64,000 nt of DNA. Source: Nocardia neocaledoniensis. Its GTDB lineage: Bacteria; Actinomycetota; Actinomycetes; Mycobacteriales; Mycobacteriaceae. Every line of letters starts with the position of its first letter. Positions within the stretch are counted from its first letter, which is position 1. The stretch lies in the NCBI RefSeq assembly GCF_029868625.1, contig NZ_JARWOJ010000225.1:1-64000 (forward strand), written 5' to 3'. Shown in pieces: positions 1 through 64,000 of the stretch. The notes beneath the pieces are model-generated. The model was not told the origin of the DNA and did not search any database. It was given only the letters and a program-made list of their open reading frames with translations. The position numbers were made by a program, and so were the translations under genes.

Positions 1-519
1 ACCTCCTCCGCGTTGGGGGCGTGCCCCGCCCCCAAACACCACACCCCACCACCACCACCCCGCGTGGTCCGGGGGGTTGTTGGCCCCCCCCCCCACCTGG
101 CGGATGTTGTGATCGGTAACAGAGGCGAAGTCGTCGGACTGTGCGCGAGCGTCGGCACCAATTTCTCAGCGCTAGCAGAAAATTGGTGGCGAACTTCCAC
201 ATTTTCAGGTTTCCTGGAGACGGGAAGAGTCATTGATCGGGTCGAAAGGTGCCCGATGCAATTTCACGGAAGCACTACCCATCTCCCACTGCGCGAGCGG
301 TTTCTAGCAGTGCTATCGGGAGTCATCACAGTCCATCACCGCGGGCAGTTTCCGCCCACGGATATGAGCGCGCATGGCCGCGACTCGAGCACTCTCCCTC
401 CGATTCACACAGCCTTCGGGACTGCGCGTTCCACCGCCTCTCGAAGAAGAACGCGAGTTTTCTCCGCGATTGCCCCGCGCCTCTGAGGTACGGCGGCCTG
501 CACCGCGCACCGCTGATCG
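1..519. other. No convincing gene
   Basis: The first 519 bases contain open frames on both strands but none with family resemblance or a good ribosome binding site. The left edge is C-rich, with a run of about a dozen C near position 90. I see no gene here; the stretch may be intergenic DNA or the tail of a decayed element. Confidence 0.4.
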
Positions 520-789
520 ATGTCCACTACGACCAGCGACGCATCGATGCGTGACGATCCTTCGACCCCGGCGCCGCTGCGTCGGTGGGTCAACACAAGA
601 ACTGCCGCCGAGCACCTCGGCATCCACCCAGAAGTGCTGCGGCGCTGGGCCCGCCAACCCGGCAAGCACACATGGCTACCCAAACCCATCCGAGTTGGGA
701 GGGAATTCCGTTGGGACATAGACGCACTCGAATCCGCCCTGGCGAACTCGGACGACCAGCCACGCGAGCACGGCGGTGAGCCGGGGTAG
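520..789 (+). CDS. Excisionase-like helix-turn-helix protein (89 aa)
   Basis: A small DNA-binding protein of the MerR/excisionase type. The middle (about residues 24-70) reads WVNTRTAAEHLGIHPEVLRRWARQ followed at some distance by IRVGREFRWDIDALESAL, the usual pattern of an HTH_17 winged helix: recognition helix, then the strand with a conserved Arg-Trp and a short C-terminal helix. Proteins of this sort sit next to tyrosine integrases and direct excision or act as element-encoded repressors. It lies just upstream of an integrase stub and two more proteins of this class, which supports a mobile-element origin. Length is normal for the family. Exact role is inferred. Confidence 0.6.
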   Translation: MSTTTSDASMRDDPSTPAPLRRWVNTRTAAEHLGIHPEVLRRWARQPGKHTWLPKPIRVGREFRWDIDALESALANSDDQPREHGGEPG

Positions 790-866
790 ACCACCGAGGC
801 CTCTCGGGGTGCCCGGCAAGCCGATGCTCACCGATCAAACTCAGCACTCAGGGGCGCCCTCTGCCC

Positions 867-1148
867 GACCGCACCGGCCAACGCGCGCTCGACGCGGTGA
901 TGGCCGCCGCCGTCGACATCCGTGTCGATCTCGATGACGAGCTGTCGGACTCGATCACCGTCCAGCAGCTGTGGGACCACTACCGCGACCACCTCGTTTC
1001 CCTCGGTCGCGCTGAGGGCACCCTCAGCCGCTACGACGAGGCGGCCAAGATCTTCGACAGTGCCTTCGGCGCTCGGCGACTCTTCGAGGTCAATACCGCG
1101 ACTTGGCCGAGGGCATCGCATCTGGCCTTGGCAGGCAAGGCGTTGTAA
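867..1148 (+). pseudogene. Tyrosine integrase, N-terminal stub
   Basis: The reading frame from DRTGQRALDAV through LWDHYRDHLVSLGRAEGTLS to about LFEVNTA looks like the N-terminal arm and SAM-like core-binding domain of an actinobacterial phage or ICE integrase. After that the sequence loses resemblance and ends within some 20 residues. The catalytic domain (R...HxxR...Y) is absent, and the bases before position 867 that should encode the start are in another frame. This is therefore a truncated integrase that cannot be active. It sits between excisionase-like genes and an att-like site, so it is probably a remnant of the enzyme that brought in this element or a related one. Confidence 0.5.
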
Positions 1149-1415
1149 CGAGATCGGGGCGTTCGTGATTGGGTAATCGGCCGCGCACAGGCTTGATGCA
1201 AGCTAATGGTTGGCCTTTCAGAGTATAGAGGCGGCGAGCCAAGCTTCGGACGGCCGAGGGTCAGTACCGGACAACGATGTGTGGCAACGACAGCCGACAT
1301 CAAAAGGGTCAGGTCGCCCAACTCCCCATCACGCTGAAACACGACATCCATGGCCCCTTCGGCGGTCTAGAATGAGGTGGGAAGAGTCGCTGACCACACA
1401 GGAAATTGGTGCGTC

Positions 1416-1721
1416 ATGTCCTCTTCCGATTCCTCGCCGTCGCCTCGACGCGGCGGTTCGAGTGGGACTTATCCTCACCTGACTACGCGCGGTGAAACAT
1501 GGCCCAGCACTGCCGGACTCACCGCGCGCTTGAACGTCCCGGTCAAAACCTTGGCGGTGTGGGCGATCCCAGGTCGAGGGCTGCGGCATGCCCGGATGGG
1601 GCGTTATCGTCTCGGGGACGTCCACGCCTTGGAGGACCAACCTTTCGTTAGTGGCGGCGACAGTCTTATACCTGACGAGACTCACAGCGACATTGGGGTG
1701 GTGCACTATGCCTCGGAGTAG
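1416..1721 (+). CDS. Helix-turn-helix DNA-binding protein (101 aa)
   Basis: A second excisionase-like protein. The region LTARLNVPVKTLAVWA followed by GRGLRHARMGRYRLGDVHAL is the typical HTH_17 layout with a helix-turn-helix, a turn rich in Arg, and a short helix ending in a hydrophobic DV.AL motif. I start it at the ATG at 1416, which has an AGGAA some 11 bases upstream; a longer start at 1377 is possible. Its 3' end overlaps the start of the next helix-turn-helix frame by 14 bases, so the two were probably translated together in an element operon. Function as excisionase or repressor is inferred. Confidence 0.5.
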   Translation: MSSSDSSPSPRRGGSSGTYPHLTTRGETWPSTAGLTARLNVPVKTLAVWAIPGRGLRHARMGRYRLGDVHALEDQPFVSGGDSLIPDETHSDIGVVHYASE

Positions 1722-1906
1722 CCCGCAGAGGACTCCGTCCCCAAGTCGCTACGTATCCATCAAGTTCGCTGCCGAGCGAGCTGGCGTCAGCACAGACACC
1801 ATCCGAAGGATGATCGCGGACGGGACGCGTCGCCGCCTACAGATTCCGCGGTCAGATCCGGATCGCAATTGAGGATATCGACGCGGCGATGTGGCCGATC
1901 AACTGA
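1708..1906 (+). pseudogene. xis: Excisionase, frameshifted
   Basis: Starting at the ATG at 1708 the frame encodes SIKFAAERAGVSTDTIRRMI, a clear excisionase helix-turn-helix. Near 1835 the wing continues in a different frame as YRFRGQIRIAIEDIDAAM and stops at 1904-1906. Joined, the two pieces make a normal excisionase of about 65 residues (YRF.GQIRI..EDIDAAM is the common C-terminal signature). The single-base shift makes this a pseudogene unless it is a sequencing error. In intact elements this gene lies directly upstream of the integrase; here the integrase is missing and the att-like tRNA end follows. Confidence 0.6.
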
Positions 1907-2035
1907 CGTTGTCAGCAGTGCCCTCCGCCGCCCGAACCGGGCAGCAGGTAGTTGTATGGTGATGCAACTCACACGCAAGCGAGGGTGACGCACGCTCCGA
2001 GACCCGGGTGCGGCCGCACTCGTACGCCCCACGGC

Positions 2036-2059
2036 GCACTATTGCACGTATGTTGCACG
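2036..2059. repeat. Direct repeat, left copy (24 bp)
   Basis: A 24-base unit that recurs at 2243-2266 with one mismatch. Each copy itself contains two TTGCACG motifs spaced by five bases. The pair brackets a tRNA 3' end and its terminator, an arrangement like arm-type integrase binding sites around an attachment core. Confidence 0.6.
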
Positions 2060-2102
2060 AAAAATGCAGGCCATCGCCCATGAGGCGCTGACCTGCACTT
2101 TT
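2060..2102 (-). terminator. Rho-independent terminator of the tRNA relic
   Basis: A 19-bp stem (one mismatch, two G-U pairs on the minus-strand transcript) with a 5-base loop, flanked by A-runs on the left and T-runs on the right. Read on the minus strand it follows directly after the CCA end of the tRNA relic, ending in a U tract. It is probably the original terminator of the tRNA gene. Confidence 0.6.
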
Positions 2103-2103
2103 A

Positions 2104-2131
2104 TGGTGGTCCCAGCTGGGTTCGAACCAGC
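2104..2131 (-). other. tRNA 3' end (T-arm, acceptor strand, CCA), att-like
   Basis: Read on the minus strand this is a canonical T-arm, GCTGG-TTCGAAC-CCAGC, then the seven-base acceptor strand TGGGACC, discriminator A and CCA. No matching 5' strand (GGTCCCA) is found within 100 bases upstream, so only the 3' part exists. Retained tRNA 3' ends of this sort are left by tyrosine integrases at element boundaries. The original tRNA identity cannot be read because the anticodon arm is missing. Confidence 0.55.
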
Positions 2132-2242
2132 AGACCTCGTGGCGTCAAAACTAGCCCCGACCTCGGATAATCGGTACCTGACCAGCACTCTTCCCACGAC
2201 AGGCGCCGAGCAGCAGTACGCACAGATGAGCAACTTTAGGCT

Positions 2243-2266
2243 GCACTATTGCACGTATATTGCACG
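2243..2266. repeat. Direct repeat, right copy (24 bp)
   Basis: Second copy of the unit at 2036-2059, 23 of 24 bases identical, same orientation, 207 bases away. See the left copy for interpretation. Confidence 0.6.
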
Positions 2267-2701
2267 CCAACGAGCCTCAACATGCTCCACGTCCAGACGC
2301 CACCGACCACTTTCTGTCATAGCTATCATGAATCAATCACTACTGGTCATCGTTTTCAGCTTGACCGCTGCCCGTTTGGCTACGTCCCGGGGGTAGGAAG
2401 TGCCGACGACTAGGGCAACAGAGTCCAGATGCGGCCTTGCCTTCCCCACACTCATCCCCGCGCTGGCAGGTCTGCCGAGCAACCAACGAAACTGACAGCA
2501 TCGACAACCAAGGACGCAAGGGCGCGAAAGCACAATGCGGGCCAACCCAGGACATACGCACTCGGCTACGGCCCGGGATGCCACTGACCTCACCCCCGGA
2601 TTTGTTCAAGCCATAGCTGGTCGGAAGTAACGTTCCACTACCCGTCGACTGCTTGAGAAACCCGGTGACGCGCCGGGGTCCAGTGCTCCAGAATTGGGGT
2701 C
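2267..2701. other. Intergenic, no gene seen
   Basis: About 435 bases between the att-like site and the HEPN-like gene. Open frames on the minus strand show no family resemblance. The promoter of the following gene should lie at the right end, but I cannot point to clear -35/-10 boxes. Confidence 0.4.
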
Positions 2702-3802
2702 GTGACGCGATATGACGGCCCGGTGGCCGATGGACTCTTGGCGGTCAACCGCCTGGAACGTGCGATGACGAGCGACCTCCGCGAGGGCACCGTCGGCTTC
2801 ACATGGTGGGCCGATTATCCGATGCCGGCCGAGACACTTGGATGGCTGTCGCACTATCTCACCGATGCCGTCGGGGCGATAGCCATCAACCTCCGTGACG
2901 CGGCAGTACACCTCACGAAATACGACGATGCCGTGCGGCGCGAGAACATCTTCTTTGCCAGGCGACGACGCAGCTCGAACGGGGTGCCGAACCTAGCGGA
3001 CCGGAGCGGCGTGGACGACCTGCGGCTTGCGGAAATCGTTGCCGAACGCGCGGGGTTCTTCCGCGCTGTGGGCTCCGTACTCGATACCCTGGCAGCAGTT
3101 GTTGTCGGAGTCGGAGCGATCGACATCAACGTCGTCAAGGCCGATTGGGGCACCTTGAATACCGCTGACACAGCCCCGACCTATCCCCGGACGTCAGGCG
3201 AACGCGGCCGCCGACTGCGAAACAGCCTCGCGGGCACGGACACCGATGGTGGGATCGCCCAAGACCAGCTACTTCGTGCTGTACGGGCGGCAATTAAGGC
3301 GGCGGGCCCCGTCGGCTGGGAAACCTGGGCCCTGGCGACCCGAAACGGAGTCGTGCACCGGGCGCGGTGGAGCGAGTTTCTGGTGCAGGTCGACAAGCAC
3401 AACCCCGAAGCTGGTACATACTGGTTGTTGCCTCGTCAGCCCGAGCTGGTCGAGGGCTACGAACTCCAGCGGGTCGATTCCCTACCGGAGGTTGCCTTGA
3501 CCGAGGACGCCGCAATCACGATGCGCGGTGTGCTCGGGTCTGTCACGCCGGTTGTCCAGGCTGTGACCGCTGAGTGCAAGAAGCTCTGGGAGAGGCGACG
3601 GCTCGAACCGAGGATGCTCCCGCAGCCTCACGGCGAATGGCTGCCTCCGCCAGCCCCACCGTTCGTCGGTTACAAACCAGGGGCCGCGAATGCAGCCCTC
3701 GCTCAGGCGAAAACAGTGCATGTCGGACCGGGCCAGACCATCCGCATCAGTGCTCTGTTTCGACCGCAGAAGCCATGGCAGCGGAGGCGCCGCGGCGAGT
3801 AA
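2702..3802 (+). CDS. HEPN-like protein of unknown function (366 aa)
   Basis: Starts at a GTG. The protein is largely helical, with no signal peptide or membrane segment. Around residues 205-230 it has WALATRNGVVHRARW, which contains R214-N-G-V-V-H219, an R-x4-H motif of the kind that forms the catalytic site of HEPN ribonucleases. The preceding region (about 95-160) is a set of helices that could form the rest of the four-helix bundle. The C-terminus (about 300-366) is proline- and arginine-rich. HEPN proteins are toxins or effectors in many defence and toxin-antitoxin systems. The next gene, 430 bases downstream on the same strand, is a large STAND NTPase, so a functional link is possible but the gap argues against tight coupling. 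A metabolic protein with a chance R-x4-H cannot be excluded. Confidence 0.5.
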   Translation: MTRYDGPVADGLLAVNRLERAMTSDLREGTVGFTWWADYPMPAETLGWLSHYLTDAVGAIAINLRDAAVHLTKYDDAVRRENIFFARRRRSSNGVPNLADRSGVDDLRLAEIVAERAGFFRAVGSVLDTLAAVVVGVGAIDINVVKADWGTLNTADTAPTYPRTSGERGRRLRNSLAGTDTDGGIAQDQLLRAVRAAIKAAGPVGWETWALATRNGVVHRARWSEFLVQVDKHNPEAGTYWLLPRQPELVEGYELQRVDSLPEVALTEDAAITMRGVLGSVTPVVQAVTAECKKLWERRRLEPRMLPQPHGEWLPPPAPPFVGYKPGAANAALAQAKTVHVGPGQTIRISALFRPQKPWQRRRRGE

Positions 3803-4232
3803 CCCGGCACAACGTTCCTTTCCGCACAGGACGGATACGATCGCGATGAAGGCAGCATAGCGGTGTGGGCTCCCGGCGGTTCAACACGGACTTAACCACA
3901 GAGCGACGTTGTCGTCGATCTGGCGAGGTGTGCCCGCAGCACCCTTAGGCGTGACGCGTCGCAGTGCCTGGACAGCAGTGTCCCAGCGCTTCAACGGCTC
4001 CCTCATACCGAAATCACGTATGTCGTTGGCGAACCGAAGGGTTATGTGGATCATCGCGGCTGCGCGGAAATGGCGAGCCGGTCAGGTGAAACGGAGAAGC
4101 CGGTTGACCACCCCGGCTTACGGGAGTGCATGTTGTGGACCAAGGCAACTGCTGGCTAGCATTTCAGTGCCCCTCGACGTCGGGTGAGCTCGGGGGCGAT
4201 GGCTAGGTGGTATGACGTGTGGTTAGGAGAAG
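3803..4232. other. Intergenic, no convincing gene
   Basis: This gap of 430 bases has a 92-codon plus-strand frame (3909-4187) without family resemblance or a clear ribosome binding site. I treat it as non-coding. It should contain the promoter of the large NTPase gene, whose start at 4233 is preceded by AGGAGA (4226-4231), a close but usable Shine-Dalgarno. Confidence 0.4.
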
Positions 4233-7200
4233 ATGGACGAGCTCCCAGCTGGTTCCGACGAGGGCAAAACAGTTGAGGGTAAGGCTGCTTCGGGCGCAAG
4301 TCCATACTCGACCGGCGGCGGTGGCGTTACCTTCGAGCGGAAGGTCGCGGTTCAGTATCTGACGCGGATGTTGACCCAGACAGGCGCCGTCGAACTGGGA
4401 CCGGGTAGATCGATTCGCCGGGTGACGTTCCAGCAGGCTCCTCGATACACAATCGACGATCTCGTTATTCATGCTGGACGCGACGGCGAGTCCGACGCGT
4501 CGCTCGTTCTGGCAATGGGGGTGCGCCGAGCCCCGCAGATCATTCCCAGTAGCGAACCCACAGTCAAGCTCTTTCGGTCGTTTCTTAGCGAGGTAGACCG
4601 CATCACCACTGGTGGGCCGCGACTGCGGTTGGCGCTGGTCGTCGCAGACAAACAGCCCCACGCCGAGCAACTCGCTGAACTAGCCGCCCTGGCCACTGGG
4701 CAGGACAACCCATTGGAATTCTTCGACGACATCTACACACCGAAGAAGTTCTCGGCAGACCTGCGCCAGCGACTCGAACACCTCAAGGGCATCGTGAAAT
4801 CTGCGTTGACTGAGGATGGCTCCCCAAGTCCCGAAACCGATGTCGTTCAACGACGCACCTGGGAGGTGTTGCGCCATCTCCTCGTGTTGATGCCTCGGCT
4901 GGAAACACCCGATGAGTCGGATTGGGCCGAGCTTGCGAACCAGCTCGTTCCGTTCGCTCGCGGCAAGGACCTCGCCGCGGGGACGGCTCTTCGTGACCGG
5001 CTACTAGCTCTTGCGAGCGACTACTCACCGCGCGCGGCCCGAATTGACCGCACACTTCTGCGGCGCGATACCCACGACCAGCTCGACGAGGACGCCGGCC
5101 GTCACAAAGGGTGGCGCGCGCTTGAGTTGCTCGGACAGCAGGCGCGCGATGCTGTGCGCATGACGATCGCATCAGCCGACGGCTCACGTGTGCTCAAACT
5201 TCGGAGAGCAGAGGCCGAAGCAGGATTGCTTGCGGCTGCATTGGGCAGCGACGCGGTGGTCGTGCACGGACAGTCCGGCTCCGGCAAAAGCGCGCTGGTC
5301 CGCGCAGCGATCGAGCATGCTCGGTCGTCGAATCCTGGTGCGCTGCAGGCTCAATTCATAAATCTACGTCATCTTCCTAAGTCGAGTCTCCTACTTGAGC
5401 AAGCTTTCGACGTTCCACTTCAGGTGCTGCTGTGTGAACTCAGCGCACCGCAGCGGATCCTGGTGATCGACGGTGCCGATGCCTTCGCAGAAAATCCAGA
5501 GGCGCTTCTGAGCTACCTCGTCGACGCGGCCATTCGCAGCGAGGTCACAGTTCTTGTGCTCACCACTGATGACAACCGTCAGATGCTGGTCGACACCCTG
5601 CGCGCACGGTACTCCAATTTGCCCGAGCTGTTTGAGGTGCCCCTGCTCGACGACACCGAAATCGACCAGATCGTCACCAGATTCGAGGAGATGGAGGCCT
5701 TGGCGCTCGGGGCGCGTTCGCGGGATCTTCTGCGCCGCCCAGTAGTCGTCGACCTGCTAGTGCGAGGAGGCATCGAGGGAGTTCCGCTCAGCGAGTCCGA
5801 TGCGATGGAACAAGTGTGGAACGGCCTTGTGCTGCAGCGGGAGCGGCCGGACCGGGGCTACCCGGACGCACGCAACATCGTGATGCTGCGCTTGGCCGAT
5901 CTGCAGTTCAGGGGCGGAGACGCGCTCGCCGTCGCCTCGACCCTCGATCCGGCCGCGTTGGAGGGCCTGCGCCGTGACGGGCTGCTGCGGACGTCGCCGG
6001 AGAACCCGTTCGTGATAGAGCCCGAGTTCGCCCACGACGAGATTCGTCGCTACGCCCTCGCGCGCCTGTTGCTGTCGACGGGTGAAATAGGGACAGCACT
6101 CTCGAATGCTGGCGCTCCGCGATGGGTTCTCGGTGCGGCTCGGCTGGCCTGCCAGGCAGAGCTGGCCATGCCCGACTCTCCGATCAGACCTGCACACGGC
6201 CGGTATGCGACTATGCGCAGAACGTTCGATGCACTGGTCGACGCGGGCCATGGTGCACGCTGGGGCGATGTACCCGGCGAAGCGCTGATGGGCCTGGGCG
6301 ATCCCGCACCTGTCCTCCGCGATGCGTGGCCGCTGCTGAGAGAAGACGGCGACGCCGGTGTGAAGAATCTATGCCGTCTGATCGATCAGCGCCTGCGAGA
6401 CAGTCAGGGCATGGTCCGGGCCGTGGCCGTAGAACCGGTGATAGCGCTTCTCCTGGAGCAACCGACGCCATGGCGGGCTGGCGATTACATGCGGAACCTC
6501 CTGCGTGACTGGCTAGGCGCTTTGTCCTGGTCGAGTGCGCCAGTCGGACATCCACTGCGTATCACACTGCGACGCCTCCTAGCCGATGCGGCCGCAGCAG
6601 CCGACCGGCGCGCAACCGAAGCCGAGCTCCAGCGCGCATCGAAAACTGAGACGGCCGCGCCACCAGTTCGTTCCGCCCAGATGCCTCGGCGCTCCACAGC
6701 CCGCCGTCCCGCGGGCCGCTCCCGCATCCCGCGGGAGATCCGCGAGGAGGTCGTAGTCGAGCTATGGGCCCTGCTCGGTCCCGACCTCGGCGACGACGGA
6801 GTCGCGATCCTGCGACGTCTAGCGCTTGAAGCTCCTGAGGCGCTCGCCCCCGCACTCGAGGAGACACTGGCGACGCGGGCGCTCGCACTGTTCGACCCAA
6901 AGCTGCTCACAGAACTGACCGAGGCCTACTATCTCGACGCCGAGGCCGACAGCAGATTCGTGCGTGAAGTCGGTATCCGACCGCACAAGTCACGAACTCT
7001 CGGGTTCTCTCCCCGCGGTGCCTGGTATCGCGGTGCCTTCGCGCTTGTATTCCAAACAGACTTTCGTGGCGGCGTGACGGTACTGAACCGCATGCTGAAC
7101 CACGCTGCCCTCCTTAGAGCTCGCACCCTAGCCCGGCACGGCAACGACTACGGCGTGGCGAGCAGCAGTGAGGTCCCTGACAAGTTCCGTATCATGTTGA

Positions 7201-9383
7201 CTATCACCGGCGAGCCAAAGGAGTACGTCGGTGACCCCCACGTGTGGCTGTGGTACCGCGGTACCGGCGTCGGGCCGGCGCCCTGCTTCAGTGCGTTGCA
7301 GGCTCTCGAACGCGAATGCGACCGGTGGATCGCAGCCGGGATTTCGCTGGAAACGTTGACAGCACTCCTGCTCGAAGGCTGCGAGAATATCGCGATGGTG
7401 GCACTGGCAACAGGGTTGATCGTGCGGCATCTCAAGCCTGCTGATCGTGCACTTGATCCTTACCTGGCCGAACCGGAGGTCTGGAGCCATGAATCCGTCC
7501 GCCTTGCACACGAGTACAGCGGATTGGCCGCCGACTCAGAGGGGATTGCCGCTGCCGATCGGAGACAGCTGGCACTAGGAGCCGTGGTCATGCCGCTCGT
7601 CGCAATCGCGGACAACGATCGTGTCGAGCAACTGCGCGCCATCGGCGATCGACTGGTAGCCAACGCGCGCCGTGCGGCCTCACGCGAGCTCGGAACCGAG
7701 GATCCGGAAGCAGTCGAGCGACATATCGCCACAGTCCGCGTATGGGCCGGATACCTCGACCGCGGCACCTACATCGCCAAACGGGCCGACGGGCAAGTCT
7801 ACATCGAGAGTCAGCCTCCGGCCGAAGTTTCTCAAGCACTAGAGCCGCTCGCCGAATACAGCCGCCGCTCAAGCGAATCGGCCAGACTCAACGTGCGCTA
7901 TAACGTCAACGGCAACGACGAACATACCCGTGCTCTCGGCTCGGACGAAATGGCGGCCGACCTTACATCCGCGCAGAACCTCTTCGAAGACCCCGACTGG
8001 CGTAGCTCCGAAGGCTGGGACGTCCCTGCCATGGTTTCCGCCGCGGCACTGGAGGCTCACCTCATCCGCGCAATAGGGTTGCCGGGATCCGGACTGAGGT
8101 TCGCCGCCACGATTCTGCTCCAGGTCGGCGAAGGAGAATCGCCTCGTCACGAGTACGAGTATCACGCCTCGTACTTCGAGCAAGGAGCGACGCGAAGCGC
8201 CGCGCGCGCATTACCATTGCTTCTCCTACCCGTCGCCGGCCATTTGCGTGAACAGCTATCAGCGGGAGACAACGCACCTGCATACGGCCGGATAGTGGCG
8301 GCGGCGACGAACCTCGCTACCGACGAAGTCGACGAGGTTCGCCTGCACCTCGGCCGCGGACTCGACAACATCTGGCCCCAACCCTGTTCCAGCCTGACGC
8401 AATGCCATCACGAAACGGCCTACCAGCTGGTCGTCGCGACCATGCGCAACTGCATTTTCGGAGACTGGGACATCGATGGGCAAAAGCGGCCGATCGTCGC
8501 GCTCGCGGACCCTGTTGAAGAATCACTGGCCACAGTCAATGGAAACGACATCCTGCCCTCGCGGCTCGATGCCGCCATCCGAGCCTTGGCTTCGGCAGCA
8601 ACTCGGCAGCACTGCGTCTCGGAGAAAGCCACTACGCTCCTGAAAGTCGTTGTTGAAGCACACCGCCGGTCACTGCAGGCCCAGCAGCGGAGCGAACGGC
8701 TTGATCTAGCCGTCGACGAGCGTGGCTCACACGCACTCATCGTGGCCCGCGCACTGCTGACACTCGCAGCCCACGGCAGCAACCAATCGCTGATCGAACA
8801 CATCGCTGGCTACCGTGAGGATCCGATCCTGCTCAGCGCCTTCCTATCCGCATTGTCTGCAGCAGCGGAAGAGTCCCCCAATCTTGCAGCTGCAGCGCAC
8901 AAGATGTGGCCCGACCTAGTCACCAACATACTTCGACAACTGACGGGTGAAAGTAGCTGTAGTCGGCTCCACCACGATTCTCTGCTCGAATCGCTCTTGC
9001 CCAATGCCGCCGGTGAGTACAACTACCTGTATCCCGAGATCGATGACGTACCGATTGTGTGGTGGACGCCAAAGTCCTGGCATCGAATGATCGAGCAGTG
9101 GCTTCCACACGCCCATGGACGACCCGGATGCCTGGAAACTCTGATCCGGTTCTTGGCCTTCCTCGAACCGGCCGACCGCGCCAACATCGGCATTCCCTGG
9201 CTCTCCGAGATCGTCATGGCGGATCCATTCGTCATCGCCAAACGCTGCCCTGGATTGGTATCTCGGTGGCTGATCGACGTCTATCCTGAGATACGCGATC
9301 TCACCACACAGTCCACCTGGCAAAGCACAGTTGATGCCCTGGTCGTCGCTGGGGTGGCACGGCTCGCACCGTACTCGGAATAG
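4233..9383 (+). CDS. Large STAND-type P-loop NTPase, Avs-like (1716 aa)
   Basis: A very large soluble protein. Residues 30-120 look like a PD-(D/E)xK-type domain: FERKVAVQYL (E35), then IDDLVI (D74, D75), then the core strand LVLAMGVRRAP, where the usual (E/Q)xK is replaced by GVR (residues 96-98). A P-loop follows at 346-353 (GQSGSGKS) and a Walker B strand at 409-418 (ILVIDGADAF), with a winged-helix-like stretch to about 600. The remaining 1100 residues are helical and rich in Leu/Ala, as in the repeat sensor arms of STAND proteins. N-terminal effector, central NTPase and C-terminal repeats is the order of Avs antiviral STAND proteins, which sense phage proteins and activate an effector. 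Position in an island with HEPN-like and Abi genes fits. The altered nuclease core may mean a different or lost effector activity. The domain reading is by eye. Confidence 0.65.
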   Translation: MDELPAGSDEGKTVEGKAASGASPYSTGGGGVTFERKVAVQYLTRMLTQTGAVELGPGRSIRRVTFQQAPRYTIDDLVIHAGRDGESDASLVLAMGVRRAPQIIPSSEPTVKLFRSFLSEVDRITTGGPRLRLALVVADKQPHAEQLAELAALATGQDNPLEFFDDIYTPKKFSADLRQRLEHLKGIVKSALTEDGSPSPETDVVQRRTWEVLRHLLVLMPRLETPDESDWAELANQLVPFARGKDLAAGTALRDRLLALASDYSPRAARIDRTLLRRDTHDQLDEDAGRHKGWRALELLGQQARDAVRMTIASADGSRVLKLRRAEAEAGLLAAALGSDAVVVHGQSGSGKSALVRAAIEHARSSNPGALQAQFINLRHLPKSSLLLEQAFDVPLQVLLCELSAPQRILVIDGADAFAENPEALLSYLVDAAIRSEVTVLVLTTDDNRQMLVDTLRARYSNLPELFEVPLLDDTEIDQIVTRFEEMEALALGARSRDLLRRPVVVDLLVRGGIEGVPLSESDAMEQVWNGLVLQRERPDRGYPDARNIVMLRLADLQFRGGDALAVASTLDPAALEGLRRDGLLRTSPENPFVIEPEFAHDEIRRYALARLLLSTGEIGTALSNAGAPRWVLGAARLACQAELAMPDSPIRPAHGRYATMRRTFDALVDAGHGARWGDVPGEALMGLGDPAPVLRDAWPLLREDGDAGVKNLCRLIDQRLRDSQGMVRAVAVEPVIALLLEQPTPWRAGDYMRNLLRDWLGALSWSSAPVGHPLRITLRRLLADAAAAADRRATEAELQRASKTETAAPPVRSAQMPRRSTARRPAGRSRIPREIREEVVVELWALLGPDLGDDGVAILRRLALEAPEALAPALEETLATRALALFDPKLLTELTEAYYLDAEADSRFVREVGIRPHKSRTLGFSPRGAWYRGAFALVFQTDFRGGVTVLNRMLNHAALLRARTLARHGNDYGVASSSEVPDKFRIMLTITGEPKEYVGDPHVWLWYRGTGVGPAPCFSALQALERECDRWIAAGISLETLTALLLEGCENIAMVALATGLIVRHLKPADRALDPYLAEPEVWSHESVRLAHEYSGLAADSEGIAAADRRQLALGAVVMPLVAIADNDRVEQLRAIGDRLVANARRAASRELGTEDPEAVERHIATVRVWAGYLDRGTYIAKRADGQVYIESQPPAEVSQALEPLAEYSRRSSESARLNVRYNVNGNDEHTRALGSDEMAADLTSAQNLFEDPDWRSSEGWDVPAMVSAAALEAHLIRAIGLPGSGLRFAATILLQVGEGESPRHEYEYHASYFEQGATRSAARALPLLLLPVAGHLREQLSAGDNAPAYGRIVAAATNLATDEVDEVRLHLGRGLDNIWPQPCSSLTQCHHETAYQLVVATMRNCIFGDWDIDGQKRPIVALADPVEESLATVNGNDILPSRLDAAIRALASAATRQHCVSEKATTLLKVVVEAHRRSLQAQQRSERLDLAVDERGSHALIVARALLTLAAHGSNQSLIEHIAGYREDPILLSAFLSALSAAAEESPNLAAAAHKMWPDLVTNILRQLTGESSCSRLHHDSLLESLLPNAAGEYNYLYPEIDDVPIVWWTPKSWHRMIEQWLPHAHGRPGCLETLIRFLAFLEPADRANIGIPWLSEIVMADPFVIAKRCPGLVSRWLIDVYPEIRDLTTQSTWQSTVDALVVAGVARLAPYSE

Positions 9384-9519
9384 GAGTATTGCTGGCGTGA
9401 CCTTCGGACTAGCTGACGATGGCAGTTCCGCCCGCCATTCCGACCATCCCTGCGGCATCGTCCTGCGTAGCCATGTGGAGATCGAGAGCTGCTGGCAACC
9501 TCTCTGTCGCCGGTGGTGA

Positions 9520-9795
9520 TCAGTGCGTGCGACTACCCAAGATACAACGGATTTCCGAGTGGGCTAGGCGATCTTGCTGCTGTCCATCGGTCGCGAGGAA
9601 GGTGTAGAAGTCCTTGATTCCCAGATCACGTATGCCTCGGATGCCTTCCCGGCGGTCGTGCTTGGACTTCACCCAGATCTGGTCGGTCGAATTGGCCCAC
9701 CGGTGGAGCAGGAACCGCGGAATCACATGGTGCCGAGATCCGACCTTGTTGAACCGATCCACCGACTGCAGCCATGCCTCGTCGAGCTTTGTCAT
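9520..9795 (-). pseudogene. DUF4238 protein, truncated
   Basis: From the ATG at 9795 the frame gives RHHVIPRFLLHRWAN, IWVKSKHD and FYTFLATDGQ, the N-terminal signature of DUF4238 (HHxxPxFxLxxF ... FYT). Members usually have 250-400 residues; this frame stops after 91. The rest of the family cannot be found in the following 400 bases. DUF4238 proteins are common in defence islands and of unknown activity. I call it a truncated remnant; a free-standing short protein is less likely. Confidence 0.5.
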
Positions 9796-10268
9796 GGCGA
9801 CATTGCACCACCAGGCACTGACGGAATTCGAGGTTCGCTGTGCCGATTTCTTCTCCGACATCAAGCTCGCGCCCAGCCGAACGGGATCAGCGCAGCCAGC
9901 CGTTCCGGCACTGAAAAGTCGCTTCCGGCATGACGATGCCGCCGGGCCCTGGGTAAGGCGAGGCGGCATCGGGGACCACGGGGTGGCGACAGGGGCGAGG
10001 TCGTCGACTCGGTGAGCACTGCTGCCAACTGGAGGTTTGCTGACACCCTGCTGACGACGAGTTCGGGCGCTGCGTCACTCGCGACCAGACCTCCGGCGAC
10101 CACGCCTGAACCCACGTCGACTTGCGCTTCACCACCGCCATGCCAGCTACGTCTACCTACGACGAAGGCGATGGGATCCTGGACTCGTCCTTGCCTTGAA
10201 CCCGTCCATCGACGCCAGATCAGGCGGAGGTTCGCCCAGCGCCTTCACAGATCCCCGATGCAACGCTG
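9796..10268. other. No gene seen
   Basis: About 470 bases between the DUF4238 fragment and the Abi gene. Frames on both strands are low-quality shadows. Nothing recognised. Confidence 0.4.
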
Positions 10269-10910
10269 CTACGGACATGGTCGGCTCTGCATCAGCTGAT
10301 GGATTGGGGAGATTCGCCAGAGCCAGTGGACCGCGTCGCGATCTACGTAGCTGGCGATGAAGACCAGGTCCGCGAAGTGTCGAGCGCTGTTCTCGTCAAA
10401 GATCGGCTCATGGTGGGCCACACGATTGCGGAGAGCAAGGACCCTGGCCGCTGCGGCTTCGAGCTCCTCGCGTTTGCGCTCGTGTCGGGGTACGCCGGTG
10501 AACCCGGGGCTGACACGGGGCCAGATGGTTGTCTTGTAGTTCGAGGCAAGGAGATATCGCCAGAATCCGAAGGTCAGCTGGGAAACCACCCGACCAGGCG
10601 TCGCGGGCCGGCCACCGGAGCCTGCCCGCCGCTTGGCCTTGTCGATCTCTCGTCGGGAGTCGGTCGAGAACCGGTAGTGCGGGTCGTCGTACCATGCTCC
10701 GCCGCTCGTGTGGGGCTCAAGCTTCGCGTGAATTACATTGCGCAGCAGAACTTCTACGTGACCGATCAGCTCGAAGAACGCCGCGCTGAGCTCAGCATTC
10801 CAATGATAGAGGTCTACCGAGTCCTCGCGCACTGCGTCGTACTTGGTGAGCCGCTCCACGCTGATCCAGGCGCGCAGCTGGGCATCACTGATGCCGTGAT
10901 TCTTCGCCAC
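10269..10910 (-). CDS. Abi family protein (213 aa)
   Basis: The protein matches the actinobacterial Abi (Abi_2, PF07751-like) pattern: SDAQLRAWIS at the N-terminus, LYHWNAELSAAFFELIGHVE, then LTFGFWRYL and near the end ALRNRVAHHEPIF. The last contains R161-N-R-V-A-H166, an R-x4-H motif typical of HEPN-fold Abi proteins, which act as ribonucleases in abortive infection. I use the GTG at 10910, seven codons before the conserved start of the domain; the open frame reaches to 11276 but the added part has no family resemblance. The gene stands alone, with no partner antitoxin in reach, and is flanked by empty DNA as expected for an island passenger. Confidence 0.75.
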   Translation of the reverse strand: MAKNHGISDAQLRAWISVERLTKYDAVREDSVDLYHWNAELSAAFFELIGHVEVLLRNVIHAKLEPHTSGGAWYDDPHYRFSTDSRREIDKAKRRAGSGGRPATPGRVVSQLTFGFWRYLLASNYKTTIWPRVSPGFTGVPRHERKREELEAAAARVLALRNRVAHHEPIFDENSARHFADLVFIASYVDRDAVHWLWRISPIHQLMQSRPCP

Positions 10911-11717
10911 AACGCGCCACTGTAGCCGCTCTTCAGCCTTGCAGAGTCCGCGTTTGACTGCTACTTTTGTCGGGAAGGCCCCGGAACGATCCCTGTCCTG
11001 AAAGATTGGACACATCGCCGGGGTTTCAGATTTTCTGGACCGGTCGTCAGAGCAAGTTCGCTGCACGACCCCGGCCATCACCTTCGATGGCCAACCTTCA
11101 GCAATCCCCGTCGCCCAGTCCCAACAAGCCCGTTTGTGGGTATCGGACGGGCGCGGCCAAGGCGGTGTCGGTTGCAAAAACGAGGTCGAGAAGGCAACAG
11201 GATGATGTCGGCCACGGGATCCACCGATCCGGTCCGCGGTCGGCTGCAGGCACATCTTTGGTCGACTACGGTGCACAGCTGTGAGTTATCGGTGGTAGCT
11301 CGCCCCGCAACACCGCGCATGCTTGCTTATATCGAGGTTGCGGCGGCGTGCGCCAGCCGTCACTGGTGCAGGGTCAAACCTCGGATTCGGCCCGCCCAGT
11401 GACTGCTTGCCTGGACATCGCACCGTGCAGTTCGACGACCGTCCGCAACAGTCCAGTTCCCACCACGGTGATTGTACCATCCGTTGTAGCGAGTTCGACT
11501 CCGACCGTGCAGCCGATAGAACCACGCTTGGCAGATGTGCTGGAGCCAGCCGTTGCACGATCAATGGCGTCTCGTTGTCTCGAGCTCGCCTGCGGCATGT
11601 CCCCGGAGATCCGGTCGGCGGCGGGTCATGTCCTGGAAGCCACCGCGAGGGCTGGACGGATCTCGCGCTTGCAAGCGTCCGTGCGTCGGACAGGGTGCTG
11701 AACTCCGTGTTGTGGGT
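10911..11717. other. No gene seen
   Basis: About 800 bases upstream of the Abi gene and downstream of the SGNH hydrolase. Overlapping frames on both strands have no recognisable motifs. Probably intergenic or a decayed gene; this is also the likely right boundary of the first accessory island. Confidence 0.4.
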
Positions 11718-12578
11718 TTACCGGTCTATGGCCTTCAGGACCTCCTCCGCGATGGCTTGCTGACCTTCGCTGTTCGGATGCAATGCCATGAATTGTGTGG
11801 GCAGCAGGACCGGCTCCGAGAGACGCCGTTCGCGGGGCTGACATGCGTCGCGACCTTCGGACGTGAACGACATATCGGCGTAGATCGAACCGGTCGCATT
11901 CGCCGCCCTCTCGACGGCGTCGTTCAGCACTGCTTGGATCTCACGGAGGTAGGCAACGTCGCCGGCCGCCACGGGGATCTGTGGGAAGCATGGTCCCGAC
12001 TCTGGAACGAGCCACAGATAGCCTGCGATGATCACACGGGCGTTCGGCGCCGCTGTGTGGATATCGGCCAGTGCCCGCACCAGATCAGGGTAAGTGACCG
12101 TTTGGATCGACTCCACGAAGTTGCTGCCGAATCGGGCCCTGCATGGGCTCGAATCGTGGGGCAGCTCGATCATCGCTCGGGTGCATTCGGTGGCCGCCGT
12201 GCCGAAGACCCCGTGGTCGTTTCCTCCCAGGGTCAACGTCACGATGTCTGTGTCCTCGTCCAGCGCTGTGAGTTGAGGCGGGATCCCCGGTTCCTGTTCC
12301 TGGTAGAGGTCGACTGTCTCGGCTCCGGCGCAACTGACATCGTTCAGAGCGTAGCCACGCCGCTCAGCGACGATGTGAGCGTAGTTTCGTTGCGATCGGG
12401 TGCAGCTCAACGGGGCGTCATCGACGAGGGGTAGAACCCCAGCAGCGGCGCTAAAGCTGTCCCCCAGACTGGCATATCGGACCGGGGGTGCAGGCTGTGT
12501 GGGAGAAGCGCCGGCAAGTGCCGTTGCTGCCACGACTATCCCGATCGCCAGTCCTACAACGGTAGGTGATGTCTTCAC
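11718..12578 (-). CDS. Secreted SGNH/GDSL hydrolase (286 aa)
   Basis: An exported esterase/lipase of the SGNH family. A signal peptide covers about residues 1-27 (hydrophobic VVGLAIGIVVAATALAGA). Then block I YASLGDSFSAA with the catalytic Ser, block III LTLGGNDHGVF, and near the C-terminus LHPNSEGQ with the catalytic His three residues from an Asn. Several Cys in the mature part can form the disulfides usual in Streptomyces/Rhodococcus lipases of this group. The GTG at 12578 is chosen because GAAGAGGAAC lies a few bases upstream; a longer frame would add 18 residues ahead of the signal peptide. It follows the patatin and desaturase genes on the same strand, which suggests a joint role in lipid turnover. 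Confidence 0.85.
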   Translation of the reverse strand: MKTSPTVVGLAIGIVVAATALAGASPTQPAPPVRYASLGDSFSAAAGVLPLVDDAPLSCTRSQRNYAHIVAERRGYALNDVSCAGAETVDLYQEQEPGIPPQLTALDEDTDIVTLTLGGNDHGVFGTAATECTRAMIELPHDSSPCRARFGSNFVESIQTVTYPDLVRALADIHTAAPNARVIIAGYLWLVPESGPCFPQIPVAAGDVAYLREIQAVLNDAVERAANATGSIYADMSFTSEGRDACQPRERRLSEPVLLPTQFMALHPNSEGQQAIAEEVLKAIDR

Positions 12579-12662
12579 TTGTGTTCCTCTTCTCTGGTCG
12601 TAGCGCGTGATGGGTCCGGGCGCCCGCATCACTGACGTGGGAAGCGCAGATGCTTGGACCGG

Positions 12663-13637
12663 TCAACCCGATAAGGGCAGATCGCGAGATGCGTCCAGGC
12701 CCAGCGCGCGGGGATCAGCGATTGCCATTAGTTCGCTCATGCTTCGGGACTGCATCCACGTCGTCGCCAACAGGCGCCCCTGGTCGAACAGCGCACCGGA
12801 GGGCAGCGCAGGCGAGGTGAGTAATGATCCGTATGGCAGGTTGGCAAAGATCGTCCGTTGTCGCACAGTCTCATCTCGAAAAGGCCTGGGGCGGACCGGG
12901 ATCATCGGCAGACGAGGATGGATGGCTGGCAGCGCGAGACCGCCGAGACTGCGGTATGGCCGCGGACGATACAGATCCAGGACCAGCGCCGGGTGAGGAA
13001 GGAACAGCTCGTAGGGGACTCGGTGGTGGACTGCCCCATCGAAGAGATCATCTAGCCCACGCGCCGCAGGAAGCGCTCCGGGGATTCGCGTCGCTGCGAC
13101 CAAGGCATCCGCGACGAGCATGTCGTCGACACCGAGCAGCGGTAAGTCACGAGGTAGGACCAGCGTGCCGCACTGCGCGGAGTAGACGGTGATGTACAGC
13201 GACGATGGCCCACCCCACCGCGGGAATCTGCTGTCCGACAAGGTGAAGTCTGAAAACGACCGATCTCCGACGACCGCTTGTGCGATCGCACGGACATCAG
13301 CGGCCGGGTACAGAGTCCGTCGAGCGATCAGCGAACGCATACTCCGCGGCCCGAGGACTTGACTATCGGGGAAATGAACAGCGATCTCACGCATCTCGGA
13401 GGCGGTCATGCCCAGTGCCGCAGCAGCAGCGGCAATCGCACCGCCGCTGACGCCCAGAACGATCGGTTGAACTTTGGACCCGGCACGTCCGGTCGAATCT
13501 CCTACAGATGCCCGCAAAGCTTCCACTGCGTCGATGGCACCGCTGAGCATGCCGGCCATCATCGGCAGATGCCTGCCCGCGGATCCTGCGAGAACTCGAA
13601 AGGTTGGCTGATGCTCCACCGGACTATTCATCTTCAT
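12663..13637 (-). CDS. Patatin-like phospholipase (324 aa)
   Basis: A cytosolic acyl hydrolase of the patatin family. It has the nucleophile elbow GVSGG (in VLGVSGGAIAAAAAALG, about residue 63) and, in FDGAVHHRVPYE, the DG(A/G) motif with the Asp of the Ser-Asp dyad. The oxyanion-type glycine-rich segment VLAGSAGRHLPMMAGML sits near the N-terminus. Length fits single-domain bacterial patatins. The start overlaps the stop of the desaturase/acyltransferase gene by 14 bases, so the two are probably translationally coupled. Together they could remodel membrane acyl chains: release by patatin, desaturation and re-esterification by the fusion enzyme. Confidence 0.8.
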   Translation of the reverse strand: MKMNSPVEHQPTFRVLAGSAGRHLPMMAGMLSGAIDAVEALRASVGDSTGRAGSKVQPIVLGVSGGAIAAAAAALGMTASEMREIAVHFPDSQVLGPRSMRSLIARRTLYPAADVRAIAQAVVGDRSFSDFTLSDSRFPRWGGPSSLYITVYSAQCGTLVLPRDLPLLGVDDMLVADALVAATRIPGALPAARGLDDLFDGAVHHRVPYELFLPHPALVLDLYRPRPYRSLGGLALPAIHPRLPMIPVRPRPFRDETVRQRTIFANLPYGSLLTSPALPSGALFDQGRLLATTWMQSRSMSELMAIADPRALGLDASRDLPLSG

Positions 13638-15522
13638 GTTCTGCCCGCAACTTTTCGACCTCGTCCCGTATCGACGCGGTCAGCGCACTCCGGAAACCTT
13701 CAGGCGTGGACGAGATTTGGTGCGCTGCAGCGATCATCGGTGCAGTATCGATCGGAGTGCCGAATACAATGCGAATTTCCTTGCCCCAGAATGGCATCCA
13801 GCGTCGCCGAGGCAACGGAGCGACGTGTTCGAATCCGCCGAGGTAGACAGGGAACAGGACAGGGGCCTCGGCCGACTCTGCGACCAGCCGAGCGATACCC
13901 CACTTGAATCGCAGCGTTGGCGCACCCTGGTTGATTCGGCCCTCGGAGAAGATGTTCACCACACCACCGGAGTCGAGGACCGAGATGGCGCGATCGATCG
14001 CCGGCTGGAAGATGCCATCACCACGGACGGTGGCCAGCACCTGCGCCAGCGAACTCATCGTCGATGTGACGGGGTTGGTGAAACACAGTTCGGCGGCCCC
14101 CAGACTCCAGCGCATCAGCCGCGGTCGCAGCAGTACTGACCACGGAAGGGTCCCCCACATCAGTGGATCGTCAAGGGTGGACCGGTGGTTCGGTACGACA
14201 AGCACACCTGCAGTCCGTCGCGGGTCGGACACCGTCGCAATGAACTGGTCGCGTCCCTGGACAGTCGTTGTCTTCGCGCCCAGGGCGAGTCCGGTCTTGC
14301 TGATGACGCCGATCAGTGCGAACGCACCGGCGCTGGCCATCCGGACCACCGCCCGCCGAGGATGCTTGCTCGTCCCAGGACACGTGGGACGGATCGCGAG
14401 CACCTTCTCGGACCGGGTCTCGGGCGCATCGTGGGATGTGCGGCGCAGCAACAGGTCCGGAAGCGCGAGCTTGTTGAGGGTTCTAAAGGACAGCCAGAAC
14501 TGGCCGAGTAGTGAGCCCGTGGTGTATGGAATCCCGTATTTCTCGCAGATCGCCTGAACACGTCGGGATGTTTCGGGGAGCCGGTTACATGGAATTCCGG
14601 GAAATAGATGATGCTCGATCTGATAGCCGAGACCGCCGGTTACGAACGCAAGTATTCTACCGGATCGAAAATTGGTGGTTCCGAGGATTTGCCGTAGATA
14701 CCATTCGCCGCGAGATTCCGACGCGGTGTCTATTTTCGCGAATTTTTCGGCACTGTCCGGGAAGTGGCCACAGAAAATCGCCGCATAGAGCCATATATTT
14801 CGGACGATGCCCGCAACCGCATTGGCAGCCAGCGTGGTCTTCCAGTATGGGCCCGAAAGCAGAGGGAACAAGAGGTATTCCTTTGTTACCTGTCGCGCGA
14901 TTTTTCGTCCGAGGTCTCGATCAGGTTCGGTTGTCAGCTTCCATCGCGGGATGCCGACGAGGTGTCGATGCACCAGCCAGTGATGTATGGCGGTGCCCCA
15001 TTCGAACGTTGCCGCGAGGGCAAGGTTGGTGACCGGTTGGAACAGGTGGATCGGCCGCCATGGGATATCGCGGCTCATACGGATAATGCCGTGGCTGAGG
15101 TCTTCGTCCTTGCCCACGATGTTCGTGTATGTGTGGTGGGAGTAGTTGTGTGCATGTTTCCAATGGGACGCCGATACGACCGAGTCCCATTCCCATGAAG
15201 AAGAGTGAATCTCCGGATCGTTCATCCAATCCCATTGCCCATGGCAGATGTTGTGCCCCAGCAGGATGTTGTCGATGGTCTTCGCAAGCCCGAGAATTAC
15301 ACACCCAGCGGCGAACGCAGCCGGCTTGCGACTGTAGAAGAGAATGCTTCTGCCAACGACTTCTAAGGCGCGGTGCACGACGATGGCGTGGCGGATGAAA
15401 TCGGCGTCTTCCGCGCCCAGCATGCTTTCTATCTCTAGCCGCAGCGCGTCGAGATCCGCCTCCAGAGAGGCGATCTGGGTCGTAGAAAGCCGCGAGAATG
15501 CCCGAATATTGCTGATTGCCAT
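13624..15522 (-). CDS. Fatty acid desaturase fused to 1-acylglycerol-phosphate acyltransferase (632 aa)
   Basis: The N-terminal half is a membrane acyl-lipid/acyl-CoA desaturase with the three histidine boxes HNICH, HNYSHH and QIEHH. The last box, with Gln for the first His, is typical of front-end or DesA3-type enzymes. The C-terminal part from about residue 400 is a PlsC-like acyltransferase with NHRSTLDD (NHxxxxD) and FSEGRINQGAPTLRFKWG (the FPEGT-type block). The fusion links desaturation with transfer of the product to a glycerophosphate backbone. I start at the ATG at 15522, preceded by GGAG with five bases of spacing; the open frame runs on to 15789 over operator-like palindromes and is unlikely to be translated there. 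The gene is divergent from the histidine kinase at 15749. Confidence 0.8.
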   Translation of the reverse strand: MAISNIRAFSRLSTTQIASLEADLDALRLEIESMLGAEDADFIRHAIVVHRALEVVGRSILFYSRKPAAFAAGCVILGLAKTIDNILLGHNICHGQWDWMNDPEIHSSSWEWDSVVSASHWKHAHNYSHHTYTNIVGKDEDLSHGIIRMSRDIPWRPIHLFQPVTNLALAATFEWGTAIHHWLVHRHLVGIPRWKLTTEPDRDLGRKIARQVTKEYLLFPLLSGPYWKTTLAANAVAGIVRNIWLYAAIFCGHFPDSAEKFAKIDTASESRGEWYLRQILGTTNFRSGRILAFVTGGLGYQIEHHLFPGIPCNRLPETSRRVQAICEKYGIPYTTGSLLGQFWLSFRTLNKLALPDLLLRRTSHDAPETRSEKVLAIRPTCPGTSKHPRRAVVRMASAGAFALIGVISKTGLALGAKTTTVQGRDQFIATVSDPRRTAGVLVVPNHRSTLDDPLMWGTLPWSVLLRPRLMRWSLGAAELCFTNPVTSTMSSLAQVLATVRGDGIFQPAIDRAISVLDSGGVVNIFSEGRINQGAPTLRFKWGIARLVAESAEAPVLFPVYLGGFEHVAPLPRRRWMPFWGKEIRIVFGTPIDTAPMIAAAHQISSTPEGFRSALTASIRDEVEKLRAEHEDE

Positions 15523-15588
15523 TACCTCTCCGAACGCGCACATGAAACGTGCACAATATGCTATGACTTCCTCCGCACCGCCCTCAAT

Positions 15589-15639
15589 CCCCAATAGTTG
15601 GCTAGCCCTCGCACACGGCGGGGTCCCCAATAATTGGGG
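15589..15639. promoter_or_regulatory. Tandem palindromic operator-like sites
   Basis: A perfect 15-base palindrome CCCCAATAATTGGGG at 15625-15639 and a second, imperfect copy CCCCAATAGTTGGCT at 15589-15603, 36 bases apart centre to centre. They lie in the divergent intergenic region, about 70-115 bases upstream of the desaturase start. Such paired sites suit a dimeric regulator binding on one face of the helix. Which regulator binds (the response regulator at 18154 or another) is unknown. Confidence 0.5.
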
Positions 15640-15748
15640 ACTGCGACCGTATGCCTCCGGGGATAGAATTCTTGCTTCGGCCGAGTAGGCGCGAGAGGTA
15701 ACTGCGCAACTCGGCGACGAAGGATGACGTGGAAGCTGGAGAGGCAGA

Positions 15749-18001
15749 ATGAAGCTGTCACATCGCGATGTGATCGCGTTTCCCCGCAAACTGGTCGAGT
15801 TGTTGCTTTCTGAAAGAAACTACATTGACGACACCACCCGGGTAACCAGACTAATCGCCCGGTTCATCGGGCTGGGCTACCTGATTTACCTCCCCTTGCT
15901 ATCGAAGGATATCCGTGCCAACGCAGAGTATCTCGATACATGGTGGACGCCGGCGGCTGTTGCCGCGATATTTCTGCCACCGACGCTGTTGCTGATAATG
16001 AGCTACCGAGAGTCGGTAGTGGCCATCCACCGCGTGGCGACCGTGATACCGCCATTGTATCTGCTGGCGGCGTGCACCTGGCCGCTGGCTTGGAATGGCG
16101 AGCTCATCGCCAGCCCACTATGGCTGGCGTCCATCCCCGCCCTGGCCGCGATGGCCGGCGCGATCGTCTGGCGCCCTTGGCTGACGATCACGTATCTGTC
16201 TGTCCTCATATTTGTCGTCCAGTTCCTGGGACGGAACCGAGCGCCAGAGATCCGCTCCCCGTTCATTTCGGAATGGTTGTTCAGCTGGAGCTTTTCGCTG
16301 GTTTACGTAGCGGGAATTCTGATGATGATGCACACCGCGCGTGTGCTGGATGCTACGCGGGCGGAGTCGTACGCAGCTGCCGCGCAGACCGAGGTCCTGC
16401 TCAAGCATGAGTCCGACAGGACCGAGATGCGGGCTTTCCTGCACGACGGTGTCATTTTCGGCTTGACGATGGCTTCCGAGCTGGGAGGCGACAAGGTCCG
16501 CAGCTTTGCCCAAGACGTCCTCGACGACCTCGACCAAGACATCGAGACCATCGGTGCGGAGAGTTCTACGGATCTGCTCTCCACGGCCGTGACGATCGAG
16601 CGCATCGAGGAGAACATCCGCCGGTTCGACAGCGAAGCACATATCGAGATCGTCGGGGCAGCTGCGTCCACAGCTGCACTCACCTACGAAGCCCGCACCG
16701 TGCACGCGATCCGCATGAGCGCCGGCGAAGCGATCCGAAACAGCCTGCGGCACGCGGGACCCCACGCTCGGCGCACCGTGAGAATCGAACCGGATCGCCA
16801 CCGATTGTCGGTCATTGTGGAGGACGACGGTGTCGGTTTCGATACCGCCGAAACCCCCGACGGTATCGGGCTCGAACAGATGAAGAAGCGAATGGCCCAT
16901 CTGCGGGGCGGCGACATCGACATCCGCAGCGAGCCGGGCTGCGGCACAACCGTATCGCTGTCGTGGCACGAACCCGACACCACGGCTTTCGAAGAGGTAG
17001 CCGATGTCCGAGCTCTGCTCGGCATGAGCTCGCCCAAGGCTTGGCTGGTGGCCGGCTTCTTCTACGTGGGCGTCGGTGCGCTCGCGGTAGAAGCGACGAC
17101 CGCAGGAATGTGGTGGCAGACCGCTATAGCGATGTCGCTGTTGGCCCTGTCGGTCGCCGGAATCCTGTGGGTACCCGGCGACCCGCTTCACCCCGCGACA
17201 GCCGTCACCATCACGTTCATGGGCGCAGCAGCGCTCGGAGTCGTACTCCTGTCACCGCCATATATCGCCAGCATCCATCAACTATGGCCCGCCAGCGGCT
17301 TCACCGCTGTGGCGACCTTCATGTGTGTCCGAGGCAGAACGCTGCTGGCGTGGATCATGATCACAGCCACAGTAGCGATCGCAGGAGTATGGTCAACACT
17401 TGCTGGGGTCGGCGCCGGATACGGAATCTCCAACTCGCTCATCAACTTTGGGCCGATCATCATGGCCGCGATGTTCGCCTCGACCATCCGCCCGGCCGCG
17501 GAGGAGATCTATCGTCTGCGCAAGGCGGCAATTCGCGATCATGCCAGCGCCGAGGTCGCTGCCACCGCCATCGACGACAACAACGCGCAACTACGTGAAC
17601 TCGCTCGGAAGGCGCGTCCCTTGCTGCGGCGTATCGCTGACCCGGCACCCCTCACCCGAGCAGACCTCGACCGCTGCGGCAACCTGGCCGAAGAGCTGCG
17701 TGACCACCTACGAGCCATCGGGCTGGTCCATCCGTTGGTCGATCCGGCTTCCGCCGCGGCTCGTGACCGCGGGGTCGAAGTCGTCATGCTCGATGACGAG
17801 GGCATGAACGACATCGACGCGGCCATCCGACATGAAGTGCTTCGCACGATCGCCGACGAGCTGAACCGCACCAGAAACGGTCGGATCGCGGTGCGAATCG
17901 TGCCCCCTGGCCGTTCCAAACTCGCCACAGTCGTGGCCTATACCAACTCGACAGTCCGACGGGTGGACTTCGACGTGGCCGGCCAAGCGACAGTGAAGTG
18001 A
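15749..18001 (+). CDS. Membrane sensor histidine kinase with a second, degenerate C-terminal half (750 aa)
   Basis: The N-terminal 200 residues hold about six membrane helices. A DHp-like segment follows with FLHDGVIFGL, His232 being the probable phosphate acceptor of the HisKA_3 type, then an HATPase with EAIRNSLRHAG (N box), VEDDGVGFD (G1) and GIGLEQMKKRM (G2) at about 325-390. Unusually the protein continues: five more membrane helices at about 435-570, then a helical region with EVLRTIADELNRTR that resembles an ATPase N box but lacks glycine-rich boxes. This is like a second, inactive kinase copy fused behind the first. The response regulator gene follows. The gene diverges from the desaturase operon across operator-like palindromes, so membrane lipid state could be the signal. 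Confidence 0.75.
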   Translation: MKLSHRDVIAFPRKLVELLLSERNYIDDTTRVTRLIARFIGLGYLIYLPLLSKDIRANAEYLDTWWTPAAVAAIFLPPTLLLIMSYRESVVAIHRVATVIPPLYLLAACTWPLAWNGELIASPLWLASIPALAAMAGAIVWRPWLTITYLSVLIFVVQFLGRNRAPEIRSPFISEWLFSWSFSLVYVAGILMMMHTARVLDATRAESYAAAAQTEVLLKHESDRTEMRAFLHDGVIFGLTMASELGGDKVRSFAQDVLDDLDQDIETIGAESSTDLLSTAVTIERIEENIRRFDSEAHIEIVGAAASTAALTYEARTVHAIRMSAGEAIRNSLRHAGPHARRTVRIEPDRHRLSVIVEDDGVGFDTAETPDGIGLEQMKKRMAHLRGGDIDIRSEPGCGTTVSLSWHEPDTTAFEEVADVRALLGMSSPKAWLVAGFFYVGVGALAVEATTAGMWWQTAIAMSLLALSVAGILWVPGDPLHPATAVTITFMGAAALGVVLLSPPYIASIHQLWPASGFTAVATFMCVRGRTLLAWIMITATVAIAGVWSTLAGVGAGYGISNSLINFGPIIMAAMFASTIRPAAEEIYRLRKAAIRDHASAEVAATAIDDNNAQLRELARKARPLLRRIADPAPLTRADLDRCGNLAEELRDHLRAIGLVHPLVDPASAAARDRGVEVVMLDDEGMNDIDAAIRHEVLRTIADELNRTRNGRIAVRIVPPGRSKLATVVAYTNSTVRRVDFDVAGQATVK

Positions 18002-18153
18002 TGTGGCCACTCTGCACCTGATCAGAGATTGACACCGTGTCCGAATGCGACACGCCGTCGGCTGTAACGCGACCTCTACTCGCACCGACTGCGCAGCCAG
18101 ACGGACACGCGACGCAACGTAGGCATCGCACGCACGACGGCAAGCCCAGACTG

Positions 18154-18996
18154 ATGGAGAATTGCGCCCAAATGCAAATCGCACCCGATGCTCAAGAAGG
18201 ACCGCGACGGATCGGTTTCGTAGAAGACCACGTCGCAATCATCCGCGACTATCTCAAAACAACGGTTTCCGAGTGTCCAGACCTCGAAATCGTTGATGGC
18301 GCGGAGACTGTGACCCAATTGCTCGAAAAGACAACGGACCTCGACCTTGTCGTACTAGATTTGGCCCATCTGCCCGACAAATCCAAACCTGCCGATAATG
18401 TCGCTGCGCTACGCCGCGCAGGGATACACAACATCATCGTTCTCACTGTCGGAGATCAAAGGCATCTGATACAACAAGCAGCCAAGTCCGGTGTTCTCAG
18501 CATCGTGCGAAAGAAAGCCGCACGCGAACTGCTTATCGCGGCACTTCGTTCGGGCGCAGCCGGCGATCCGATGCCGACGATCGATTGGGCCGCGTCCATC
18601 GATCACGATCCCCATGCTCCAGAATGGGATCCGCGACAAGGAGAGATCATCGAATTGTACGCTACCGGCCTGCTCGGTCCGGACATAGCCAAACTTCTCG
18701 GAATATCCATGCCCGAGTTGATACATGAACTCAAGAAGATCATCGAGAAGTACAGGCTCGCACCAAACAAGGTCCCTGATCTTTCACCGCGAGAGCTCGA
18801 AGTCCTTAGACTCTACGCGTATGGAGACGGAGCAAAAGAAATCGCGCAAATTCTCCCGATTCGCGAGCACACGGTGCGAACTCACATAAAGAACATCAAA
18901 GCAAAGTACGAAAGGGTCGGGCGACCATGCAACACAAAAGCGGAGATTCGAAAGAACGCCATCGCCGACGGCTTCATCGAAGGCCCCCGCTCCTAA
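18154..18996 (+). CDS. LuxR/NarL-type response regulator with two helix-turn-helix segments (280 aa)
   Basis: Partner of the preceding kinase. The receiver domain has the acidic pair in GFVEDH (E24, D25), the phosphoacceptor D69 in VVLDLAHLP, and a conserved Lys in VRKKAARE. The C-terminal LuxR domain reads LSPRELEVLRLYAYGDGAKEIAQIL with the recognition helix EHTVRTHIKNI. Between them a stretch from DPRQGEIIELYATGLLGPDIAKLL to LIHELKKIIEKY looks like a second, diverged LuxR helix-turn-helix, which is not usual. I use the ATG at 18154; a GTG at 18037 would add 39 low-complexity residues and remains possible. Autoregulation and control of the divergent lipid operon are inferences from position. 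Confidence 0.75.
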   Translation: MENCAQMQIAPDAQEGPRRIGFVEDHVAIIRDYLKTTVSECPDLEIVDGAETVTQLLEKTTDLDLVVLDLAHLPDKSKPADNVAALRRAGIHNIIVLTVGDQRHLIQQAAKSGVLSIVRKKAARELLIAALRSGAAGDPMPTIDWAASIDHDPHAPEWDPRQGEIIELYATGLLGPDIAKLLGISMPELIHELKKIIEKYRLAPNKVPDLSPRELEVLRLYAYGDGAKEIAQILPIREHTVRTHIKNIKAKYERVGRPCNTKAEIRKNAIADGFIEGPRS

Positions 18997-19045
18997 GGGT
19001 TCGAAGGAACGCTCTCCCCAGCCCTCACCCGAGACCGACCTGGTA

Positions 19046-19090
19046 GCCAGATACTGGTTACACCAACTATCGGCTACACCGATATCTGGC
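19046..19090. repeat. Inverted repeat in the intergenic region
   Basis: GCCAGATA at 19046-19053 is mirrored by TATCTGGC at 19083-19090, and inside the pair are two direct TACACC units (GGTTACACC, GGCTACACC). It lies between the response regulator and the small membrane protein gene and may be a regulator site; no binding protein can be named. Confidence 0.35.
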
Positions 19091-19269
19091 GAAACCGCTG
19101 TCTGACGACACCGAACATTGAGGAAGCCACAGATTAGCGACCCCAGGGATTGACTACGCCGGTTATTGGCCGCTACAATCCCGACCCCTATTTGCATACG
19201 ATCGTGTCGACGGAAATTCGATAACGACCCGGGCAGCCGGATTCGTGCAGTAGCGGGAGGTAGTCGCCC

Positions 19270-19677
19270 ATGTCCGCTCCGAAAGGAAAGAACTCAGACC
19301 GGGTGGAGGGACGTGTTGAATGCAGAATTCACGGACCCGCGTGCCTGGCCCAGATCAGGGCAACCGACCGCCCTGATCACCTGCTGGATTTTCTCGACAG
19401 GCAGGTGAAGATGCTCGGTAGCGGACACTGGGACATCAAGGTCACGCTCAACATGCTCGCCCTGGTCGGCGGAATCGCAGGACTGCTCTGGATGCTGACC
19501 CTGCCGATGTCGAAGGTTTCCCAGATTGCCGGCGTACACCCGATCCAAGCACTCGTACTCGGCGGACTAGGACTCTCCGGCGCTTCCGCTGCCTATCGCT
19601 TCAGGAAGCGCCGTGCCCGCCGCAGGTCGTCGACCCAGCAACTCGAGTCCAACGCCGACCCTGCAGCCCACGAGTAG
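19270..19677 (+). CDS. Small membrane protein of unknown function (135 aa)
   Basis: Starts at the ATG at 19270 with GGGAGG upstream. The first 58 residues are charged and contain two Cys (VECRIHGPACLAQIRAT); then two membrane helices at about 60-80 and 88-105 are joined by a short loop, followed by a strongly basic tail (RFRKRRARRRSS). No known family is recognised. The layout, with a soluble head, a hairpin in the membrane and a basic inner tail, is common for small actinobacterial envelope proteins or phage membrane proteins. A strong hairpin 65 bases downstream ends the transcript. Confidence 0.55.
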   Translation: MSAPKGKNSDRVEGRVECRIHGPACLAQIRATDRPDHLLDFLDRQVKMLGSGHWDIKVTLNMLALVGGIAGLLWMLTLPMSKVSQIAGVHPIQALVLGGLGLSGASAAYRFRKRRARRRSSTQQLESNADPAAHE

Positions 19678-19741
19678 AAGGACGAAAATGGAACTCCATA
19701 CCCCCTTTCGCACTTAAACAAGACACAGGTACAGGGTCCGA

Positions 19742-19775
19742 GACGGTGGGGAGCGCGACAGCGCTCCCCACCGTC
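19742..19775 (+). terminator. Strong hairpin terminator
   Basis: A perfect 15-bp stem (GACGGTGGGGAGCGC and its complement) with a GACA loop. It has no long T tract, as is usual for actinobacterial I-shaped terminators. It lies after the small membrane protein gene. Confidence 0.7.
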
Positions 19776-20125
19776 TTGAGTTGTATCGCGCTTCCCGGCC
19801 GGCCTCGGCCTGGCCGCGTGCGGAATCGACGTCGCCGACGACACCCGCCACGCGGCGCCCGGGCCATCCCCGATGGGTACAACCCGATCGTGCCGATCAA
19901 GCCCACACCAGGTCCCGCCAACCGACGCACCCTTGGCCGACGCCGAGCGCGAAGACCATCCCCGCGGGCGCGGAGCCGGCTCGCTCCCGCAGGCGGCCTG
20001 GGTGCGCACGATCGGACCATGTATCGCCGTGTCGGCTTGTGTACGGCGACCCAGGGGAATGGTCGGTGGACACCGCTAAGCTCGCCGAAACCGTAGCTCA
20101 GCCGACCTGTTCAGGGGGAACGATC

Positions 20126-20284
20126 TTGACCGACCCGCACCCGGACGAGCCCACGACGGCGCCACTGTTCAGCGGTCACAGTCACGGTGACGGTGACGCC
20201 ACACCGACGGCGCACCCGAACCCGGTCACCGCCAACCAGTTCCCGGTCTTCTTGTCCGCCGATCGCCCCGAGCCTGCCCAGTGA
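20126..20284 (+). CDS. Small unknown protein, first of an overlapping cassette (52 aa)
   Basis: A TTG start at 20126 has AGGGGGA at about ten bases upstream. The product is a short, Pro/Thr/His-rich chain with TDPHPDEPTTAPLFS and ending VTANQFPVFLSADRPEPAQ. No family is recognised. Support for it being real: the ribosome binding site, and a stop that overlaps the start of the next gene (four bases), the same coupling seen at the next two junctions. It may be an element-encoded small protein. Confidence 0.45.
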   Translation: MTDPHPDEPTTAPLFSGHSHGDGDATPTAHPNPVTANQFPVFLSADRPEPAQ

Positions 20285-20844
20285 GCGAGCCGGGCGACCA
20301 GCGCATGGCCTGTCGCGCCAAAGCGGTGGAGGAGAAGTATCCAGACCGGTGCGCGATCGCCCGCGATTGCGAACTGATCGTGCACTTCCTCGACCACCTA
20401 CAAGTCCCTCTGGGCCAATGGGCCGAACACGGCCAGTGGGCCGCGCTGGCACCCGCCACCCGCGCCGACCTCGGCACCCACGCGCTGGCCACCATCGACA
20501 CCACGCTGACCGACCTCGCGGCGATCCGCGCCCGCCTGGCCGCCACCCTCACCTCGCCGCCCGACCCCGTCGATCCAGGCGCACCCCTCCCGGATCTCGA
20601 GGCCCTCGGCCCGGCCCATGCTGTGACGCGGGCGTTCCAGCGGTTCGTCGTCCCGACGCGATTCATCTCGATCTCGCTGGACCAGTGGGCCGCCCGCACT
20701 CCCGACGACTACAACGACGCGGCCCGCATCCTCGCCGGAGACCGCGCGTTGAGCGTCCTCGACAACGCCCTAACCCAGCTCGCAGCGATCCGAAACGTCC
20801 CTGCCGCCGACCTCGCCGAGCACCGCACCGGAGACCTCACATGA
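20281..20844 (+). CDS. Hypothetical helical protein, second of the cassette (187 aa)
   Basis: GTG start at 20281 overlapping the previous stop; an ATG at 20305 is an alternative. The protein is almost entirely helical and Ala/Leu-rich, with heptad-like stretches at about 80-105 (TIDTTLTDLAAIRARLAATL) and 160-180 (LSVLDNALTQLAAIRNVPA). Two repeats of the kind LTDLAAIR/LTQLAAIR suggest internal duplication. No catalytic motif is seen. Its stop overlaps the next start (ATGA), so the gene is part of a translationally coupled operon. GC content and codon use are very high compared with the flanks, which suggests a separate origin. Confidence 0.6.
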   Translation: MSEPGDQRMACRAKAVEEKYPDRCAIARDCELIVHFLDHLQVPLGQWAEHGQWAALAPATRADLGTHALATIDTTLTDLAAIRARLAATLTSPPDPVDPGAPLPDLEALGPAHAVTRAFQRFVVPTRFISISLDQWAARTPDDYNDAARILAGDRALSVLDNALTQLAAIRNVPAADLAEHRTGDLT

Positions 20845-21470
20845 GCGCAACACCGACCCACGACACGGTGCCCGCGGCCACGCCGGGGTATCTCCCCGGC
20901 GAAGCCGCAGCCCTCCGCGCGGCCATCCAGGCGATCGGGCGGCGCGCGGTAGGGACACTCGCGGCTGCGGTCGACCAGGTCCACCACGAAGCCAACTACC
21001 GTGACGGCCGGTGGGACTCCGCGGCCGCCGAGCGCGTGCTCACCGGCGCCGATGCCCCCGCCCTCTGGAACCCCCAGACGCTGATGTGGCTGCGGCACAC
21101 CGGGGCATGGCTCAACCGGCGCCGCCATCCCGCCGGCCCACCCAGACCGCACACCGGACCGAAACCGTCCCGCGTCGACCTCGACGCTCGCGAACAGATC
21201 GCGACCGTGCTGCGGGCCTGGACCACTCCCGGGCGCGGTGTGCCCGTCGCCGAATCACTGGCCCGGATCGTCTCCCACTACGCCGACACCACCCGCGGAC
21301 CCGACAGCTGGCGCCGCATCGCCGACCAATGGCTTCCACGCACCAGCGCCCGCCCATCGTGGGGACCGGGCTGCCACGACCTGCTGATGGCACGCTCGAT
21401 CTACCTGCCCCGCACCACCACCGACGAGACCGCGGCCCACCACACGACCTCCGGAGGTTGCGCCTCATGA
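20841..21470 (+). CDS. Hypothetical protein, third of the cassette (209 aa)
   Basis: ATG start at 20841 inside the previous stop (ATGA). The open frame extends further upstream to 20187, but that part is the shadow of the previous gene. Visible features are a helical N-terminal half (AAALRAAIQAIGRRAVGTLA), the segment LWNPQTLMWLRHTGAWLNRRRHPAG, a basic linker, and a C-terminal part with WRRIADQWLPR and GCHDLLMARSIYLPR. No family is recognised. An unknown role in the mobile element that brought the cassette is a reasonable guess, no more. Confidence 0.6.
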   Translation: MSATPTHDTVPAATPGYLPGEAAALRAAIQAIGRRAVGTLAAAVDQVHHEANYRDGRWDSAAAERVLTGADAPALWNPQTLMWLRHTGAWLNRRRHPAGPPRPHTGPKPSRVDLDAREQIATVLRAWTTPGRGVPVAESLARIVSHYADTTRGPDSWRRIADQWLPRTSARPSWGPGCHDLLMARSIYLPRTTTDETAAHHTTSGGCAS

Positions 21471-21550
21471 CCGATGTCCCCACCGTCCCCACGGCGAAGC
21501 TGCTGGCAGCAGTCGGTCGCAGCCTGGAGGTCGACATGGCGGCACGCTGA
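21467..21550 (+). CDS. Short frame, fourth of the cassette, probably truncated (27 aa)
   Basis: An ATG overlapping the previous stop (ATGA) opens a frame of 27 codons, TDVPTVPTAKLLAAVGRSLE and then a stop soon after. The coupling pattern of the first three junctions is kept, so it is probably the 5' end of a fourth cassette gene cut short at an element boundary. Past 21550 no continuation is found in other frames with confidence. Confidence 0.35.
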   Translation: MTDVPTVPTAKLLAAVGRSLEVDMAAR

Positions 21551-21615
21551 CCTTCCAAACCTGCTGGCGATGCGCCACTCGGGGCCGTCATCGCTCCAAC
21601 CTGGCCTGGTGTGAA

Positions 21616-22122
21616 CTATTCGGGCCAAATGGTATGGCCGAACAGATGATCCGGGCCGATCACCACGACCGGCTTCTGCGAGAGATGCCGCGCTGTTGCT
21701 GTGCGGCGGCCGCGGAGGTAGGAACGCACTGCATCCACCGGATCGGCATCGACGGCAACGTCGAGATCCTTGCCCATGAAGTCGATCCGACGTCCGGCAT
21801 AGCCGAGGTCTGCAGGATGCCGTCCGAGCTGAGAGGGACCAAAGTCCCCGCACTTGCGCCGGCGCGCCGGGTACGCCTGCTCAGGATGCTTGGCGTAGAA
21901 GGTGAACACGTCCAGGTCCTTCACGCCGTTCCTGCCGTCCACCCAGTGCAGGGCGGCTCCCTGGCACAGCGCGGTCAGAAGAACTCGATCCCGCAGTACT
22001 CGCAGATGCGGGTGGCGTCGCATCAGCTCGGCCTGATCCTCACAGGCCAGAGCTGCCAGGCGCCGTAGATGGGCTTCGGTCAGAGGCTCGTGGGAGCGCT
22101 CGGCGACGTCGTCGTATGCCAT
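21616..22122 (-). CDS. Nucleotidyltransferase-like hypothetical protein (168 aa)
   Basis: A conserved actinobacterial protein with LTALCQGAALHWVDGRNGVKD followed by LDVFTFYAKHP and, later, RRIDFMGKDLDVAV. The pattern G-A-x-x-H ... G(V)KDLDV is like the core of minimal nucleotidyltransferases, where paired Asp residues bind metal; here D and D in KDLDV and D in RIDFM would be candidates. The N-terminal part LTEAHLRRLAALACEDQAEL is helical. Standalone on the minus strand, convergent with the small cassette. Function is unproven; alternatives are any protein with the same fold, for example an antitoxin-like MNT protein. Confidence 0.55.
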   Translation of the reverse strand: MAYDDVAERSHEPLTEAHLRRLAALACEDQAELMRRHPHLRVLRDRVLLTALCQGAALHWVDGRNGVKDLDVFTFYAKHPEQAYPARRRKCGDFGPSQLGRHPADLGYAGRRIDFMGKDLDVAVDADPVDAVRSYLRGRRTATARHLSQKPVVVIGPDHLFGHTIWPE

Positions 22123-22220
22123 CGAGCGACTTTAGACCAGCGGCCCCGACATATAGTCCGTGTCGCTGCCGATTGCAGGGTGACGCGGACGGACGCTCGG
22201 CCGAGGCGGCGGCCGAATTC

Positions 22221-22973
22221 TCATGGCAGGTCGGGTAGCGGTTCGGGACAGGTGATCACCCCGGCCACCGTGACCCAGGAGATCCGCTCAAGGTCGACAC
22301 CGGTCACCGCGGTCGACCGGACTGCGGTGGCGGCACTGAAAGACACGGTGCGGCGGTCGGCGGAGAGCTCGATCGTCGGCCCCTTCCAGCTCAGTGGCCC
22401 GCCCCAGGACGAATGCGCAATCCAGGTGAAGCCGTTCTCGTCGGGAAACGAGACAGTGAGGTCGGGCGAGTAGAGAGGACGCCGGCTGTCGGTCTCGTGT
22501 TCATAAGCTTTGGACAGCTGCACATCGATCGCGGGTTCGCTGGCCGGTTTGTCGGGTCGACGCGCAATGTACTGCCAGCCGACGAAGGTCGAGGTGAGCG
22601 GCGGGTGCGCCATGCAGGCGATGTTGGTGGTGTCGATTCGGCCTGCCCATGCGCCAGAGATTTCGACATAGGCCGAGGGCAACTCGGCTGCCACTGCTGC
22701 GGGCAGTGGTGGCGCGGGTCTCTGGTTTGTCTTGTGCTGGAACACGATCCGAGGCCTTGTCGGCACCGCGGTAGGCGTGGGCGTCGTCGGCGACTGTTCA
22801 ACGGCTGTGGACTGTGATGGGTTCGGGGTGCTGGTGCTGCTGGCTGTTGGGGTTCCCGTCGCGCCACTGCTTGATAGCGATGCGGGAGACTGGCTGCACC
22901 CGGCCAACGCGGCAGTCAACAAGATCGCGCTCAGCATGCGACGCAAACCCTGGCCGCGTTGTGTCTGTGTCAT
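22221..22973 (-). CDS. Secreted lipoprotein of unknown function (250 aa)
   Basis: An exported lipoprotein. The N-terminus has Arg residues, a hydrophobic stretch MLSAILLTAALAG and the lipobox LAGC, cleaved before Cys. A long Ser/Thr/Pro-rich linker (about residues 27-75) extends the folded domain from the membrane. The C-terminal domain (from VEISGAWAG) appears beta-rich and has a Cys pair (IACMAHPP and VITCPEPLP) that may be bridged. I chose the ATG at 22973; an earlier one at 22991 adds six residues. No family is recognised. No neighbour suggests its role. Confidence 0.7.
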   Translation of the reverse strand: MTQTQRGQGLRRMLSAILLTAALAGCSQSPASLSSSGATGTPTASSTSTPNPSQSTAVEQSPTTPTPTAVPTRPRIVFQHKTNQRPAPPLPAAVAAELPSAYVEISGAWAGRIDTTNIACMAHPPLTSTFVGWQYIARRPDKPASEPAIDVQLSKAYEHETDSRRPLYSPDLTVSFPDENGFTWIAHSSWGGPLSWKGPTIELSADRRTVSFSAATAVRSTAVTGVDLERISWVTVAGVITCPEPLPDLP

Positions 22974-23101
22974 TGGTCGATGATCGCGCACCGCTCACGG
23001 CTACAGCACGACGTGGTCGGCGATTTCGCTGCGGAACAGTCGCAACGGGCCCTTGCAGATCGTGGCGAAACACCTGACCTGGCGATAGCGACATCACCAG
23101 C

Positions 23102-23494
23102 ATGTCCATCGAAACCACTCATGCACCGATGACATTCGCCGCCGGCGATCGGTTGGAATTCCCGTGGCGCCCCGAGAGCCCGGTACTTGTCAACGACCGG
23201 TTGATGGCCGCGGCGATCCGGTCGCGCGCGGCACTGATCGCCGTGGCGTGCACTGGCCAGACGATCACTTACAAGGGGCTCTCCGCCGCGATCGGTGGTT
23301 TGTATCCCTACCGTCGCCTCGGCGGACTCCTCGATGCAATCACGTTGGACTGCATCAACCGGGGTGAACAGTCTCTGGCAGCGTTGGTGGTGCGCACCGG
23401 AACCCATACCCCCGGGTCAGGATTCGTCCACGGCGGAGCCGAGCCGATCGGAAGCTACCAACTTCGGCTGCATCATCACTGGCAGCAGCACTGA
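23102..23494 (+). CDS. Hypothetical protein, winged-helix-like (130 aa)
   Basis: ATG start at 23102. The middle reads AALIAVACTGQTITYKGLSAAIGGLYPYRRLGGLLDAI, followed by RGEQSLAALVVRTGTHTPGSGF. The pattern ITYKxLSxAIG resembles the helix-turn-helix of alkyltransferase-like and winged-helix proteins, and the conserved-looking block LAALVV..TG..G.GF is seen in hypothetical proteins of actinobacterial islands. The last 20 residues look out of family, so the 3' end may be disturbed. No function can be assigned. Confidence 0.5.
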   Translation: MSIETTHAPMTFAAGDRLEFPWRPESPVLVNDRLMAAAIRSRAALIAVACTGQTITYKGLSAAIGGLYPYRRLGGLLDAITLDCINRGEQSLAALVVRTGTHTPGSGFVHGGAEPIGSYQLRLHHHWQQH

Positions 23495-23848
23495 CCCATC
23501 GGGCGTCGGGAAGAACCTGCCCACCGCGGCGGCGGTTGCGCTCAAGTGCCAGTCCCGGAGCTCGACCCGCTCCCGAAAGACGTTCGTCGGCAGTAACTGT
23601 GGCGATACCGGGAACGATTTATCGCTGCGGACAATTTCCGGCATGATGAACGCAATGAACAGTCCCGGTTAGGCGACCGTGTCACCGGCAGGAGGTATCG
23701 CGCTGACCAGCATGTACGCCATTCCTGTGCTTGGATTCACCATGCTGCACCTGCCGAAAGGGAGACTCTTCACGGCAATATCTGGCCGAGAGTGGTACGT
23801 ACGCCCGATTCAAGTAGGCGCAGCTAACATTGACACGGAAGGCAGGCG
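23495..23848. other. Intergenic region before the ATPase/nuclease cassette
   Basis: About 350 bases. A minus-strand frame (23417-23644) with ELRDWHLSATAAAVGRFFP looks protein-like but has no recognised family. The 3' part should hold the promoter of the three-gene cassette; GGAAGGCAGGCG directly precedes the ATG at 23849. Confidence 0.35.
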
Positions 23849-24538
23849 ATGACGACGGGTTCAGGCTCCGGGATCGAGCGCCCATCCCACACTCGCACGC
23901 AGCATGCACTCCGTCTTCTCGTGCTACTCGACCGGACAGGCGACGACGCGGTCGACGGGGACCCGCCAGTTGCGGTGAAGGCTGTCCGTAGCGAACTGCG
24001 TCTGCAGGCGATGGACTTCTGGATGCGCAATCCCGACTACTTGGCCGACGAGATCATCTCGCAAGTCGCGGAGGGCCGGCTGGCGGAGTCGTACCTCTCC
24101 GTAGCACGGAGCCTACTAGAGGATCCCGAGCCCGACTTGCGCTATTACCCGATGCCGCGGTGGTTCTACGGTGCCTACGAAGCGATCGACGACGCGATGG
24201 CGTTGCTTGAGACCTACGGTTTGGCGACTTTCCGACGCTCCGGCGAACCCGGGATGAAAAGTCATCGCAACCAGCTGTTCTTGACCGCGGACGGCGGGGC
24301 CGCGGTGGCGGATTTGTCAGAAGATCCGGTGTTGGGTTGGTACACACGGCAGGCCGAACTGGTGGCGCTGGTAGCTGGTGACACAGTCGGTGGCAAGTTG
24401 AAGGAGCGTCAGTACCAGCAGGCGACCTATGCCGGCACGGAGTTGGGTTTGGATATCGCACCGATCGCTGATCATGTTCGGAAGCGGCTGGCTGATCAGA
24501 TGTCCGCATCGGTTGGTAAGTCTGGGGGTGGCGTGTGA
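23849..24538 (+). CDS. Winged-helix middle component of an ABC-3C/Lamassu-like system (229 aa)
   Basis: First gene of a tight three-gene cassette. The region from about residue 75 (LAESYLSVARSLLEDPEPDLRYY) to 150 contains a helical part, then ALLETYGLATFRRSG and NQLFLTADGGAAVADL, the helix-turn-strand-strand pattern of a winged helix with the usual 'LT.dG' wing. Small winged-helix proteins sit between or beside the ATPase and effector in ABC-three-component systems and play the kleisin/MukE-like role of LmuC in Lamassu. Its stop overlaps the start of the ATPase gene by four bases. Assignment as middle component rests on size, position and the winged-helix reading, not on a profile search. Confidence 0.55.
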   Translation: MTTGSGSGIERPSHTRTQHALRLLVLLDRTGDDAVDGDPPVAVKAVRSELRLQAMDFWMRNPDYLADEIISQVAEGRLAESYLSVARSLLEDPEPDLRYYPMPRWFYGAYEAIDDAMALLETYGLATFRRSGEPGMKSHRNQLFLTADGGAAVADLSEDPVLGWYTRQAELVALVAGDTVGGKLKERQYQQATYAGTELGLDIAPIADHVRKRLADQMSASVGKSGGGV

Positions 24539-26736
24539 GTTCGCTTGCCGACGAAATCGCAAACGTTCTAGGCCGCCGTCAGAAGGAGAACCGGATTGAG
24601 ATCACCCCGGCCGAGGTCGACCGGATACTCGGCGACCTCGGCATCCCGACCTCGGCGTCGCGTGGTGTACCCGTCCACCTTCGTGTGGCGCGAGTGGCCT
24701 TCAAAGGAACCAAGCGCCTGAAGGCGTCGCATCCAGACGCCGAAGGCCACCCCCTCGAAACGATCTACAGGGACGACGGAAAGATGCGGCGGGAAACCGA
24801 AGCGACCGCTGCCGCCGAAACCGATACCGGGCCGATCCACGAGGGCGAGGAAGGATACGAGGACGGGGACAGCAGTGCGGAGACTGAGGGTCCGGTTGTG
24901 CGCGCGCTGGTCCCATTCAACTTCGAGTGGAAGCTGTTCGACGGAGTGACAGGAGTCGGGTCGGGCAACAACCTGCGCGGCAAGTCAAGCCTTGTGAACG
25001 TCTTGCTGTGGTCACTCTCCGGCCGATGCGCGGAGTTCTCGGTCTCCGTGAAACGGTGGATTGAGCATGTCGAGGTCGATTGGGAGGTCGGGAGTGAAAC
25101 GCTGCGCGTCGCCTTCGATGCGCGCAACGGCGAGGCCCACAACGGCACGGTCACGGTCATTGATCAGGAAGGTGTTGCGGCAACGGTCCTCGCTTCATTC
25201 GACAACGGGTCCTTCGAGGACGCGATGAGTTCGGTAATGTTGAGCCGCCTTCGCCTGGAAACCTTCACGGTCTCGCAGTCGGGGAAGTCAACGACACACA
25301 AGTGGGCGTCGTATGTGAACGCGCTCTGGGTGCGGCCGAAATACCTGACTTCGATCATCGGCAAGGAGCCGACCCTCAGCATCCGGTTGATGCAGATGTT
25401 CATCGGAACAGACTGGGTGCCAGTATTAGCGACCGCGTCGACGGTTGCCGGGACGTTGGAGGCCGAGCACAAGGCTGCGAAGGAGCGGACGAATACCGCG
25501 ACCGCGGCGGTGCAGAACTCGAGACGCCGGGCACTCGAATTGGTCGAGGCAGTCCAAGCCAAGATTGCCGAGCTCCCCGCCAGCATACCCGCACCTGCGA
25601 AGCTGGCCGCAGCGAACGCCAGGATCAGTGAGCTGAGTCGACAAATACACGCTCTGCGCACCCAGTTGTTGAACCGGTCGGTCGCCGCCGACACTGTGCG
25701 ACAGCAGTTGAAGGCTGCGAAGGCTCGCCACCACACCCAGTATGAGCACGCGTTGCTGACGAAGTTCTTCCACCAGATGCAGCCAACTGTCTGCCCACGC
25801 TGCACTGCGACCGTAAGCTCCGAGCGCCGCGCCGCGGAACCGGACGAACACAAATGCTCCGTGTGCACGAGCGACCTGAACTTGGAGGCACTCAAGGCAA
25901 ACGTCGTGGTCGCAGACACTGTCGAGGCCAACGTAACCTCCGCACTCCTCGACTCCACAGGACCCGCGATCGATGAAGGCGAGGAAGAGTCGCCCACAAG
26001 CGAGATCGACGCGCTCGAGCAGGCACAGGTCGAGGTGGAGAGCGCGATTACTAGCCTGGGCGAGCAGATAGACAGGCTGCAGGCGGCACACGACGAACTC
26101 GTCAAAGAAACCGACCTCGAGGCTTCACTGCTCGAATCGGTGGAGAACCGTCGATTGCTGGATATCGAACTGGCCCGCGCCGAGGGTGCCGCAGCTGCCC
26201 TCGCAGAACCTGTCACGCCGACGGACGCATCCACAGTCGACCCAGTGCAACTTGCCGTAGCCGATGCTGCGAAGAAGGTCCTCGGAGCGTGGGTGAAGCA
26301 ACACCAGGATCCGCTGCTCACGACGATCTCAGACGAGATTGGGCGTCTAGTCGCGAACTTCGGCGCTGACAGCTTGAGCAACATCAAGCTCGACGGGGCC
26401 GCAAACATGAAGTTGCGACAGAACGGAGATCCCTCCACCTACGGGGAAGTATCTCCCGGTGAGCAGCTGCGGTTGAAGATCGCGACAGTGATCGCGCTCA
26501 TCAAGCACGGGTACGCCGAGAACATTGGGCGTCATCCAGGATTCCTGCTTCTGGACTCTCCAGCGGCGGAGGAGATGCCCGACGGGGACCTGGCAACGAT
26601 GGTCGCGGCACTGCTGGAGGTAGCCAAAGAAGCACCGATGCAGATCATCGTCGCAACACGCAGCACCGGCCCGCTGGTAGACCTGCTGCCCGAGAAGAAC
26701 CGCCTGATCGCCGAAGGAGCGGATTTCGTATGGTGA
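24535..26736 (+). CDS. SMC/Rad50-like ABC ATPase with zinc hook (733 aa)
   Basis: A short SMC-like ATPase. The P-loop is unusual, GSGNNLRGKS (residues 142-151), preceded by about 140 residues that include a winged or regulatory head and an acidic linker. Two coiled-coil arms (about 300-410 and 480-560) flank a zinc-hook-like turn with C420-x2-C423 and C441-x2-C444. The C-terminal head has the signature SPGEQ (640-644) and Walker B FLLLDSP (D674), followed by the D-loop and a terminal IIVATRS switch region. This is the head-arm-hook-arm-head order of Rad50. It is much smaller than housekeeping SMC, as in defence SMC proteins such as LmuB and ABC-3C ATPases. GTG start overlaps the previous stop. 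Confidence 0.75.
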   Translation: MSSLADEIANVLGRRQKENRIEITPAEVDRILGDLGIPTSASRGVPVHLRVARVAFKGTKRLKASHPDAEGHPLETIYRDDGKMRRETEATAAAETDTGPIHEGEEGYEDGDSSAETEGPVVRALVPFNFEWKLFDGVTGVGSGNNLRGKSSLVNVLLWSLSGRCAEFSVSVKRWIEHVEVDWEVGSETLRVAFDARNGEAHNGTVTVIDQEGVAATVLASFDNGSFEDAMSSVMLSRLRLETFTVSQSGKSTTHKWASYVNALWVRPKYLTSIIGKEPTLSIRLMQMFIGTDWVPVLATASTVAGTLEAEHKAAKERTNTATAAVQNSRRRALELVEAVQAKIAELPASIPAPAKLAAANARISELSRQIHALRTQLLNRSVAADTVRQQLKAAKARHHTQYEHALLTKFFHQMQPTVCPRCTATVSSERRAAEPDEHKCSVCTSDLNLEALKANVVVADTVEANVTSALLDSTGPAIDEGEEESPTSEIDALEQAQVEVESAITSLGEQIDRLQAAHDELVKETDLEASLLESVENRRLLDIELARAEGAAAALAEPVTPTDASTVDPVQLAVADAAKKVLGAWVKQHQDPLLTTISDEIGRLVANFGADSLSNIKLDGAANMKLRQNGDPSTYGEVSPGEQLRLKIATVIALIKHGYAENIGRHPGFLLLDSPAAEEMPDGDLATMVAALLEVAKEAPMQIIVATRSTGPLVDLLPEKNRLIAEGADFVW

Positions 26737-26807
26737 GGACACGGTCGCTCCGACACCAGCCCTAGGAAACATCAACTCGACCTCACCCAGTCGCGGGAGG
26801 AGAGCAC

Positions 26808-28898
26808 ATGAGCGACACCGATGCCCTATCGCTCTCCGACGCTGTTCTTGGATTGGCTCAAACCAGCAGAGGCAAGCCATTCCCGCACACTGCGATCGAA
26901 ATCCTCGGGGGATGGCGACGTATTGCCTCCGACGCCGCGACCCTTGCTGGGAAACCAGCGCTTCCGCTCGTGGCCACCCTGATCGCCAGGGACGCACGCC
27001 CTGGCGACACTGATGCTGCTGCGGCCGTATCGGCTGTAGCCGCCGCCGTCGTCGCGACCGCCCAGCCGACGCTGTTTCGGGACTCGCTCGACGCGCTCCT
27101 GGACAGCGCTGTCATCACCCAAGTTGTCGGCACCAAGCTCGTCACAGATCTCGAAACCGTGGTCGCGGGCTTCCTTGTCCGCGAGCAACCAGAGCAACTC
27201 GCGGACCTCGTATCCGCTGACGCGCTCGAGGCGATGACTCGCCTCGTCGCCGCAGGGCACGGATCGCACTTCTCACTGCTAGCGCTGCTGCAGAAATTCA
27301 CCCGACCGACAGTCCTCCCGATGGCGCGAGCAGTGATCCGTTCGGTGAGCACCTCCGTCGATATCTGGCCGGAAGCAGACCTGTTGGTCGGCATCATCCG
27401 CGTTCTCAGCGGCCTCGACCCAGTGGACGGAGGTGACGTCACTCTGGCAGCAGAGGTCGAATCAGACGCCGCATGGGCTCTGGCGACCGCCTCCTTGCTC
27501 CGCTCCTTGCGCGCCGCGTCTGTCCAGGAGATGAGCCCTCATCTCGCAGACTCTGCCAAGTACCTTGAAATAACAGCCAACACGTATCTGAGGACCGACG
27601 CTGTCCCGATGCTCAGCGTCGTCGAAGCCCTTCGCGAACTCGTCAACGGCATCGTTTCCGGCAACGCGATGAACACGGTGACCACGGCTCCGCTTTCAGC
27701 TGACAAGCTCAGCACAATTCGCGAGCAGATCCTGCGATTCAGTATCGATTCCAGCGGCCTGGACCACTGGTACAGCGACACCAAGCGCGCCGCACTGAAC
27801 GCGTGGGCCACACTTGCCGATGACCTCGAACGGATGGGTCACCAACTCCGCAAGGACGGCTTCTATCAAGCAGAAGTAATCATACGAGACCTACTCTCCA
27901 TCTATATCAGCGCTAGGACGTTCCGCGTCGGCACTCGCTGTGCAGACATCGTCGGCGTACAGGACTTGATCCAGCCGGTTATCGACGAGGGCTTCGCCAA
28001 AAAGGCCAGCCACCTGAGCAACCTCGAAGAATACGCTTCTGGCCTCGCGTCGCGAGACCCCCACAGTCTTGACGACGATGAGCACGCTCAGCTAGAGGCC
28101 GCCCGTAGCATCATCGAGATCGCGCGACGCTTGGCAAGGGGAGGAGAAGAGTCGCGGGGAAAAGCCGGCGGCGGCCCACACACGCCGCTCCCACGCTTAC
28201 TTGGACAACTGGTGCCACTCGGTTCCAATGACGAAGGACTGCTGGCACAGATCTCGCCAGAAACACTCGCCGCTCTCGAACAGCAGCTCGACCATGTCGC
28301 CCTGGGACGGTCCCATCTCAACCTCGTGCAGCGGGAACTGCTCGACCTGCTCCGCGAGGCGCTGTCGGCGAGCCCGGACTACAAAGGCGAGGTCGTCGCG
28401 GTCGTCGACAACCTCCTGCTGCTCATCATCAATTTCGTAGCCAGCAGAACAAACTCGACAGCCCGACACTTCCCCTACCTCTTCGACCCTGCCGCGAAGG
28501 AAAACGCGATCCACGACGATCTCTACAACTACCTGGTCGGCAACCTCGGAAGTCGCGTCGAGTACGAGGTCTTCGACGTCGGCGGCGGACGAGTGGACAT
28601 CCGGTTGAAGTTCGACGACTTCGCACTCCACATCGAGATGAAGGTGGACGACTCGAAGCTCCCGATGAACGATCGAACTGCATACCTGAAGCAAGCGGCG
28701 ACCTACGAAGGAAACGACATCCGCATCGGGTTCCTCGTCGCACTGCGACATAAGGCGTTCGATCCCACCGGTCCACCCCCGCACATCAAGTCGCTGATCG
28801 GGCACACCGCATTCGATATCAAGGGCGACCCCGAGCCTCGCCACATCATCCATGTCGCCGTGCCAGGAAGCCGAATCAACCCATCCCGTTCCAGGTAG
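26808..28898 (+). CDS. Effector with C-terminal PD-(D/E)xK nuclease (696 aa)
   Basis: Third gene of the cassette, 71 bases after the ATPase, with GGGAGGAGAG seven bases before the ATG. Residues 1-570 are almost all helical and rich in Ala/Leu, without known motifs. The C-terminal 130 residues form a nuclease core: FDVGGGRVDIRLKF (D597), then FALHIEMKVDD with E610-M-K612, then YLKQAATY, i.e. D-x12-E-x-K plus the helix with a Gln-Ala-x-x-Y as in restriction-like enzymes. Such a nuclease next to an SMC-like ATPase and a winged-helix protein fits the effector of ABC-3C or Lamassu-type anti-phage or anti-plasmid systems. The long helical N-terminal part has no counterpart I can name. Confidence 0.7.
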   Translation: MSDTDALSLSDAVLGLAQTSRGKPFPHTAIEILGGWRRIASDAATLAGKPALPLVATLIARDARPGDTDAAAAVSAVAAAVVATAQPTLFRDSLDALLDSAVITQVVGTKLVTDLETVVAGFLVREQPEQLADLVSADALEAMTRLVAAGHGSHFSLLALLQKFTRPTVLPMARAVIRSVSTSVDIWPEADLLVGIIRVLSGLDPVDGGDVTLAAEVESDAAWALATASLLRSLRAASVQEMSPHLADSAKYLEITANTYLRTDAVPMLSVVEALRELVNGIVSGNAMNTVTTAPLSADKLSTIREQILRFSIDSSGLDHWYSDTKRAALNAWATLADDLERMGHQLRKDGFYQAEVIIRDLLSIYISARTFRVGTRCADIVGVQDLIQPVIDEGFAKKASHLSNLEEYASGLASRDPHSLDDDEHAQLEAARSIIEIARRLARGGEESRGKAGGGPHTPLPRLLGQLVPLGSNDEGLLAQISPETLAALEQQLDHVALGRSHLNLVQRELLDLLREALSASPDYKGEVVAVVDNLLLLIINFVASRTNSTARHFPYLFDPAAKENAIHDDLYNYLVGNLGSRVEYEVFDVGGGRVDIRLKFDDFALHIEMKVDDSKLPMNDRTAYLKQAATYEGNDIRIGFLVALRHKAFDPTGPPPHIKSLIGHTAFDIKGDPEPRHIIHVAVPGSRINPSRSR

Positions 28899-29195
28899 TC
28901 AGCAGCGAACCCCTGCAGATTGCAGTGACCAGCGGGACTGCCGGATACTGAACTGAGACGACAATCCGGCTAGCTGCGCCCACAGCGACATCATCGGAAG
29001 TCCACCTGTACAATCGGCGCCGTCAACGACGTTCCGGCATGCTAGTCTGCCGTCGGTGATCCTGCGATTTGTATTCGATCGCACTCGATCACAGATTTGT
29101 TGATCTCTGATCCACTATTCGTGTGCGAGTCCGCGCTCGCGAACGCGGGAGACCTGCCTCCCGAGCACGACAGTGAGACAGGGTAGACCACCGCG
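28899..29195. other. Intergenic, nothing seen
   Basis: About 300 bases after the nuclease gene. No hairpin with a T tract and no convincing frame. Confidence 0.35.
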
Positions 29196-29378
29196 TCAGG
29201 GCCGACACCCGATCCGAGGCTTGAGGTGCCAACGCGGAGGAACATAACCACGCAGCTTCTCGTACTCGCCGAAATCCCACACCCCACTGGGAACATCACG
29301 CCGGTACGGACAACTCACACACGGCCGCGGCGCCGGCGGTCCTATCTTGTCCACGGCGTCCGCGTCGCGAGGTTCCAC
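29196..29378 (-). pseudogene. DUF6283 gene, 5' fragment
   Basis: The frame starting at the GTG at 29378 reads VEPRDADAVDKIGPPAPRPC and on through SCPYRRDVPSGVWDFGEYEKLRGY, the Cys-rich N-terminus of DUF6283. After GYV it leaves the family: the conserved segment with further Cys/His that should follow (present in the full gene at 44714-45208) is missing. About 150 bases of this fragment are nearly identical to the corresponding part of that gene, including upstream bases, so this is a recent partial duplicate. Confidence 0.65.
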
Positions 29379-29411
29379 AACTCCTCGCTTACTACACAGC
29401 AGCCTGGCCAC

Positions 29412-29770
29412 AGACTATCCGTGACCACATCCCAACTGCCCAAGATCACGCCCTGGACGATCGAGGACGCCGACCACAGCGCCACAGTCCGACCACCATC
29501 AGTCATAGCCGAGACACCGACAGCTGACCGTCCCACCGAACAAGTAAGGTGGGCCGCCGTACAACAGCGATGTTGTGCGTAAGCCACCACCAGGCCTACA
29601 GATTTCGAATGATCCAGCCGGCATCCCCTTACATTCCCACGCTTGGTCGCGGCCGACGATCGCCGAAACTGCCGTCCACGCGCAAAGTCCGGGCGTGAGA
29701 TAGTCATCCATGCTGCCTCCTAAACCCGGGCGGCAGTGTCGGCCCATTCATCGACCAGACAGGAACACCC
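29412..29770. other. Intergenic region upstream of lsr2
   Basis: About 360 bases with no convincing gene. It must include the lsr2 promoter. The ATG of lsr2 has AGGAACACCC just upstream. Confidence 0.35.
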
Positions 29771-30118
29771 ATGGCACGCAAAGTGGTAGTCAACATTGTC
29801 GACGACATCGACGGCACCACCCCCGCTAGCGAGACGGTCACGTTCGGTATCGATGGCGCCCTCTACGAAATCGACCTCTCCGACAGCAACGCCGCCAAGC
29901 TCCGCGACAACCTGACGCAATGGGTCGCACACGCACGCAAAACCGGCCGCACAACCAAATCGACCAGCCGCAACACCGCCGCACCGGCCACACCCACCCG
30001 AAACCGCTACGACCTCACCGCGATCCGAGCCTGGGCGGCCGAAAACGGCCACAAAGTCTCCACCCGCGGCCGCATCGCCGCCGAAATCATCGACGCCTAC
30101 AACAAGGCCGTGGCCTAA
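29771..30118 (+). CDS. lsr2: Lsr2-type nucleoid-associated protein (115 aa)
   Basis: A xenogeneic silencer of the Lsr2 family that binds AT-rich DNA and bridges it, as H-NS does in proteobacteria. The N-terminal dimerisation domain reads KVVVNIVDDIDGTTPASETVTF and FGIDGALYEIDLSDSNAAKLRD. After a basic Thr/Ser-rich linker, the C-terminal DNA-binding domain shows IRAWAAENGHKVSTRGRIAAEII; the RGR core is the AT-hook-like element that inserts into the minor groove (usual Lsr2: RGR). Length is normal. It lies inside an accessory island rather than in the usual housekeeping context next to lysS/clpC, so it is probably an element-borne paralogue that silences the island or interferes with host silencing. 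Confidence 0.9.
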   Translation: MARKVVVNIVDDIDGTTPASETVTFGIDGALYEIDLSDSNAAKLRDNLTQWVAHARKTGRTTKSTSRNTAAPATPTRNRYDLTAIRAWAAENGHKVSTRGRIAAEIIDAYNKAVA

Positions 30119-30229
30119 CCAACCAACCGAACGCCTCGCCAACCCGGAACCGGTCGCCCCCGCGAAGTACCCGCCGACGCCGGCCGACAGGCCGAACGCC
30201 GACAATGGCTGCTGTGGCTGCGGCATGCG

Positions 30230-30469
30230 GTGACCACCACCCCACGCATGCTGGCGGTGTTGCTACTGCTCACCACGCCGGTCTACCTCGTCTACGCGTC
30301 GGTCTGCCACGCGTGGTGTCACTGCCGGTCGACGCACTCTGGGCGACCTTCATTTTACGCAGTATGGTTACGTCACAAGCTGCGACCATGGTGCCCGTAT
30401 TGCCGCGATTGGGACCAGGACGGAGAACGCGAACCATCGCCTGACCCGGTCACGAAGGCAGAGCTGTGA
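30230..30469 (+). CDS. Small Cys-rich membrane protein (79 aa)
   Basis: GTG start at 30230, 110 bases after lsr2. One membrane helix at about 6-25 (MLAVLLLLTTPVYLVYASV) is followed by a Cys-rich part, HAWCHCRST, and WCPYCRDWDQDG, i.e. CxC and CxxC pairs that could bind a metal. The rest is charged. No family recognised. The downstream position suggests co-transcription with lsr2; similar short CxxC proteins are often carried by actinobacterial integrative elements. There is no other in-frame start upstream with a better ribosome binding site. Confidence 0.5.
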   Translation: MTTTPRMLAVLLLLTTPVYLVYASVCHAWCHCRSTHSGRPSFYAVWLRHKLRPWCPYCRDWDQDGEREPSPDPVTKAEL

Positions 30470-30857
30470 CCCTGCCGCAGGGGCCAACTCTGTAGTTTTC
30501 TCCAACGCGCATCGTTCGATCAGCGACAGCCAGCGCCGTTGTATGGCAGGACCGGAGTCGCCGTCACGCGATAAGCAACAATGCCCGCACAGACGGTCGC
30601 GACGACAGCTTCGGCCGTTCCCCACGGACACTGGCGCCGGTGCCGCAGCCCTCGCTCTACGTGCTCGAGATCGCACCGCTGCTCGGCTGGAGCAACGGCG
30701 GACCTCGCCTCAAGGCCACCGACCGCGCTGGCGCGACACGCATGCGGCACGATCGGCACACACATCCTGTCGAACCTACGGTTACGTAGGACATGACAGC
30801 GGCTCGACCCGCGGATCGGCTTCCCCTCCAACCAATCCTCGAGTCCTCGCCCAGGTT
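30470..30857. other. No gene seen
   Basis: Nearly 390 bases of overlapping low-quality frames between the small membrane protein and the TetR remnant. Nothing recognised. Confidence 0.35.
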
Positions 30858-31215
30858 TCAGCGCAAAGTTGCCGCCGCCGCCGGGATGAACACCATCGCC
30901 CGGTCGAGGTCACCCGGTTGGGAACGGTAGGTGAGTTCGCTGACGACGCTGGCTACTGTCGCGGCCAACATGCGCGGGGCGAGATCGTCAGCGCTCCAGC
31001 CCTGTTCTTCGGCGAGTAGCTGCGCGCCTTCGCGGATCACTTTGGTGAGCCGGGCCCGACAAAAGGCCTTCGAGCTGCGGATTGGCTTGCAGCATGCGGT
31101 CGTACAGGTCGTCGAAGCTGGTGCGCGCGTCCTGCTTGCGACGCAACCACTCCTCGACGGTGTCGAGGATTCCCTGACCTGCGGGCCGTTCGTGGAGTGC
31201 CGCGGTCAGTCCCTC
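30858..31215 (-). pseudogene. TetR-family regulator, C-terminal remnant with a frameshift
   Basis: On the minus strand the bases from about 31215 read LHERPAGQGILDTVEEWLRR and FDDLYDRMLQANPQLEG, then in another frame ARLTKVIREGAQLLAEEQGW and ATVASVVSELTYR, ending at 30858. Together this is the ligand-binding half of a MftR-like TetR protein, with one frameshift near 31060. The DNA-binding N-terminus is absent; in its place comes the recombinase sequence, so the two were fused by a rearrangement at about 31215. Confidence 0.55.
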
Positions 31216-32146
31216 GACGCACGTGGAGATTCAGCGCCTGCGCTACTTGGGTTTCGATAGCTTCGAGCTTGTCGCACAGTTGAGATCGTTCGTCCTTGAG
31301 TTCGATACGGCGGTCGTTGATTTCAGAGATGAATTCGCGGTCGGTGTCGTCGAGGACTTCGAGGTTGCGGACCAGTTGTTTCATCCGGGTCTCGACGTCG
31401 GCTATCTGGGCGCAGCGCCGAAAGCTTGTGCTGTCGTTGCTCTTCGGCGCGTATGCCTGGGGTTGGTCTGCGACCAGGAGGGTGCGTCGGTAGGAGCCGA
31501 AGACATGCTGGTTTAAGAAAGTCGCCAGGTGGTCGAGAAGGTCTTGTTCGCGGATGAAGAACGATCCGCCGTTCGGGTGGCCTTCGGGGGCATAGCCCTT
31601 CTTCGGCTGGCAAGCATAGTAGGCCGCGACGCGGCGGGTCTTGCCGAACATGCGGCGGTCGCAGTGATCGCACAAACGATATGAGCGAAACCAACAGGTG
31701 CGCTTGATATCTGGGCGCACGTTAGAGTCTGCGGTAGCACGCGAGCCGCGCCGGATACTGCGGTTCTGCTGTACCTGCAGGAAGTCTTCCATGCTGACCA
31801 GCGCCTCATGGACCGGCTGGTGCGACCACACCCATTCCGAGATGTGGTTGAGCCGGTTCTTGTTGGATTTGCGCCCGTGCCGGTTCCACACCTGGTGGCC
31901 GGTGTACTTCGGGTTGGTCAGCACATCACGCACATTGGACCATGTCCAGCGCCCCCGCGCTATTGCCCGATTCACCGGCACCGGCGGCGGATTGGTCACC
32001 AGGTCGAGGTTGAGCCGATCGGCGATCTGCTGGTAGGTCAGACGCTCGATGCACCGCCACTCGTAGATGCGCCGTACCACCGGAGCTTGCGCCGGGTCCG
32101 GTTCGAGCAGCGTCTTCTTCTGGCCCTTAGCCCTTTTCGCCGGTAC
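31037..32146 (-). pseudogene. Large serine recombinase, both ends lost
   Basis: The frame from about 32146 (TLLEPDPAQAPVVRRIYEWR) to about 31220 is the middle of a large serine recombinase: the recombinase domain (LTYQQIADRLNLD, WTWSNVRDVLTNPKYTGHQV), the zinc ribbon with CDHCDRRMFGKTR and a later Cys in YYACQPKKG, and a coiled-coil segment (RMKQLVRNLEVLDDTDREFI). The N-terminal resolvase domain with the catalytic Ser is missing, and the end after about 31215 is out-of-frame TetR-remnant DNA. It cannot recombine DNA. The piece is evidence for a serine-integrase element that was lost or broken here. Confidence 0.65.
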
Positions 32147-32319
32147 CGGGTGCTGGCCTGAACCTCGGCAAGTGCTTGTCCTTCGGCTCCGTCAACAACC
32201 TCGATCTCGAACACCGCCTCCGGAGGCGGCCCCGCTTCTGGGAAGCCGGGCGACCGCGCCGGGCGAGTCTCCTCACCGACTGAGTCGTCCCTAGACCCGC
32301 CAGCGGTAGACCTGCGCGT
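32147..32319 (-). other. Fragment of a recombinase-associated small protein
   Basis: A minus-strand frame with GPPPEAVFEIEVVDGAEGQALAEVQA from a GTG at 32319 looks protein-like and breaks off where the recombinase sequence begins. Just upstream a further frame (ending at 32291) reads VDGAVSGFVSADLAVHDRDAQVYRW. Both may be remnants of small element genes that normally precede a recombinase. Neither belongs to a family I can name. Confidence 0.3.
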
Positions 32320-32811
32320 CACGATCGTGTACTGCCAGATCGGCCGAAACGAATCCCGACACGGCACCGTCGACCTTCAACACACACGTAGTGGTCAAGT
32401 CCACCGTCAAGCACCCGTCTCCGCTCGGCCCTGTCCGGTGCCGGGTCGCCGTGTGGTAGGGAATGCAGGCGCGGCCCGAGATTTGCACGGCACCTGGGCT
32501 GATCAGCAGCGCGGACGTCGCCCGCGTTTCATAGTTGGGACTGTCACCGCAGACCTGCTACCGGTGGGGCGGCAGCGGAAACGACGCCATAACCGGCCGT
32601 TGTGAAGGGCCGATCGCCGCTCGGTATTCGCCGAGCAGGGGCTCGGTAGAGTTGAATGTTGCGTGCTGAACATAGGGGGTCCTTCCGATTTACGGAGTTG
32701 CTGCACAGTACTGGCACCTCGTACCTCGAAAATTGCGTTGGACTTCCTGAGAACTTCGGGGCAAATCGGTTATGGGAAGCCTCCGGCTCACTGGTTCCGG
32801 GCCGCTTTCGC

Positions 32812-32880
32812 TAGTAGCGGGGACACGATTAATCTGCGACCTCTGGGTTATGAGCCCAGCAGACACCGTCCCGGGTACGT
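32812..32880 (-). other. Decayed tRNA-Met (CAT) remnant
   Basis: On the minus strand the anticodon arm TGGGCTCATAACCCA, the following AGAGGTCGCAG and the 3' strand TCCCCGCTACTA are those of a tRNA-Met. The T-arm is damaged (ATTAATCG where GTTCAAATCC is expected, two bases shorter), and the 5' acceptor strand pairs with the 3' strand at only about four of seven positions. So it is a pseudo-tRNA or an element-borne diverged tRNA. It stands next to the broken recombinase. Confidence 0.45.
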
Positions 32881-33200
32881 CATCCCGTATCGGTGCGTCC
32901 TATCCGCGCAGGTCAGCTGGGTAGCAGTCGTCCTCGGCGTCGGACTGATCCCACCCCGGCCGATGCGTCCCACGCTGTCGTGATGCCAAATTTGATGCCA
33001 ATCGCTCCCCCTGAAAACGGACATTTCATCACCGGTGAGCACTGATCTAACCGCTCGCGTGAGTAGCTGGCAACCTCCTTCGGTATTGCCCCCGTCATGT
33101 CGAACGCCCGGGGTTGCGGCAACCCGCCAGGTATCCGGGATTCGGCGCTGTCCGGCTGACATAGGCCCCAGGAATCCGGTGGCGCGCGGCACGACGTCGA
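32881..33200. other. No gene seen
   Basis: About 320 bases between the tRNA remnant and the 3' end of the catabolic cluster. No gene and no obvious terminator. Confidence 0.35.
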
Positions 33201-33848
33201 TCAGACCGTCAGGGTTTCGGCCACACCCATCGTCATGTGGAATCGATACGCACGCATCGACATTCGAGGCGTGGTGCCGTGCAGCCATGCCAGCGGGCCA
33301 TCCGGATCGAATTCCCAGGAACTAGCGCACGGCAGCGCACGAGCTCTCGCCTGCATGCTCGACAGCTTTGTACCGTCGCCCTCGGGTAGCGGCGGCTGGA
33401 ATGTGCGGCCGCGTAACGGTATCGGCACTGTCAGCCGCGATGCATCGGTGAAGTGGGCCCGTACGATTGGGTGTTCGCCGGCATCGCAGCCCAGTGCCGT
33501 ACGAGCCAACGGACCGCGCACGGTCTCGGTCTTGCTGAACTGTGCGAGTTCTTTCGGCACGCCCCAGATCTGCCGTCCACCAGCGACCGAGGCGGGCAGG
33601 TCTACCCAGATGTCGGAAATCGTGAAGTGATTGCGATACTCGCCCGAACCGATAACGCGGCCGACCATGAGTTCGGAGTAGACCATTGCGCTGTCCGCGG
33701 TGTAGTCGACGAAGGCGACTTGATACGTACCGGCGGGACGGGTTTCGTCGACGTCAGCGCGTACTGCGAAGCTGGCGAGCCACATGTGCCCAGTCATCCG
33801 CCACGGTGCGGGCGGATAGGTGGTCGCGTTATCGTCCGGATCGTTCAT
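33201..33848 (-). CDS. Acetoacetate decarboxylase-family protein (215 aa)
   Basis: Last gene of the minus-strand catabolic operon. It has the family core: FTISDIWVDLPASVAGGRQIWGVPKELAQF, where the Lys in GVPKE is at the place of the catalytic or substrate-binding Lys of acetoacetate decarboxylases, and MVYSELMVGRV before it. The size fits. Family members decarboxylate beta-keto acids or act on related carbonyl compounds through a Schiff base; many actinobacterial paralogues are of unknown substrate. It starts three bases after the stop of the NTF2-like gene, so the two are co-translated. In this cluster it probably handles a keto intermediate of the ketone/ester pathway. Confidence 0.75.
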   Translation of the reverse strand: MNDPDDNATTYPPAPWRMTGHMWLASFAVRADVDETRPAGTYQVAFVDYTADSAMVYSELMVGRVIGSGEYRNHFTISDIWVDLPASVAGGRQIWGVPKELAQFSKTETVRGPLARTALGCDAGEHPIVRAHFTDASRLTVPIPLRGRTFQPPLPEGDGTKLSSMQARARALPCASSWEFDPDGPLAWLHGTTPRMSMRAYRFHMTMGVAETLTV

Positions 33849-33851
33849 GGC

Positions 33852-34295
33852 TCAGACCTTGCCCGTGGCGTCGGAGATCCACGACAGGTCGCTGGTGGCA
33901 AAGCTCTCGTACCAGCCTGCGGGGGCATTGTTGGTCAGTTCGCTCATGTCCCAGTAGTCCTTCCACAGAGTGATCTTGCCGTCGTGGACCTTGTGGACCG
34001 AGACGAAGTGCAGCACTGCGATTTCGCCGCTGGCCCAAGTCCAGGTCTCGGAATGTTCGAAAAGCACGTCAGTTCCGTTGGTCAGGAGCAGGCCGGGGTG
34101 GTTGGCGTAGGCGGCGAGAGGGTCCACCGAGATGCTGAGCTTTTTTATGATGTCGTCGGGTCCGATCGCGGCGATCGTGGGCCCTGTCGGGATGTCGTAG
34201 AAGACGCAGTCGTCGGCGTAGTAGGTGCGGGCCTTTTCCCAGTCCCGGTCGGAGACCGCCTGCCACATGCCTTGCACGATTTCGGTTGGTGACAC
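33852..34295 (-). CDS. NTF2-like protein, limonene-epoxide-hydrolase type (147 aa)
   Basis: A small cone-shaped alpha+beta protein of the SnoaL/limonene-1,2-epoxide hydrolase group: VQGMWQAVSDRDWEKARTYYADDCVFYDIP at the N-terminus, then IAVLHFVSVHKVHDGKITLWKDYWDM, with Asp/Arg-like polar residues lining the cavity in the known enzymes. The GTG at 34295 with AAGGGA seven bases upstream gives a normal length; a much longer open frame runs back through the monooxygenase gene and is a shadow. Such proteins hydrolyse epoxides or isomerise small lipids. In this operon, next to a Baeyer-Villiger monooxygenase, it could act on an oxygenated terpene or steroid-like substrate. Confidence 0.7.
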   Translation of the reverse strand: MSPTEIVQGMWQAVSDRDWEKARTYYADDCVFYDIPTGPTIAAIGPDDIIKKLSISVDPLAAYANHPGLLLTNGTDVLFEHSETWTWASGEIAVLHFVSVHKVHDGKITLWKDYWDMSELTNNAPAGWYESFATSDLSWISDATGKV

Positions 34296-34335
34296 TTCAA
34301 TTCCCTTCTCGGACAACAAATGAAGATGTTCTCGA

Positions 34336-36267
34336 TCAGCGCAGTACGTAGTCGGTGAGGTCGGCGTGTTTGGTCCAGGTCCAGTAGTCGACCAGGCGCC
34401 AGGGGCTGAGGCTGTGGATCTCGCCGTGAGAGTTCTTGTAGAAGGAGTGCTTGACGCTCGGCTGGGTCCATACGAGCCGTGCGAGTTCGGCTTGTGAGCG
34501 TGCGTGCCAGTCCTCGCATCGGCTTTGCAGCGGGTCCATCGATCGATGCCCGGAGTCGATGAGCTGCTCCAATGCGCTGCTGATGTAGCGCATTTGGCAT
34601 TCAGAATGCAGGATGAGGCTGCCGCCGTGCGCGAGGTTGGTGCCGGGCCCGTACATGCAGAACAGATTCGGGAAGCCGGGCACGGTGATGCCCAGGTAGG
34701 CGCTGGGCCGTTCGCCCCAGAGCTGTTGCAGTTCGAGCCCGTCGCGGCCGGTGATCTCCATCGGCCACAGCGCGCGGTTGGCGTGAAAGCCGGTGGCGTA
34801 GATGATGACATCGGCGGGATAGCGCTTGCCGTCCTCGGCGACCACTCCGTCGGCTTCGATGTGATGGATGCCTTCGCGGATCAACTCCACATTGTCGCGT
34901 TGCAAGGTGCGTAGCCAGCTGCCGTTGTCCTGCAGGGTGCGTTTGCCGGTCGCCGGGTAGTCGGGCATGACCTTGGCCAGCAGGTCGGGATCATCGTTGA
35001 TCTGGCTCGAGATCCAGTGGGTGAACATCAGCCGGGCGGCATTGTTGATCTCGCTGACCGCTTCGGCGGGATCGCCGGTGTAGTCGGGGTCCACGAGTGC
35101 TGCCTCGCGGCCCTTCTCGCATCCGGGCCAGAAGAGCAGGAATCGGTACCAGCGGCCGTAGAAAGGCAGATGAGTCAGCGCCCACCGGACTCCCTGCCCG
35201 ACCGCTGCGTGGTAGTTCGGGTTGGGGAACATCCACTGGGCGGTGCGCTGGAAGATGCTCAGGCTCTTGACCTGTTCGGCGATGGCCGGTGCGATCTGGA
35301 AACCGCTGGCACCCGCGCCGATCATCGCCACCTGTTTGCCGGTGAGGTCGAGATCGTGATCCCAGCGCGCGGAATGGAATGCCGGACCGGCGAAGCGGTC
35401 CCGTCCCTCCAGCTCGGGGATCTTCGGGCGGTTGAGCTGGCCGACCGCAGAGATGATCGCCGAACATTCCACGATCTCGGCGGGACCGTCGGCGGGCAGG
35501 ATCGTGACAAGCCAGCGCTGGTGCTGCTCGTCCCAGCGGGCGCCCAGGACCTCGGTGCCGAACCGTACGTGCGGGGCGATGTCGTGCTCGTCCATGACCC
35601 GCTGGAAGTAGCCCTGCAACTCCGGCTGCTGGGCGAAGTATTCGCTCCAGTCATAGCTGGGTTCGGCACTGTAGCAATAGAAGTGATTGCCGACGTCGAC
35701 GCGAGCGCCGGGATAGGAGTTCTCCCACCAGGTTCCGCCCACGCCAGAATTCTTCTCGATGATGATGTACGGGATTCCCATCTGCTGGAGTCGGATTCCC
35801 GCGAGAAGGCCGGACTGGCCGCATCCGATCACCACGACATTGAAGTCGTCTCGATCAGAGTGGTCAGATTCGCGAACCGCTTCGTCGGGGTCGGTTCCGT
35901 CGAGTTCGAGGTCCGCCAGCACCATCGGCAGGTATTCCTCGGGCACCTCCTCGCAGACCAGCCACCGCATCATCTCTGTGATGACTTCCCCGGACAACGG
36001 GGCCGGTTCCGGGCAGCCGCGATCTCGGTAGTCGCGCAGGATCGGCAGTGCGAGCTCGCGCACTGCGGCCTGGTCCTCGGGCGACATGAAGCCCTGCACC
36101 TCGTTGAGGAACACCCCGTTGGGCCGCAACCGATCTCGCAGCAGTTCGATGTCGCCGGTGATGTGCACCAGCGACAGCATCAAGGTCGGGATGCTGAGGT
36201 CGAGCAATGCGGCGGCGATGTCGTCATCGGCGTCGGTGAACGGTACGCCGGCCCAGCGGTTACGCAT
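34336..36267 (-). CDS. Baeyer-Villiger type flavin monooxygenase (643 aa)
   Basis: A type I Baeyer-Villiger monooxygenase that inserts one oxygen next to a ketone using FAD and NADPH. After a helical N-terminal extension of about 140 residues it shows the FAD Rossmann motif VVVIGCGQSG (143-153), then GVGGTWWENSYPGARVD, the fingerprint FAGPAFHSARWDHD (FxGxxxHxxxW), the NADPH motif AMIGAGASGFQIAP, and YATGFHANR near the C-terminus. The N-terminal extension is found in the 4-hydroxyacetophenone/MymA-like subgroup. It is the central gene of the minus-strand operon (TetR, PF10118 protein, this enzyme, NTF2-like, decarboxylase-like). The hydrolases of the divergent operon could cleave the ester or lactone product. 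Confidence 0.88.
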   Translation of the reverse strand: MRNRWAGVPFTDADDDIAAALLDLSIPTLMLSLVHITGDIELLRDRLRPNGVFLNEVQGFMSPEDQAAVRELALPILRDYRDRGCPEPAPLSGEVITEMMRWLVCEEVPEEYLPMVLADLELDGTDPDEAVRESDHSDRDDFNVVVIGCGQSGLLAGIRLQQMGIPYIIIEKNSGVGGTWWENSYPGARVDVGNHFYCYSAEPSYDWSEYFAQQPELQGYFQRVMDEHDIAPHVRFGTEVLGARWDEQHQRWLVTILPADGPAEIVECSAIISAVGQLNRPKIPELEGRDRFAGPAFHSARWDHDLDLTGKQVAMIGAGASGFQIAPAIAEQVKSLSIFQRTAQWMFPNPNYHAAVGQGVRWALTHLPFYGRWYRFLLFWPGCEKGREAALVDPDYTGDPAEAVSEINNAARLMFTHWISSQINDDPDLLAKVMPDYPATGKRTLQDNGSWLRTLQRDNVELIREGIHHIEADGVVAEDGKRYPADVIIYATGFHANRALWPMEITGRDGLELQQLWGERPSAYLGITVPGFPNLFCMYGPGTNLAHGGSLILHSECQMRYISSALEQLIDSGHRSMDPLQSRCEDWHARSQAELARLVWTQPSVKHSFYKNSHGEIHSLSPWRLVDYWTWTKHADLTDYVLR

Positions 36268-36321
36268 GGATCATCCAATCTCGACCGGGAACTTCAATGC
36301 CCGGGTCGTCCAATTTTTCCG

Positions 36322-37188
36322 CTATCGAGGCTGCTGCGCGGTGGCATACCAGCGGGTAATGTCGCGGCCCTCGGACTCCGCGCCGTACCACTCGGCGGTG
36401 AATTGCGGAATCGGCTGCCGGTCAGGGCGGTGGAAAGGTAGCTGGGACAGCATGATCCGGTACAGTATGCGCAGCTGCTGCCGCCTGGGGATGTCCCGGA
36501 ACGCCTGGGTCCCGACGAATCCCCGTGAGGTGTCACTCGCGCCGCCGCGATCGGCTGCGGGGATGTACTTGCTGAAGTCGTCGGCGATCATCTGCATCAC
36601 CATCATGATGTGGCGCATTGCCTTGGGCATCTGGCGCGTGCGCTCCCACGGCCGTCCGACGGCGGCCTCATAGATGGCGAACGCCGAGGACCGGTGTTCG
36701 ATCTCTTCCATGAAGTGCCAGATGAACAGCGACGCAACATGATCCGCGCCGCCTCGAAACAGCGCCGGTTCGTTGTTGAGCATCGTCCCGAACAGGGGCG
36801 TGAAGGTCGCTTCGATATCGGCCATGTAGGCCAGGTGGAATTCGAGGGACTCGCTCTCGAACAGATCGGAGTACGCCTGGTCGATCTTGGCTTGAGTCTG
36901 GGCGAGCATCGGGTGCTGCTTCACCAGGCAGGCGACGTGACGACGATGCATGCGTGCGTGTTGCGCCTCCTGTTGCAGGAAGTCCTTGGCCTCCCGCTCC
37001 ATCGGGGTGCCTTTCAACCGCGGCGCGGCCTGCTGGATCGCCATGACGATGTACCGCTCGAAGGCCGGAGCGGCGAAGCTCATCGCGTTGCACAGTTCGG
37101 AGAAGTCGGGGTTGGCAGGCTGCCACAGGAACGGCGTGCTGTCCGGTTCGAACGTGAACGGTGGTTTCCGTACCTTCAGGGTGCTCAC
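36322..37188 (-). CDS. PF10118 metal-dependent hydrolase-like, ferritin-fold (288 aa)
   Basis: A helical, ferritin-like diiron-type protein of the 'predicted metal-dependent hydrolase' family. Metal ligand candidates are in FLQQEAQHARMH (ExxH), ESLEFHLAYMADIEATF and FMEEIEHRSSAF (ExxH). The GTG at 37188 is preceded by GGAGGA at ideal spacing, so I prefer it to the upstream ATG at 37206. Members of the family co-occur with flavin monooxygenases and oxidoreductases in mycobacteria and nocardiae; whether they hydrolyse or oxygenate is not settled. It follows the tetR gene and precedes the monooxygenase with 54 bases between. Confidence 0.75.
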   Translation of the reverse strand: MSTLKVRKPPFTFEPDSTPFLWQPANPDFSELCNAMSFAAPAFERYIVMAIQQAAPRLKGTPMEREAKDFLQQEAQHARMHRRHVACLVKQHPMLAQTQAKIDQAYSDLFESESLEFHLAYMADIEATFTPLFGTMLNNEPALFRGGADHVASLFIWHFMEEIEHRSSAFAIYEAAVGRPWERTRQMPKAMRHIMMVMQMIADDFSKYIPAADRGGASDTSRGFVGTQAFRDIPRRQQLRILYRIMLSQLPFHRPDRQPIPQFTAEWYGAESEGRDITRWYATAQQPR

Positions 37189-37352
37189 AACAGTCCTCCC
37201 GCTCACCGCCGCGTGGCCCGGACCGAACCATCTGCGACGTTTCTCATTTCTGTCTCAACAGAGTGTCGGCAGGAGGGTGCGCTGTCAAGAGCGGAGGTGT
37301 CAACACAGGCAAACGCGCGAAGATGCCAGGGCAGCCGAGCGCGGTGGCAACG

Positions 37353-37934
37353 CTATTCGGCGCGAGGCTTGATCAGGGGGAAGATCGCGTAGCGCTTGAG
37401 CATGGCGAGCCGATGCTCGCGCGGATGCTGGAAATGCGGCTCAAGCAGGCTCAATTGGATGCCGATCAGCCATTCGATCGCGTCGTGGGCGACGATGTCG
37501 TCGTACAGGTAGCCGGCCTCGGCATTGTCGCGCAGCAGCGCTTCGAGCATGGGGGTGAGCGCGGCGGTCATCGCTTCGAGGCCACCGCCGACCCGCGCCA
37601 TCGCGGACGGTCCCCCGCCGCCGTGCGCCTGCAATGCCTTGAACCAGTGTTCGGAACGCAGCGCGTCACTGAACAGCAGCATCCCTTGCGCAATGCGGTC
37701 GAGAGGGTCGGCGATGTGCTCGATCTGATGTGCCACGATCCCGGCCATCACCGCGGTGCGGGTCATGAGAACCTCGCGGACCAGCTCATCTTTGTCCGAG
37801 ACATGGCGGTAGACCGTCGCTCGCGAACATCCGGCGAGCTCGGCGACCTCATCGATACGCACGGCCAGCGGGCCACGCTGGTCGATGATCTCGGCCGTGG
37901 CGGCTATCAGCCTGCTACGGACATCGCCTACCAC
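37353..37934 (-). CDS. TetR-family regulator of the catabolic cluster (193 aa)
   Basis: A one-component repressor. The N-terminal helix-turn-helix reads IDEVAELAGCSRATVYRHVSDKDELVREVL (about 27-56), the textbook TetR pattern, followed by a helical ligand-binding domain. It is the first gene on the minus strand, 164 bases before the PF10118 gene, and is divergent from the amidohydrolase operon, 254 bases away. An inverted repeat GTGAGA/TCTCAC in that divergent region is a candidate operator. Autorepression with de-repression by a pathway ketone is an inference from arrangement. Confidence 0.85.
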   Translation of the reverse strand: MVGDVRSRLIAATAEIIDQRGPLAVRIDEVAELAGCSRATVYRHVSDKDELVREVLMTRTAVMAGIVAHQIEHIADPLDRIAQGMLLFSDALRSEHWFKALQAHGGGGPSAMARVGGGLEAMTAALTPMLEALLRDNAEAGYLYDDIVAHDAIEWLIGIQLSLLEPHFQHPREHRLAMLKRYAIFPLIKPRAE

Positions 37935-38091
37935 GAAACCTGCCTCCCACCCTCGCTCGGCGACCCGGCGTCGCAGCGCAATCGGTCATGCTACCAGGGA
38001 CTTAGCCGCCAGCCGGACCTGCACCGGCGGGCTGCCGAGCAATGTTCGCGCCGAACGATTCCCGTGATCCCGTTGATACGAGAGGCTCCGC

Positions 38092-38118
38092 GTGAGATGC
38101 TTTCACAATACGTCTCAC
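38092..38118. promoter_or_regulatory. Candidate TetR operator (inverted repeat)
   Basis: GTGAGA at 38092-38097 and TCTCAC at 38113-38118, 15 bases apart, in the divergent promoter region about 70 bases upstream of the amidohydrolase start. A GTCTCA hexamer also occurs near 37255 upstream of the PF10118 gene. Size and place suit a TetR dimer site. Confidence 0.4.
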
Positions 38119-38188
38119 CGCTCGGCTGGAAGGCTGGCACCGCCGCCTGGCTCGCGCGGCTTTCGAGAAACCGAGGAGGAAAGCTCTC

Positions 38189-39931
38189 ATGGCCTTCGAC
38201 ACGATCATCCGCCAAGGCCGTTGGTTCGACGGCACCGGCGCGCCCTCCGCGATCCGCAACCTCGGCATCAAGGACGGCCGCGTCACCGCCGTGACCGCCG
38301 AGGAACTCGACGCGACCGGATGCCCGCAGGTCATCGACGCGACCGGACGCTGGGTGGTTCCAGGGTTCATCGATGTGCACACCCACTACGACGTGGAGCT
38401 GTGGAAGGGCGCGGGCCTAGAGGAGTCGACCCGGCACGGGGTGACCACGGTGGCGATGGGGTCCTGCTCGCTGTCGACGGTTCACGTTGATCCCATCGAT
38501 GCCGGCGATCTGTTCGGCCGGGTCGAGGCGATCCCGCGCGAGCACGTCGTGAAAGCGATGGAGCAGCACAAGACGTGGACGAACTGCGAGGAATACATCG
38601 CCGCGCTCGAGTCCCTGCCACTGGGTCCCAATGTGTGCGCGTTCCTGGGCCACTCCGATATGCGCACGGCGACAATGGGTTTGGATCGGGCGACCGACAA
38701 GAAGGTCACACCGAGCCCCGACGAACTGGCCCGGATGCAGCGCATGCTCGACGAGGCCCTGGATGCCGGATTCGTCGGTTTGTCAATGATGAACCTGCGC
38801 TTCGACAAGCTCGACGGCGACCGCTGCCGCTCACGCACCGTCCCGTCGACCTACGCCAAACCCCGCGAATTCCGCAAGCTCAGAGATCAGGTGCGCCGCC
38901 GGGGCGCGGTGGTGCAGACCGCACCCGATATCAAGCGCCCCGCCGACCTGCTCGCCCACGCCCTGCACGCCACCGGATGGTTCCGCAAGCCGCTCAAGAC
39001 CAGCATGCTCGCCGCCGCGGACTCCAAGTCCAACCCCTCGGGTGTGTATGTGCTCAAAGCGCTTTCGACCGTGGCGAACCTGTTCGGCGGCAATTTCCGA
39101 TTCCAGCATCTGCCGGTGCCGTTCACCGTATACGCCGACGGCATCGACTTCGTGATCTTCGAGGAGTTCGGTTCCGGCGAGGAGGCTCTGCACCTGTCGG
39201 ACTGCGTCGAACGCGACGAGCTGCTCAAGGACGAGACCTATCGGCGGCGGTTCCGCAAGGACTACGACGCGAAGTTCGGGATCAAGGTCTGGCATCGCGA
39301 CTTCTTCGACGCCGAAATCGTCGACTGCCCCGACCCTTCGGTGATCGGGAAGTCGTTCGGGCAGGTCGGAATCGAACGCGGCGGATTGCATCCGGTCGAC
39401 GCGTTCCTGGATCTGGTCGTCGAGCACGGCCGGGCGGTGCGCTGGCGCACCACCATCTCCAACCACCGGCCGCAGGTGCTCGACAAGCTCTCCAAGGACC
39501 GATACGTCCAGATGGGGTTCTCCGATGCCGGGGCGCACATGCGCAACATGGCCTTCTACAACATGGGCCTGCGCCTGCTCAAGCGCGTGATCGAAGCCGA
39601 GGCAGCAGGCGCCCCGTTCATGACCGTCGACCGTGCGGTGCACCGGCTTTCGGGAGAGCTGGCCGATTGGTACGGCCTCGATGCCGGGCACCTGCGGGTG
39701 GGCGATCGCGCGGACCTGTCCATTCTCGACCCAGCGCACCTGGACGAGTCGGTCGAGGCGTACGCCGAGGAGGCCGCCGAGCCGTACGACGGGATGGTGC
39801 GCATGGTCAACCGCAACGACGAGGCGGTCGCTGCCGTGTTCGTCAACGGTCGGCAGGTCGTCGCCGACGGCAAACCCACCGAGGCGCTCGGCTCGGTCCG
39901 CACCGGGAGCTTCCTGCGCAGTGCCTACTGA
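38189..39931 (+). CDS. Amidohydrolase, N-acyl-D-amino-acid deacylase type (580 aa)
   Basis: First gene of the plus-strand operon, with GAGGAGGAAAGC before the ATG. The TIM-barrel metal site starts with FIDVHTHYDVEL (HxH); further ligand candidates are the Cys in MGSCSLSTV, HSD in LGHSDMR, and the D in GFSDAGAHMRNM. It ends with the small beta-sandwich typical of the superfamily (VGDRADLSILDP, VFVNGRQVV). The D-aminoacylase group includes many actinobacterial enzymes of unknown natural substrate. Its stop overlaps the start of the next hydrolase by 11 bases. In this context it may open an amide, lactam or cyclic ester of the same compound class. Confidence 0.82.
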   Translation: MAFDTIIRQGRWFDGTGAPSAIRNLGIKDGRVTAVTAEELDATGCPQVIDATGRWVVPGFIDVHTHYDVELWKGAGLEESTRHGVTTVAMGSCSLSTVHVDPIDAGDLFGRVEAIPREHVVKAMEQHKTWTNCEEYIAALESLPLGPNVCAFLGHSDMRTATMGLDRATDKKVTPSPDELARMQRMLDEALDAGFVGLSMMNLRFDKLDGDRCRSRTVPSTYAKPREFRKLRDQVRRRGAVVQTAPDIKRPADLLAHALHATGWFRKPLKTSMLAAADSKSNPSGVYVLKALSTVANLFGGNFRFQHLPVPFTVYADGIDFVIFEEFGSGEEALHLSDCVERDELLKDETYRRRFRKDYDAKFGIKVWHRDFFDAEIVDCPDPSVIGKSFGQVGIERGGLHPVDAFLDLVVEHGRAVRWRTTISNHRPQVLDKLSKDRYVQMGFSDAGAHMRNMAFYNMGLRLLKRVIEAEAAGAPFMTVDRAVHRLSGELADWYGLDAGHLRVGDRADLSILDPAHLDESVEAYAEEAAEPYDGMVRMVNRNDEAVAAVFVNGRQVVADGKPTEALGSVRTGSFLRSAY

Positions 39932-40817
39932 ACCGGAAGTCCTCACCATCGACCTGCCGCACCTGAAGGTCTCCGCGCTGGCGTGGGGACCGCCGGACGG
40001 GCGGCTCGCCGTGTGCCTGCACGGATACCCCGACACCGCGTGGACGTGGCGGCATCTGGGTCCCGAGCTGGCCGAGCAAGGCTACCGGGTGGTCGCGCCG
40101 TTCACCCGGGGCTACGCCCCGACCGCCATCCCAGAGGACGGCGACTATCACATCGGCGCGCTGATGTTCGACGCCATCGAACTCCACCGTTGTCTCGGCG
40201 GCGGCTCCGATGCCGTTCTCATCGGCCACGATTGGGGCGGGTTCACCGCCGTCGCCCTGGCCGCCCACCCGGATTCGCCGTTCACGAAGGTTGCCGCCCT
40301 AGGAATACCGGTGCTGCACGGCTTCCGGAACCGCATGCCGCCGCGGCTGCTGCGACGGCTCCCCGCGCAGACCCGGCAAAGCTGGTATGTGCTGTTTCAG
40401 CAAATCCCCGGAGTCTCCGAACGCGCCCTCGGACGCCTCATTCCGAAACTCTGGCGCGACTGGTGCCCCGAGGGCTACGACGTCACCGAAGATGTCGAAA
40501 GGGTATGGGCCGCACTGCCCGACCACGCCCATCGTACGGCGGCGCTGTCCTACTATCGCTTCCAGTTCCAACCCCGCCGCCAGCCCACGCCCTACCGGAC
40601 CTTGCACCGCAGCTGGCGTACGCAACCGGCCCGTATGCCGATCCTGGTTCTGCACGGTGCGACCGACGGCGCCCTCGACGCCCGTCTCGCCGCGTTCAGC
40701 GCCGAACGCCTCCCCACCGGCAGCCGGCACGAGATCGTGCCCGCCGCAGGGCATTTCCTGCATCTCGACCAGCCGCGGCACATCAATCGATCGATCATCG
40801 AGTACCTCGCCCGATGA
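39921..40817 (+). CDS. Alpha/beta hydrolase, epoxide-hydrolase-like (298 aa)
   Basis: GTG start at 39921, overlapping the previous gene. The oxyanion motif LHGYPDTAWTWRHLGPELA (HGxP) and the nucleophile elbow VLIGHDWGGFTAVALA with Asp in G-H-D-W-G-G point to the epoxide hydrolase/haloalkane dehalogenase branch, where Asp rather than Ser attacks the substrate. Near the C-terminus VLHGATDGALD and AAGHFLHLDQP give the acid and the catalytic His. Length fits. Next to the Baeyer-Villiger enzyme it may hydrolyse an epoxide or a related product. A much longer upstream frame is a shadow of the amidohydrolase. Confidence 0.8.
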   Translation: MPTEPEVLTIDLPHLKVSALAWGPPDGRLAVCLHGYPDTAWTWRHLGPELAEQGYRVVAPFTRGYAPTAIPEDGDYHIGALMFDAIELHRCLGGGSDAVLIGHDWGGFTAVALAAHPDSPFTKVAALGIPVLHGFRNRMPPRLLRRLPAQTRQSWYVLFQQIPGVSERALGRLIPKLWRDWCPEGYDVTEDVERVWAALPDHAHRTAALSYYRFQFQPRRQPTPYRTLHRSWRTQPARMPILVLHGATDGALDARLAAFSAERLPTGSRHEIVPAAGHFLHLDQPRHINRSIIEYLAR

Positions 40818-41752
40818 CCGATCGCGCTCAGGAAGACAACGTTGTCATGATCGGATCCCCGTCGAAGATGTCCGGGGTGGACCCGGCCCTGCGCCACGTC
40901 GCACGTTTCCTGCCAACTGGATCCGCACTGCACCGCGGACTGACGGTGCCTCGGGTGATCATGGGACTCGCCGGCCGAATCGGGGAACTACCCCGGATCT
41001 CCATCGCAAGGGTCAATCCGGATGTGACCGTGCGGATACACCGCCCCGCCGGTCGAGCAGGCTCCGGACCGGCGCTGCTGTGGATCCATGGCGGCGGAAC
41101 CGTCATGGGCAGCGCCGCCCAGGAAGACAAGCACTGCCGACGACTGGCCGACCACTGCGATATCACCGTAGTGGCCGTCGACCATCGGCTCGCGCCCGAA
41201 CATCCCTACCCGACCCCGTTGCTGGACTGCTACGAGGCCCTGCGCTGGCTGGCTCGCCAATCATGGATCGACCCAGCTCGTATCGCCATCGGCGGAGCCA
41301 GCGCCGGTGGCGGCCTCACCGCGGCCCTCGCCCTGCTGGCACGCGAGCGCGCCGACATCACACCGGTGCTGCAGCTGATGACGTATCCCATGCTCGACGA
41401 CAGGACCGGAACCACCCCCGACTCCCGCGCCCGGATCATGTGGTCGGGACAAGACAACCAGATCGCTTGGCGCTGCTACCTGAATGGATCGGATCCGGCG
41501 CACGCCTCACCGGCTCGCAGGACAGACCTCGAAGGATTGCCGACGGCATGGATCGGAGTCGGCACGCTCGATCTTTTCTATCCGGAGTCCGTGGCCTACG
41601 GCGAGCGGCTCCGGGCAGCAAACGTGCCGACCCACACCGAAATCGCGACCGGAGCGTTCCACGCGTTCGACATGATCGCACCCAATGCCCCTGTGTCCCA
41701 GCGCTTCTTCGCAAGCCAGTGCCACGCGCTGCGGACCGCGCTGGCACCATGA
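40814..41752 (+). CDS. Alpha/beta hydrolase, hormone-sensitive-lipase (HSL) type esterase (312 aa)
   Basis: ATG at 40814 overlapping the previous stop (ATGA). It has the HSL motif LWIHGGGTVMG (HGGG oxyanion hole), the elbow IGGASAGGGLTAAL (GxSAG), DLFYPESVAY for the Asp and AFHAFDM for the His. These carboxylesterases prefer short-chain esters; mycobacterial relatives are LipR/LipN-like. Third gene of the plus-strand operon. It is a good candidate to cleave the ester formed by the monooxygenase across the divergent promoter. It is convergent with a broken TetR gene that begins directly after its stop. Confidence 0.82.
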   Translation: MTDRAQEDNVVMIGSPSKMSGVDPALRHVARFLPTGSALHRGLTVPRVIMGLAGRIGELPRISIARVNPDVTVRIHRPAGRAGSGPALLWIHGGGTVMGSAAQEDKHCRRLADHCDITVVAVDHRLAPEHPYPTPLLDCYEALRWLARQSWIDPARIAIGGASAGGGLTAALALLARERADITPVLQLMTYPMLDDRTGTTPDSRARIMWSGQDNQIAWRCYLNGSDPAHASPARRTDLEGLPTAWIGVGTLDLFYPESVAYGERLRAANVPTHTEIATGAFHAFDMIAPNAPVSQRFFASQCHALRTALAP

Positions 41753-42357
41753 TCACCGCAGCGCGCGGGCGGCCACGGCCGGTCCCACCCATTCCCTCAG
41801 GAACGCCCGCAGATTTTCGCCGTGCCGGGGCGGGCGGCCGGGATCGATCACGAAGGATTGCGCTGCGCGCAGGATGAATTCAACCAGCCCGTCCAGCGCG
41901 GCCTCGTCGAAACCTCCTGCCGCCCAAACCACCTCGTATCGCTAGAGGAGCTGACGACCGAACGCGAAAGCCGCATCGGAAGTGATCCCGGCGGAGCTGG
42001 CCCCCGGGCGACCGGGCGGGATCAGCAGTCCCAGATACTTCTGCTTCGGGAGCTGTTCGAGCACATGGGCGATGCCCTCCGCCACCGCCTCGGCCGGATC
42101 GTGAATGCCCTGCACATGGGCGGCCAGATCGTCGAGATAAGGCCCCATCTCCTCGATGGCGGTGCGCTGCAACATCGATTCCGTGCTGGGAAAGTACCGA
42201 TACACAGTTTGCCGGGGCACACCGAGTTCACGGGCGATGTCGGCGATGCGCATCTTGTCGCCACGCTCGCCGATGACCCGGCGGGCGACCGCCAGGATCC
42301 CTCGACGGCCTCGGCATCGGTCAGCGCCGCATCGCCCGACCATCCGTGTGTGCGCAC
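41753..42357 (-). pseudogene. TetR-family regulator, frameshift plus nonsense mutation
   Basis: On the minus strand the pieces THGWSGDAALTDAEAVE, then after a frameshift near 42303 GILAVARRVIGERGDKMRIADIARELGVPRQTVYRYFPS, give the helix-turn-helix of a TetR protein. The ligand domain follows to AAFAFGRQLL, where an in-frame TAG (41942-41944) stops it, and the same frame then continues RYEVVWAAGGFDEAALDGLVEF to EWVGPAVAARALR and a natural stop at 41753. A CAG-to-TAG change explains the internal stop. Two independent lesions mean a true pseudogene. Confidence 0.75.
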
Positions 42358-42423
42358 CAGCGCCCCCCGGCTACGGCGAAACCCCTTGGCGCAAGAGTAC
42401 TGTCGCCGCCGATGCGCCCGGGG

Positions 42424-43165
42424 TCAGCGCGCCGGTGAGCCGGTCGGCACGTCGATGTGCACCGGTACGTCGTCGTCCCAGGGTTGCCGGATCACCATGT
42501 CCGCCACGTTCAAATAGCCGGTCTCGAATTCCCCGGTGGCCGCGTCGACGAGACGGTACCGCTGGTGTTGCCGGTGGATCGGCTGCCCGTCGATCAACGC
42601 GATGCGAACCTCGCCGCGTTCGAAGCGGCACCGTTTCTGCAGGGCCGCCACGAGCTGTTTGTTGTGCATGTGCCCGTCCCCGAAGTTCCATCCGATCGCG
42701 GTGCTGCACAGGGTTTCACCGTCGATGAGCACATAGTCGTCTTCGTGCCGCCCGCCATGGCGCGGTGGGCCAGGGTGAACATCGCCCGGCCGTGGGTGTT
42801 GAATCCGTGGAAGGCGTAGCCCATGTAGAGGTGCATCTGCGCGTTCTCCGCGCTGCCGAAGAACTTCTCGCGTTGCGCGGCGGGCATGCTCGGGATCGAG
42901 ACGATGCTCCGCTCGAGCTTCTCTGACGCCGACGGTTTCATGCACCACAGCGAGGTGTCCCAGTTACCGGCGTAATACCGCATCCCGGGCAGGAAGGAAC
43001 CTTGCGGGGGAACAGATTTCCCAGCACCACGGTGCCGACGAGGACGAGAACCAGCACGATCGGTCCGGGACCGCTCAGGTCGCCGAGTCCCACGTCCGGA
43101 TGCCCGACGAACAGCGCCAGCACCGCAAACATCATGAAGGCCAGGACAGGCGGCAAGCAACTTGA
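42424..43165 (-). pseudogene. DUF3556 membrane protein, C-terminal part, frameshifted
   Basis: Fragments in different frames fit one protein: a membrane part (LAFMMFAVLALFVGHPDVGLG, LVLVLVGTVVLGNLF), then MRYYAGNWDTSLWCMKPSAS and AENAQMHLYMGYAFHGFNTH, and after another shift DDYVLIDGETLCSTAIGWNF to DMVIRQPWDDDVPVHIDVP. This is the C-terminal half of the DUF3556 family of mycobacterial/nocardial integral membrane proteins (usually about 580 aa). The N-terminal half is missing and at least two frameshifts are present. Confidence 0.65.
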
Positions 43166-43667
43166 GCACAGTCTGATCGCCGTGCCCTCGCGCTGCGACT
43201 GCTCGGCGGGCGGCTGGGCTTGTTCGCGCTACCCCGAGGGTAGCCGCGATGGCTTGTGCCGATCGCGGCAGCCGGCAGGGCGCTGAGCGTAAGAGGTGGG
43301 GCGTAGTCCTCGCGCGGCGACGAGATTCTGAGATCGGGTCCATCGCGGCGGCATCATCTTGGCCGTGCTCGTCGCAAGGGTGGTCGTTTCACCGCCGGCT
43401 CGATGCGGTTCGCCTCGACCGGAGCAAGCGATCGAGGCGAACCTTCCCCGTGCACCCACACGCCGCACACGTCGCGGGGCACTCGCAAACTTAGTCGGGT
43501 CAGCGGCTCAATCATGCGAGCCGCGCCAACACGACGGCGCAGGCAGCGTCGGTTCCAGACCGACGAGCCCTCGGAGTGAGGCGCGAAACGGGTTCCGCTG
43601 GCTACGCCGACAGATGTTGCGAGGCCGACTACCCGCATCCTCTCGGCAGGCCGCGGAGTTCAAGAAC
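43166..43667. other. No gene seen
   Basis: About 500 bases upstream of the DUF3556 remnant. The missing N-terminal half of that gene is not recognisable here. Overlapping frames without motifs. Confidence 0.35.
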
Positions 43668-43683
43668 GTGGGGTTTCTGTGGG
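43668..43683. repeat. Direct repeat, left copy, around second tRNA relic
   Basis: GTGGGGTTTCTGTGGG; recurs at 43911-43926 with one mismatch. The two copies bracket a tRNA terminator and tRNA 3' end, as the repeats at 2036 and 2243 do. Confidence 0.45.
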
Positions 43684-43716
43684 ACTTGGCCGAAACGTCA
43701 AATCTCCGAAACAGAG

Positions 43717-43748
43717 AAACCCCCTCCGACCCAGGTCAGAGAGGGTTT
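43717..43748 (-). terminator. Terminator of the second tRNA relic
   Basis: A 15-bp stem (two G-U pairs on the minus transcript) with a short loop and a T-rich end when read on the minus strand. It follows the tRNA 3' end after a few bases, as a native tRNA terminator would. Confidence 0.55.
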
Positions 43749-43754
43749 TCACTG

Positions 43755-43783
43755 TCAGGCTGACAGGATTTGAACCTGCGACC
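43755..43783 (-). other. tRNA 3' end relic (T-arm and acceptor strand), att-like
   Basis: Minus strand: GGTC, T-arm GCAGG-TTCAAAT-CCTGT, acceptor strand CAGCCTG and discriminator A. CCA is not encoded (CAG follows). No 5' strand CAGGCTG at tRNA distance upstream, so the 5' half is missing or replaced. Probably an attachment-site scar of a tyrosine-integrase element; no integrase is nearby. Confidence 0.5.
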
Positions 43784-43910
43784 ACCTCGCGAGCGTTCCG
43801 GTTGCCTCGATAATGCTCGTCAGTTCCCAGCACTGCCTGCTAGCAGCATCTTTCGCGAAGCGAACATCCCCGACAGTTCTCACAACTTCGCGTTAATTCC
43901 GGCCAAAACT

Positions 43911-43927
43911 GTGGAGTTTCTGTGGGG
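43911..43927. repeat. Direct repeat, right copy, around second tRNA relic
   Basis: GTGGAGTTTCTGTGGGG, 15 of 16 bases shared with the copy at 43668. Distance 243 bases. Confidence 0.45.
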
Positions 43928-44306
43928 CCGTTAGAAATCAGACCGACTGCGCTTAGCAAAGACGCACACGGTGCGCGACGGTTAGCCGGCCTCCGACACA
44001 AGCAGTCTGCGAGCGGTGCCGTCGCCCGTATCGACGGGCGTACCCCGGTGGCACAAGGGCGCCGCGGCGAGGTCAACTCTCAGCCTGACGGTTCGGGCTT
44101 GTCCCCCGTTCGCGGACGAAGCACGTTACAACTGCTGGATGAAAGGATCGCACTGCGCCACGGTGCCCGCGGCGATGGATCCCAGGCCGAGCGCGCCTGC
44201 CAGTGCGCTGGTGAACTTCAGCGTGTCCCGCTGGGATAGTTGACATCCGTGCATCCACGGAATTGCTTTGATTCGAGGCACACGTTGTTGCGCCCCTAAG
44301 TTCTGG
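43928..44306. other. No gene seen
   Basis: About 380 bases between the att-like site and the CRISPR array, on the trailing side of the array. Frames here are without motifs. Confidence 0.35.
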
Positions 44307-44572
44307 GACGAATCACCGCTCGCGCGGGGAGCACCAAGGTCCTCGTGGCGAACCGGGGCGAGATCGCGGCTCATCCCCGCTCGCGCGGGGAGCACTCGGG
44401 GCCGTGGCCGGGCGCCTGGCGGGCACATCCCCGCTCGCGCGGGGAGCACGCCACCACCGCGCGCGAACCCTGGCACGATCGGGGCTCATCCCCGCTCGCG
44501 CGGGGAGCACGTCACCTCGTCGAAAGACGGCGGCACGGTCCGGTGGCTCATCCCCGCTCGCGCGGGGAGCAC
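44307..44572 (-). CRISPR. Orphan type I-E CRISPR array, five repeats
   Basis: Five 28-base repeats end at 44334, 44395, 44449, 44510 and 44572. Their common core is CCCCGCTCGCGCGGGGAGCAC shortened by the first base; on the minus strand it is the standard actinobacterial type I-E repeat beginning GTGCTCCCCGCGCGAGCGGG. The leftmost repeat is degenerate at its outer end, which marks the trailing end, so the leader is on the right and transcription is on the minus strand. Spacers are 33, 26, 33 and 34 bases from left to right; the 26-base one is abnormal. No cas gene lies anywhere in the window, so processing would need Cas proteins from elsewhere or the array is inactive. Confidence 0.9.
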
Positions 44573-44713
44573 ACTAATTGACCTGCATGTTCACACAGCA
44601 ATCGACCGAATTACGTTCACTTTCGAACAACACCACAATCGTCAACCAACAACCTCACGACCGCAGCCGGCCTCGAACACGCGACGAACCTGGCCTCAAC
44701 GGAACCAAAGCAG
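44573..44713 (-). promoter_or_regulatory. Probable CRISPR leader
   Basis: About 140 bases on the non-degenerate side of the array, clearly richer in A/T (AATTGACC, GAATTACG, TTTCGAACAACACC) than the flanks. Position and composition fit a leader with the array promoter. It directly abuts the 3' end of the DUF6283 gene. Confidence 0.4.
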
Positions 44714-45208
44714 CTACCGGTCGCCAACTCTTGCCTTCGAGCTATCAGACTCGGACATGCTCAGGTCACTACGCCTTCGAGCAACCTTACGGATCGTCAA
44801 CACAGCGTCCAGCCCGGGCTCGTCGACGTCGCGCTGGCCATGCTCGGCAGCCTCCGCACCCGAAGCGAACAACGGCACCGGCGACTCGTATCCCTGCGTC
44901 TGTTCGAACGTGTGCGGGCTGATACGCTTCTGAATCAGCGCAAGGCGCAAAGCCAACAACCCACGTCCTCCATGGCAACCAACCCAACCGGCACACATCC
45001 GCCGCATGCTGGAGTCCGCGTCGCTCTGGTGACACTGGAACAAGTGAGGCGCCTGCACACCCAAGTCGCCGTCGTAGGCACGTAGCTTCTCGTACTCGGT
45101 GAAGTCCCACACGCCACTGGGGACATCACGCCGGTACGGACAACTCACACACGGCCGCGGCGCGGGAGGGCCCATCTCGTCCTGGCCGAACGCGTCGGTG
45201 GGTTCCAC
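44714..45208 (-). CDS. DUF6283 family protein (164 aa)
   Basis: A small Cys/His-rich actinobacterial protein: RPCVSCPYRRDVPSGVWDF, EYEKLRAYDGDLG, FQCHQSD, MCAGWVGCHGGRGLLALRLA. The Cys and His set (CxxC, CH, C...C-H) suggests a metal or zinc-binding fold. Function unknown. GTG at 45208 is preceded by GGGGAG at four bases; a longer start at 45241 would add eleven residues. The last third, about 60 residues, is polar and may be poorly folded. It lies on the leader side of the CRISPR array, and a 5' fragment of a near-identical gene occurs at 29196-29378 in the same orientation. Confidence 0.7.
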   Translation of the reverse strand: MEPTDAFGQDEMGPPAPRPCVSCPYRRDVPSGVWDFTEYEKLRAYDGDLGVQAPHLFQCHQSDADSSMRRMCAGWVGCHGGRGLLALRLALIQKRISPHTFEQTQGYESPVPLFASGAEAAEHGQRDVDEPGLDAVLTIRKVARRRSDLSMSESDSSKARVGDR

Positions 45209-45720
45209 GACTCTCCCCTCACTACACAGCGGCTCGGCCACAGACTATCGGTGATCTGTACCAGCCGCCTTCCGGTCGCCCCGAACCAGTGAGGTGAGCT
45301 CGTCGAGGCGGATCTTCGGGGCCCTCGGTGACGGCGAGATGGCTGGTCAATCCGCCCGTCACCCACCGGATCGCGCTGCCCCTTCAGCGGTCCTCGACGA
45401 CTTTGATGCTTGTGAGAACGGCCCGCGCTCGCACCGAGGGCCGTAGTCACGTTAAGATGTCGTGTTCGACCCATTCGCCCATGTGAGGATCAAACTGGCA
45501 CCACCACGGTCAACGCCGCGTGCCGATCTCCGGCCAGTGTTCACGACGTCGGCTGTCGGCACCCTGGGTGCCTCGAGCCTTCGGCGAGGTGTGGCGCGGA
45601 TTCACGACTTAGCAGCGCTGCTAAGCCCGCCACGGTTCTTGCTGATTCACCTCCTCTGGCCTGCACAAACCACTGGTTGAATGGATTCGACGGGTGCTCA
45701 CCGCAGACGCGGCGCCACCG
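45209..45720. other. No gene seen
   Basis: About 510 bases upstream of the DUF6283 gene. Nothing recognised; frames are short and without motifs. Confidence 0.35.
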
Positions 45721-46603
45721 CTATTGGGTACGCAGTACGCGGCCCTCCCACAGGCGGCGCTCGGCACCGGCGGGATCGGACTCAACGCGACTGACGGTGT
45801 CGAACAGCATCGTTGGGCGTTCGGGTTGGCGGTAACGCGCCCAACCAGGGTGCCGGTGCAAGCGAAGCGCACCCAGGCAGCGTGCAAAGTATCGGCGAGC
45901 TCCTGCGGCGGCTCGGCTCCCATCTGTTGGAACCCCTCGTACCGACCCCGCTGACCACGTCGACGGTATCCCAGACGAAGGCAGCGTCGAGCCCGTGGAC
46001 GGCACCGCGGCGTGGTGCACGGGTTTCGGCTTGCCACCGAAACTCATACAGCCAGCCATGTCGGGGCGTCGCGGGTTTCGGCGAACCGGATCGTCGGAAC
46101 GCGGAAGAGCCAGTCGCTCCAGGCCGCTTCGAGTAGGGCGCTGGTGTCGCGCAAATGACGAGGCCCCGCTGCGGTCTGGTCGCGCGGGCCCAGGTTGTCG
46201 GTACCTTCACCGAGGTCGAGGAAGCCCTCGATCCCAAGGCGGCAGTTGATGCCGACGTGTACCACTCCGTCGCGGGCGAAGCTTCGCCTGCTGTAGAGCG
46301 GTGATGCTCCGGTGCCGTACATGTAGCCGCCACCATGGATGTGCACCAGCACCGGCAGCGCGGCCGCGCCGGGGTCCGGGGTCCAGATCTCAAGGGTGAA
46401 GCAGTCTTCGCCGGTCACCTCGGGGTTGTAGATGGCGCCCAGGGCGGTCTTGTCGACCGGCTGCGGGGCGCCTGGTCCGGGTTGGGTGGCACCGCGGGTC
46501 CCGGTCCACGGCTCGTAGCAGCAGCGCAGTGATTCGTCGCCGACACAGTCGATACTGCCCAAACGGTTGATCTGGCACCAGGTACCGCGTGCACGGTCAA
46601 GGC
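45721..46603 (-). pseudogene. Type B carboxylesterase, internal deletion and frameshifts
   Basis: Pieces of one carboxylesterase are seen on the minus strand: RGTWCQINRLGSIDC and ALGAIYNPEVTGEDCFTLEIW, LVHIHGGGYMYGTG (oxyanion hole), VGINCRLGIEGFLDL and TDNLGPRDQTAA. Then the sequence jumps to WSDWLFRVPTIRFAE and, after shifts, GAVHGLDAAFVWDTVD and ELADTLHAAWVRFACTGT, ending at 45721. The segment with the catalytic Ser (GESAG) and about 150-200 residues is deleted. A normal enzyme has about 500 residues. Clearly a relic. Confidence 0.7.
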
Positions 46604-47055
46604 CAGCATCGCGAGATGGCCAGCGATCCGGACCGGCCCGGTCGCTGCACCAGCAGTGAGATAATTCATCGCACTACATCGGACGGTGTTCTGGTCGGTT
46701 GTGCGGCGGGCCGTGAGCTGCGGTCAACCAACCCTGCTAAGCCTCCGCGTGGTAGCGGTGAGCCTATTTCCTTGCTGTCCGCGGGATTCCGGCAATCGAC
46801 GGACACCTGTCATGAGCCTGAAGCAGACCTAGTGCGCTTGATGGTACTCACTTCGACGGTACGGCTCTACGGTCCTTCGCACTACGACCAGGCGACGCGC
46901 CCGCGAGGCGCGACGATCACGTCACGTAGACCGGCCGTGCCGCGTCGTCACCACTACAGACGACCGTCTCAGGCTCGACGCGAGTGCCACAACGTCCAGT
47001 GGTGACGCTATTCCGCCGACAGCGCTCTATCGCGCGACTGACTTTTCGTAGCCGC
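46604..47055. other. No gene seen
   Basis: About 450 bases between the esterase relic and the 3' end of the TetR gene. No convincing gene. Confidence 0.35.
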
Positions 47056-47760
47056 TCACACGGACACTTGCTCATCGATGAGGTTCAAGACCCCAGCTCG
47101 GTGCTCAGCGATCAATGCTCGGACGCCGTTCGCGGTTGTGCGCAATTGCTGGGGCGTGGAGATCTCCGAACCGAGCAGCGACGTGACAGCGGCCGCGAAC
47201 ACACGAGTCAGGTCCTGCACCGGTGGCCGAGGTGTTGCTTTGTAGGCCACGACGAACCCGGTAGTCAGCGCTTGTAATGCGATAACCTGATCATCGAGCG
47301 GCCAATCGGTGCGCGCCAGTCCACTGTCACGCCATATTGGAAGTATCGCGCGGATGACTGCGTCGGGACCCAAAATTTCCAACAGCCTCGCCGAGCGAGG
47401 ATCCGCCGCCAGAATACCGAGCAGATCGTTGTCCGAGTGTTGCAGCGCAGCGATGAAGGGGTGCTCGGCGGCGATGCAGAGCATGCTCGGGCAGAGGCGC
47501 GACGGTCGTGCGATCTCAGGATCGACGGAGACCAGGGCCGTCACTTCATCGGCGAGCGCCAAGAAGTCGCGGCCGATCAGGCCAAGGAGCAGATCTTCCT
47601 TGGTTCTCCAGTACAGATAGACGGTGCCCTTGCCCACGTGCGCGCGAGCGGCGACGTCAGCGACGGTGACACCCTTACTGCCGCGAGCGAGGAGCAGCTC
47701 GCCCGCGGCAGCTAGGATGCGGGCGGCCCTGCTAGAGCTCTCTTCTGGTAAATCAGGCAT
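47056..47760 (-). CDS. TetR-family regulator (234 aa)
   Basis: N-terminal TetR domain: RILAAAGELLLARGSKGVTVADVAARAHVGKGTVYLYWRTKEDLL with recognition helix GKGTVYLYW. The helical C-terminal domain is about 170 residues. The start overlaps the stop of the FAD monooxygenase gene by eight bases, so monooxygenase and regulator form one transcript. An inverted repeat at 49031-49057 upstream of the monooxygenase is the probable operator, which would give autorepression of both. Confidence 0.85.
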   Translation of the reverse strand: MPDLPEESSSRAARILAAAGELLLARGSKGVTVADVAARAHVGKGTVYLYWRTKEDLLLGLIGRDFLALADEVTALVSVDPEIARPSRLCPSMLCIAAEHPFIAALQHSDNDLLGILAADPRSARLLEILGPDAVIRAILPIWRDSGLARTDWPLDDQVIALQALTTGFVVAYKATPRPPVQDLTRVFAAAVTSLLGSEISTPQQLRTTANGVRALIAEHRAGVLNLIDEQVSV

Positions 47761-49018
47761 CGGACGTCGCTTTCTCGGGGATCGGGGTAGGCGGCTCGCC
47801 CAGAATCTTCCCGACGATATCGGCTCCTTTGTACTCGAAGAGTTCCTCCACCCGCATGATTTTGTCGGCTACGTGGCGCCCGAGTCGGGTTTTGCTGATC
47901 GTCGGCAGCAGTCGGCGAAGCAGGATCTGCAGCCGATTGTCCACGATGAAGATCCTCCGGTCTGCGGCGATATTCTCTTGGTAGTGGGTGATATACGGGC
48001 GCAAGCCCTGCTCCCATTCGTTTAGCGCCGTGGCGATGTCACCCCTGTGACGTTCGAGCATGCCGCCGAGCAGGTCGGCACCGGCCAGCCCTGCAGACAC
48101 GCCCATGCCAGCGTAGAGACTCACACACCACGCAGCATCACCCAACAGAACGACCCGGCCCTTGTGCCACGTCGCCATGCAAACCTGCTCGGCGGAGTCG
48201 AACAGCACGGTGTTGGTTCTGTCCATCTCCTCGAAGGCAGCAGTCAGAACGCTGCCGGGCGCCTGTGGGCCGAATGCGGCCCGCACGCTCTCGACGGGCG
48301 GGCGATCGAACTCCGCGTCCACGTCATCGGTTCGGTAGCTCAGCAGCATCGTCGGATGGTGATCGGCGAAAGCGAACAGCAACATCGACCGGTGTGGTTC
48401 CAGAAGACTCGCGCCTTGATCCTCAGCTACCCCTGGAACCCCGTCGCGGCATTCGAATGCGGCGACCATGTACCCCAGCCGCTTGAGAAATCGCTCGTGT
48501 GGACCGAACACCAGCGATCGCACGGTGGAACGCACTCCATCGGCCCCGACGACGAGGTCGAACCGCTCGGTGGTCGACGTCCCCGATGTCGCGTTGTACA
48601 AGGTTACTGTGACCCCGTCGGCGTCCTGATAGATCTCGGTCGGAACCGTCGCATACCGGATCTCCACATCGGTTTGCAACACCTCGAATGCCGCTGTTTC
48701 CACGTCGCCGCGGAGCATGAGCCAAGGTTTGGTCGGCAGATCCGAATACGACCTTCCCGGGCGGATCCGACCGGCCCGGTCGAGACTTACGGCGTCGGCC
48801 GACGAGGCACGGTCGTGGAGGTGCTCGATCATCCCAAGCCGACGCGCAGCCGCCTGACCCGCACCGAACAACGCCACGAAATACCCACCTGAACGGCGTT
48901 CCGGGGATCGCTCCACCAGCACGACGCTCCATCCCGCCTTCCGCAACCTGCCCGCGGTCGCGAGACCGCTCACGCCCATTCCGACAACCAATACCCTGCC
49001 CTCTTGGATTTGAATCAT
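47753..49018 (-). CDS. FAD-dependent monooxygenase, PHBH/UbiH type (421 aa)
   Basis: A group A flavoprotein monooxygenase using FAD and NAD(P)H. The N-terminal Rossmann motif is VLVVGMGVSGLATAGRLRKAG, the DG motif is VVGADGVRSTVR, and the GD motif is VVLLGDAAWCVSLYAGMGVSAGLAGA (GDAA...G.G). The start at the ATG at 49018 places the Rossmann motif eight residues in; the longer frame reaches over the operator. Such enzymes hydroxylate aromatics, polyketides or inactivate antibiotics such as rifampicin or tetracyclines. With a TetR gene co-transcribed behind it, detoxification of a small molecule is a plausible role, unproven. Confidence 0.85.
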   Translation of the reverse strand: MIQIQEGRVLVVGMGVSGLATAGRLRKAGWSVVLVERSPERRSGGYFVALFGAGQAAARRLGMIEHLHDRASSADAVSLDRAGRIRPGRSYSDLPTKPWLMLRGDVETAAFEVLQTDVEIRYATVPTEIYQDADGVTVTLYNATSGTSTTERFDLVVGADGVRSTVRSLVFGPHERFLKRLGYMVAAFECRDGVPGVAEDQGASLLEPHRSMLLFAFADHHPTMLLSYRTDDVDAEFDRPPVESVRAAFGPQAPGSVLTAAFEEMDRTNTVLFDSAEQVCMATWHKGRVVLLGDAAWCVSLYAGMGVSAGLAGADLLGGMLERHRGDIATALNEWEQGLRPYITHYQENIAADRRIFIVDNRLQILLRRLLPTISKTRLGRHVADKIMRVEELFEYKGADIVGKILGEPPTPIPEKATSDA

Positions 49019-49030
49019 GCCTAAAATCCT

Positions 49031-49057
49031 ACTGACCACAACGGTCAATCGGTCAGT
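49031..49057. promoter_or_regulatory. Candidate operator of the monooxygenase-TetR operon
   Basis: ACTGACC at 49031-49037 mirrored by GGTCAGT at 49051-49057, with a further GGTCA inside. It lies 13 bases upstream of the monooxygenase start, a common place for TetR operators. Confidence 0.5.
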
Positions 49058-49500
49058 TTGTGACCCGAGACACTCACGATTGAGGCGGTGGGCACACACC
49101 ACGGAGGGTGCCTAGACACCGCACGGATTCGAGCCGTACCCGCGGCGGCGATGGAGTCCCGCAGCAATCTTCTCGAAGATCGCCCAACGGCTCCGATGCT
49201 GATCGGGCAGCTTGAAGCAAACTTCCGGACACCAGCGCCGTTCACGCTCCGCGGCTGTGCGATACTTACGCGGATTGGTAGCTCGCGATCATCCAAGCCG
49301 CGATCAGATCCCGTAGCAGGCTGGTCCACCATGGAGAGCCGACTCGCCCCAAACCGCACACTCCGACAACAGCTTCGGTGGGCGCCAGAGAGAAAGCCAT
49401 GCCGAATCACCCGCGGACGTCCGCTTGCGATCACCGCCTCAACCCCCAGCGACGCCGAGCCCGCCAGTTGCGTGCTACATCACTTGTCAGCCGCGGCGCC
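49058..49500. other. No gene seen
   Basis: About 440 bases between the monooxygenase promoter and a TetR remnant. Nothing recognised. Confidence 0.35.
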
Positions 49501-49870
49501 CTAGACAAACTCCCTGGCACACTCGAGCTGCCGCTCCGACAGCGCAGACCCGGGCAGAGGTGAGCGGACAAATCGCGCGTCACGGAGTCCGTCCAAAATG
49601 ACGGCGAGGTACCGCACCACGCGCCTGGGGCAACCCGGTAGCTGAACTCCGCCATCGAGCCGACCATGTGATTGAGGGCGGCGAAGTCGCCGGGTGCAGC
49701 GTCAACCCTGAGCTCGCCCGCCGCCTGCGCTCACGCGAAGAGCTCCACAATCGCGGAGTCCATCCGCGAACGCTGGCAGGCGAGCCGTGCGTCGTCGCCT
49801 TCCCGACTGATCAGCACCTCGAGCAGGCCCCGATTGACAGCCTACCGTTACGAGCGAGGGGCGTCTGCGC
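49501..49870 (-). pseudogene. TetR-family regulator, C-terminal remnant
   Basis: Minus-strand pieces RGLLEVLISREGDDARLACQ, SAIVELFAWAQAAGELRVDA, DFAALNHMVGSMAEFSYRV and, after a frameshift near 49620, RYLAVILDGLRDARFVRSPL to LECAREFV and a stop at 49501. This is the ligand-binding domain of a TetR protein. No helix-turn-helix is found upstream, and at least one shift is present. Confidence 0.5.
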
Positions 49871-49940
49871 ACTGGCCAGGGTCAGCATCTGCGCGGGGCG
49901 GCCAGGAACGCCAAAAAGGGGCCGGGCCGTGCGGGTTCAA

Positions 49941-50497
49941 TCACTACGCCGGCACCTGTCGTCCGCGGAGAACTTGGGCGCTTCGTACGGGGACGGCGCA
50001 AACAGCACCGGGAACAGCAATTCTGCGATGCGGTCGCCAACTTCGAGGAACGCAAGGGAGACTGGCCGATGGAGTCGGCGATGTCCGCCCAGCCGACGTA
50101 GGCCAGATCGTTACGGGCCGATGCAGCGCGGCAATGAATTTCGCGCCGATGATCTTGGCGATGCGATGAGCCTCGCCGAGGATGTAGGTGCGCGAGGCCG
50201 CCCCGAAGGCCAGTTTGCCAACTTGCCCCCACAGCGATTCGGACATCACGAGCACCAGATCGGCGAGATCGACCATCTCGGGCTTGAGTTTGCGGGCCTC
50301 GAATCCGGCGGTGTCAGCACCGAGGCCGACGATGACGTCCGAGGCAAGAGTTTCCGGCGGAATGCCGACCAGCGCACGCGTTCCCGCGCTCTCGGCTGTC
50401 AACCCGGGCCGGGGTTTGTCCGCAGCGAACGCTCGGTGAGCCGTTCGGCGATCACCGAGCGGCAGAGGTTGGAGTTGCAGACAAACGGCACGTGCAT
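49941..50497 (-). pseudogene. Low-molecular-weight protein tyrosine phosphatase, frameshifted
   Basis: From the ATG at 50497 the frame reads HVPFVCNSNLCRSVIAERL, the C-x4-C-R-S loop of low-molecular-weight phosphatases. Near 50400 it shifts to TAESAGTRALVG and RKLKPEMVDLADLVLVMSES, then RTYILGEAHRIAKIIGAKFI. After another shift it continues as LAYVGWADIADSIGQSP, then AFLEVGDRIAELLFPVLFAP, ending at 49941. The pieces line up as one protein of about 185 residues with at least three shifts. The DP motif with the general acid is not evident. Confidence 0.65.
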
Positions 50498-50953
50498 TCC
50501 GACACCATATCCAGCACTAAGGGCGAGAATCACAACAACTGGATAACAGTACACCTCTCGTAAAACCTCTGTACATGAAACACAATGCGCGAGAACATAG
50601 CTCGGCAGAACGAAATTTGCGCAGCGTTTCCAAACGCGTTCCGGCATGCGTATCGAGTATGCGCTCCGCAGGGAATCGACGTCCGATCGGGATACGACTT
50701 CGAACTGTGGAAGGAATCGAATACGTCAAACGTACGGAGCATGGGCGGACAGCGAGCTCTACCGAAGTCGCCGACACGGGAGCGTTCCAGTCAGGGCAGG
50801 GGACAACTGGCTCACGGGCACGAGGGAGCAGTCGACAAGGAGTGTCGGACGCGCGTGCCGCCTCCGGAAAACCGAAGCCTCAGTCCGAGAAGTCGCACGG
50901 GCCTCGGTCGACCCTTCGCACAAGGCGTTCGGTCGGTCTGGTGCGGACCGCAA
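50498..50953. other. No gene seen
   Basis: About 450 bases, AT-richer than average near 50530-50720. Long overlapping plus-strand frames run from here into the antisense of the CoA-transferase and are shadows. Confidence 0.35.
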
Positions 50954-52144
50954 TCACCCAGAGCACTCCTGCCGTGTCCCTGCCAGCCAACCCCGGATCT
51001 CGGTTCCGTGTTCGTTCAACTCAGGCGGCGCCAATTCATAGCGGGCTGGCGACGCCGAGAACCGAATCGGATGCCGTGTGGACGGCACAGCCCGCTCACC
51101 CTCGCCGACCGACACAATCGGGTCTAGACCAAACTTCTCGGCCATCGCGAACCCAGCTGCGATCGTGTTTATGGGGCCGCTGGGCACGCCTGCCTCGACG
51201 AGCAACTCGAACCACTCGTGAGCGCTACGTTCGGCTAGCCGCTCGACAAGAATCACCCGAAGCTCGTCACGGTTTGCGGTGCGGTCGACATTTCGTGCGA
51301 ACCTAGGGCTGTCTGCGATGGCCGGAATGCCCAGCACATTACACAGCTTGCGAAACTGGCGGTCGTTGGCCGCAGCGATAATGAGATCGGAGTCGGCTGT
51401 CGGTAGAGGTTCATATGGGAAGACACTCGGGTGGGCGTTTCCCATCCGTGACGGGACGACACCCCCTGCAACATAAGCGGAGCTGTGGTTCACCAATCCG
51501 GACAGAGCGGAAGACAGGAGGTTGACTTCAACATGTTGCCCTGTGCCGTAGGTGTCTCGATGCCTGAGCGCGGCAAGGACACCGATTGTGGCATGGTTGC
51601 CCGCCATCACGTCAAACACCGACATTCCGCTGCGATAAGCCTTGTCACCCGGCTCACCGGTCAGACTCATCAAGCCCGAAATCGCCTGCACCACTAGATC
51701 ATAGCCCGGCACGTGCGCCCCAGCGTCGGTGCCGAATCCGCTGATCGAGGCGTACACGATGCCAGGATTGTCGGCGCTCACCGTCTCGAAATCGAGCCCG
51801 AATCGGGCCATGCCGCCCGGCTTGAAGTTCTCGATCAGGACGTCGGCACGGCTGACCAGCTCTTTCGCAGCAGCGCGGTCATCCTCGTCCCGCAAGTCCA
51901 AGGCGATCGACCGTTTGCCGCGATTTACCCCGAGGTAGTACGTCGCAGTATCACCGCGGACAGGAGGCTTCCACGCGCGCGTCTCGTCTCCTTCGGGGCT
52001 TTCGACCTTGATGACGTCAGCACCCAGATCGGCCAGCATCATGGACGCATAGGGGCCAGCGAGTGCTCTGGAGAAGTCTGCTACCAAAACGCCGGAAAGC
52101 AGTCCGGGATTCGCCGAGTTCGTTTTTCCGGTAGTCGCGTTCAC
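50954..52144 (-). CDS. CaiB/BaiF family CoA-transferase (396 aa)
   Basis: A class III CoA-transferase that moves CoA between carboxylic acids. The N-terminus is typical: VLVADFSRALAGPYASMMLADLGADVIKVE, then NRGKRSIALDLRD, RADVLIENFKPG, GIVYASISGFG and PGYDLVVQA, where the Asp is the catalytic residue that forms the acyl anhydride. GTG start with AGGAGG at eight bases. Last gene of the minus-strand cluster P450, AONS-like, HsaA-like, this enzyme, with 194 bases before it, which may contain its own promoter. It could activate the acid substrate or product of the pathway as a CoA ester. Confidence 0.85.
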   Translation of the reverse strand: MNATTGKTNSANPGLLSGVLVADFSRALAGPYASMMLADLGADVIKVESPEGDETRAWKPPVRGDTATYYLGVNRGKRSIALDLRDEDDRAAAKELVSRADVLIENFKPGGMARFGLDFETVSADNPGIVYASISGFGTDAGAHVPGYDLVVQAISGLMSLTGEPGDKAYRSGMSVFDVMAGNHATIGVLAALRHRDTYGTGQHVEVNLLSSALSGLVNHSSAYVAGGVVPSRMGNAHPSVFPYEPLPTADSDLIIAAANDRQFRKLCNVLGIPAIADSPRFARNVDRTANRDELRVILVERLAERSAHEWFELLVEAGVPSGPINTIAAGFAMAEKFGLDPIVSVGEGERAVPSTRHPIRFSASPARYELAPPELNEHGTEIRGWLAGTRQECSG

Positions 52145-52338
52145 GATCCGGCCTCCTTACCTGCTGAGGGTACAGTTGCCCATACACAAGATGTTCCTCG
52201 CCTGGCGCCGAGGCAATTCGCAGCCCTGTGCATCTGCAGTGCGCGGGATCGCCCCCGTCACACTCCTACCCGTGTTTGCCGACATCTGACTGAGCCTCCC
52301 ACCCACCAGTGGCCGGTAGCCATCCGGCAGCGACACAA

Positions 52339-53526
52339 CTATTGCACTATCGACACCGCAGGGTCGATTCGCAGGAGGGCGCGTGTGTAGTCCTCGATAC
52401 TGACGAGCTTGTTGAAATGGGCATGGTGACTACCGGTTTCGAAATCGCGCCAATATCGCTGCAACGGGTTGCTAGCGGCGAACCCGCTGGTCCCACCCAG
52501 ATCTAGCAGCAACAAGATCGCTTCGCGGGACCGATCTATCGCGGCCGTCATATGCCGACGAGCACGGGTGCGCTCTGCCCGTGTCATGGCGTCCGCGGTG
52601 AAGGCGGCGTCGATCAGGTCAGCCGAACACAGCAGATGCCCGGTGGCTGCATCGAGCAAGTGATCGGCCTCTGCCAACCAGTGGCGTGTGAGGGGGGATT
52701 CCACAGCTGAGCTATAGATCGTGTCGGTGAGCGGCTTGCCTTTGGCGAGCATCGTTTGCACGGTATCGAGAGCGCCATACGCGGCTCCCACCAGCGCTGC
52801 AATCGTACGATGAGCCAGACCGATGAACTTCTCAGGCTTGGGAAGGTTGAGCATACCCTCGACAGCATCGACCGGGTGCCGGATTACGCGGTGCTCGGGG
52901 ACGAATTCGTCGTCGAATCTGACCGTGTGACTGCCAGTCCCGAGCATGCCTGCTACGTCCCAGGTGTGCTCGATGTCGGCCGCAGCAAGTGGCGCGATCA
53001 TCGATACCACCTCGCCACTGTCTACTCCGTCGACAACGACGGGAACAGTAACCAGGAGCATCCAGTCACCGATCTCGCAACCGGAGACTGTGGGGAACCG
53101 TCCCGTCACTCGGTAGCCGGCATCGACGACGGTCGCCGTCGCATTGTGATTTCCGCCGTTGTTGCATACGAAGATGTCCGGTGTCGTGGACAACATGTCT
53201 TCGACACCGTCCAGTGGCAAGAGAGGGAGAAGTGCATCGACCACGCCGGTGATACCGACCAGCCAGCCTGCGGACGCACATCCACGACCGACTTCGAGGA
53301 TGACCCTAGCCTGTTCGCGTATTGAGAGATCCTCACCACCCAGTGACCTGGGCACGCTCATTCGGAACAGGCCCGCTGTGCGTAGCGCATCCACAACTTC
53401 GGGGGTCAGCCGTCGATCACGTTCCGCAGCTGCCGCGTTGTCCCTCAACAGTGGGACAAGTAGTCGCGCCCGGTCGACCAGCGCCTGCGACTCAGCGGAT
53501 GACCGTTCATCTATTGGACTAGACAT
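52339..53526 (-). CDS. Acyl-CoA-dehydrogenase-fold flavin monooxygenase, HsaA-like (395 aa)
   Basis: A two-component flavin-dependent monooxygenase in the acyl-CoA dehydrogenase fold, like HsaA, DszC or HpaB-type group D enzymes. N-terminal part: VDALRTAGLFRMSVPRSLGGEDLS; middle: ASAGWLVGITG and VTGRFPTVSGCEIGDWMLL; C-terminal: LLLLDLGGTSGFAASNPLQRYWRDFETGSHHAHFN, where the conserved DLGG, RxWRD and the double His are characteristic of this group. It lacks the catalytic Glu of true dehydrogenases as far as I can tell. It needs a flavin reductase partner, and none is in the window. It lies 87 bases behind the AONS-like gene. Confidence 0.8.
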   Translation of the reverse strand: MSSPIDERSSAESQALVDRARLLVPLLRDNAAAAERDRRLTPEVVDALRTAGLFRMSVPRSLGGEDLSIREQARVILEVGRGCASAGWLVGITGVVDALLPLLPLDGVEDMLSTTPDIFVCNNGGNHNATATVVDAGYRVTGRFPTVSGCEIGDWMLLVTVPVVVDGVDSGEVVSMIAPLAAADIEHTWDVAGMLGTGSHTVRFDDEFVPEHRVIRHPVDAVEGMLNLPKPEKFIGLAHRTIAALVGAAYGALDTVQTMLAKGKPLTDTIYSSAVESPLTRHWLAEADHLLDAATGHLLCSADLIDAAFTADAMTRAERTRARRHMTAAIDRSREAILLLLDLGGTSGFAASNPLQRYWRDFETGSHHAHFNKLVSIEDYTRALLRIDPAVSIVQ

Positions 53527-53613
53527 CGTTTCCTATCGATGACGTGTTTCGGTTGCGTCCGCGCTGGCTCCACTGAGATGGACCCAGCATCCTCTCATGC
53601 GTGACAGGTACCG

Positions 53614-54837
53614 TCAGCCCGCTGCTGGACGCGCCACCGAAAGGGCGTTTGCCATCGCAGAGACGAGGTTCTCGATGTCGGCTTCGCTGTGATGGCAGGT
53701 CAAAGTCACCCGCAGACCTGCGCGGTCCATGGGCACAGCGGGGAACGCCGCGAGACCGACGAGATAACCACCGTCACGAAGGTCACGGATGGCTCGGTAG
53801 GTACGATCGACCGATCCCACGGTGATGCAGCGAATCGGAGCGACTGAATCGCTGGTGAGCGGCAGATCACGTTCTGCTGCTCGTCTATTGAACAGTTCGA
53901 TCAAGCTGCACAGCCGGTCCTGCAGCGGTTGCACGGCTTCAGCCAAATGTAGTCGAGCCGACGCAACCACCGCGCCGAGCATGGGTGGCTGGACCTGCCC
54001 AGAGAACAGCATCGGCCCGCCGAGGGTGAAAACGCGCTCCAACAGTTCATTGTTGGGGAAGGTGAGCGCTCCACCGACAGCTCCGAACGCCTTGCCCAGC
54101 GACATGGCGACGACGCTGCGCGACAACGTCGCCGAGTCCAGCGCTTCGAGCGCGTAACCTCTTCCTCGCTTTCCCGACCACGAAACGGAGTGCGCGTCGT
54201 CGACGTACAGCCACAATTTTGGGAAGCGTTTCATCAAATGATTGAGGGCTTCAGCCGGAGCGAAATCCGCCTCCATACTGTATAGGCCATCCAGAGCGTA
54301 CCAGACTCGCTCGTGGCTCGATGAGAGTTCCTCGACGCGAGCTCCCAATTCAGTCAGGTCACTGTGCGGGATCGAGGACACGTTGGGGTTGTAGTCCCGA
54401 ACCAACGAGGACGCCACGTAGATACTGTTGTGCGCCTGGCGGTCAAGGATGAGTGCGTCTTGTTCAGCGACCAGGGACGGAAGTGCGGAGATGTGTCCCA
54501 ACGTTGTCGTCGGCGCAATGAGCGTCGGGCGTCCGAAGAGATGCGACAACAGGTCTTCAGCTTCAGCGTAGAGTGGCGACGAAAGATATGACCGCGAGGC
54601 CGAGAAGAGGGCTCCGTAGCGGTCTGCAGCATCTTTAACGCCTTGTTTGACCTCCGGGTGCATCTCGAGGCCGAGATAGCTGCATGATTCAAAGTTCAGT
54701 AGCGATTTTCCCTCGACCGTCACCGTCCGACCGTCAAGACTGTCGTCCTGTGCGGTGTTTCGAAAAATTCCGAGACGAACCGCGATACCGATTACAGACT
54801 CTACGGCCGCAGTACGCTGGTGGTGCGTTGTAACCAT
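53614..54837 (-). CDS. Alpha-oxoamine synthase, AONS/KBL-like PLP enzyme (407 aa)
   Basis: A PLP enzyme of the alpha-oxoamine synthase family, which condenses an amino acid with an acyl thioester and loses CO2 (BioF, Kbl, HemA, SPT). Motifs: NFESCSYLGLEMHPEV near the N-terminus, GRPTLIAPTTTLGHISAL, LYVDDAHSVSWSGKRGRG (Asp and His that hold the cofactor) and VVAMSLGKAFGAVGG, with Lys forming the Schiff base. The normal family has GTGxxG-type segments and S-x-S-K; here the sequence SLGKAFG differs in detail, so substrate is open. ATG at 54837 has GGAG seven bases upstream. It is not in a biotin operon; between a P450 and a flavin monooxygenase it suits a natural-product or lipid-amine pathway. 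Confidence 0.8.
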   Translation of the reverse strand: MVTTHHQRTAAVESVIGIAVRLGIFRNTAQDDSLDGRTVTVEGKSLLNFESCSYLGLEMHPEVKQGVKDAADRYGALFSASRSYLSSPLYAEAEDLLSHLFGRPTLIAPTTTLGHISALPSLVAEQDALILDRQAHNSIYVASSLVRDYNPNVSSIPHSDLTELGARVEELSSSHERVWYALDGLYSMEADFAPAEALNHLMKRFPKLWLYVDDAHSVSWSGKRGRGYALEALDSATLSRSVVAMSLGKAFGAVGGALTFPNNELLERVFTLGGPMLFSGQVQPPMLGAVVASARLHLAEAVQPLQDRLCSLIELFNRRAAERDLPLTSDSVAPIRCITVGSVDRTYRAIRDLRDGGYLVGLAAFPAVPMDRAGLRVTLTCHHSEADIENLVSAMANALSVARPAAG

Positions 54838-54884
54838 CTCTACACTCCGAGAACTAGCATGCTGAGTTGAAGACCACACGAGCG

Positions 54885-54918
54885 TCGAAGGGCAACCCAG
54901 CGATGGGTTGCCCTTCGA
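54885..54918. terminator. Perfect hairpin between P450 and AONS-like genes
   Basis: A 15-bp perfect stem TCGAAGGGCAACCCA with loop GCGA. It lies 56 bases after the P450 stop and 47 before the AONS-like start. Followed by T-rich sequence on the plus strand (TCATTCTTCGTT), less so on the minus strand. It may weaken or end the P450 transcript or serve as a processing site. Confidence 0.55.
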
Positions 54919-54974
54919 TCATTCTTCGTTGATGGATCCGATCGTACGGGTCGGTCGGAGATTGGGGCAGGATT

Positions 54975-56243
54975 TCAGTGCGCCACAGGACATCCCGTCG
55001 TCGCGTGCATCTTCTTGACAGCACCGGCGAAGTTTCCGACAAGCAATTCAGGCTCGGTCAAGACGAGGTCGGGCACGCGATGGAACAGTTGGTCGAACAT
55101 ATTGCGCAGCATCGACTGCGCAAGGAAGCTGCCGATGCAGAAGTGCGGCCCGCCGCCGCCGAATGCCACATGCCCCATCGGTTTCCGGCTGATGTCGAAC
55201 TTCCAGGGGTCGGCGAATACGGTTTCATCCCGGTTGCCTGATGCGTAGAACATCACGACCCAGTCCCCCTTGCGTATCTGACGCCCACCGAGCTCGGTGT
55301 CCTCAGTTGCCGTTCGCCGGAAGGTCATGATCGGAGACACCCAGCGCAGCACTTCTTCGACGGCGTTGTTGATTCGGCCGTCGAAGTCTTCGAGCAGGTA
55401 GGCGAGCTGGTCGGGGTGTTCTAGAAATGCCTTGGTTCCCAAGCTGATCGACGTTCGTGTCGTATCATTCCCAGCGAATGACAGCAGCACGAACATGGTT
55501 GCCAGCTCCTCGTCGGAGAGCCGTTTGCCATCGACTTCAGCCTTGACAAGGTTCGACCACACATCATCACGTGGACAGGCTCGCGTGAGCTCGGCGAATT
55601 CGAATCCGATGGCAAGATTGCCGATCGTCCCGTCCATCAGCACCTCAGCGGGCGGCCTTCCGGCCGCGACGTCTGGGTCATTCCAGGCTGCCATCTCGTC
55701 TGCGTTGTGCGCCGCCTGGTCTCTGTACTGCTCGGGCAGCCCCACCGCGTCGTAGAAGGTGTTCATGGGCATGTGCTTGGATACATTCTGCACGAAATCG
55801 CCTTCACCGATATCGAGCAGTCGATCGACGATGCCTGCGGCGCGGGCTCGGATGCCCTCCTCTAGCCTTTGCACCTGCTTCGGCGTGAACGCGCCGCTGA
55901 CCAGCTTGCGCATGGTCATGTGCTTTTCGCCGTCCATGCCAAGAAAACCTTCTGCGGCCTCAAGGATTTCCTTGGGTATTTCCTCCATTTGAACCCCCTC
56001 GCCAGAGCAGAAGAGGTCCGGGCGCCTGCTGACGTACTTGATCAGCTCATGCGATGTCACCGCCCAGTAGCCCTCGTTCTCAGGCTCTGAGATACCGCCT
56101 TCAGCGGGCGGCTGCCAACTCACCGGCCGATTTTTGCGCAACTCGGCCAGACGCACGTCCCGCTCCCGCGGGCTCATGGCCCAGAAACTCAGACTGGACA
56201 CCTCGACCGGGTCGTACTCGCGATCTGCAGGCAGTGTGCTCAT
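54975..56243 (-). CDS. Cytochrome P450 (422 aa)
   Basis: A soluble bacterial P450 of the CYP125/CYP142-like general type. The I-helix is VLLSFAGNDTTRTSISLG (AGxDTT with Asn for the usual x), the K-helix ExxR is in EEVLRWVSP, and the haem loop is FGGGGPHFCIGSFLAQSMLR with the Cys ligand. ATG at 56243 has AGGAGAA at the right distance; the open frame reaches 56351 without a better start. It needs a ferredoxin and reductase; the nearest ferredoxin gene is at 62554. First gene of the minus-strand cluster, its promoter region holds the 18-base palindrome, across from the TetR gene at 56957. Confidence 0.9.
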   Translation of the reverse strand: MSTLPADREYDPVEVSSLSFWAMSPRERDVRLAELRKNRPVSWQPPAEGGISEPENEGYWAVTSHELIKYVSRRPDLFCSGEGVQMEEIPKEILEAAEGFLGMDGEKHMTMRKLVSGAFTPKQVQRLEEGIRARAAGIVDRLLDIGEGDFVQNVSKHMPMNTFYDAVGLPEQYRDQAAHNADEMAAWNDPDVAAGRPPAEVLMDGTIGNLAIGFEFAELTRACPRDDVWSNLVKAEVDGKRLSDEELATMFVLLSFAGNDTTRTSISLGTKAFLEHPDQLAYLLEDFDGRINNAVEEVLRWVSPIMTFRRTATEDTELGGRQIRKGDWVVMFYASGNRDETVFADPWKFDISRKPMGHVAFGGGGPHFCIGSFLAQSMLRNMFDQLFHRVPDLVLTEPELLVGNFAGAVKKMHATTGCPVAH

Positions 56244-56956
56244 CGATTGGTTCTCCTGTTGTTGAATCAGAGCCGTAACGTGAAGGACAGCCCCATCTCG
56301 CCCTTCAGGATGTTTGGGCGCGGCAGGCACCCCCGCCTTGCCAGGAAACATCTCGCGGGCGAGATTCCTCTATCGCTCTGAGCTTCCGGCGACGTCCGAG
56401 CGACGACGATCTGGGCTGTGCGGGTTCCCCTGAGCGACCCCGCCTCGCGCCTCTTTGAAGCCTCTGGCATTGCTCGGCGGCATGCCCGTCGCCGGGCGGA
56501 GCGGTCGACCCTGGGCCCGCATACGAACACTCATCGAGATCTCCGATGCCGATGGGGTCGCCAGGCCGGGGACCGCGGCAACCCAATTACGATTCAAATA
56601 CCATGTAGAATTTCTACCGAAGGCGTCATCTCCATCCGGCAATGAGGACCGGAGATGTGACCTGCGACATATCCTGCATGAAGTCTAGCATAAGTCGACT
56701 TATGCGGCAAGGGTGCTGGTAAGAACCATCTCTGGCCAGCCGAGCAACCCGAGTAGGCGATGTCCTCGACCCGTCGATCAGACGGGCTGACGACGAGGGC
56801 GGCTCGCACCCGCCGCCCCGCTTAGACTCTATATTCAATTTCACGCCTCCCGGAGACGAAGGCGGCACGATGCGCGCCCGTCCTTCGTGCCCGCAACAGC
56901 CGACCGACCCGAGCGGGCCAGCGCGTACGCATCTGTCCAGTTACCAAGAGGAACGT
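56244..56956. other. Divergent promoter region of P450 cluster and TetR gene
   Basis: More than 700 bases with frames on both strands that show no family resemblance. It contains the 18-base palindrome at 56688-56705. AT-rich stretches around 56580-56610 and 56820-56840 (TCTATATTCAATTT) may be promoters. Confidence 0.4.
56688..56705. promoter_or_regulatory. Perfect 18-bp palindrome, candidate TetR operator
   Basis: GCATAAGTCGACTTATGC, a perfect inverted repeat in the divergent region between the P450 cluster and the TetR gene. Length and symmetry are ideal for a TetR dimer. It is some 250 bases from the regulator start and 445 from the P450 start, so transcripts would have long leaders or further promoters exist. 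Confidence 0.6.
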
Positions 56957-57655
56957 ATGACCACCAATCGGACTACCGACCATCCATACCACCCGGCCAG
57001 CGTGTCCGCTCTCGCAGCGCAGAGACACGCCGACAGGGAGTGGTACCGGCGCCGAATCATTCTCGCCGCAGATGAAGCGTTCACCACGAACGGCTATCAC
57101 GCGACATTCATGGATGAGATCGGTCGGCGTGTGGGAGTCAGCAAACCGGTACTGTACAACTACTTTACTGGCAAGTTGGAGCTCTATTTGGCCGTACTGC
57201 AGACGCACCTCGACAATCTGGTAGCCGGCGTCCGGAGTGCTCTTGGCGCTGCGGAAGAAAATGCCATGCGGGTCAGCAATGCCGTCTCCGCTTATTTCGA
57301 CTTCGTCGACAAAGACACTGCCGGTTACAGACTGGTTTTCGATTCCGACCTCATCAGCGAGCCATCGGTCCAGTGGAGAACACGACAGGCAACCGAGGCC
57401 TGCATCGACGCAGTGTGCGCTGAGCTTCTTCGCGGATCCAGCCTGTCACCGAAACACACCCGCGCCATGGCGGTCGGGCTTGTCGGTGCAAGCCACCATG
57501 CCGCCCGGTATTGGATCGAGGCCGGACGCCCGGTTCCCAAAGCCGATGCAGTGGCAGCCACTGCATCGCTATGTTGGGGAGGGCTGTCCGGGATCGATCA
57601 CCGTGCCCCTACGATGCCGCTGGATGCCGCAAATGCCCAGGATGAAAGCAGCTGA
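56957..57655 (+). CDS. TetR-family regulator (232 aa)
   Basis: DNA-binding domain: IILAADEAFTTNGYHATFMDEIGRRVGVSKPVLYNYFTGKLELYLAVL, a standard TetR helix-turn-helix with recognition helix SKPVLYNYF, as in FadR/KstR-type lipid regulators. ATG at 56957 has AGAGGAAC eight bases upstream; an earlier ATG at 56870 would add 29 unstructured residues. The C-terminal domain is helical (VSAYFDFVDKDTAGYRLVF, GLVGASHHAARYWIEAG). Divergent from the P450 cluster with the palindrome between, so it probably controls that cluster and itself. Confidence 0.87.
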   Translation: MTTNRTTDHPYHPASVSALAAQRHADREWYRRRIILAADEAFTTNGYHATFMDEIGRRVGVSKPVLYNYFTGKLELYLAVLQTHLDNLVAGVRSALGAAEENAMRVSNAVSAYFDFVDKDTAGYRLVFDSDLISEPSVQWRTRQATEACIDAVCAELLRGSSLSPKHTRAMAVGLVGASHHAARYWIEAGRPVPKADAVAATASLCWGGLSGIDHRAPTMPLDAANAQDESS

Positions 57656-58435
57656 TGAGGGAGCATATGCCTGACACGTATTGTGCCTGTCCTGATGGGG
57701 GCATTCAGGCATCGTAGGTGAGCCGGTCATGCTCTGACCGTGCTATCGGCGGTGGACCTGGCCGGTAATAACGCGGCGAGCACGATGCCCAGGAGGTAGA
57801 CGGGTCGCCCGTGACCTCGGTTCGACGGGCGCCTACTAGGTTCGGCACAACTTAAACGGCTGTACACCCGACAACATTTGCACTCAACGGTGTCAGAGTG
57901 TCGGAATAACCCGGCCGTAGAGCCGACATCGACTGCGGGTTGACGAACCTCCGCCGATTGAAGCTGGACATGCCCAACGTGCCGGTCGACGAAAAACACG
58001 TCGACCAAGCCGCCCACGTGGCCGATACATAGTCGGACACCCAACATTTCGGATGCGGCTGCCAGTCTCTTCGCCGAAGCCCACTACGCGCTCACGCCTT
58101 TACGGCTACAGCCTCACCGCCGCCCTGGCCATGCACGCATACACAAGCCCGCCCGCCACACCTGCGGCGAAGCCGACTTTCTCCCGACCGGACCGATGTC
58201 GAGAACAACTGGTACTTGCCCACCTTCGCCCGTTTCCGCGGGACCAGGAATCCGCTGTTCCTTCGACCTCGTTGACACTCCGGTCGCTGAGATCAACTGC
58301 CAGTGCGTATACCCACCCGGTGCCTCGGGACCCGGCGACCACTGTCCGCCATGAACATGATGCGCGCGCACCCCTTCCTGAACAGTTGCCCGGTGGCTAT
58401 ACCAACAAGGCGATGTTGTCCCCGGATCAGCTCGT
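57656..58435. other. No gene seen
   Basis: Nearly 780 bases between the TetR gene and the conservon. Frames on both strands lack motifs; one near 58200 (FDLVDTPVAEINCQCVYPPG in plus frame) looks protein-like and may be part of a decayed gene. Nothing can be named. Confidence 0.35.
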
Positions 58436-59047
58436 CTAGCGCCCCGGCCCGTAGCTCGATGATGGAGTTATGGCCATGACATGCTCGAGTAGACAAATCA
58501 GTACCTGCTTGGCAGATTCCCGATCGCGTACATCGCACAGGCGAATGGGCACTCCGGATGGCAGGTCCAGCGCTGCGCGGACTTCCTCTGCGTCATAGAC
58601 ATCGGCCCAGTCGAAACAATTGACGGCGACCATGAATGGTATCCCCCGGGACTCGAAATAGTCCACGGCCGCGAAACAGTCCGAAAGCCGACGAGTGTCT
58701 GCCAGCACCACCGCACCCAACGCACCGAAGGAAAGCTCGTTCCACATGAACCAGAAGCGATCCTGCCCGGGCGTGCCGAAGAGATATAGCACGATATCCG
58801 ATGCGAGCGTGATTCGGCCGAAGTCCAACGCAACGGTGGTCGTCGTCTTGTCTTCAACTCCGGTGATATCGTCAACGATCGCACCTAGCTGGGAGAGCCG
58901 TTCCTCGGTGCGCAAGGGGGTAATCTCGCTCACGGTGCCGACCATGGTGGTCTTGCCGACGCCGAAGCCGCCGGCGACCAGAAGTTTTACGGCCTGAATC
59001 GCGCCGATATCGGTCTCGTTGAAACGATCAGATCCTGCGTATGCCAT
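58436..59047 (-). CDS. cvnD: Conservon GTPase-like protein CvnD (203 aa)
   Basis: Small P-loop GTPase-like protein of the actinobacterial conservons. Walker A is VAGGFGVGKTTMVG (about residues 25-37), the switch II-type motif is LFGTPGQDRFWFMW, and the base-recognition-like motif is VNCFDWAD (VN.FD in place of NKxD, as in the family). Conservons form membrane-associated signalling units that resemble eukaryotic G-protein coupled pathways, with CvnA as sensor, CvnB a roadblock protein, CvnC a DUF742 protein and CvnD the GTPase. Start overlaps the end of cvnC by 20 bases. Last gene of the unit. Confidence 0.88.
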   Translation of the reverse strand: MAYAGSDRFNETDIGAIQAVKLLVAGGFGVGKTTMVGTVSEITPLRTEERLSQLGAIVDDITGVEDKTTTTVALDFGRITLASDIVLYLFGTPGQDRFWFMWNELSFGALGAVVLADTRRLSDCFAAVDYFESRGIPFMVAVNCFDWADVYDAEEVRAALDLPSGVPIRLCDVRDRESAKQVLICLLEHVMAITPSSSYGPGR

Positions 59048-59405
59048 CGAGTACCGCCTGAAGAAGTGTCGGATCCGGCGTACTGGGAACCGACGGAGAC
59101 CGAGTAATGACGTGTCCCGAGTCGATCAAATCGCCGACAAGGACCTTTACCGCGGCCATCAGAAGGTTCAGATGCGCGGCGATCTCAGCAATCGATAGCG
59201 GACGCTCGTAACATAACTGCACGATCTCTCCATACTCTCGATCGAACGCCGTGGTCGCAGCCTCCGACCGGATGGCGACCACCAAGGTCAGAATATCGAG
59301 ATTATGTCGACCTTTTCCAGCTCGACCACGAGTCACAGCAAAAGGCCGGACCAATGGTCCGGGGTCATCGGCGAGCGACCACTCGTCGCTATCGTTGAAA
59401 TTCAC
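59028..59405 (-). CDS. cvnC: Conservon DUF742 protein CvnC (125 aa)
   Basis: DUF742 protein: LVRPFAVTRGRAGKGRHNLDILTLVVA, then IVQLCYERPLSIAEIAAHLNLLMAAVKVLVGDLIDSGHV, a winged-helix-like segment that mediates contacts in the conservon, with the usual RPxxxTxGR start. Overlaps cvnB (four bases, ATGA-like) and cvnD (20 bases). Length is normal. Confidence 0.88.
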   Translation of the reverse strand: MNFNDSDEWSLADDPGPLVRPFAVTRGRAGKGRHNLDILTLVVAIRSEAATTAFDREYGEIVQLCYERPLSIAEIAAHLNLLMAAVKVLVGDLIDSGHVITRSPSVPSTPDPTLLQAVLDGIRRI

Positions 59406-59842
59406 GGATGGTACGACACATGTGGGGCGGTCGCGGTGGACCGGGGACTCGCCGAAAGCTGGTCGCGGACCTGCCCGACTGTGACGTTGATTTCATAGGC
59501 GACCAAGCCGAGATCGGCGTCCATGCCTGCCAGCAGCGCCACGCACGCGCCCTGGCCGGCTTCGGTCACCATCAAGTAGCCCTCGTCGAGCTCGACGACC
59601 GTCTGGCGAAGTTGCCCCTTGTCGAACCGGTATCCGACCCCGCGAGCCAAACTGTGTAGTGCCGAGGATACTGCAGCGAGGTGTTCGGCATCCTCGCGGC
59701 TGACCCCGTCCGAACCCGCCAACGCCAATCCGTCCGCAGAGAGCACGACCGCCCGCTCGGCTCCCGGAACCTTGCCGACAAGACTATTGAGCAGCCAGTC
59801 GAGTGCACCGACAGTTCGGTCCACTGCAACATTGTCGTTCAT
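59402..59842 (-). CDS. cvnB: Conservon roadblock/LC7 protein CvnB (146 aa)
   Basis: Roadblock/LC7 domain: LDWLLNSLVGKVPGAERAVVLSADGLALAGSDGVSREDAEHLAA and VVELDEGYLMVTEAGQGACVALLAG. Such proteins act as a GTPase-activating or scaffold partner of CvnD, like MglB for MglA. Start overlaps the stop of cvnA and its stop overlaps the start of cvnC. Length normal for the family. Confidence 0.88.
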   Translation of the reverse strand: MNDNVAVDRTVGALDWLLNSLVGKVPGAERAVVLSADGLALAGSDGVSREDAEHLAAVSSALHSLARGVGYRFDKGQLRQTVVELDEGYLMVTEAGQGACVALLAGMDADLGLVAYEINVTVGQVRDQLSASPRSTATAPHVSYHP

Positions 59843-62238
59843 ATCCGACCATCCATTTCCGTGGTGTGTCCAGCCGATGAGGTACGCGCTTGCTGCGTTC
59901 CGGCTTGAAAGGAGCTCATAGCGGCGCGTGCTTGCTCGGCCGATCGCGCAGAATCGATGGCCACAGGCCGTTGCGAGGGAGCCGAGTTGTCTATTTGAAG
60001 TTGCGGGGCGAGGTGACTCTGGCGCTGCCTCCGTGGCAAGGGGGATCGCCCTGGCGACACTTGTGCCGGGAAATCCATTGGTACCGAGGACAGTCGCGTC
60101 TGTTTCGGCACGGAAGCTCGCCCGGCTGCTGTGCCAGCTTCTGGAGTCTGCGATTCGTATCCGATGGCGGCCCCACGCGACCCGCTAGTGCTTTCGTCGA
60201 GACGGTGCCGAACTGGCCTACGTACTACCCCGTTCGAGGCCTCCAGCGCATCGTCTAGCGACGCCGGCAGCGCGACAGGCCGTGTCGCTTCGTCAATCTC
60301 CGGCGAGTTGAGCAGCTTGGCGGGGATCAGCACGATTGCTTTGACGCCCCCGTAGGCCGATTCCTGCAGGCTCACCGAGATACCGTGTCGCTGTGCAAGA
60401 CGGCCGACAACGAACAGCCCCAGATGCCGTCGGCCAGCAACGGCCAGCTCCTGGAACTCGGGAGGGGTCTGTAGCAAGTCGTTGAGTCGATCGCGGTCGT
60501 CAGGCCTTATGCCGACGCCCTGATCCTCGACTTCTACGGCAACCCCGCGACCGACGCGATTGCCGCGCACAGAGATAGGCGCGTCCGGCGGCGAGAACGT
60601 CGCTGCGTTATCGATCAACTCGGCGAGCAGGTGGATCAAGTCCGCTACCGAACCACCGAGCATCTGAATGTCCGGCAAGCGGACACCGACAACCCTAGCG
60701 AAGCCTTCTGTCTCCGACGCGGCGCTTCGAACGATATCCTCCAATGACACCGACGTGCGCCATCTGCGTCCTGGCTGCTTCCCACCAAGAATCAACAAGT
60801 TTTCGGCGTTGCGCCGAGCACGCGTTGTCAGATGATCTAGTTTGAACAGCAACTCCAGGTGGTCAGGATCATCCTGCTTCGACTCCGCGATGTCGAGGAT
60901 GTCGAGTTGTCGGCGAACCACCGTCTGGGTACGGAAGGCTATGTCGAGGAAGACCTTGTTGAAGCCGTCCCGCGTCCGGGCTTCGGCGGCGGCTGCAGTC
61001 ATCGCCGCCCGTTGCGCCCTACTGAACGCATCCGCTACTTGACCGAGTTCGTCAGAACCTTCATCCACAACCGCGGTCTCAGCATCGACATCGACTTCCT
61101 CGCCGTCGTGGAGGCGTCGAATCAACGACGGCAGTCCCTCATTCGCCAATTCCAGACATCGCGAACGTAGCCTGCGCAGCCTTTGAACCAGACGGTTCGC
61201 CCCCACGAACGCAAGCAGGAACGATCCCACGGCAATGATCAGCACGGAGAATCCGGCGATCAGTGCTTGCTTGAAGGAGGTATCAGCCGCGGTTCCGGCA
61301 CCGTTGGTTGCATGCACGAAGTGCAGGCGGAAGATATCGAACAATTCGGAGCTGACGGTTCGCTCTGCGGCCAACCATTCGTCCTGTGGAATCGAAAGCT
61401 GACCGAACTCGGCAATATGGTCTTCCTCGGCAGAGATCGTGCGCCACGCCGGACTCGCGGTTAGAGCACGATAGCGTTCTGTCTCGCTCTCGGTGAGATG
61501 GTCATCGAGCTGGCGCAGCTGTTCCCGGTAGGTTCCGACCAATTGCGTGATCGTCCGCCGTTCACTTTGTCGAAGGCCTTCGCGGGTGGCATCAGCCGCT
61601 ACCAGCCCGATCGTGCGCGAATGAAGATCGGCGATCCTCAGCAATGCTGCTGTGATCGTTAGGTCGGTGACAGTCGTTGTCTGGGGCGCATTCACGGCGC
61701 TAACCTCGATGGCGTCAGCGATTGCTTCGACGATCCCGCTGTACAACCCGTCGGCATCGGCCGTCAGGGAACGAGCATCGACAGCTTCCCTCACCGTCGG
61801 AATCTTCGGAAGCAGGCTCGACAATTGCGTATTTAGCCGCGCGATTGCCTCAGAATCTAGGCGCTGAGCGCCACTAGCAAGCTGCCCCATTGTTTGAACG
61901 GCAGCGTCAGTCGCAGCCCTGTCGACCGCCAAATCGAGGGATGCCCGTGAGTCGCCTCCGAGCACCAGCAAGGTCGTCGTCCGTTCATCTTGCATCGTCG
62001 TTACGATATGAGCGAGAGGCTCGATGGATGACTGCCGATAGGCAAAAAGCTCGCGCTCCGTATTCGCGTCACTTATGAGGATCGCAACGGCTGCGGCGCC
62101 CGTCAACACCAACGCCGCACTAGGAATAAGAGCTATCGCAAGTACCCTGGCTCGGATGCTCGAACCAGAACGCATGCTAAGTCTTTGCATCACGACTTTC
62201 AGCCTGGAACTCGCCCCTGGCTGTGGATCTGCCGGCAA
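59839..62238 (-). CDS. cvnA: Conservon sensor histidine kinase CvnA (799 aa)
   Basis: Membrane sensor kinase. First membrane helix at about 30-52 (VLAIALIPSAALVLTGAAAVAIL), a periplasmic nitrate/nitrite-sensor-like (NIT) domain to about 330, a second helix (LIAGFSVLIIAVGSFLLAFVGA), a HAMP-like linker, and an HATPase domain with LLAELIDNAATFSPPDAP (N box) and VEDQGVGIRPDD (G1). The last 170 residues are a disordered Ser/Arg/Gln-rich tail as is usual in CvnA. No clear phospho-His is evident, also typical. First gene of the coupled cvnABCD unit; the following genes overlap by four bases each. Upstream, 315 bases away, is the ferredoxin gene. Confidence 0.85.
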   Translation of the reverse strand: MPADPQPGASSRLKVVMQRLSMRSGSSIRARVLAIALIPSAALVLTGAAAVAILISDANTERELFAYRQSSIEPLAHIVTTMQDERTTTLLVLGGDSRASLDLAVDRAATDAAVQTMGQLASGAQRLDSEAIARLNTQLSSLLPKIPTVREAVDARSLTADADGLYSGIVEAIADAIEVSAVNAPQTTTVTDLTITAALLRIADLHSRTIGLVAADATREGLRQSERRTITQLVGTYREQLRQLDDHLTESETERYRALTASPAWRTISAEEDHIAEFGQLSIPQDEWLAAERTVSSELFDIFRLHFVHATNGAGTAADTSFKQALIAGFSVLIIAVGSFLLAFVGANRLVQRLRRLRSRCLELANEGLPSLIRRLHDGEEVDVDAETAVVDEGSDELGQVADAFSRAQRAAMTAAAAEARTRDGFNKVFLDIAFRTQTVVRRQLDILDIAESKQDDPDHLELLFKLDHLTTRARRNAENLLILGGKQPGRRWRTSVSLEDIVRSAASETEGFARVVGVRLPDIQMLGGSVADLIHLLAELIDNAATFSPPDAPISVRGNRVGRGVAVEVEDQGVGIRPDDRDRLNDLLQTPPEFQELAVAGRRHLGLFVVGRLAQRHGISVSLQESAYGGVKAIVLIPAKLLNSPEIDEATRPVALPASLDDALEASNGVVRRPVRHRLDESTSGSRGAAIGYESQTPEAGTAAGRASVPKQTRLSSVPMDFPAQVSPGRSPLPRRQRQSHLAPQLQIDNSAPSQRPVAIDSARSAEQARAAMSSFQAGTQQARTSSAGHTTEMDGRI

Positions 62239-62553
62239 CAGTATAGATCCTAACTCGATAAATCAAAGCCGACACAAGCAAAGTAGAGACGGTGACCGGC
62301 CACTTCAACAGCGCGGCAAGCAACAAAGAACCGCACATAATGCAAGGTCCCAAAGCTCTCGGGAAACCTCGCCACGTATTCTCACGCCATGCGATAGAAG
62401 CATCAGCTCAGACATGGCGGTCTAATTCACAACTGCGGAGACTTGTCACGCTCGAGGACGCCAGCCTGCACCAACCATCCCACACAGTCTGTCCCGTAGA
62501 AGCACCTGCGCCGCAGTTGCCAATCAGTCAACTCATTACAAGAATCTTGGGAC
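62239..62553. other. Intergenic region upstream of the conservon
   Basis: About 315 bases, richer in A/T than average near 62250-62290, likely including the conservon promoter. No gene seen. Confidence 0.4.
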
Positions 62554-62766
62554 CTACGACCGGACGGCTTCGGGTTGCCGCAGAATACGTAACGCTTCGG
62601 TAGGGCAACTGAACACAGCTTCCTCGACCTCGGCCAACTCCCCGTCGGCGACATCGTCTTTACGCATGATCAGATCGCCGTTCTCATCGACCTCGAAGAA
62701 GCTCGGCGCAAGCGATTCACAGATCCCCAGGCCGGTGCACTTGGTCCGATCCAATTCGATTCTCAT
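62554..62766 (-). CDS. 3Fe-4S type ferredoxin (70 aa)
   Basis: A small electron carrier. It begins MRIELDRTKCTGLGICES and has a third Cys in VFSCPTEALRI, i.e. C-x5-C ... C-P, the pattern of three-Cys 3Fe-4S ferredoxins that serve actinobacterial P450s. The ATG at 62766 gives the correct length; a longer frame to 62820 adds 18 unrelated residues. The Cys position where four-Cys clusters have a residue is Gly/Leu. The P450 at 54975 is a possible partner on the same strand 6 kb away; there is no adjacent P450. Confidence 0.88.
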   Translation of the reverse strand: MRIELDRTKCTGLGICESLAPSFFEVDENGDLIMRKDDVADGELAEVEEAVFSCPTEALRILRQPEAVRS

Positions 62767-63020
62767 GTAGGGACACCTTTCGACATCATCATCTACGCCG
62801 GGCTGGACGGTTCCAACCACGACTCGCGTGAACGTTTAATTGAATATAGATTAACTGTCGCCATAGGTCAACAGCCGATGGCCGGAATTCGCGTCGCGAG
62901 CCCTATACGTTGCCGGATGAGCAGGTGGCTCGCCGGGCGGGCCGAGCGGCACTTCTTCGCACCTCTGGCCCACCCGATTCGCTAGCACCCGGACTTCAAG
63001 GAGTTGCTGACTAGGCTCGG
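62767..63020. other. Intergenic, AT-rich centre
   Basis: About 250 bases. The stretch at 62830-62860 (TTTAATTGAATATAGATTAA) is unusually AT-rich for this DNA and may be the ferredoxin promoter or an Lsr2-binding site. Confidence 0.4.
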
Positions 63021-63740
63021 TCAACGAGGAGGCTGACCCACCGGGGCGGGAGCCGGCGGGTTCGAACCCGGATTCGCCGGTTGGGCCGTCGCTGTGCCCG
63101 GCAAAGCAGAGTCGATGCCACCGATCTCCGTGATCGCCGAGTTGTTCCGACTGTCGATCGACAGATGATACGTAGCAGTCGACTGAATTCCGTCTGGCGC
63201 CTGCGAGTTCTTGGTCAGCACACTGACGAAGCAACTCACCGAAAAGACCCCATTGGATTCCGACACAATTTTCGCCGCGATGGGCCGCGCGGTAGACGTC
63301 CACTGCAGAGGGGTGATGATCTGCTCCATCGACGCGGCCGCGCGGGAAAGCCTGTTCGACAGTTCCGGCGTCGTCCCCTTGGTCAGCCGGGCACTCCAAG
63401 CTGGAAGATCCCGAAAATCCATTTCTGCCGCACCGGCTGAGTAGTCAAGGGCTACTTGTTCGACCTGCTTGTGGAGGGCAGAAGTCGCATAGAGGTCGTT
63501 GAGCTCGTTCGACTTCGACTGCAACTGCCACCCCACGACACCGAAGGCCACAACCAGACAGCCGATCACAGCCGCGACGACAAGGGTTCTCAGCTGAACA
63601 GGCTGCCCGCCGAGGCGGTGAAGCAGATTGGCTGGCCCCGTCGCCTTTCCCGCGGTGGAATCCGCCTGCGTGGGCTCCTCGACACCGTTCGCAGCAGGTG
63701 TAGCGGTATCTTGTTCCAGTACTTCAAATTTCAGAGACAT
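63021..63740 (-). CDS. Mce-associated membrane protein (239 aa)
   Basis: Type II membrane protein of the Mce-associated (Mas/Mam) group: cytosolic Thr/Ala-rich head of about 50 residues, one membrane helix (TLVVAAVIGCLVVAFGVVGW), then an extracytoplasmic NTF2-like domain (KQVEQVALDYSAGAAEMDF, VSCFVSVLTKNS, STATYHLSI) and a Pro-rich tail. These proteins stabilise or assist Mce lipid-import complexes and are encoded at the end of mce operons. ATG at 63740 has AGGAAG seven bases upstream. The Mce protein gene upstream ends 48 bases before the start, as expected for a common transcript. Confidence 0.82.
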   Translation of the reverse strand: MSLKFEVLEQDTATPAANGVEEPTQADSTAGKATGPANLLHRLGGQPVQLRTLVVAAVIGCLVVAFGVVGWQLQSKSNELNDLYATSALHKQVEQVALDYSAGAAEMDFRDLPAWSARLTKGTTPELSNRLSRAAASMEQIITPLQWTSTARPIAAKIVSESNGVFSVSCFVSVLTKNSQAPDGIQSTATYHLSIDSRNNSAITEIGGIDSALPGTATAQPANPGSNPPAPAPVGQPPR

Positions 63741-63788
63741 ATCAAACTTCCTGGGTGAAATGATAGATCTGGCTACGGATTCGCAGTA

Positions 63789-64000
63789 CTATCCACCCCC
63801 CGGCAGAGGAACGTTGATCGTCACGGCGTTGCCGGATTCGGTTGCCCGCATTGCATTTGCAAAAAGCTGGCTGATGTCAACTGTTTGCAGTGCGGCGCCT
63901 GCCGCACGGGCGGCAGGGAGCAGGTCTGTACCGAGGATGTTGAGATCTGCCGCACTCTTGTCGAGAAATACCTGCAGCCCGTCGGCAATGAGCGGCTTCG
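63789..64000 (-). CDS. Mce-family protein, C-terminal part (cut by window edge)
   Basis: The open frame enters from the right edge and reads KPLIADGLQVFLDKSAADLN, ILGTDLLPAARAAGAALQTVDISQ, then a stop at 63789. Ends of this type and the following Mce-associated gene identify it as the last Mce (probably E/F-like) or a related substrate-binding protein of a lipid-import operon. Only about 70 residues are in the window, so the domain itself cannot be checked. Confidence 0.5.
   Translation of the reverse strand, partial: KPLIADGLQVFLDKSAADLNILGTDLLPAARAAGAALQTVDISQLFANAMRATESGNAVTINVPLPGGG

Follow-up and report, generated by a model that had tools for sequence, protein, structure and literature searches.

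A candidate oxidised-aminoketone pathway beside a cytochrome P450 gene of a probable lipid-oxidation regulon in Nocardia neocaledoniensis

The window analysed here is a stretch of 64,000 nucleotides from Nocardia neocaledoniensis (contig NZ_JARWOJ010000225.1, positions 1 to 64,000). Open reading frames (ORFs) and domain scores confirmed four genes on its minus strand, which a first-pass annotation had read as one possible new biosynthetic or catabolic cluster under a TetR regulator. They encode a CaiB/BaiF class III CoA-transferase (CaiB; 50,954 to 52,144; 387 bits to CoA_transf_3, far above the gathering cut-off of 23), an HsaA-like, flavin-dependent monooxygenase with an acyl-CoA dehydrogenase fold (52,339 to 53,526; Acyl-CoA_dh_2, 76 bits), an AONS-like alpha-oxoamine synthase of 407 amino acids (53,614 to 54,837; Pfam Aminotran_1_2, 75 bits) and a CYP268/124/125-like cytochrome P450 (54,975 to 56,243; PF00067, 76 bits). 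The AONS-like frame is open to a GTG at 54,879, and the ATG at 54,837 is its likely start; judged by reading, start sites have plausible ribosome-binding sequences. The AONS-like, HsaA-like and CaiB ORFs are intact and separated by gaps of 87 and 194 bp. Divergent from the P450 gene lies a gene for a FasR-like TetR regulator (56,957 to 57,655, plus strand), which scored 248 bits against the FasR model, under its cut-off of 330 bits; the genome holds five further FasR-like copies at 48 to 57% and one at 36%. Polyketide synthase and nonribosomal peptide synthetase (PKS/NRPS) families had no Pfam match among the 31 larger window ORFs scanned, in line with the earlier annotation. Both the window and contig C194 of the same genome are low in GC, the window contains a recombinase gene, and the region is best read as low-GC accessory DNA. 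Broken genes, such as a phosphatase remnant, adjoin the locus.

The P450 resembles lipid hydroxylases. Its scores against solved members were 425 bits for CYP268A2, 297 to 300 for CYP124 and 258 to 332 for CYP125, and its best 18 solved relatives are all CYP268, CYP125 or CYP124, apart from one titled only P450 heme-thiolate protein. Between the P450 and the FasR-like gene, a letter search of window and genome found a perfect 18-bp palindrome (56,688 to 56,705), the single site in the window at up to three mismatches (0.01 expected). Allowing one mismatch, it recurred in the 7.24-Mb genome at two sites on C194 and nowhere else; at up to three mismatches it occupied four places in the genome, against none for the reversed control. 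The C194 genes of the putative shared regulon encode aldehyde dehydrogenase (ALDH), acyl-CoA ligase and ferredoxin-reductase-type proteins; a TetR regulator, here termed TetR-a, is encoded at 12,429 to 13,001 of the same contig. Three of 147 other genomes of the genus (G027, G063 and G506) carry the palindrome with at most one mismatch, in each case adjoining an orthologue of the regulator TetR-a (57 to 73%), the ligase (74 to 79%) and the ALDH (73 to 79%). In G027 and G063, the ligase and ALDH genes flank a related P450 (58 and 55%), and G506 has a P450 89% identical to that of the window, behind a second palindrome copy with two mismatches. Since two-mismatch matches across the genus are mostly chance (forward in 10 and control in 7 of 148 genomes), we relied on sites with at most one mismatch or flanked by TetR-a or P450 genes. 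DNA similarity between the window and G506 is limited to the P450 gene, and no FasR-like neighbour was detected at the G506 orthologue.

The P450 thus fits a lipid-oxidation regulon, because it shares palindrome and synteny with ligase/ALDH operons. The palindrome is the probable operator of the P450 gene, which probably belongs to another regulon than the AONS-like, HsaA-like and CaiB genes. Its proposed control by the neighbouring TetR is not supported: operator and orthologues point to a different TetR, and the FasR-like protein is disfavoured as the palindrome's owner. Like CYP268A2, CYP124 and CYP125, the P450 has relatives in acyl-CoA ligase/ALDH operons; unlike them, it stands detached from such an operon, between the FasR-like gene and the AONS-like gene. 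We make no claim of a degraded SCP2 gene in the stretch that separates the palindrome from the P450, as shuffle tests were mixed: the score against the C194 gene was 42 (shuffles 28.3 ± 3.9; 1 of 300 as good), and that against the G506 gene was 29 (30.0 ± 4.5; 174 of 300 as good).

A strong hairpin separates the P450 gene from the AONS-like gene (54,884 to 54,919; fold z −4.7, equalled by none of 200 shuffles) and is a possible terminator. On the P450 strand a U-run is missing, and the terminator scan flagged the hairpin on the plus strand only. Over the region, that scan returned 6 sites with 5.8 expected, no commoner than chance, and a promoter scan returned 1 with 2.1 expected. Read-through from the P450 into the AONS-like gene is therefore possible, given the missing U-run and the chance level of terminator-like sites.

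Turning to the AONS-like protein, residues H136, D213, H216, K249 and R376 were invariant in 10 aligned rows that included BioF and Kbl of Escherichia coli; we take these to be the pyridoxal phosphate (PLP) lysine and active-site residues of alpha-oxoamine synthases, and their conservation places the protein in this family. Its best curated model was PRK07505, at 267 bits under a cut-off of 342; a true PRK07505 member is encoded elsewhere in the genome (C364, 487 bits). Against BioF it scored 168 bits (cut-off 426), a cut-off that is not decisive by itself because the genome's own likely bioF product (C110, 386 bits) also misses it. In the tree, from which rows L009, L011, L012, L022 and L024 were omitted, the protein was split from E. 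coli BioF and C110 at 100/100 and stood apart from E. coli Kbl as well, to whose models it scored 125 to 128 bits (cut-offs 460 to 493). Serine palmitoyltransferase (best 124 bits, cut-offs 500 to 670) and CqsA (57 bits, cut-off 428) were compared by model score only, the tree references being BioF and Kbl. A bioA match adjoins the C110 copy, and no biotin genes were found among the scanned neighbours of the AONS-like gene. Score, tree and the separate bioA-bioF pair thus rule out BioF, so that the case that would have undone the first-pass proposal, grouping with BioF in a genome lacking another bioF, did not arise; CqsA is ruled out by model score. Judged by sequence, the protein belongs to the alpha-oxoamine synthases and is neither a BioF nor a Kbl, as had been suggested. 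Its best solved sequence relative is PDB 8XHA (149 bits), identified as Alb29, the oxoamine synthase of the albogrisin pathway, in PMC11906848. Unlike Alb29 and PRK07505, the window protein falls in a separate clade that includes GNAT fusions.

In the tree, its nearest relatives were such synthase-GNAT fusions together with stand-alone synthases. A sensor kinase neighbours the synthase gene at 7 of 13 loci of these relatives, at six of them within 600 bp. L086 is among the six by a HATPase-receiver-Hpt protein, its kinase match beginning ∼1.1 kb from the synthase gene; at the seventh, L085, the kinase ORF (7289 to 9550) is adjacent and its matched part ends 678 bp away. These loci are not all independent, as L083 and L084 belong to one genus. 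The control gave no kinase-like place in 23 loci (407 kb), a small sample searched with queries that were drawn from the synthase loci and undercount kinases, since they failed to match the window's own kinase (59,839 to 62,238). No sensor kinase adjoins the AONS-like gene of the window itself; the nearest belongs to a different kinase operon ∼5 kb away.

The earlier hint at a CqsA-like signal was thus borne out in part. As in CqsA/CqsS, JqsA/JqsS and LqsA/LqsS, an enzyme of the oxoamine synthase family has relatives beside sensor kinases, hinting at chemical signalling; unlike CqsA/CqsS, the window protein scores poorly against the CqsA model and has no cognate kinase adjoining it. Tentatively, the window synthase might belong to an undescribed, mainly actinobacterial clade of signal synthases distinct from CqsA and LqsA, whose signal would be read by a sensor histidine kinase encoded beside the synthase gene. 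The copy in the window would then be an escaped member, in which the HsaA-like protein and CaiB replace the GNAT domain to give an oxidised signal or metabolite. In view of the frequent fusion to a GNAT acyltransferase, an N-acylated aminoketone is a candidate for the clade's signal. Should members of the clade make signals, Actinobacteria would join the bacteria that use aminoketone-type signalling between cells via sensor kinases; a term search of one review of actinobacterial quorum sensing (PMC4748050) found neither "hydroxyketone" nor "CqsA". A likeness of the fusions to Spt-ceramide-synthase fusions was considered and dropped; a limited literature search returned no paper on it. A scan of named genomes with the single AONS-like protein gave at least 44 loci; among the matches listed, all were 22 to 25% identical and alphaproteobacterial by title.

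The HsaA-like protein scored 170 bits against the HsaA model, under its cut-off of 450; its best solved relatives were XiaF (146 bits) and the HsaA-type 2rfq (138 bits). Residues S148, R360, D361 and H368, presumably those of the catalytic motif, were conserved in 5 aligned rows. Scores and motif thus resemble the two-component flavin monooxygenases HsaA/HsaB and XiaF; unlike HsaA/HsaB, the window gene has no reductase gene beside it, and one flavin reductase query, from G966, had no match in the window or the searched C194 and C224 pieces. In G966, a 56% relative lies at a PKS locus that also encodes an HsaB-like flavin reductase and an aminotransferase; in G090, a relative adjoins dioxygenase-like ORFs in what appear by eye to be catabolic surroundings. 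For CaiB, which belongs to the class III CoA-transferases by its Pfam score, the best NCBIfam model was succinate-glutarate CoA-transferase (349 bits, cut-off 750). Ordinary relatives of CaiB occur with other neighbours.

We consider two neighbouring units the best explanation, with a probability of about one half: a P450 in a lipid regulon, and the AONS-like, HsaA-like and CaiB genes as a small oxidised-aminoketone pathway. TetR-a on C194 would probably control the P450 via the palindrome; the enzyme may oxidise a branched or terpenoid-like lipid, whose product the C194 aldehyde dehydrogenase, acyl-CoA ligase and ferredoxin-reductase-type proteins would process. In the other unit, CaiB would charge an acid with CoA, the synthase would join the acyl-CoA to a small amino acid, most likely alanine or serine, to yield an alpha-aminoketone, and the HsaA-like enzyme would hydroxylate this at a carbon or nitrogen atom, drawing on reduced flavin supplied by a partner encoded elsewhere. 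The resulting compound might serve as a signal or be a small metabolite. The trio is a rare unit, and because it was found together nowhere else, its unity is argued from order and strand.

A joint role of all four genes in lipid- or steroid-like catabolism appears unlikely. The P450 and HsaA-like proteins would hydroxylate, CaiB would activate, and the synthase would dispose of or cleave an intermediate, the trio being read through from the P450 promoter. The P450 relatives do sit in catabolic operons, ligase, ALDH and reductase genes share the P450 regulon, the G090 relative has dioxygenase-like neighbours, and the genes lie on one strand with no regulator in between. However, HsaA-like or CaiB genes were found near none of the 13 loci of synthase relatives, and the P450-regulon loci L151 to L154 gave no AONS-like or HsaA-like match and a CaiB match in L151 only (28%). 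Moreover, oxoamine synthases work mainly in the bond-forming direction, and the hairpin intervenes between P450 and AONS-like gene.

That the AONS-like, HsaA-like and CaiB genes are unrelated passengers on accessory DNA, without a common pathway, seems quite improbable: low GC, the recombinase gene, the broken neighbours and the failure to find a conserved partnership at the loci examined agree with it, but the three genes share a strand with only short gaps between them, their ORFs are intact and active sites are conserved, all of which speaks against it. Least credible is a single operon of all four genes, dedicated to biosynthesis and controlled by the divergent TetR. Gene order, strand and a palindrome between the divergent TetR and P450 genes fit this arrangement, but elsewhere this palindrome serves operons that adjoin another TetR, a copy of it precedes the 89% P450 orthologue, near which no FasR-like gene was detected, and the hairpin intervenes between P450 and AONS-like gene here. 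The four-gene order was met at none of the loci examined, and the proposed single cluster was not upheld, operator and synteny assigning the P450 elsewhere. A shared operator can therefore expose a false gene cluster; here the biosynthetic look came partly from a P450 of the putative lipid regulon. A possible partner of this P450 is encoded by a small ferredoxin-like ORF (62,584 to 62,766, minus strand), 52% identical over 61 amino acids to the ferredoxin of an M. avium plasmid P450 operon.

The four ORFs that the first-pass annotation had grouped as a possible cluster under a TetR regulator were all intact and located on the minus strand as described: a cytochrome P450 (54975-56243), an AONS-like oxoamine synthase (AOS; 53614-54837 from the likely ATG), an HsaA-like flavin-dependent monooxygenase (52339-53526), and CaiB, a class III CoA-transferase (50954-52144). 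The AOS indeed fell outside the primary-metabolism families tested, but instead of a single four-gene cluster, the genes probably represent two units. A FasR-like TetR gene (56957-57655) is divergent from the P450 gene. The flanks carry a flavin monooxygenase/TetR pair (47.1-49.1 kb), the truncated remnant of a low-molecular-weight phosphatase gene (49867-50509; 77% identical to DNA of contig C138 of the same genome), and an operon for a kinase-like protein and an ATP/GTP-binding protein (58.4-62.2 kb). The two genes of the flavin monooxygenase/TetR pair (47056-49102) overlap, and the monooxygenase resembled tetracycline destructases with 124 bits (cut-off, 550). The GC content was 62.7% in the window and 60 to 67% in pieces of another contig, C194, versus 67.5 to 71.8% in ten other pieces of the genome, and the third-position GC of the four genes (0.66 to 0.74) was low compared to the genome's likely bioF (0.91). 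Because of these values and a recombinase gene at 31037-32080, the region is probably accessory DNA.

A perfect 18-bp palindrome, GCATAAGTCGACTTATGC, was found at 56688-56705 within the 713-bp divergent intergenic region. Allowing up to 3 mismatches, it was single copy in the window (0.01 expected) and occurred at four places in the entire genome (7.24 Mb; reversed control, 0): exactly in the window and at C194:16508, with one mismatch at C194:12373, and with three at C224:72100 on a further contig. The copy at C194:12373 lies ∼40 bp ahead of a TetR gene (TetR-a) and, in the divergent direction, precedes genes for an acyl-CoA ligase, an aldehyde dehydrogenase (ALDH), and a ferredoxin-reductase-type protein. 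That at C194:16508-16525 precedes another TetR gene, whose product has an SbtR-like C-terminal domain. Across the genus (148 genomes), only this genome and three others (G027, G063, and G506) contained sites with up to 1 mismatch; in these three, the palindrome adjoins orthologues of TetR-a (57, 62, and 73%), the ligase (74 to 79%), and ALDH (73 to 79%). In G027 and G063, a P450 gene is located between ligase and ALDH (58 and 55% to the window P450). Neither in G506 nor on C194 does a P450 gene separate ligase and ALDH; the G506 P450, 89% identical to that of the window, is encoded apart from them behind a second palindrome copy (two mismatches). DNA similarity between the window and G506 was limited to the P450 gene (82% over 54972-56262), and the FasR-like protein had no match around the G506 P450. 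TetR-a and the FasR-like protein did not match each other by BLAST; further FasR-like copies are encoded elsewhere in the genome (five at 48 to 57%, one at 36%). From this synteny, we infer that TetR-a may regulate the window P450.

The closest solved relative of the P450 was CYP268A2, followed by CYP125 and CYP124 entries. Plasmid relatives at 55% have as their neighbors, in M. avium, genes for acyl-CoA synthetase, SCP2-domain, aldehyde dehydrogenase, and ferredoxin proteins and, in Pseudonocardia, genes for ferredoxin, dioxygenase, and thiolase proteins. A 15-bp hairpin separates the P450 and AOS genes (z = −4.7; 0 of 200 shuffles as good). The gene strand of the hairpin lacks a U-run, and scanning the region for terminators gave a count at chance level (6 found versus 5.8 expected), so that transcription termination at this site is only a guess. 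Based on palindrome sharing, synteny in G027, G063, and G506, the P450 relatives, and the hairpin, we conclude that the P450 fits a lipid-oxidation regulon as one of its detached members. A partner for the P450 could be encoded by the ferredoxin-like ORF at 62584-62766, 52% identical to the ferredoxin in the P450 operon on the M. avium plasmid.

The AOS scored below the cut-off of every curated model compared: PRK07505 (267 bits; cut-off, 342), BioF (168), Kbl (125 to 128), SPT (124), ALAS (87), and CqsA (57). Disregarding two matches of 25 to 26 bits, the genome clearly encodes four further proteins of this family: C110 has a BioF next to a bioA match (56%), C270 a copy fused to a PKS, C320 another copy, and C364 a member of PRK07505 (487 bits). 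In a 26-row tree, the AOS was split at 100/100 from BioF and Kbl and from the C270 and C320 proteins; SPT and CqsA, which had no reference among the rows, were compared by model score. The group that the AOS joined at 99/98 (100/99 in the first tree) comprised seven fusions of an AOS with GNAT and one stand-alone protein. Two of three fusions scanned contained an Acetyltransf_6 domain; the one from locus L016 returned no family, yet its full length aligned with the other fusions at 62 to 65%. H136, D213, H216, K249, and R376 were invariant across ten aligned rows. The C270 gene (L092:178-4590), which lies close to a contig end and encodes a PKS whose C-terminal domain is an oxoamine synthase, is a candidate for a separate aminoketone gene.

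The AOS had few relatives. Within the genus, 2 of the 97 other genomes searched encoded one at 43 to 44% identity (five more at 32 to 34%). The class sample gave 3 of 393 others at E ≤ 1e-60, and at E ≤ 1e-75 the phylum sample gave 3 of 395 others and the order sample 5 of 347. In all 13 loci of these relatives, no HsaA-like or CaiB match was present nearby, and P450 matches were limited to 32% in one locus (tblastn) and 26% in one (blastp). Seven of the 13 have a sensor histidine kinase as a neighboring gene, either divergent (L016, L083, L084, L085, and L086) or downstream on the same strand after 57 bp (L089:9481-12515) or 32 bp (L090:3599-6632). The kinase domain was assigned by Pfam in L016, L083, L089, and L090 and by similarity in L084, L085, and L086; L089 and L090 showed many hydrophobic segments in a crude hydropathy scan. 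In L083 and L085, a HATPase-receiver-Hpt protein adjoins the AOS or kinase, and matches to it lie next to the AOS in L084 and L086. The kinase search found no match in L017, L018, L019, L020, and L087 and a sole match ∼6 kb away in L088; across 23 control loci (407 kb) it found none, but its queries came from the AOS loci and missed the window's own kinase. Four of five rhizobial plasmid members (L101, L155, L156, and L157, not L100) have a response-regulator-like gene directly upstream (tblastn). In L101 (4988-9303; Allorhizobium pseudoryzae plasmid), which adjoins conjugation genes, the AOS is followed by genes for a GNAT protein and for a LuxR protein that contains an autoinducer-binding domain.

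This neighborhood resembles the CqsA/CqsS and JqsA/JqsS layouts described in PMC3566124 and the CqsA-homologue/kinase pairs reported from CPR bacteria in PMC7567580. No report of such pairs in Actinobacteria was found among the papers listed by a literature search covering few subscription journals, nor by terms in one review (PMC4748050), which is weak evidence for their novelty. Oxoamine synthases, stand-alone or GNAT fused, next to sensor histidine kinases may constitute an undescribed signal system, and these relatives outside the window are the most interesting lead.

For the HsaA-like protein, the search of 149 other genomes in the genus gave one with a relative (G090, 41%; E ≤ 1e-70), and the order sample likewise gave one among 297 others (G966, 56%; E ≤ 1e-72). 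The G090 gene is surrounded by ORFs that by eye resemble meta-cleavage catabolic genes. The G966 gene, on a complete chromosome, shares its locus with PKS modules, an HsaB-like flavin reductase encoded divergently, an R2-like oxidase, and a class III aminotransferase (best model PigE, 186 bits; cut-off, 850). Among solved proteins, XiaF scored best with 146 bits, followed by an HsaA-type hydroxylase with 138 bits, both acting on aromatics, whereas 3m9v, which we take to be an N-oxygenase, scored 47 bits. Because of this difference, carbon hydroxylation is our first guess for the reaction and N-hydroxylation the second. CaiB relatives (61% in G908, 55% in G012) had no other window gene alongside. 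In the likeliest pathway, CaiB would load an acid, from which the AOS would form an aminoketone by condensation with alanine or serine; oxidation of this product by the HsaA-like enzyme would use reduced flavin made elsewhere. The amino acid is a guess from a Ser of the AOS in the column holding Ser in E. coli BioF and Val in Kbl; for this position, PMC11906848 reports a Ser shared by AONS and SPT, whereas Kbl has Val, ALAS has Thr, and Alb29 has Leu.

Elsewhere in the window, consecutive minus-strand genes at 33201-36267 encode acetoacetate-decarboxylase-like, SnoaL/limonene-epoxide-hydrolase-like, and FMO-like monooxygenase proteins, possibly another oxygenase pathway. Positions 1-32000, with a NACHT-domain protein (4233-9383), an Abi-like (10269-11276) and a patatin-like protein (12663-13637), and the recombinase, look like a defense or mobile region. 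A 176-bp repeat is present at 29249-29424 and 45079-45254 (84% identical).
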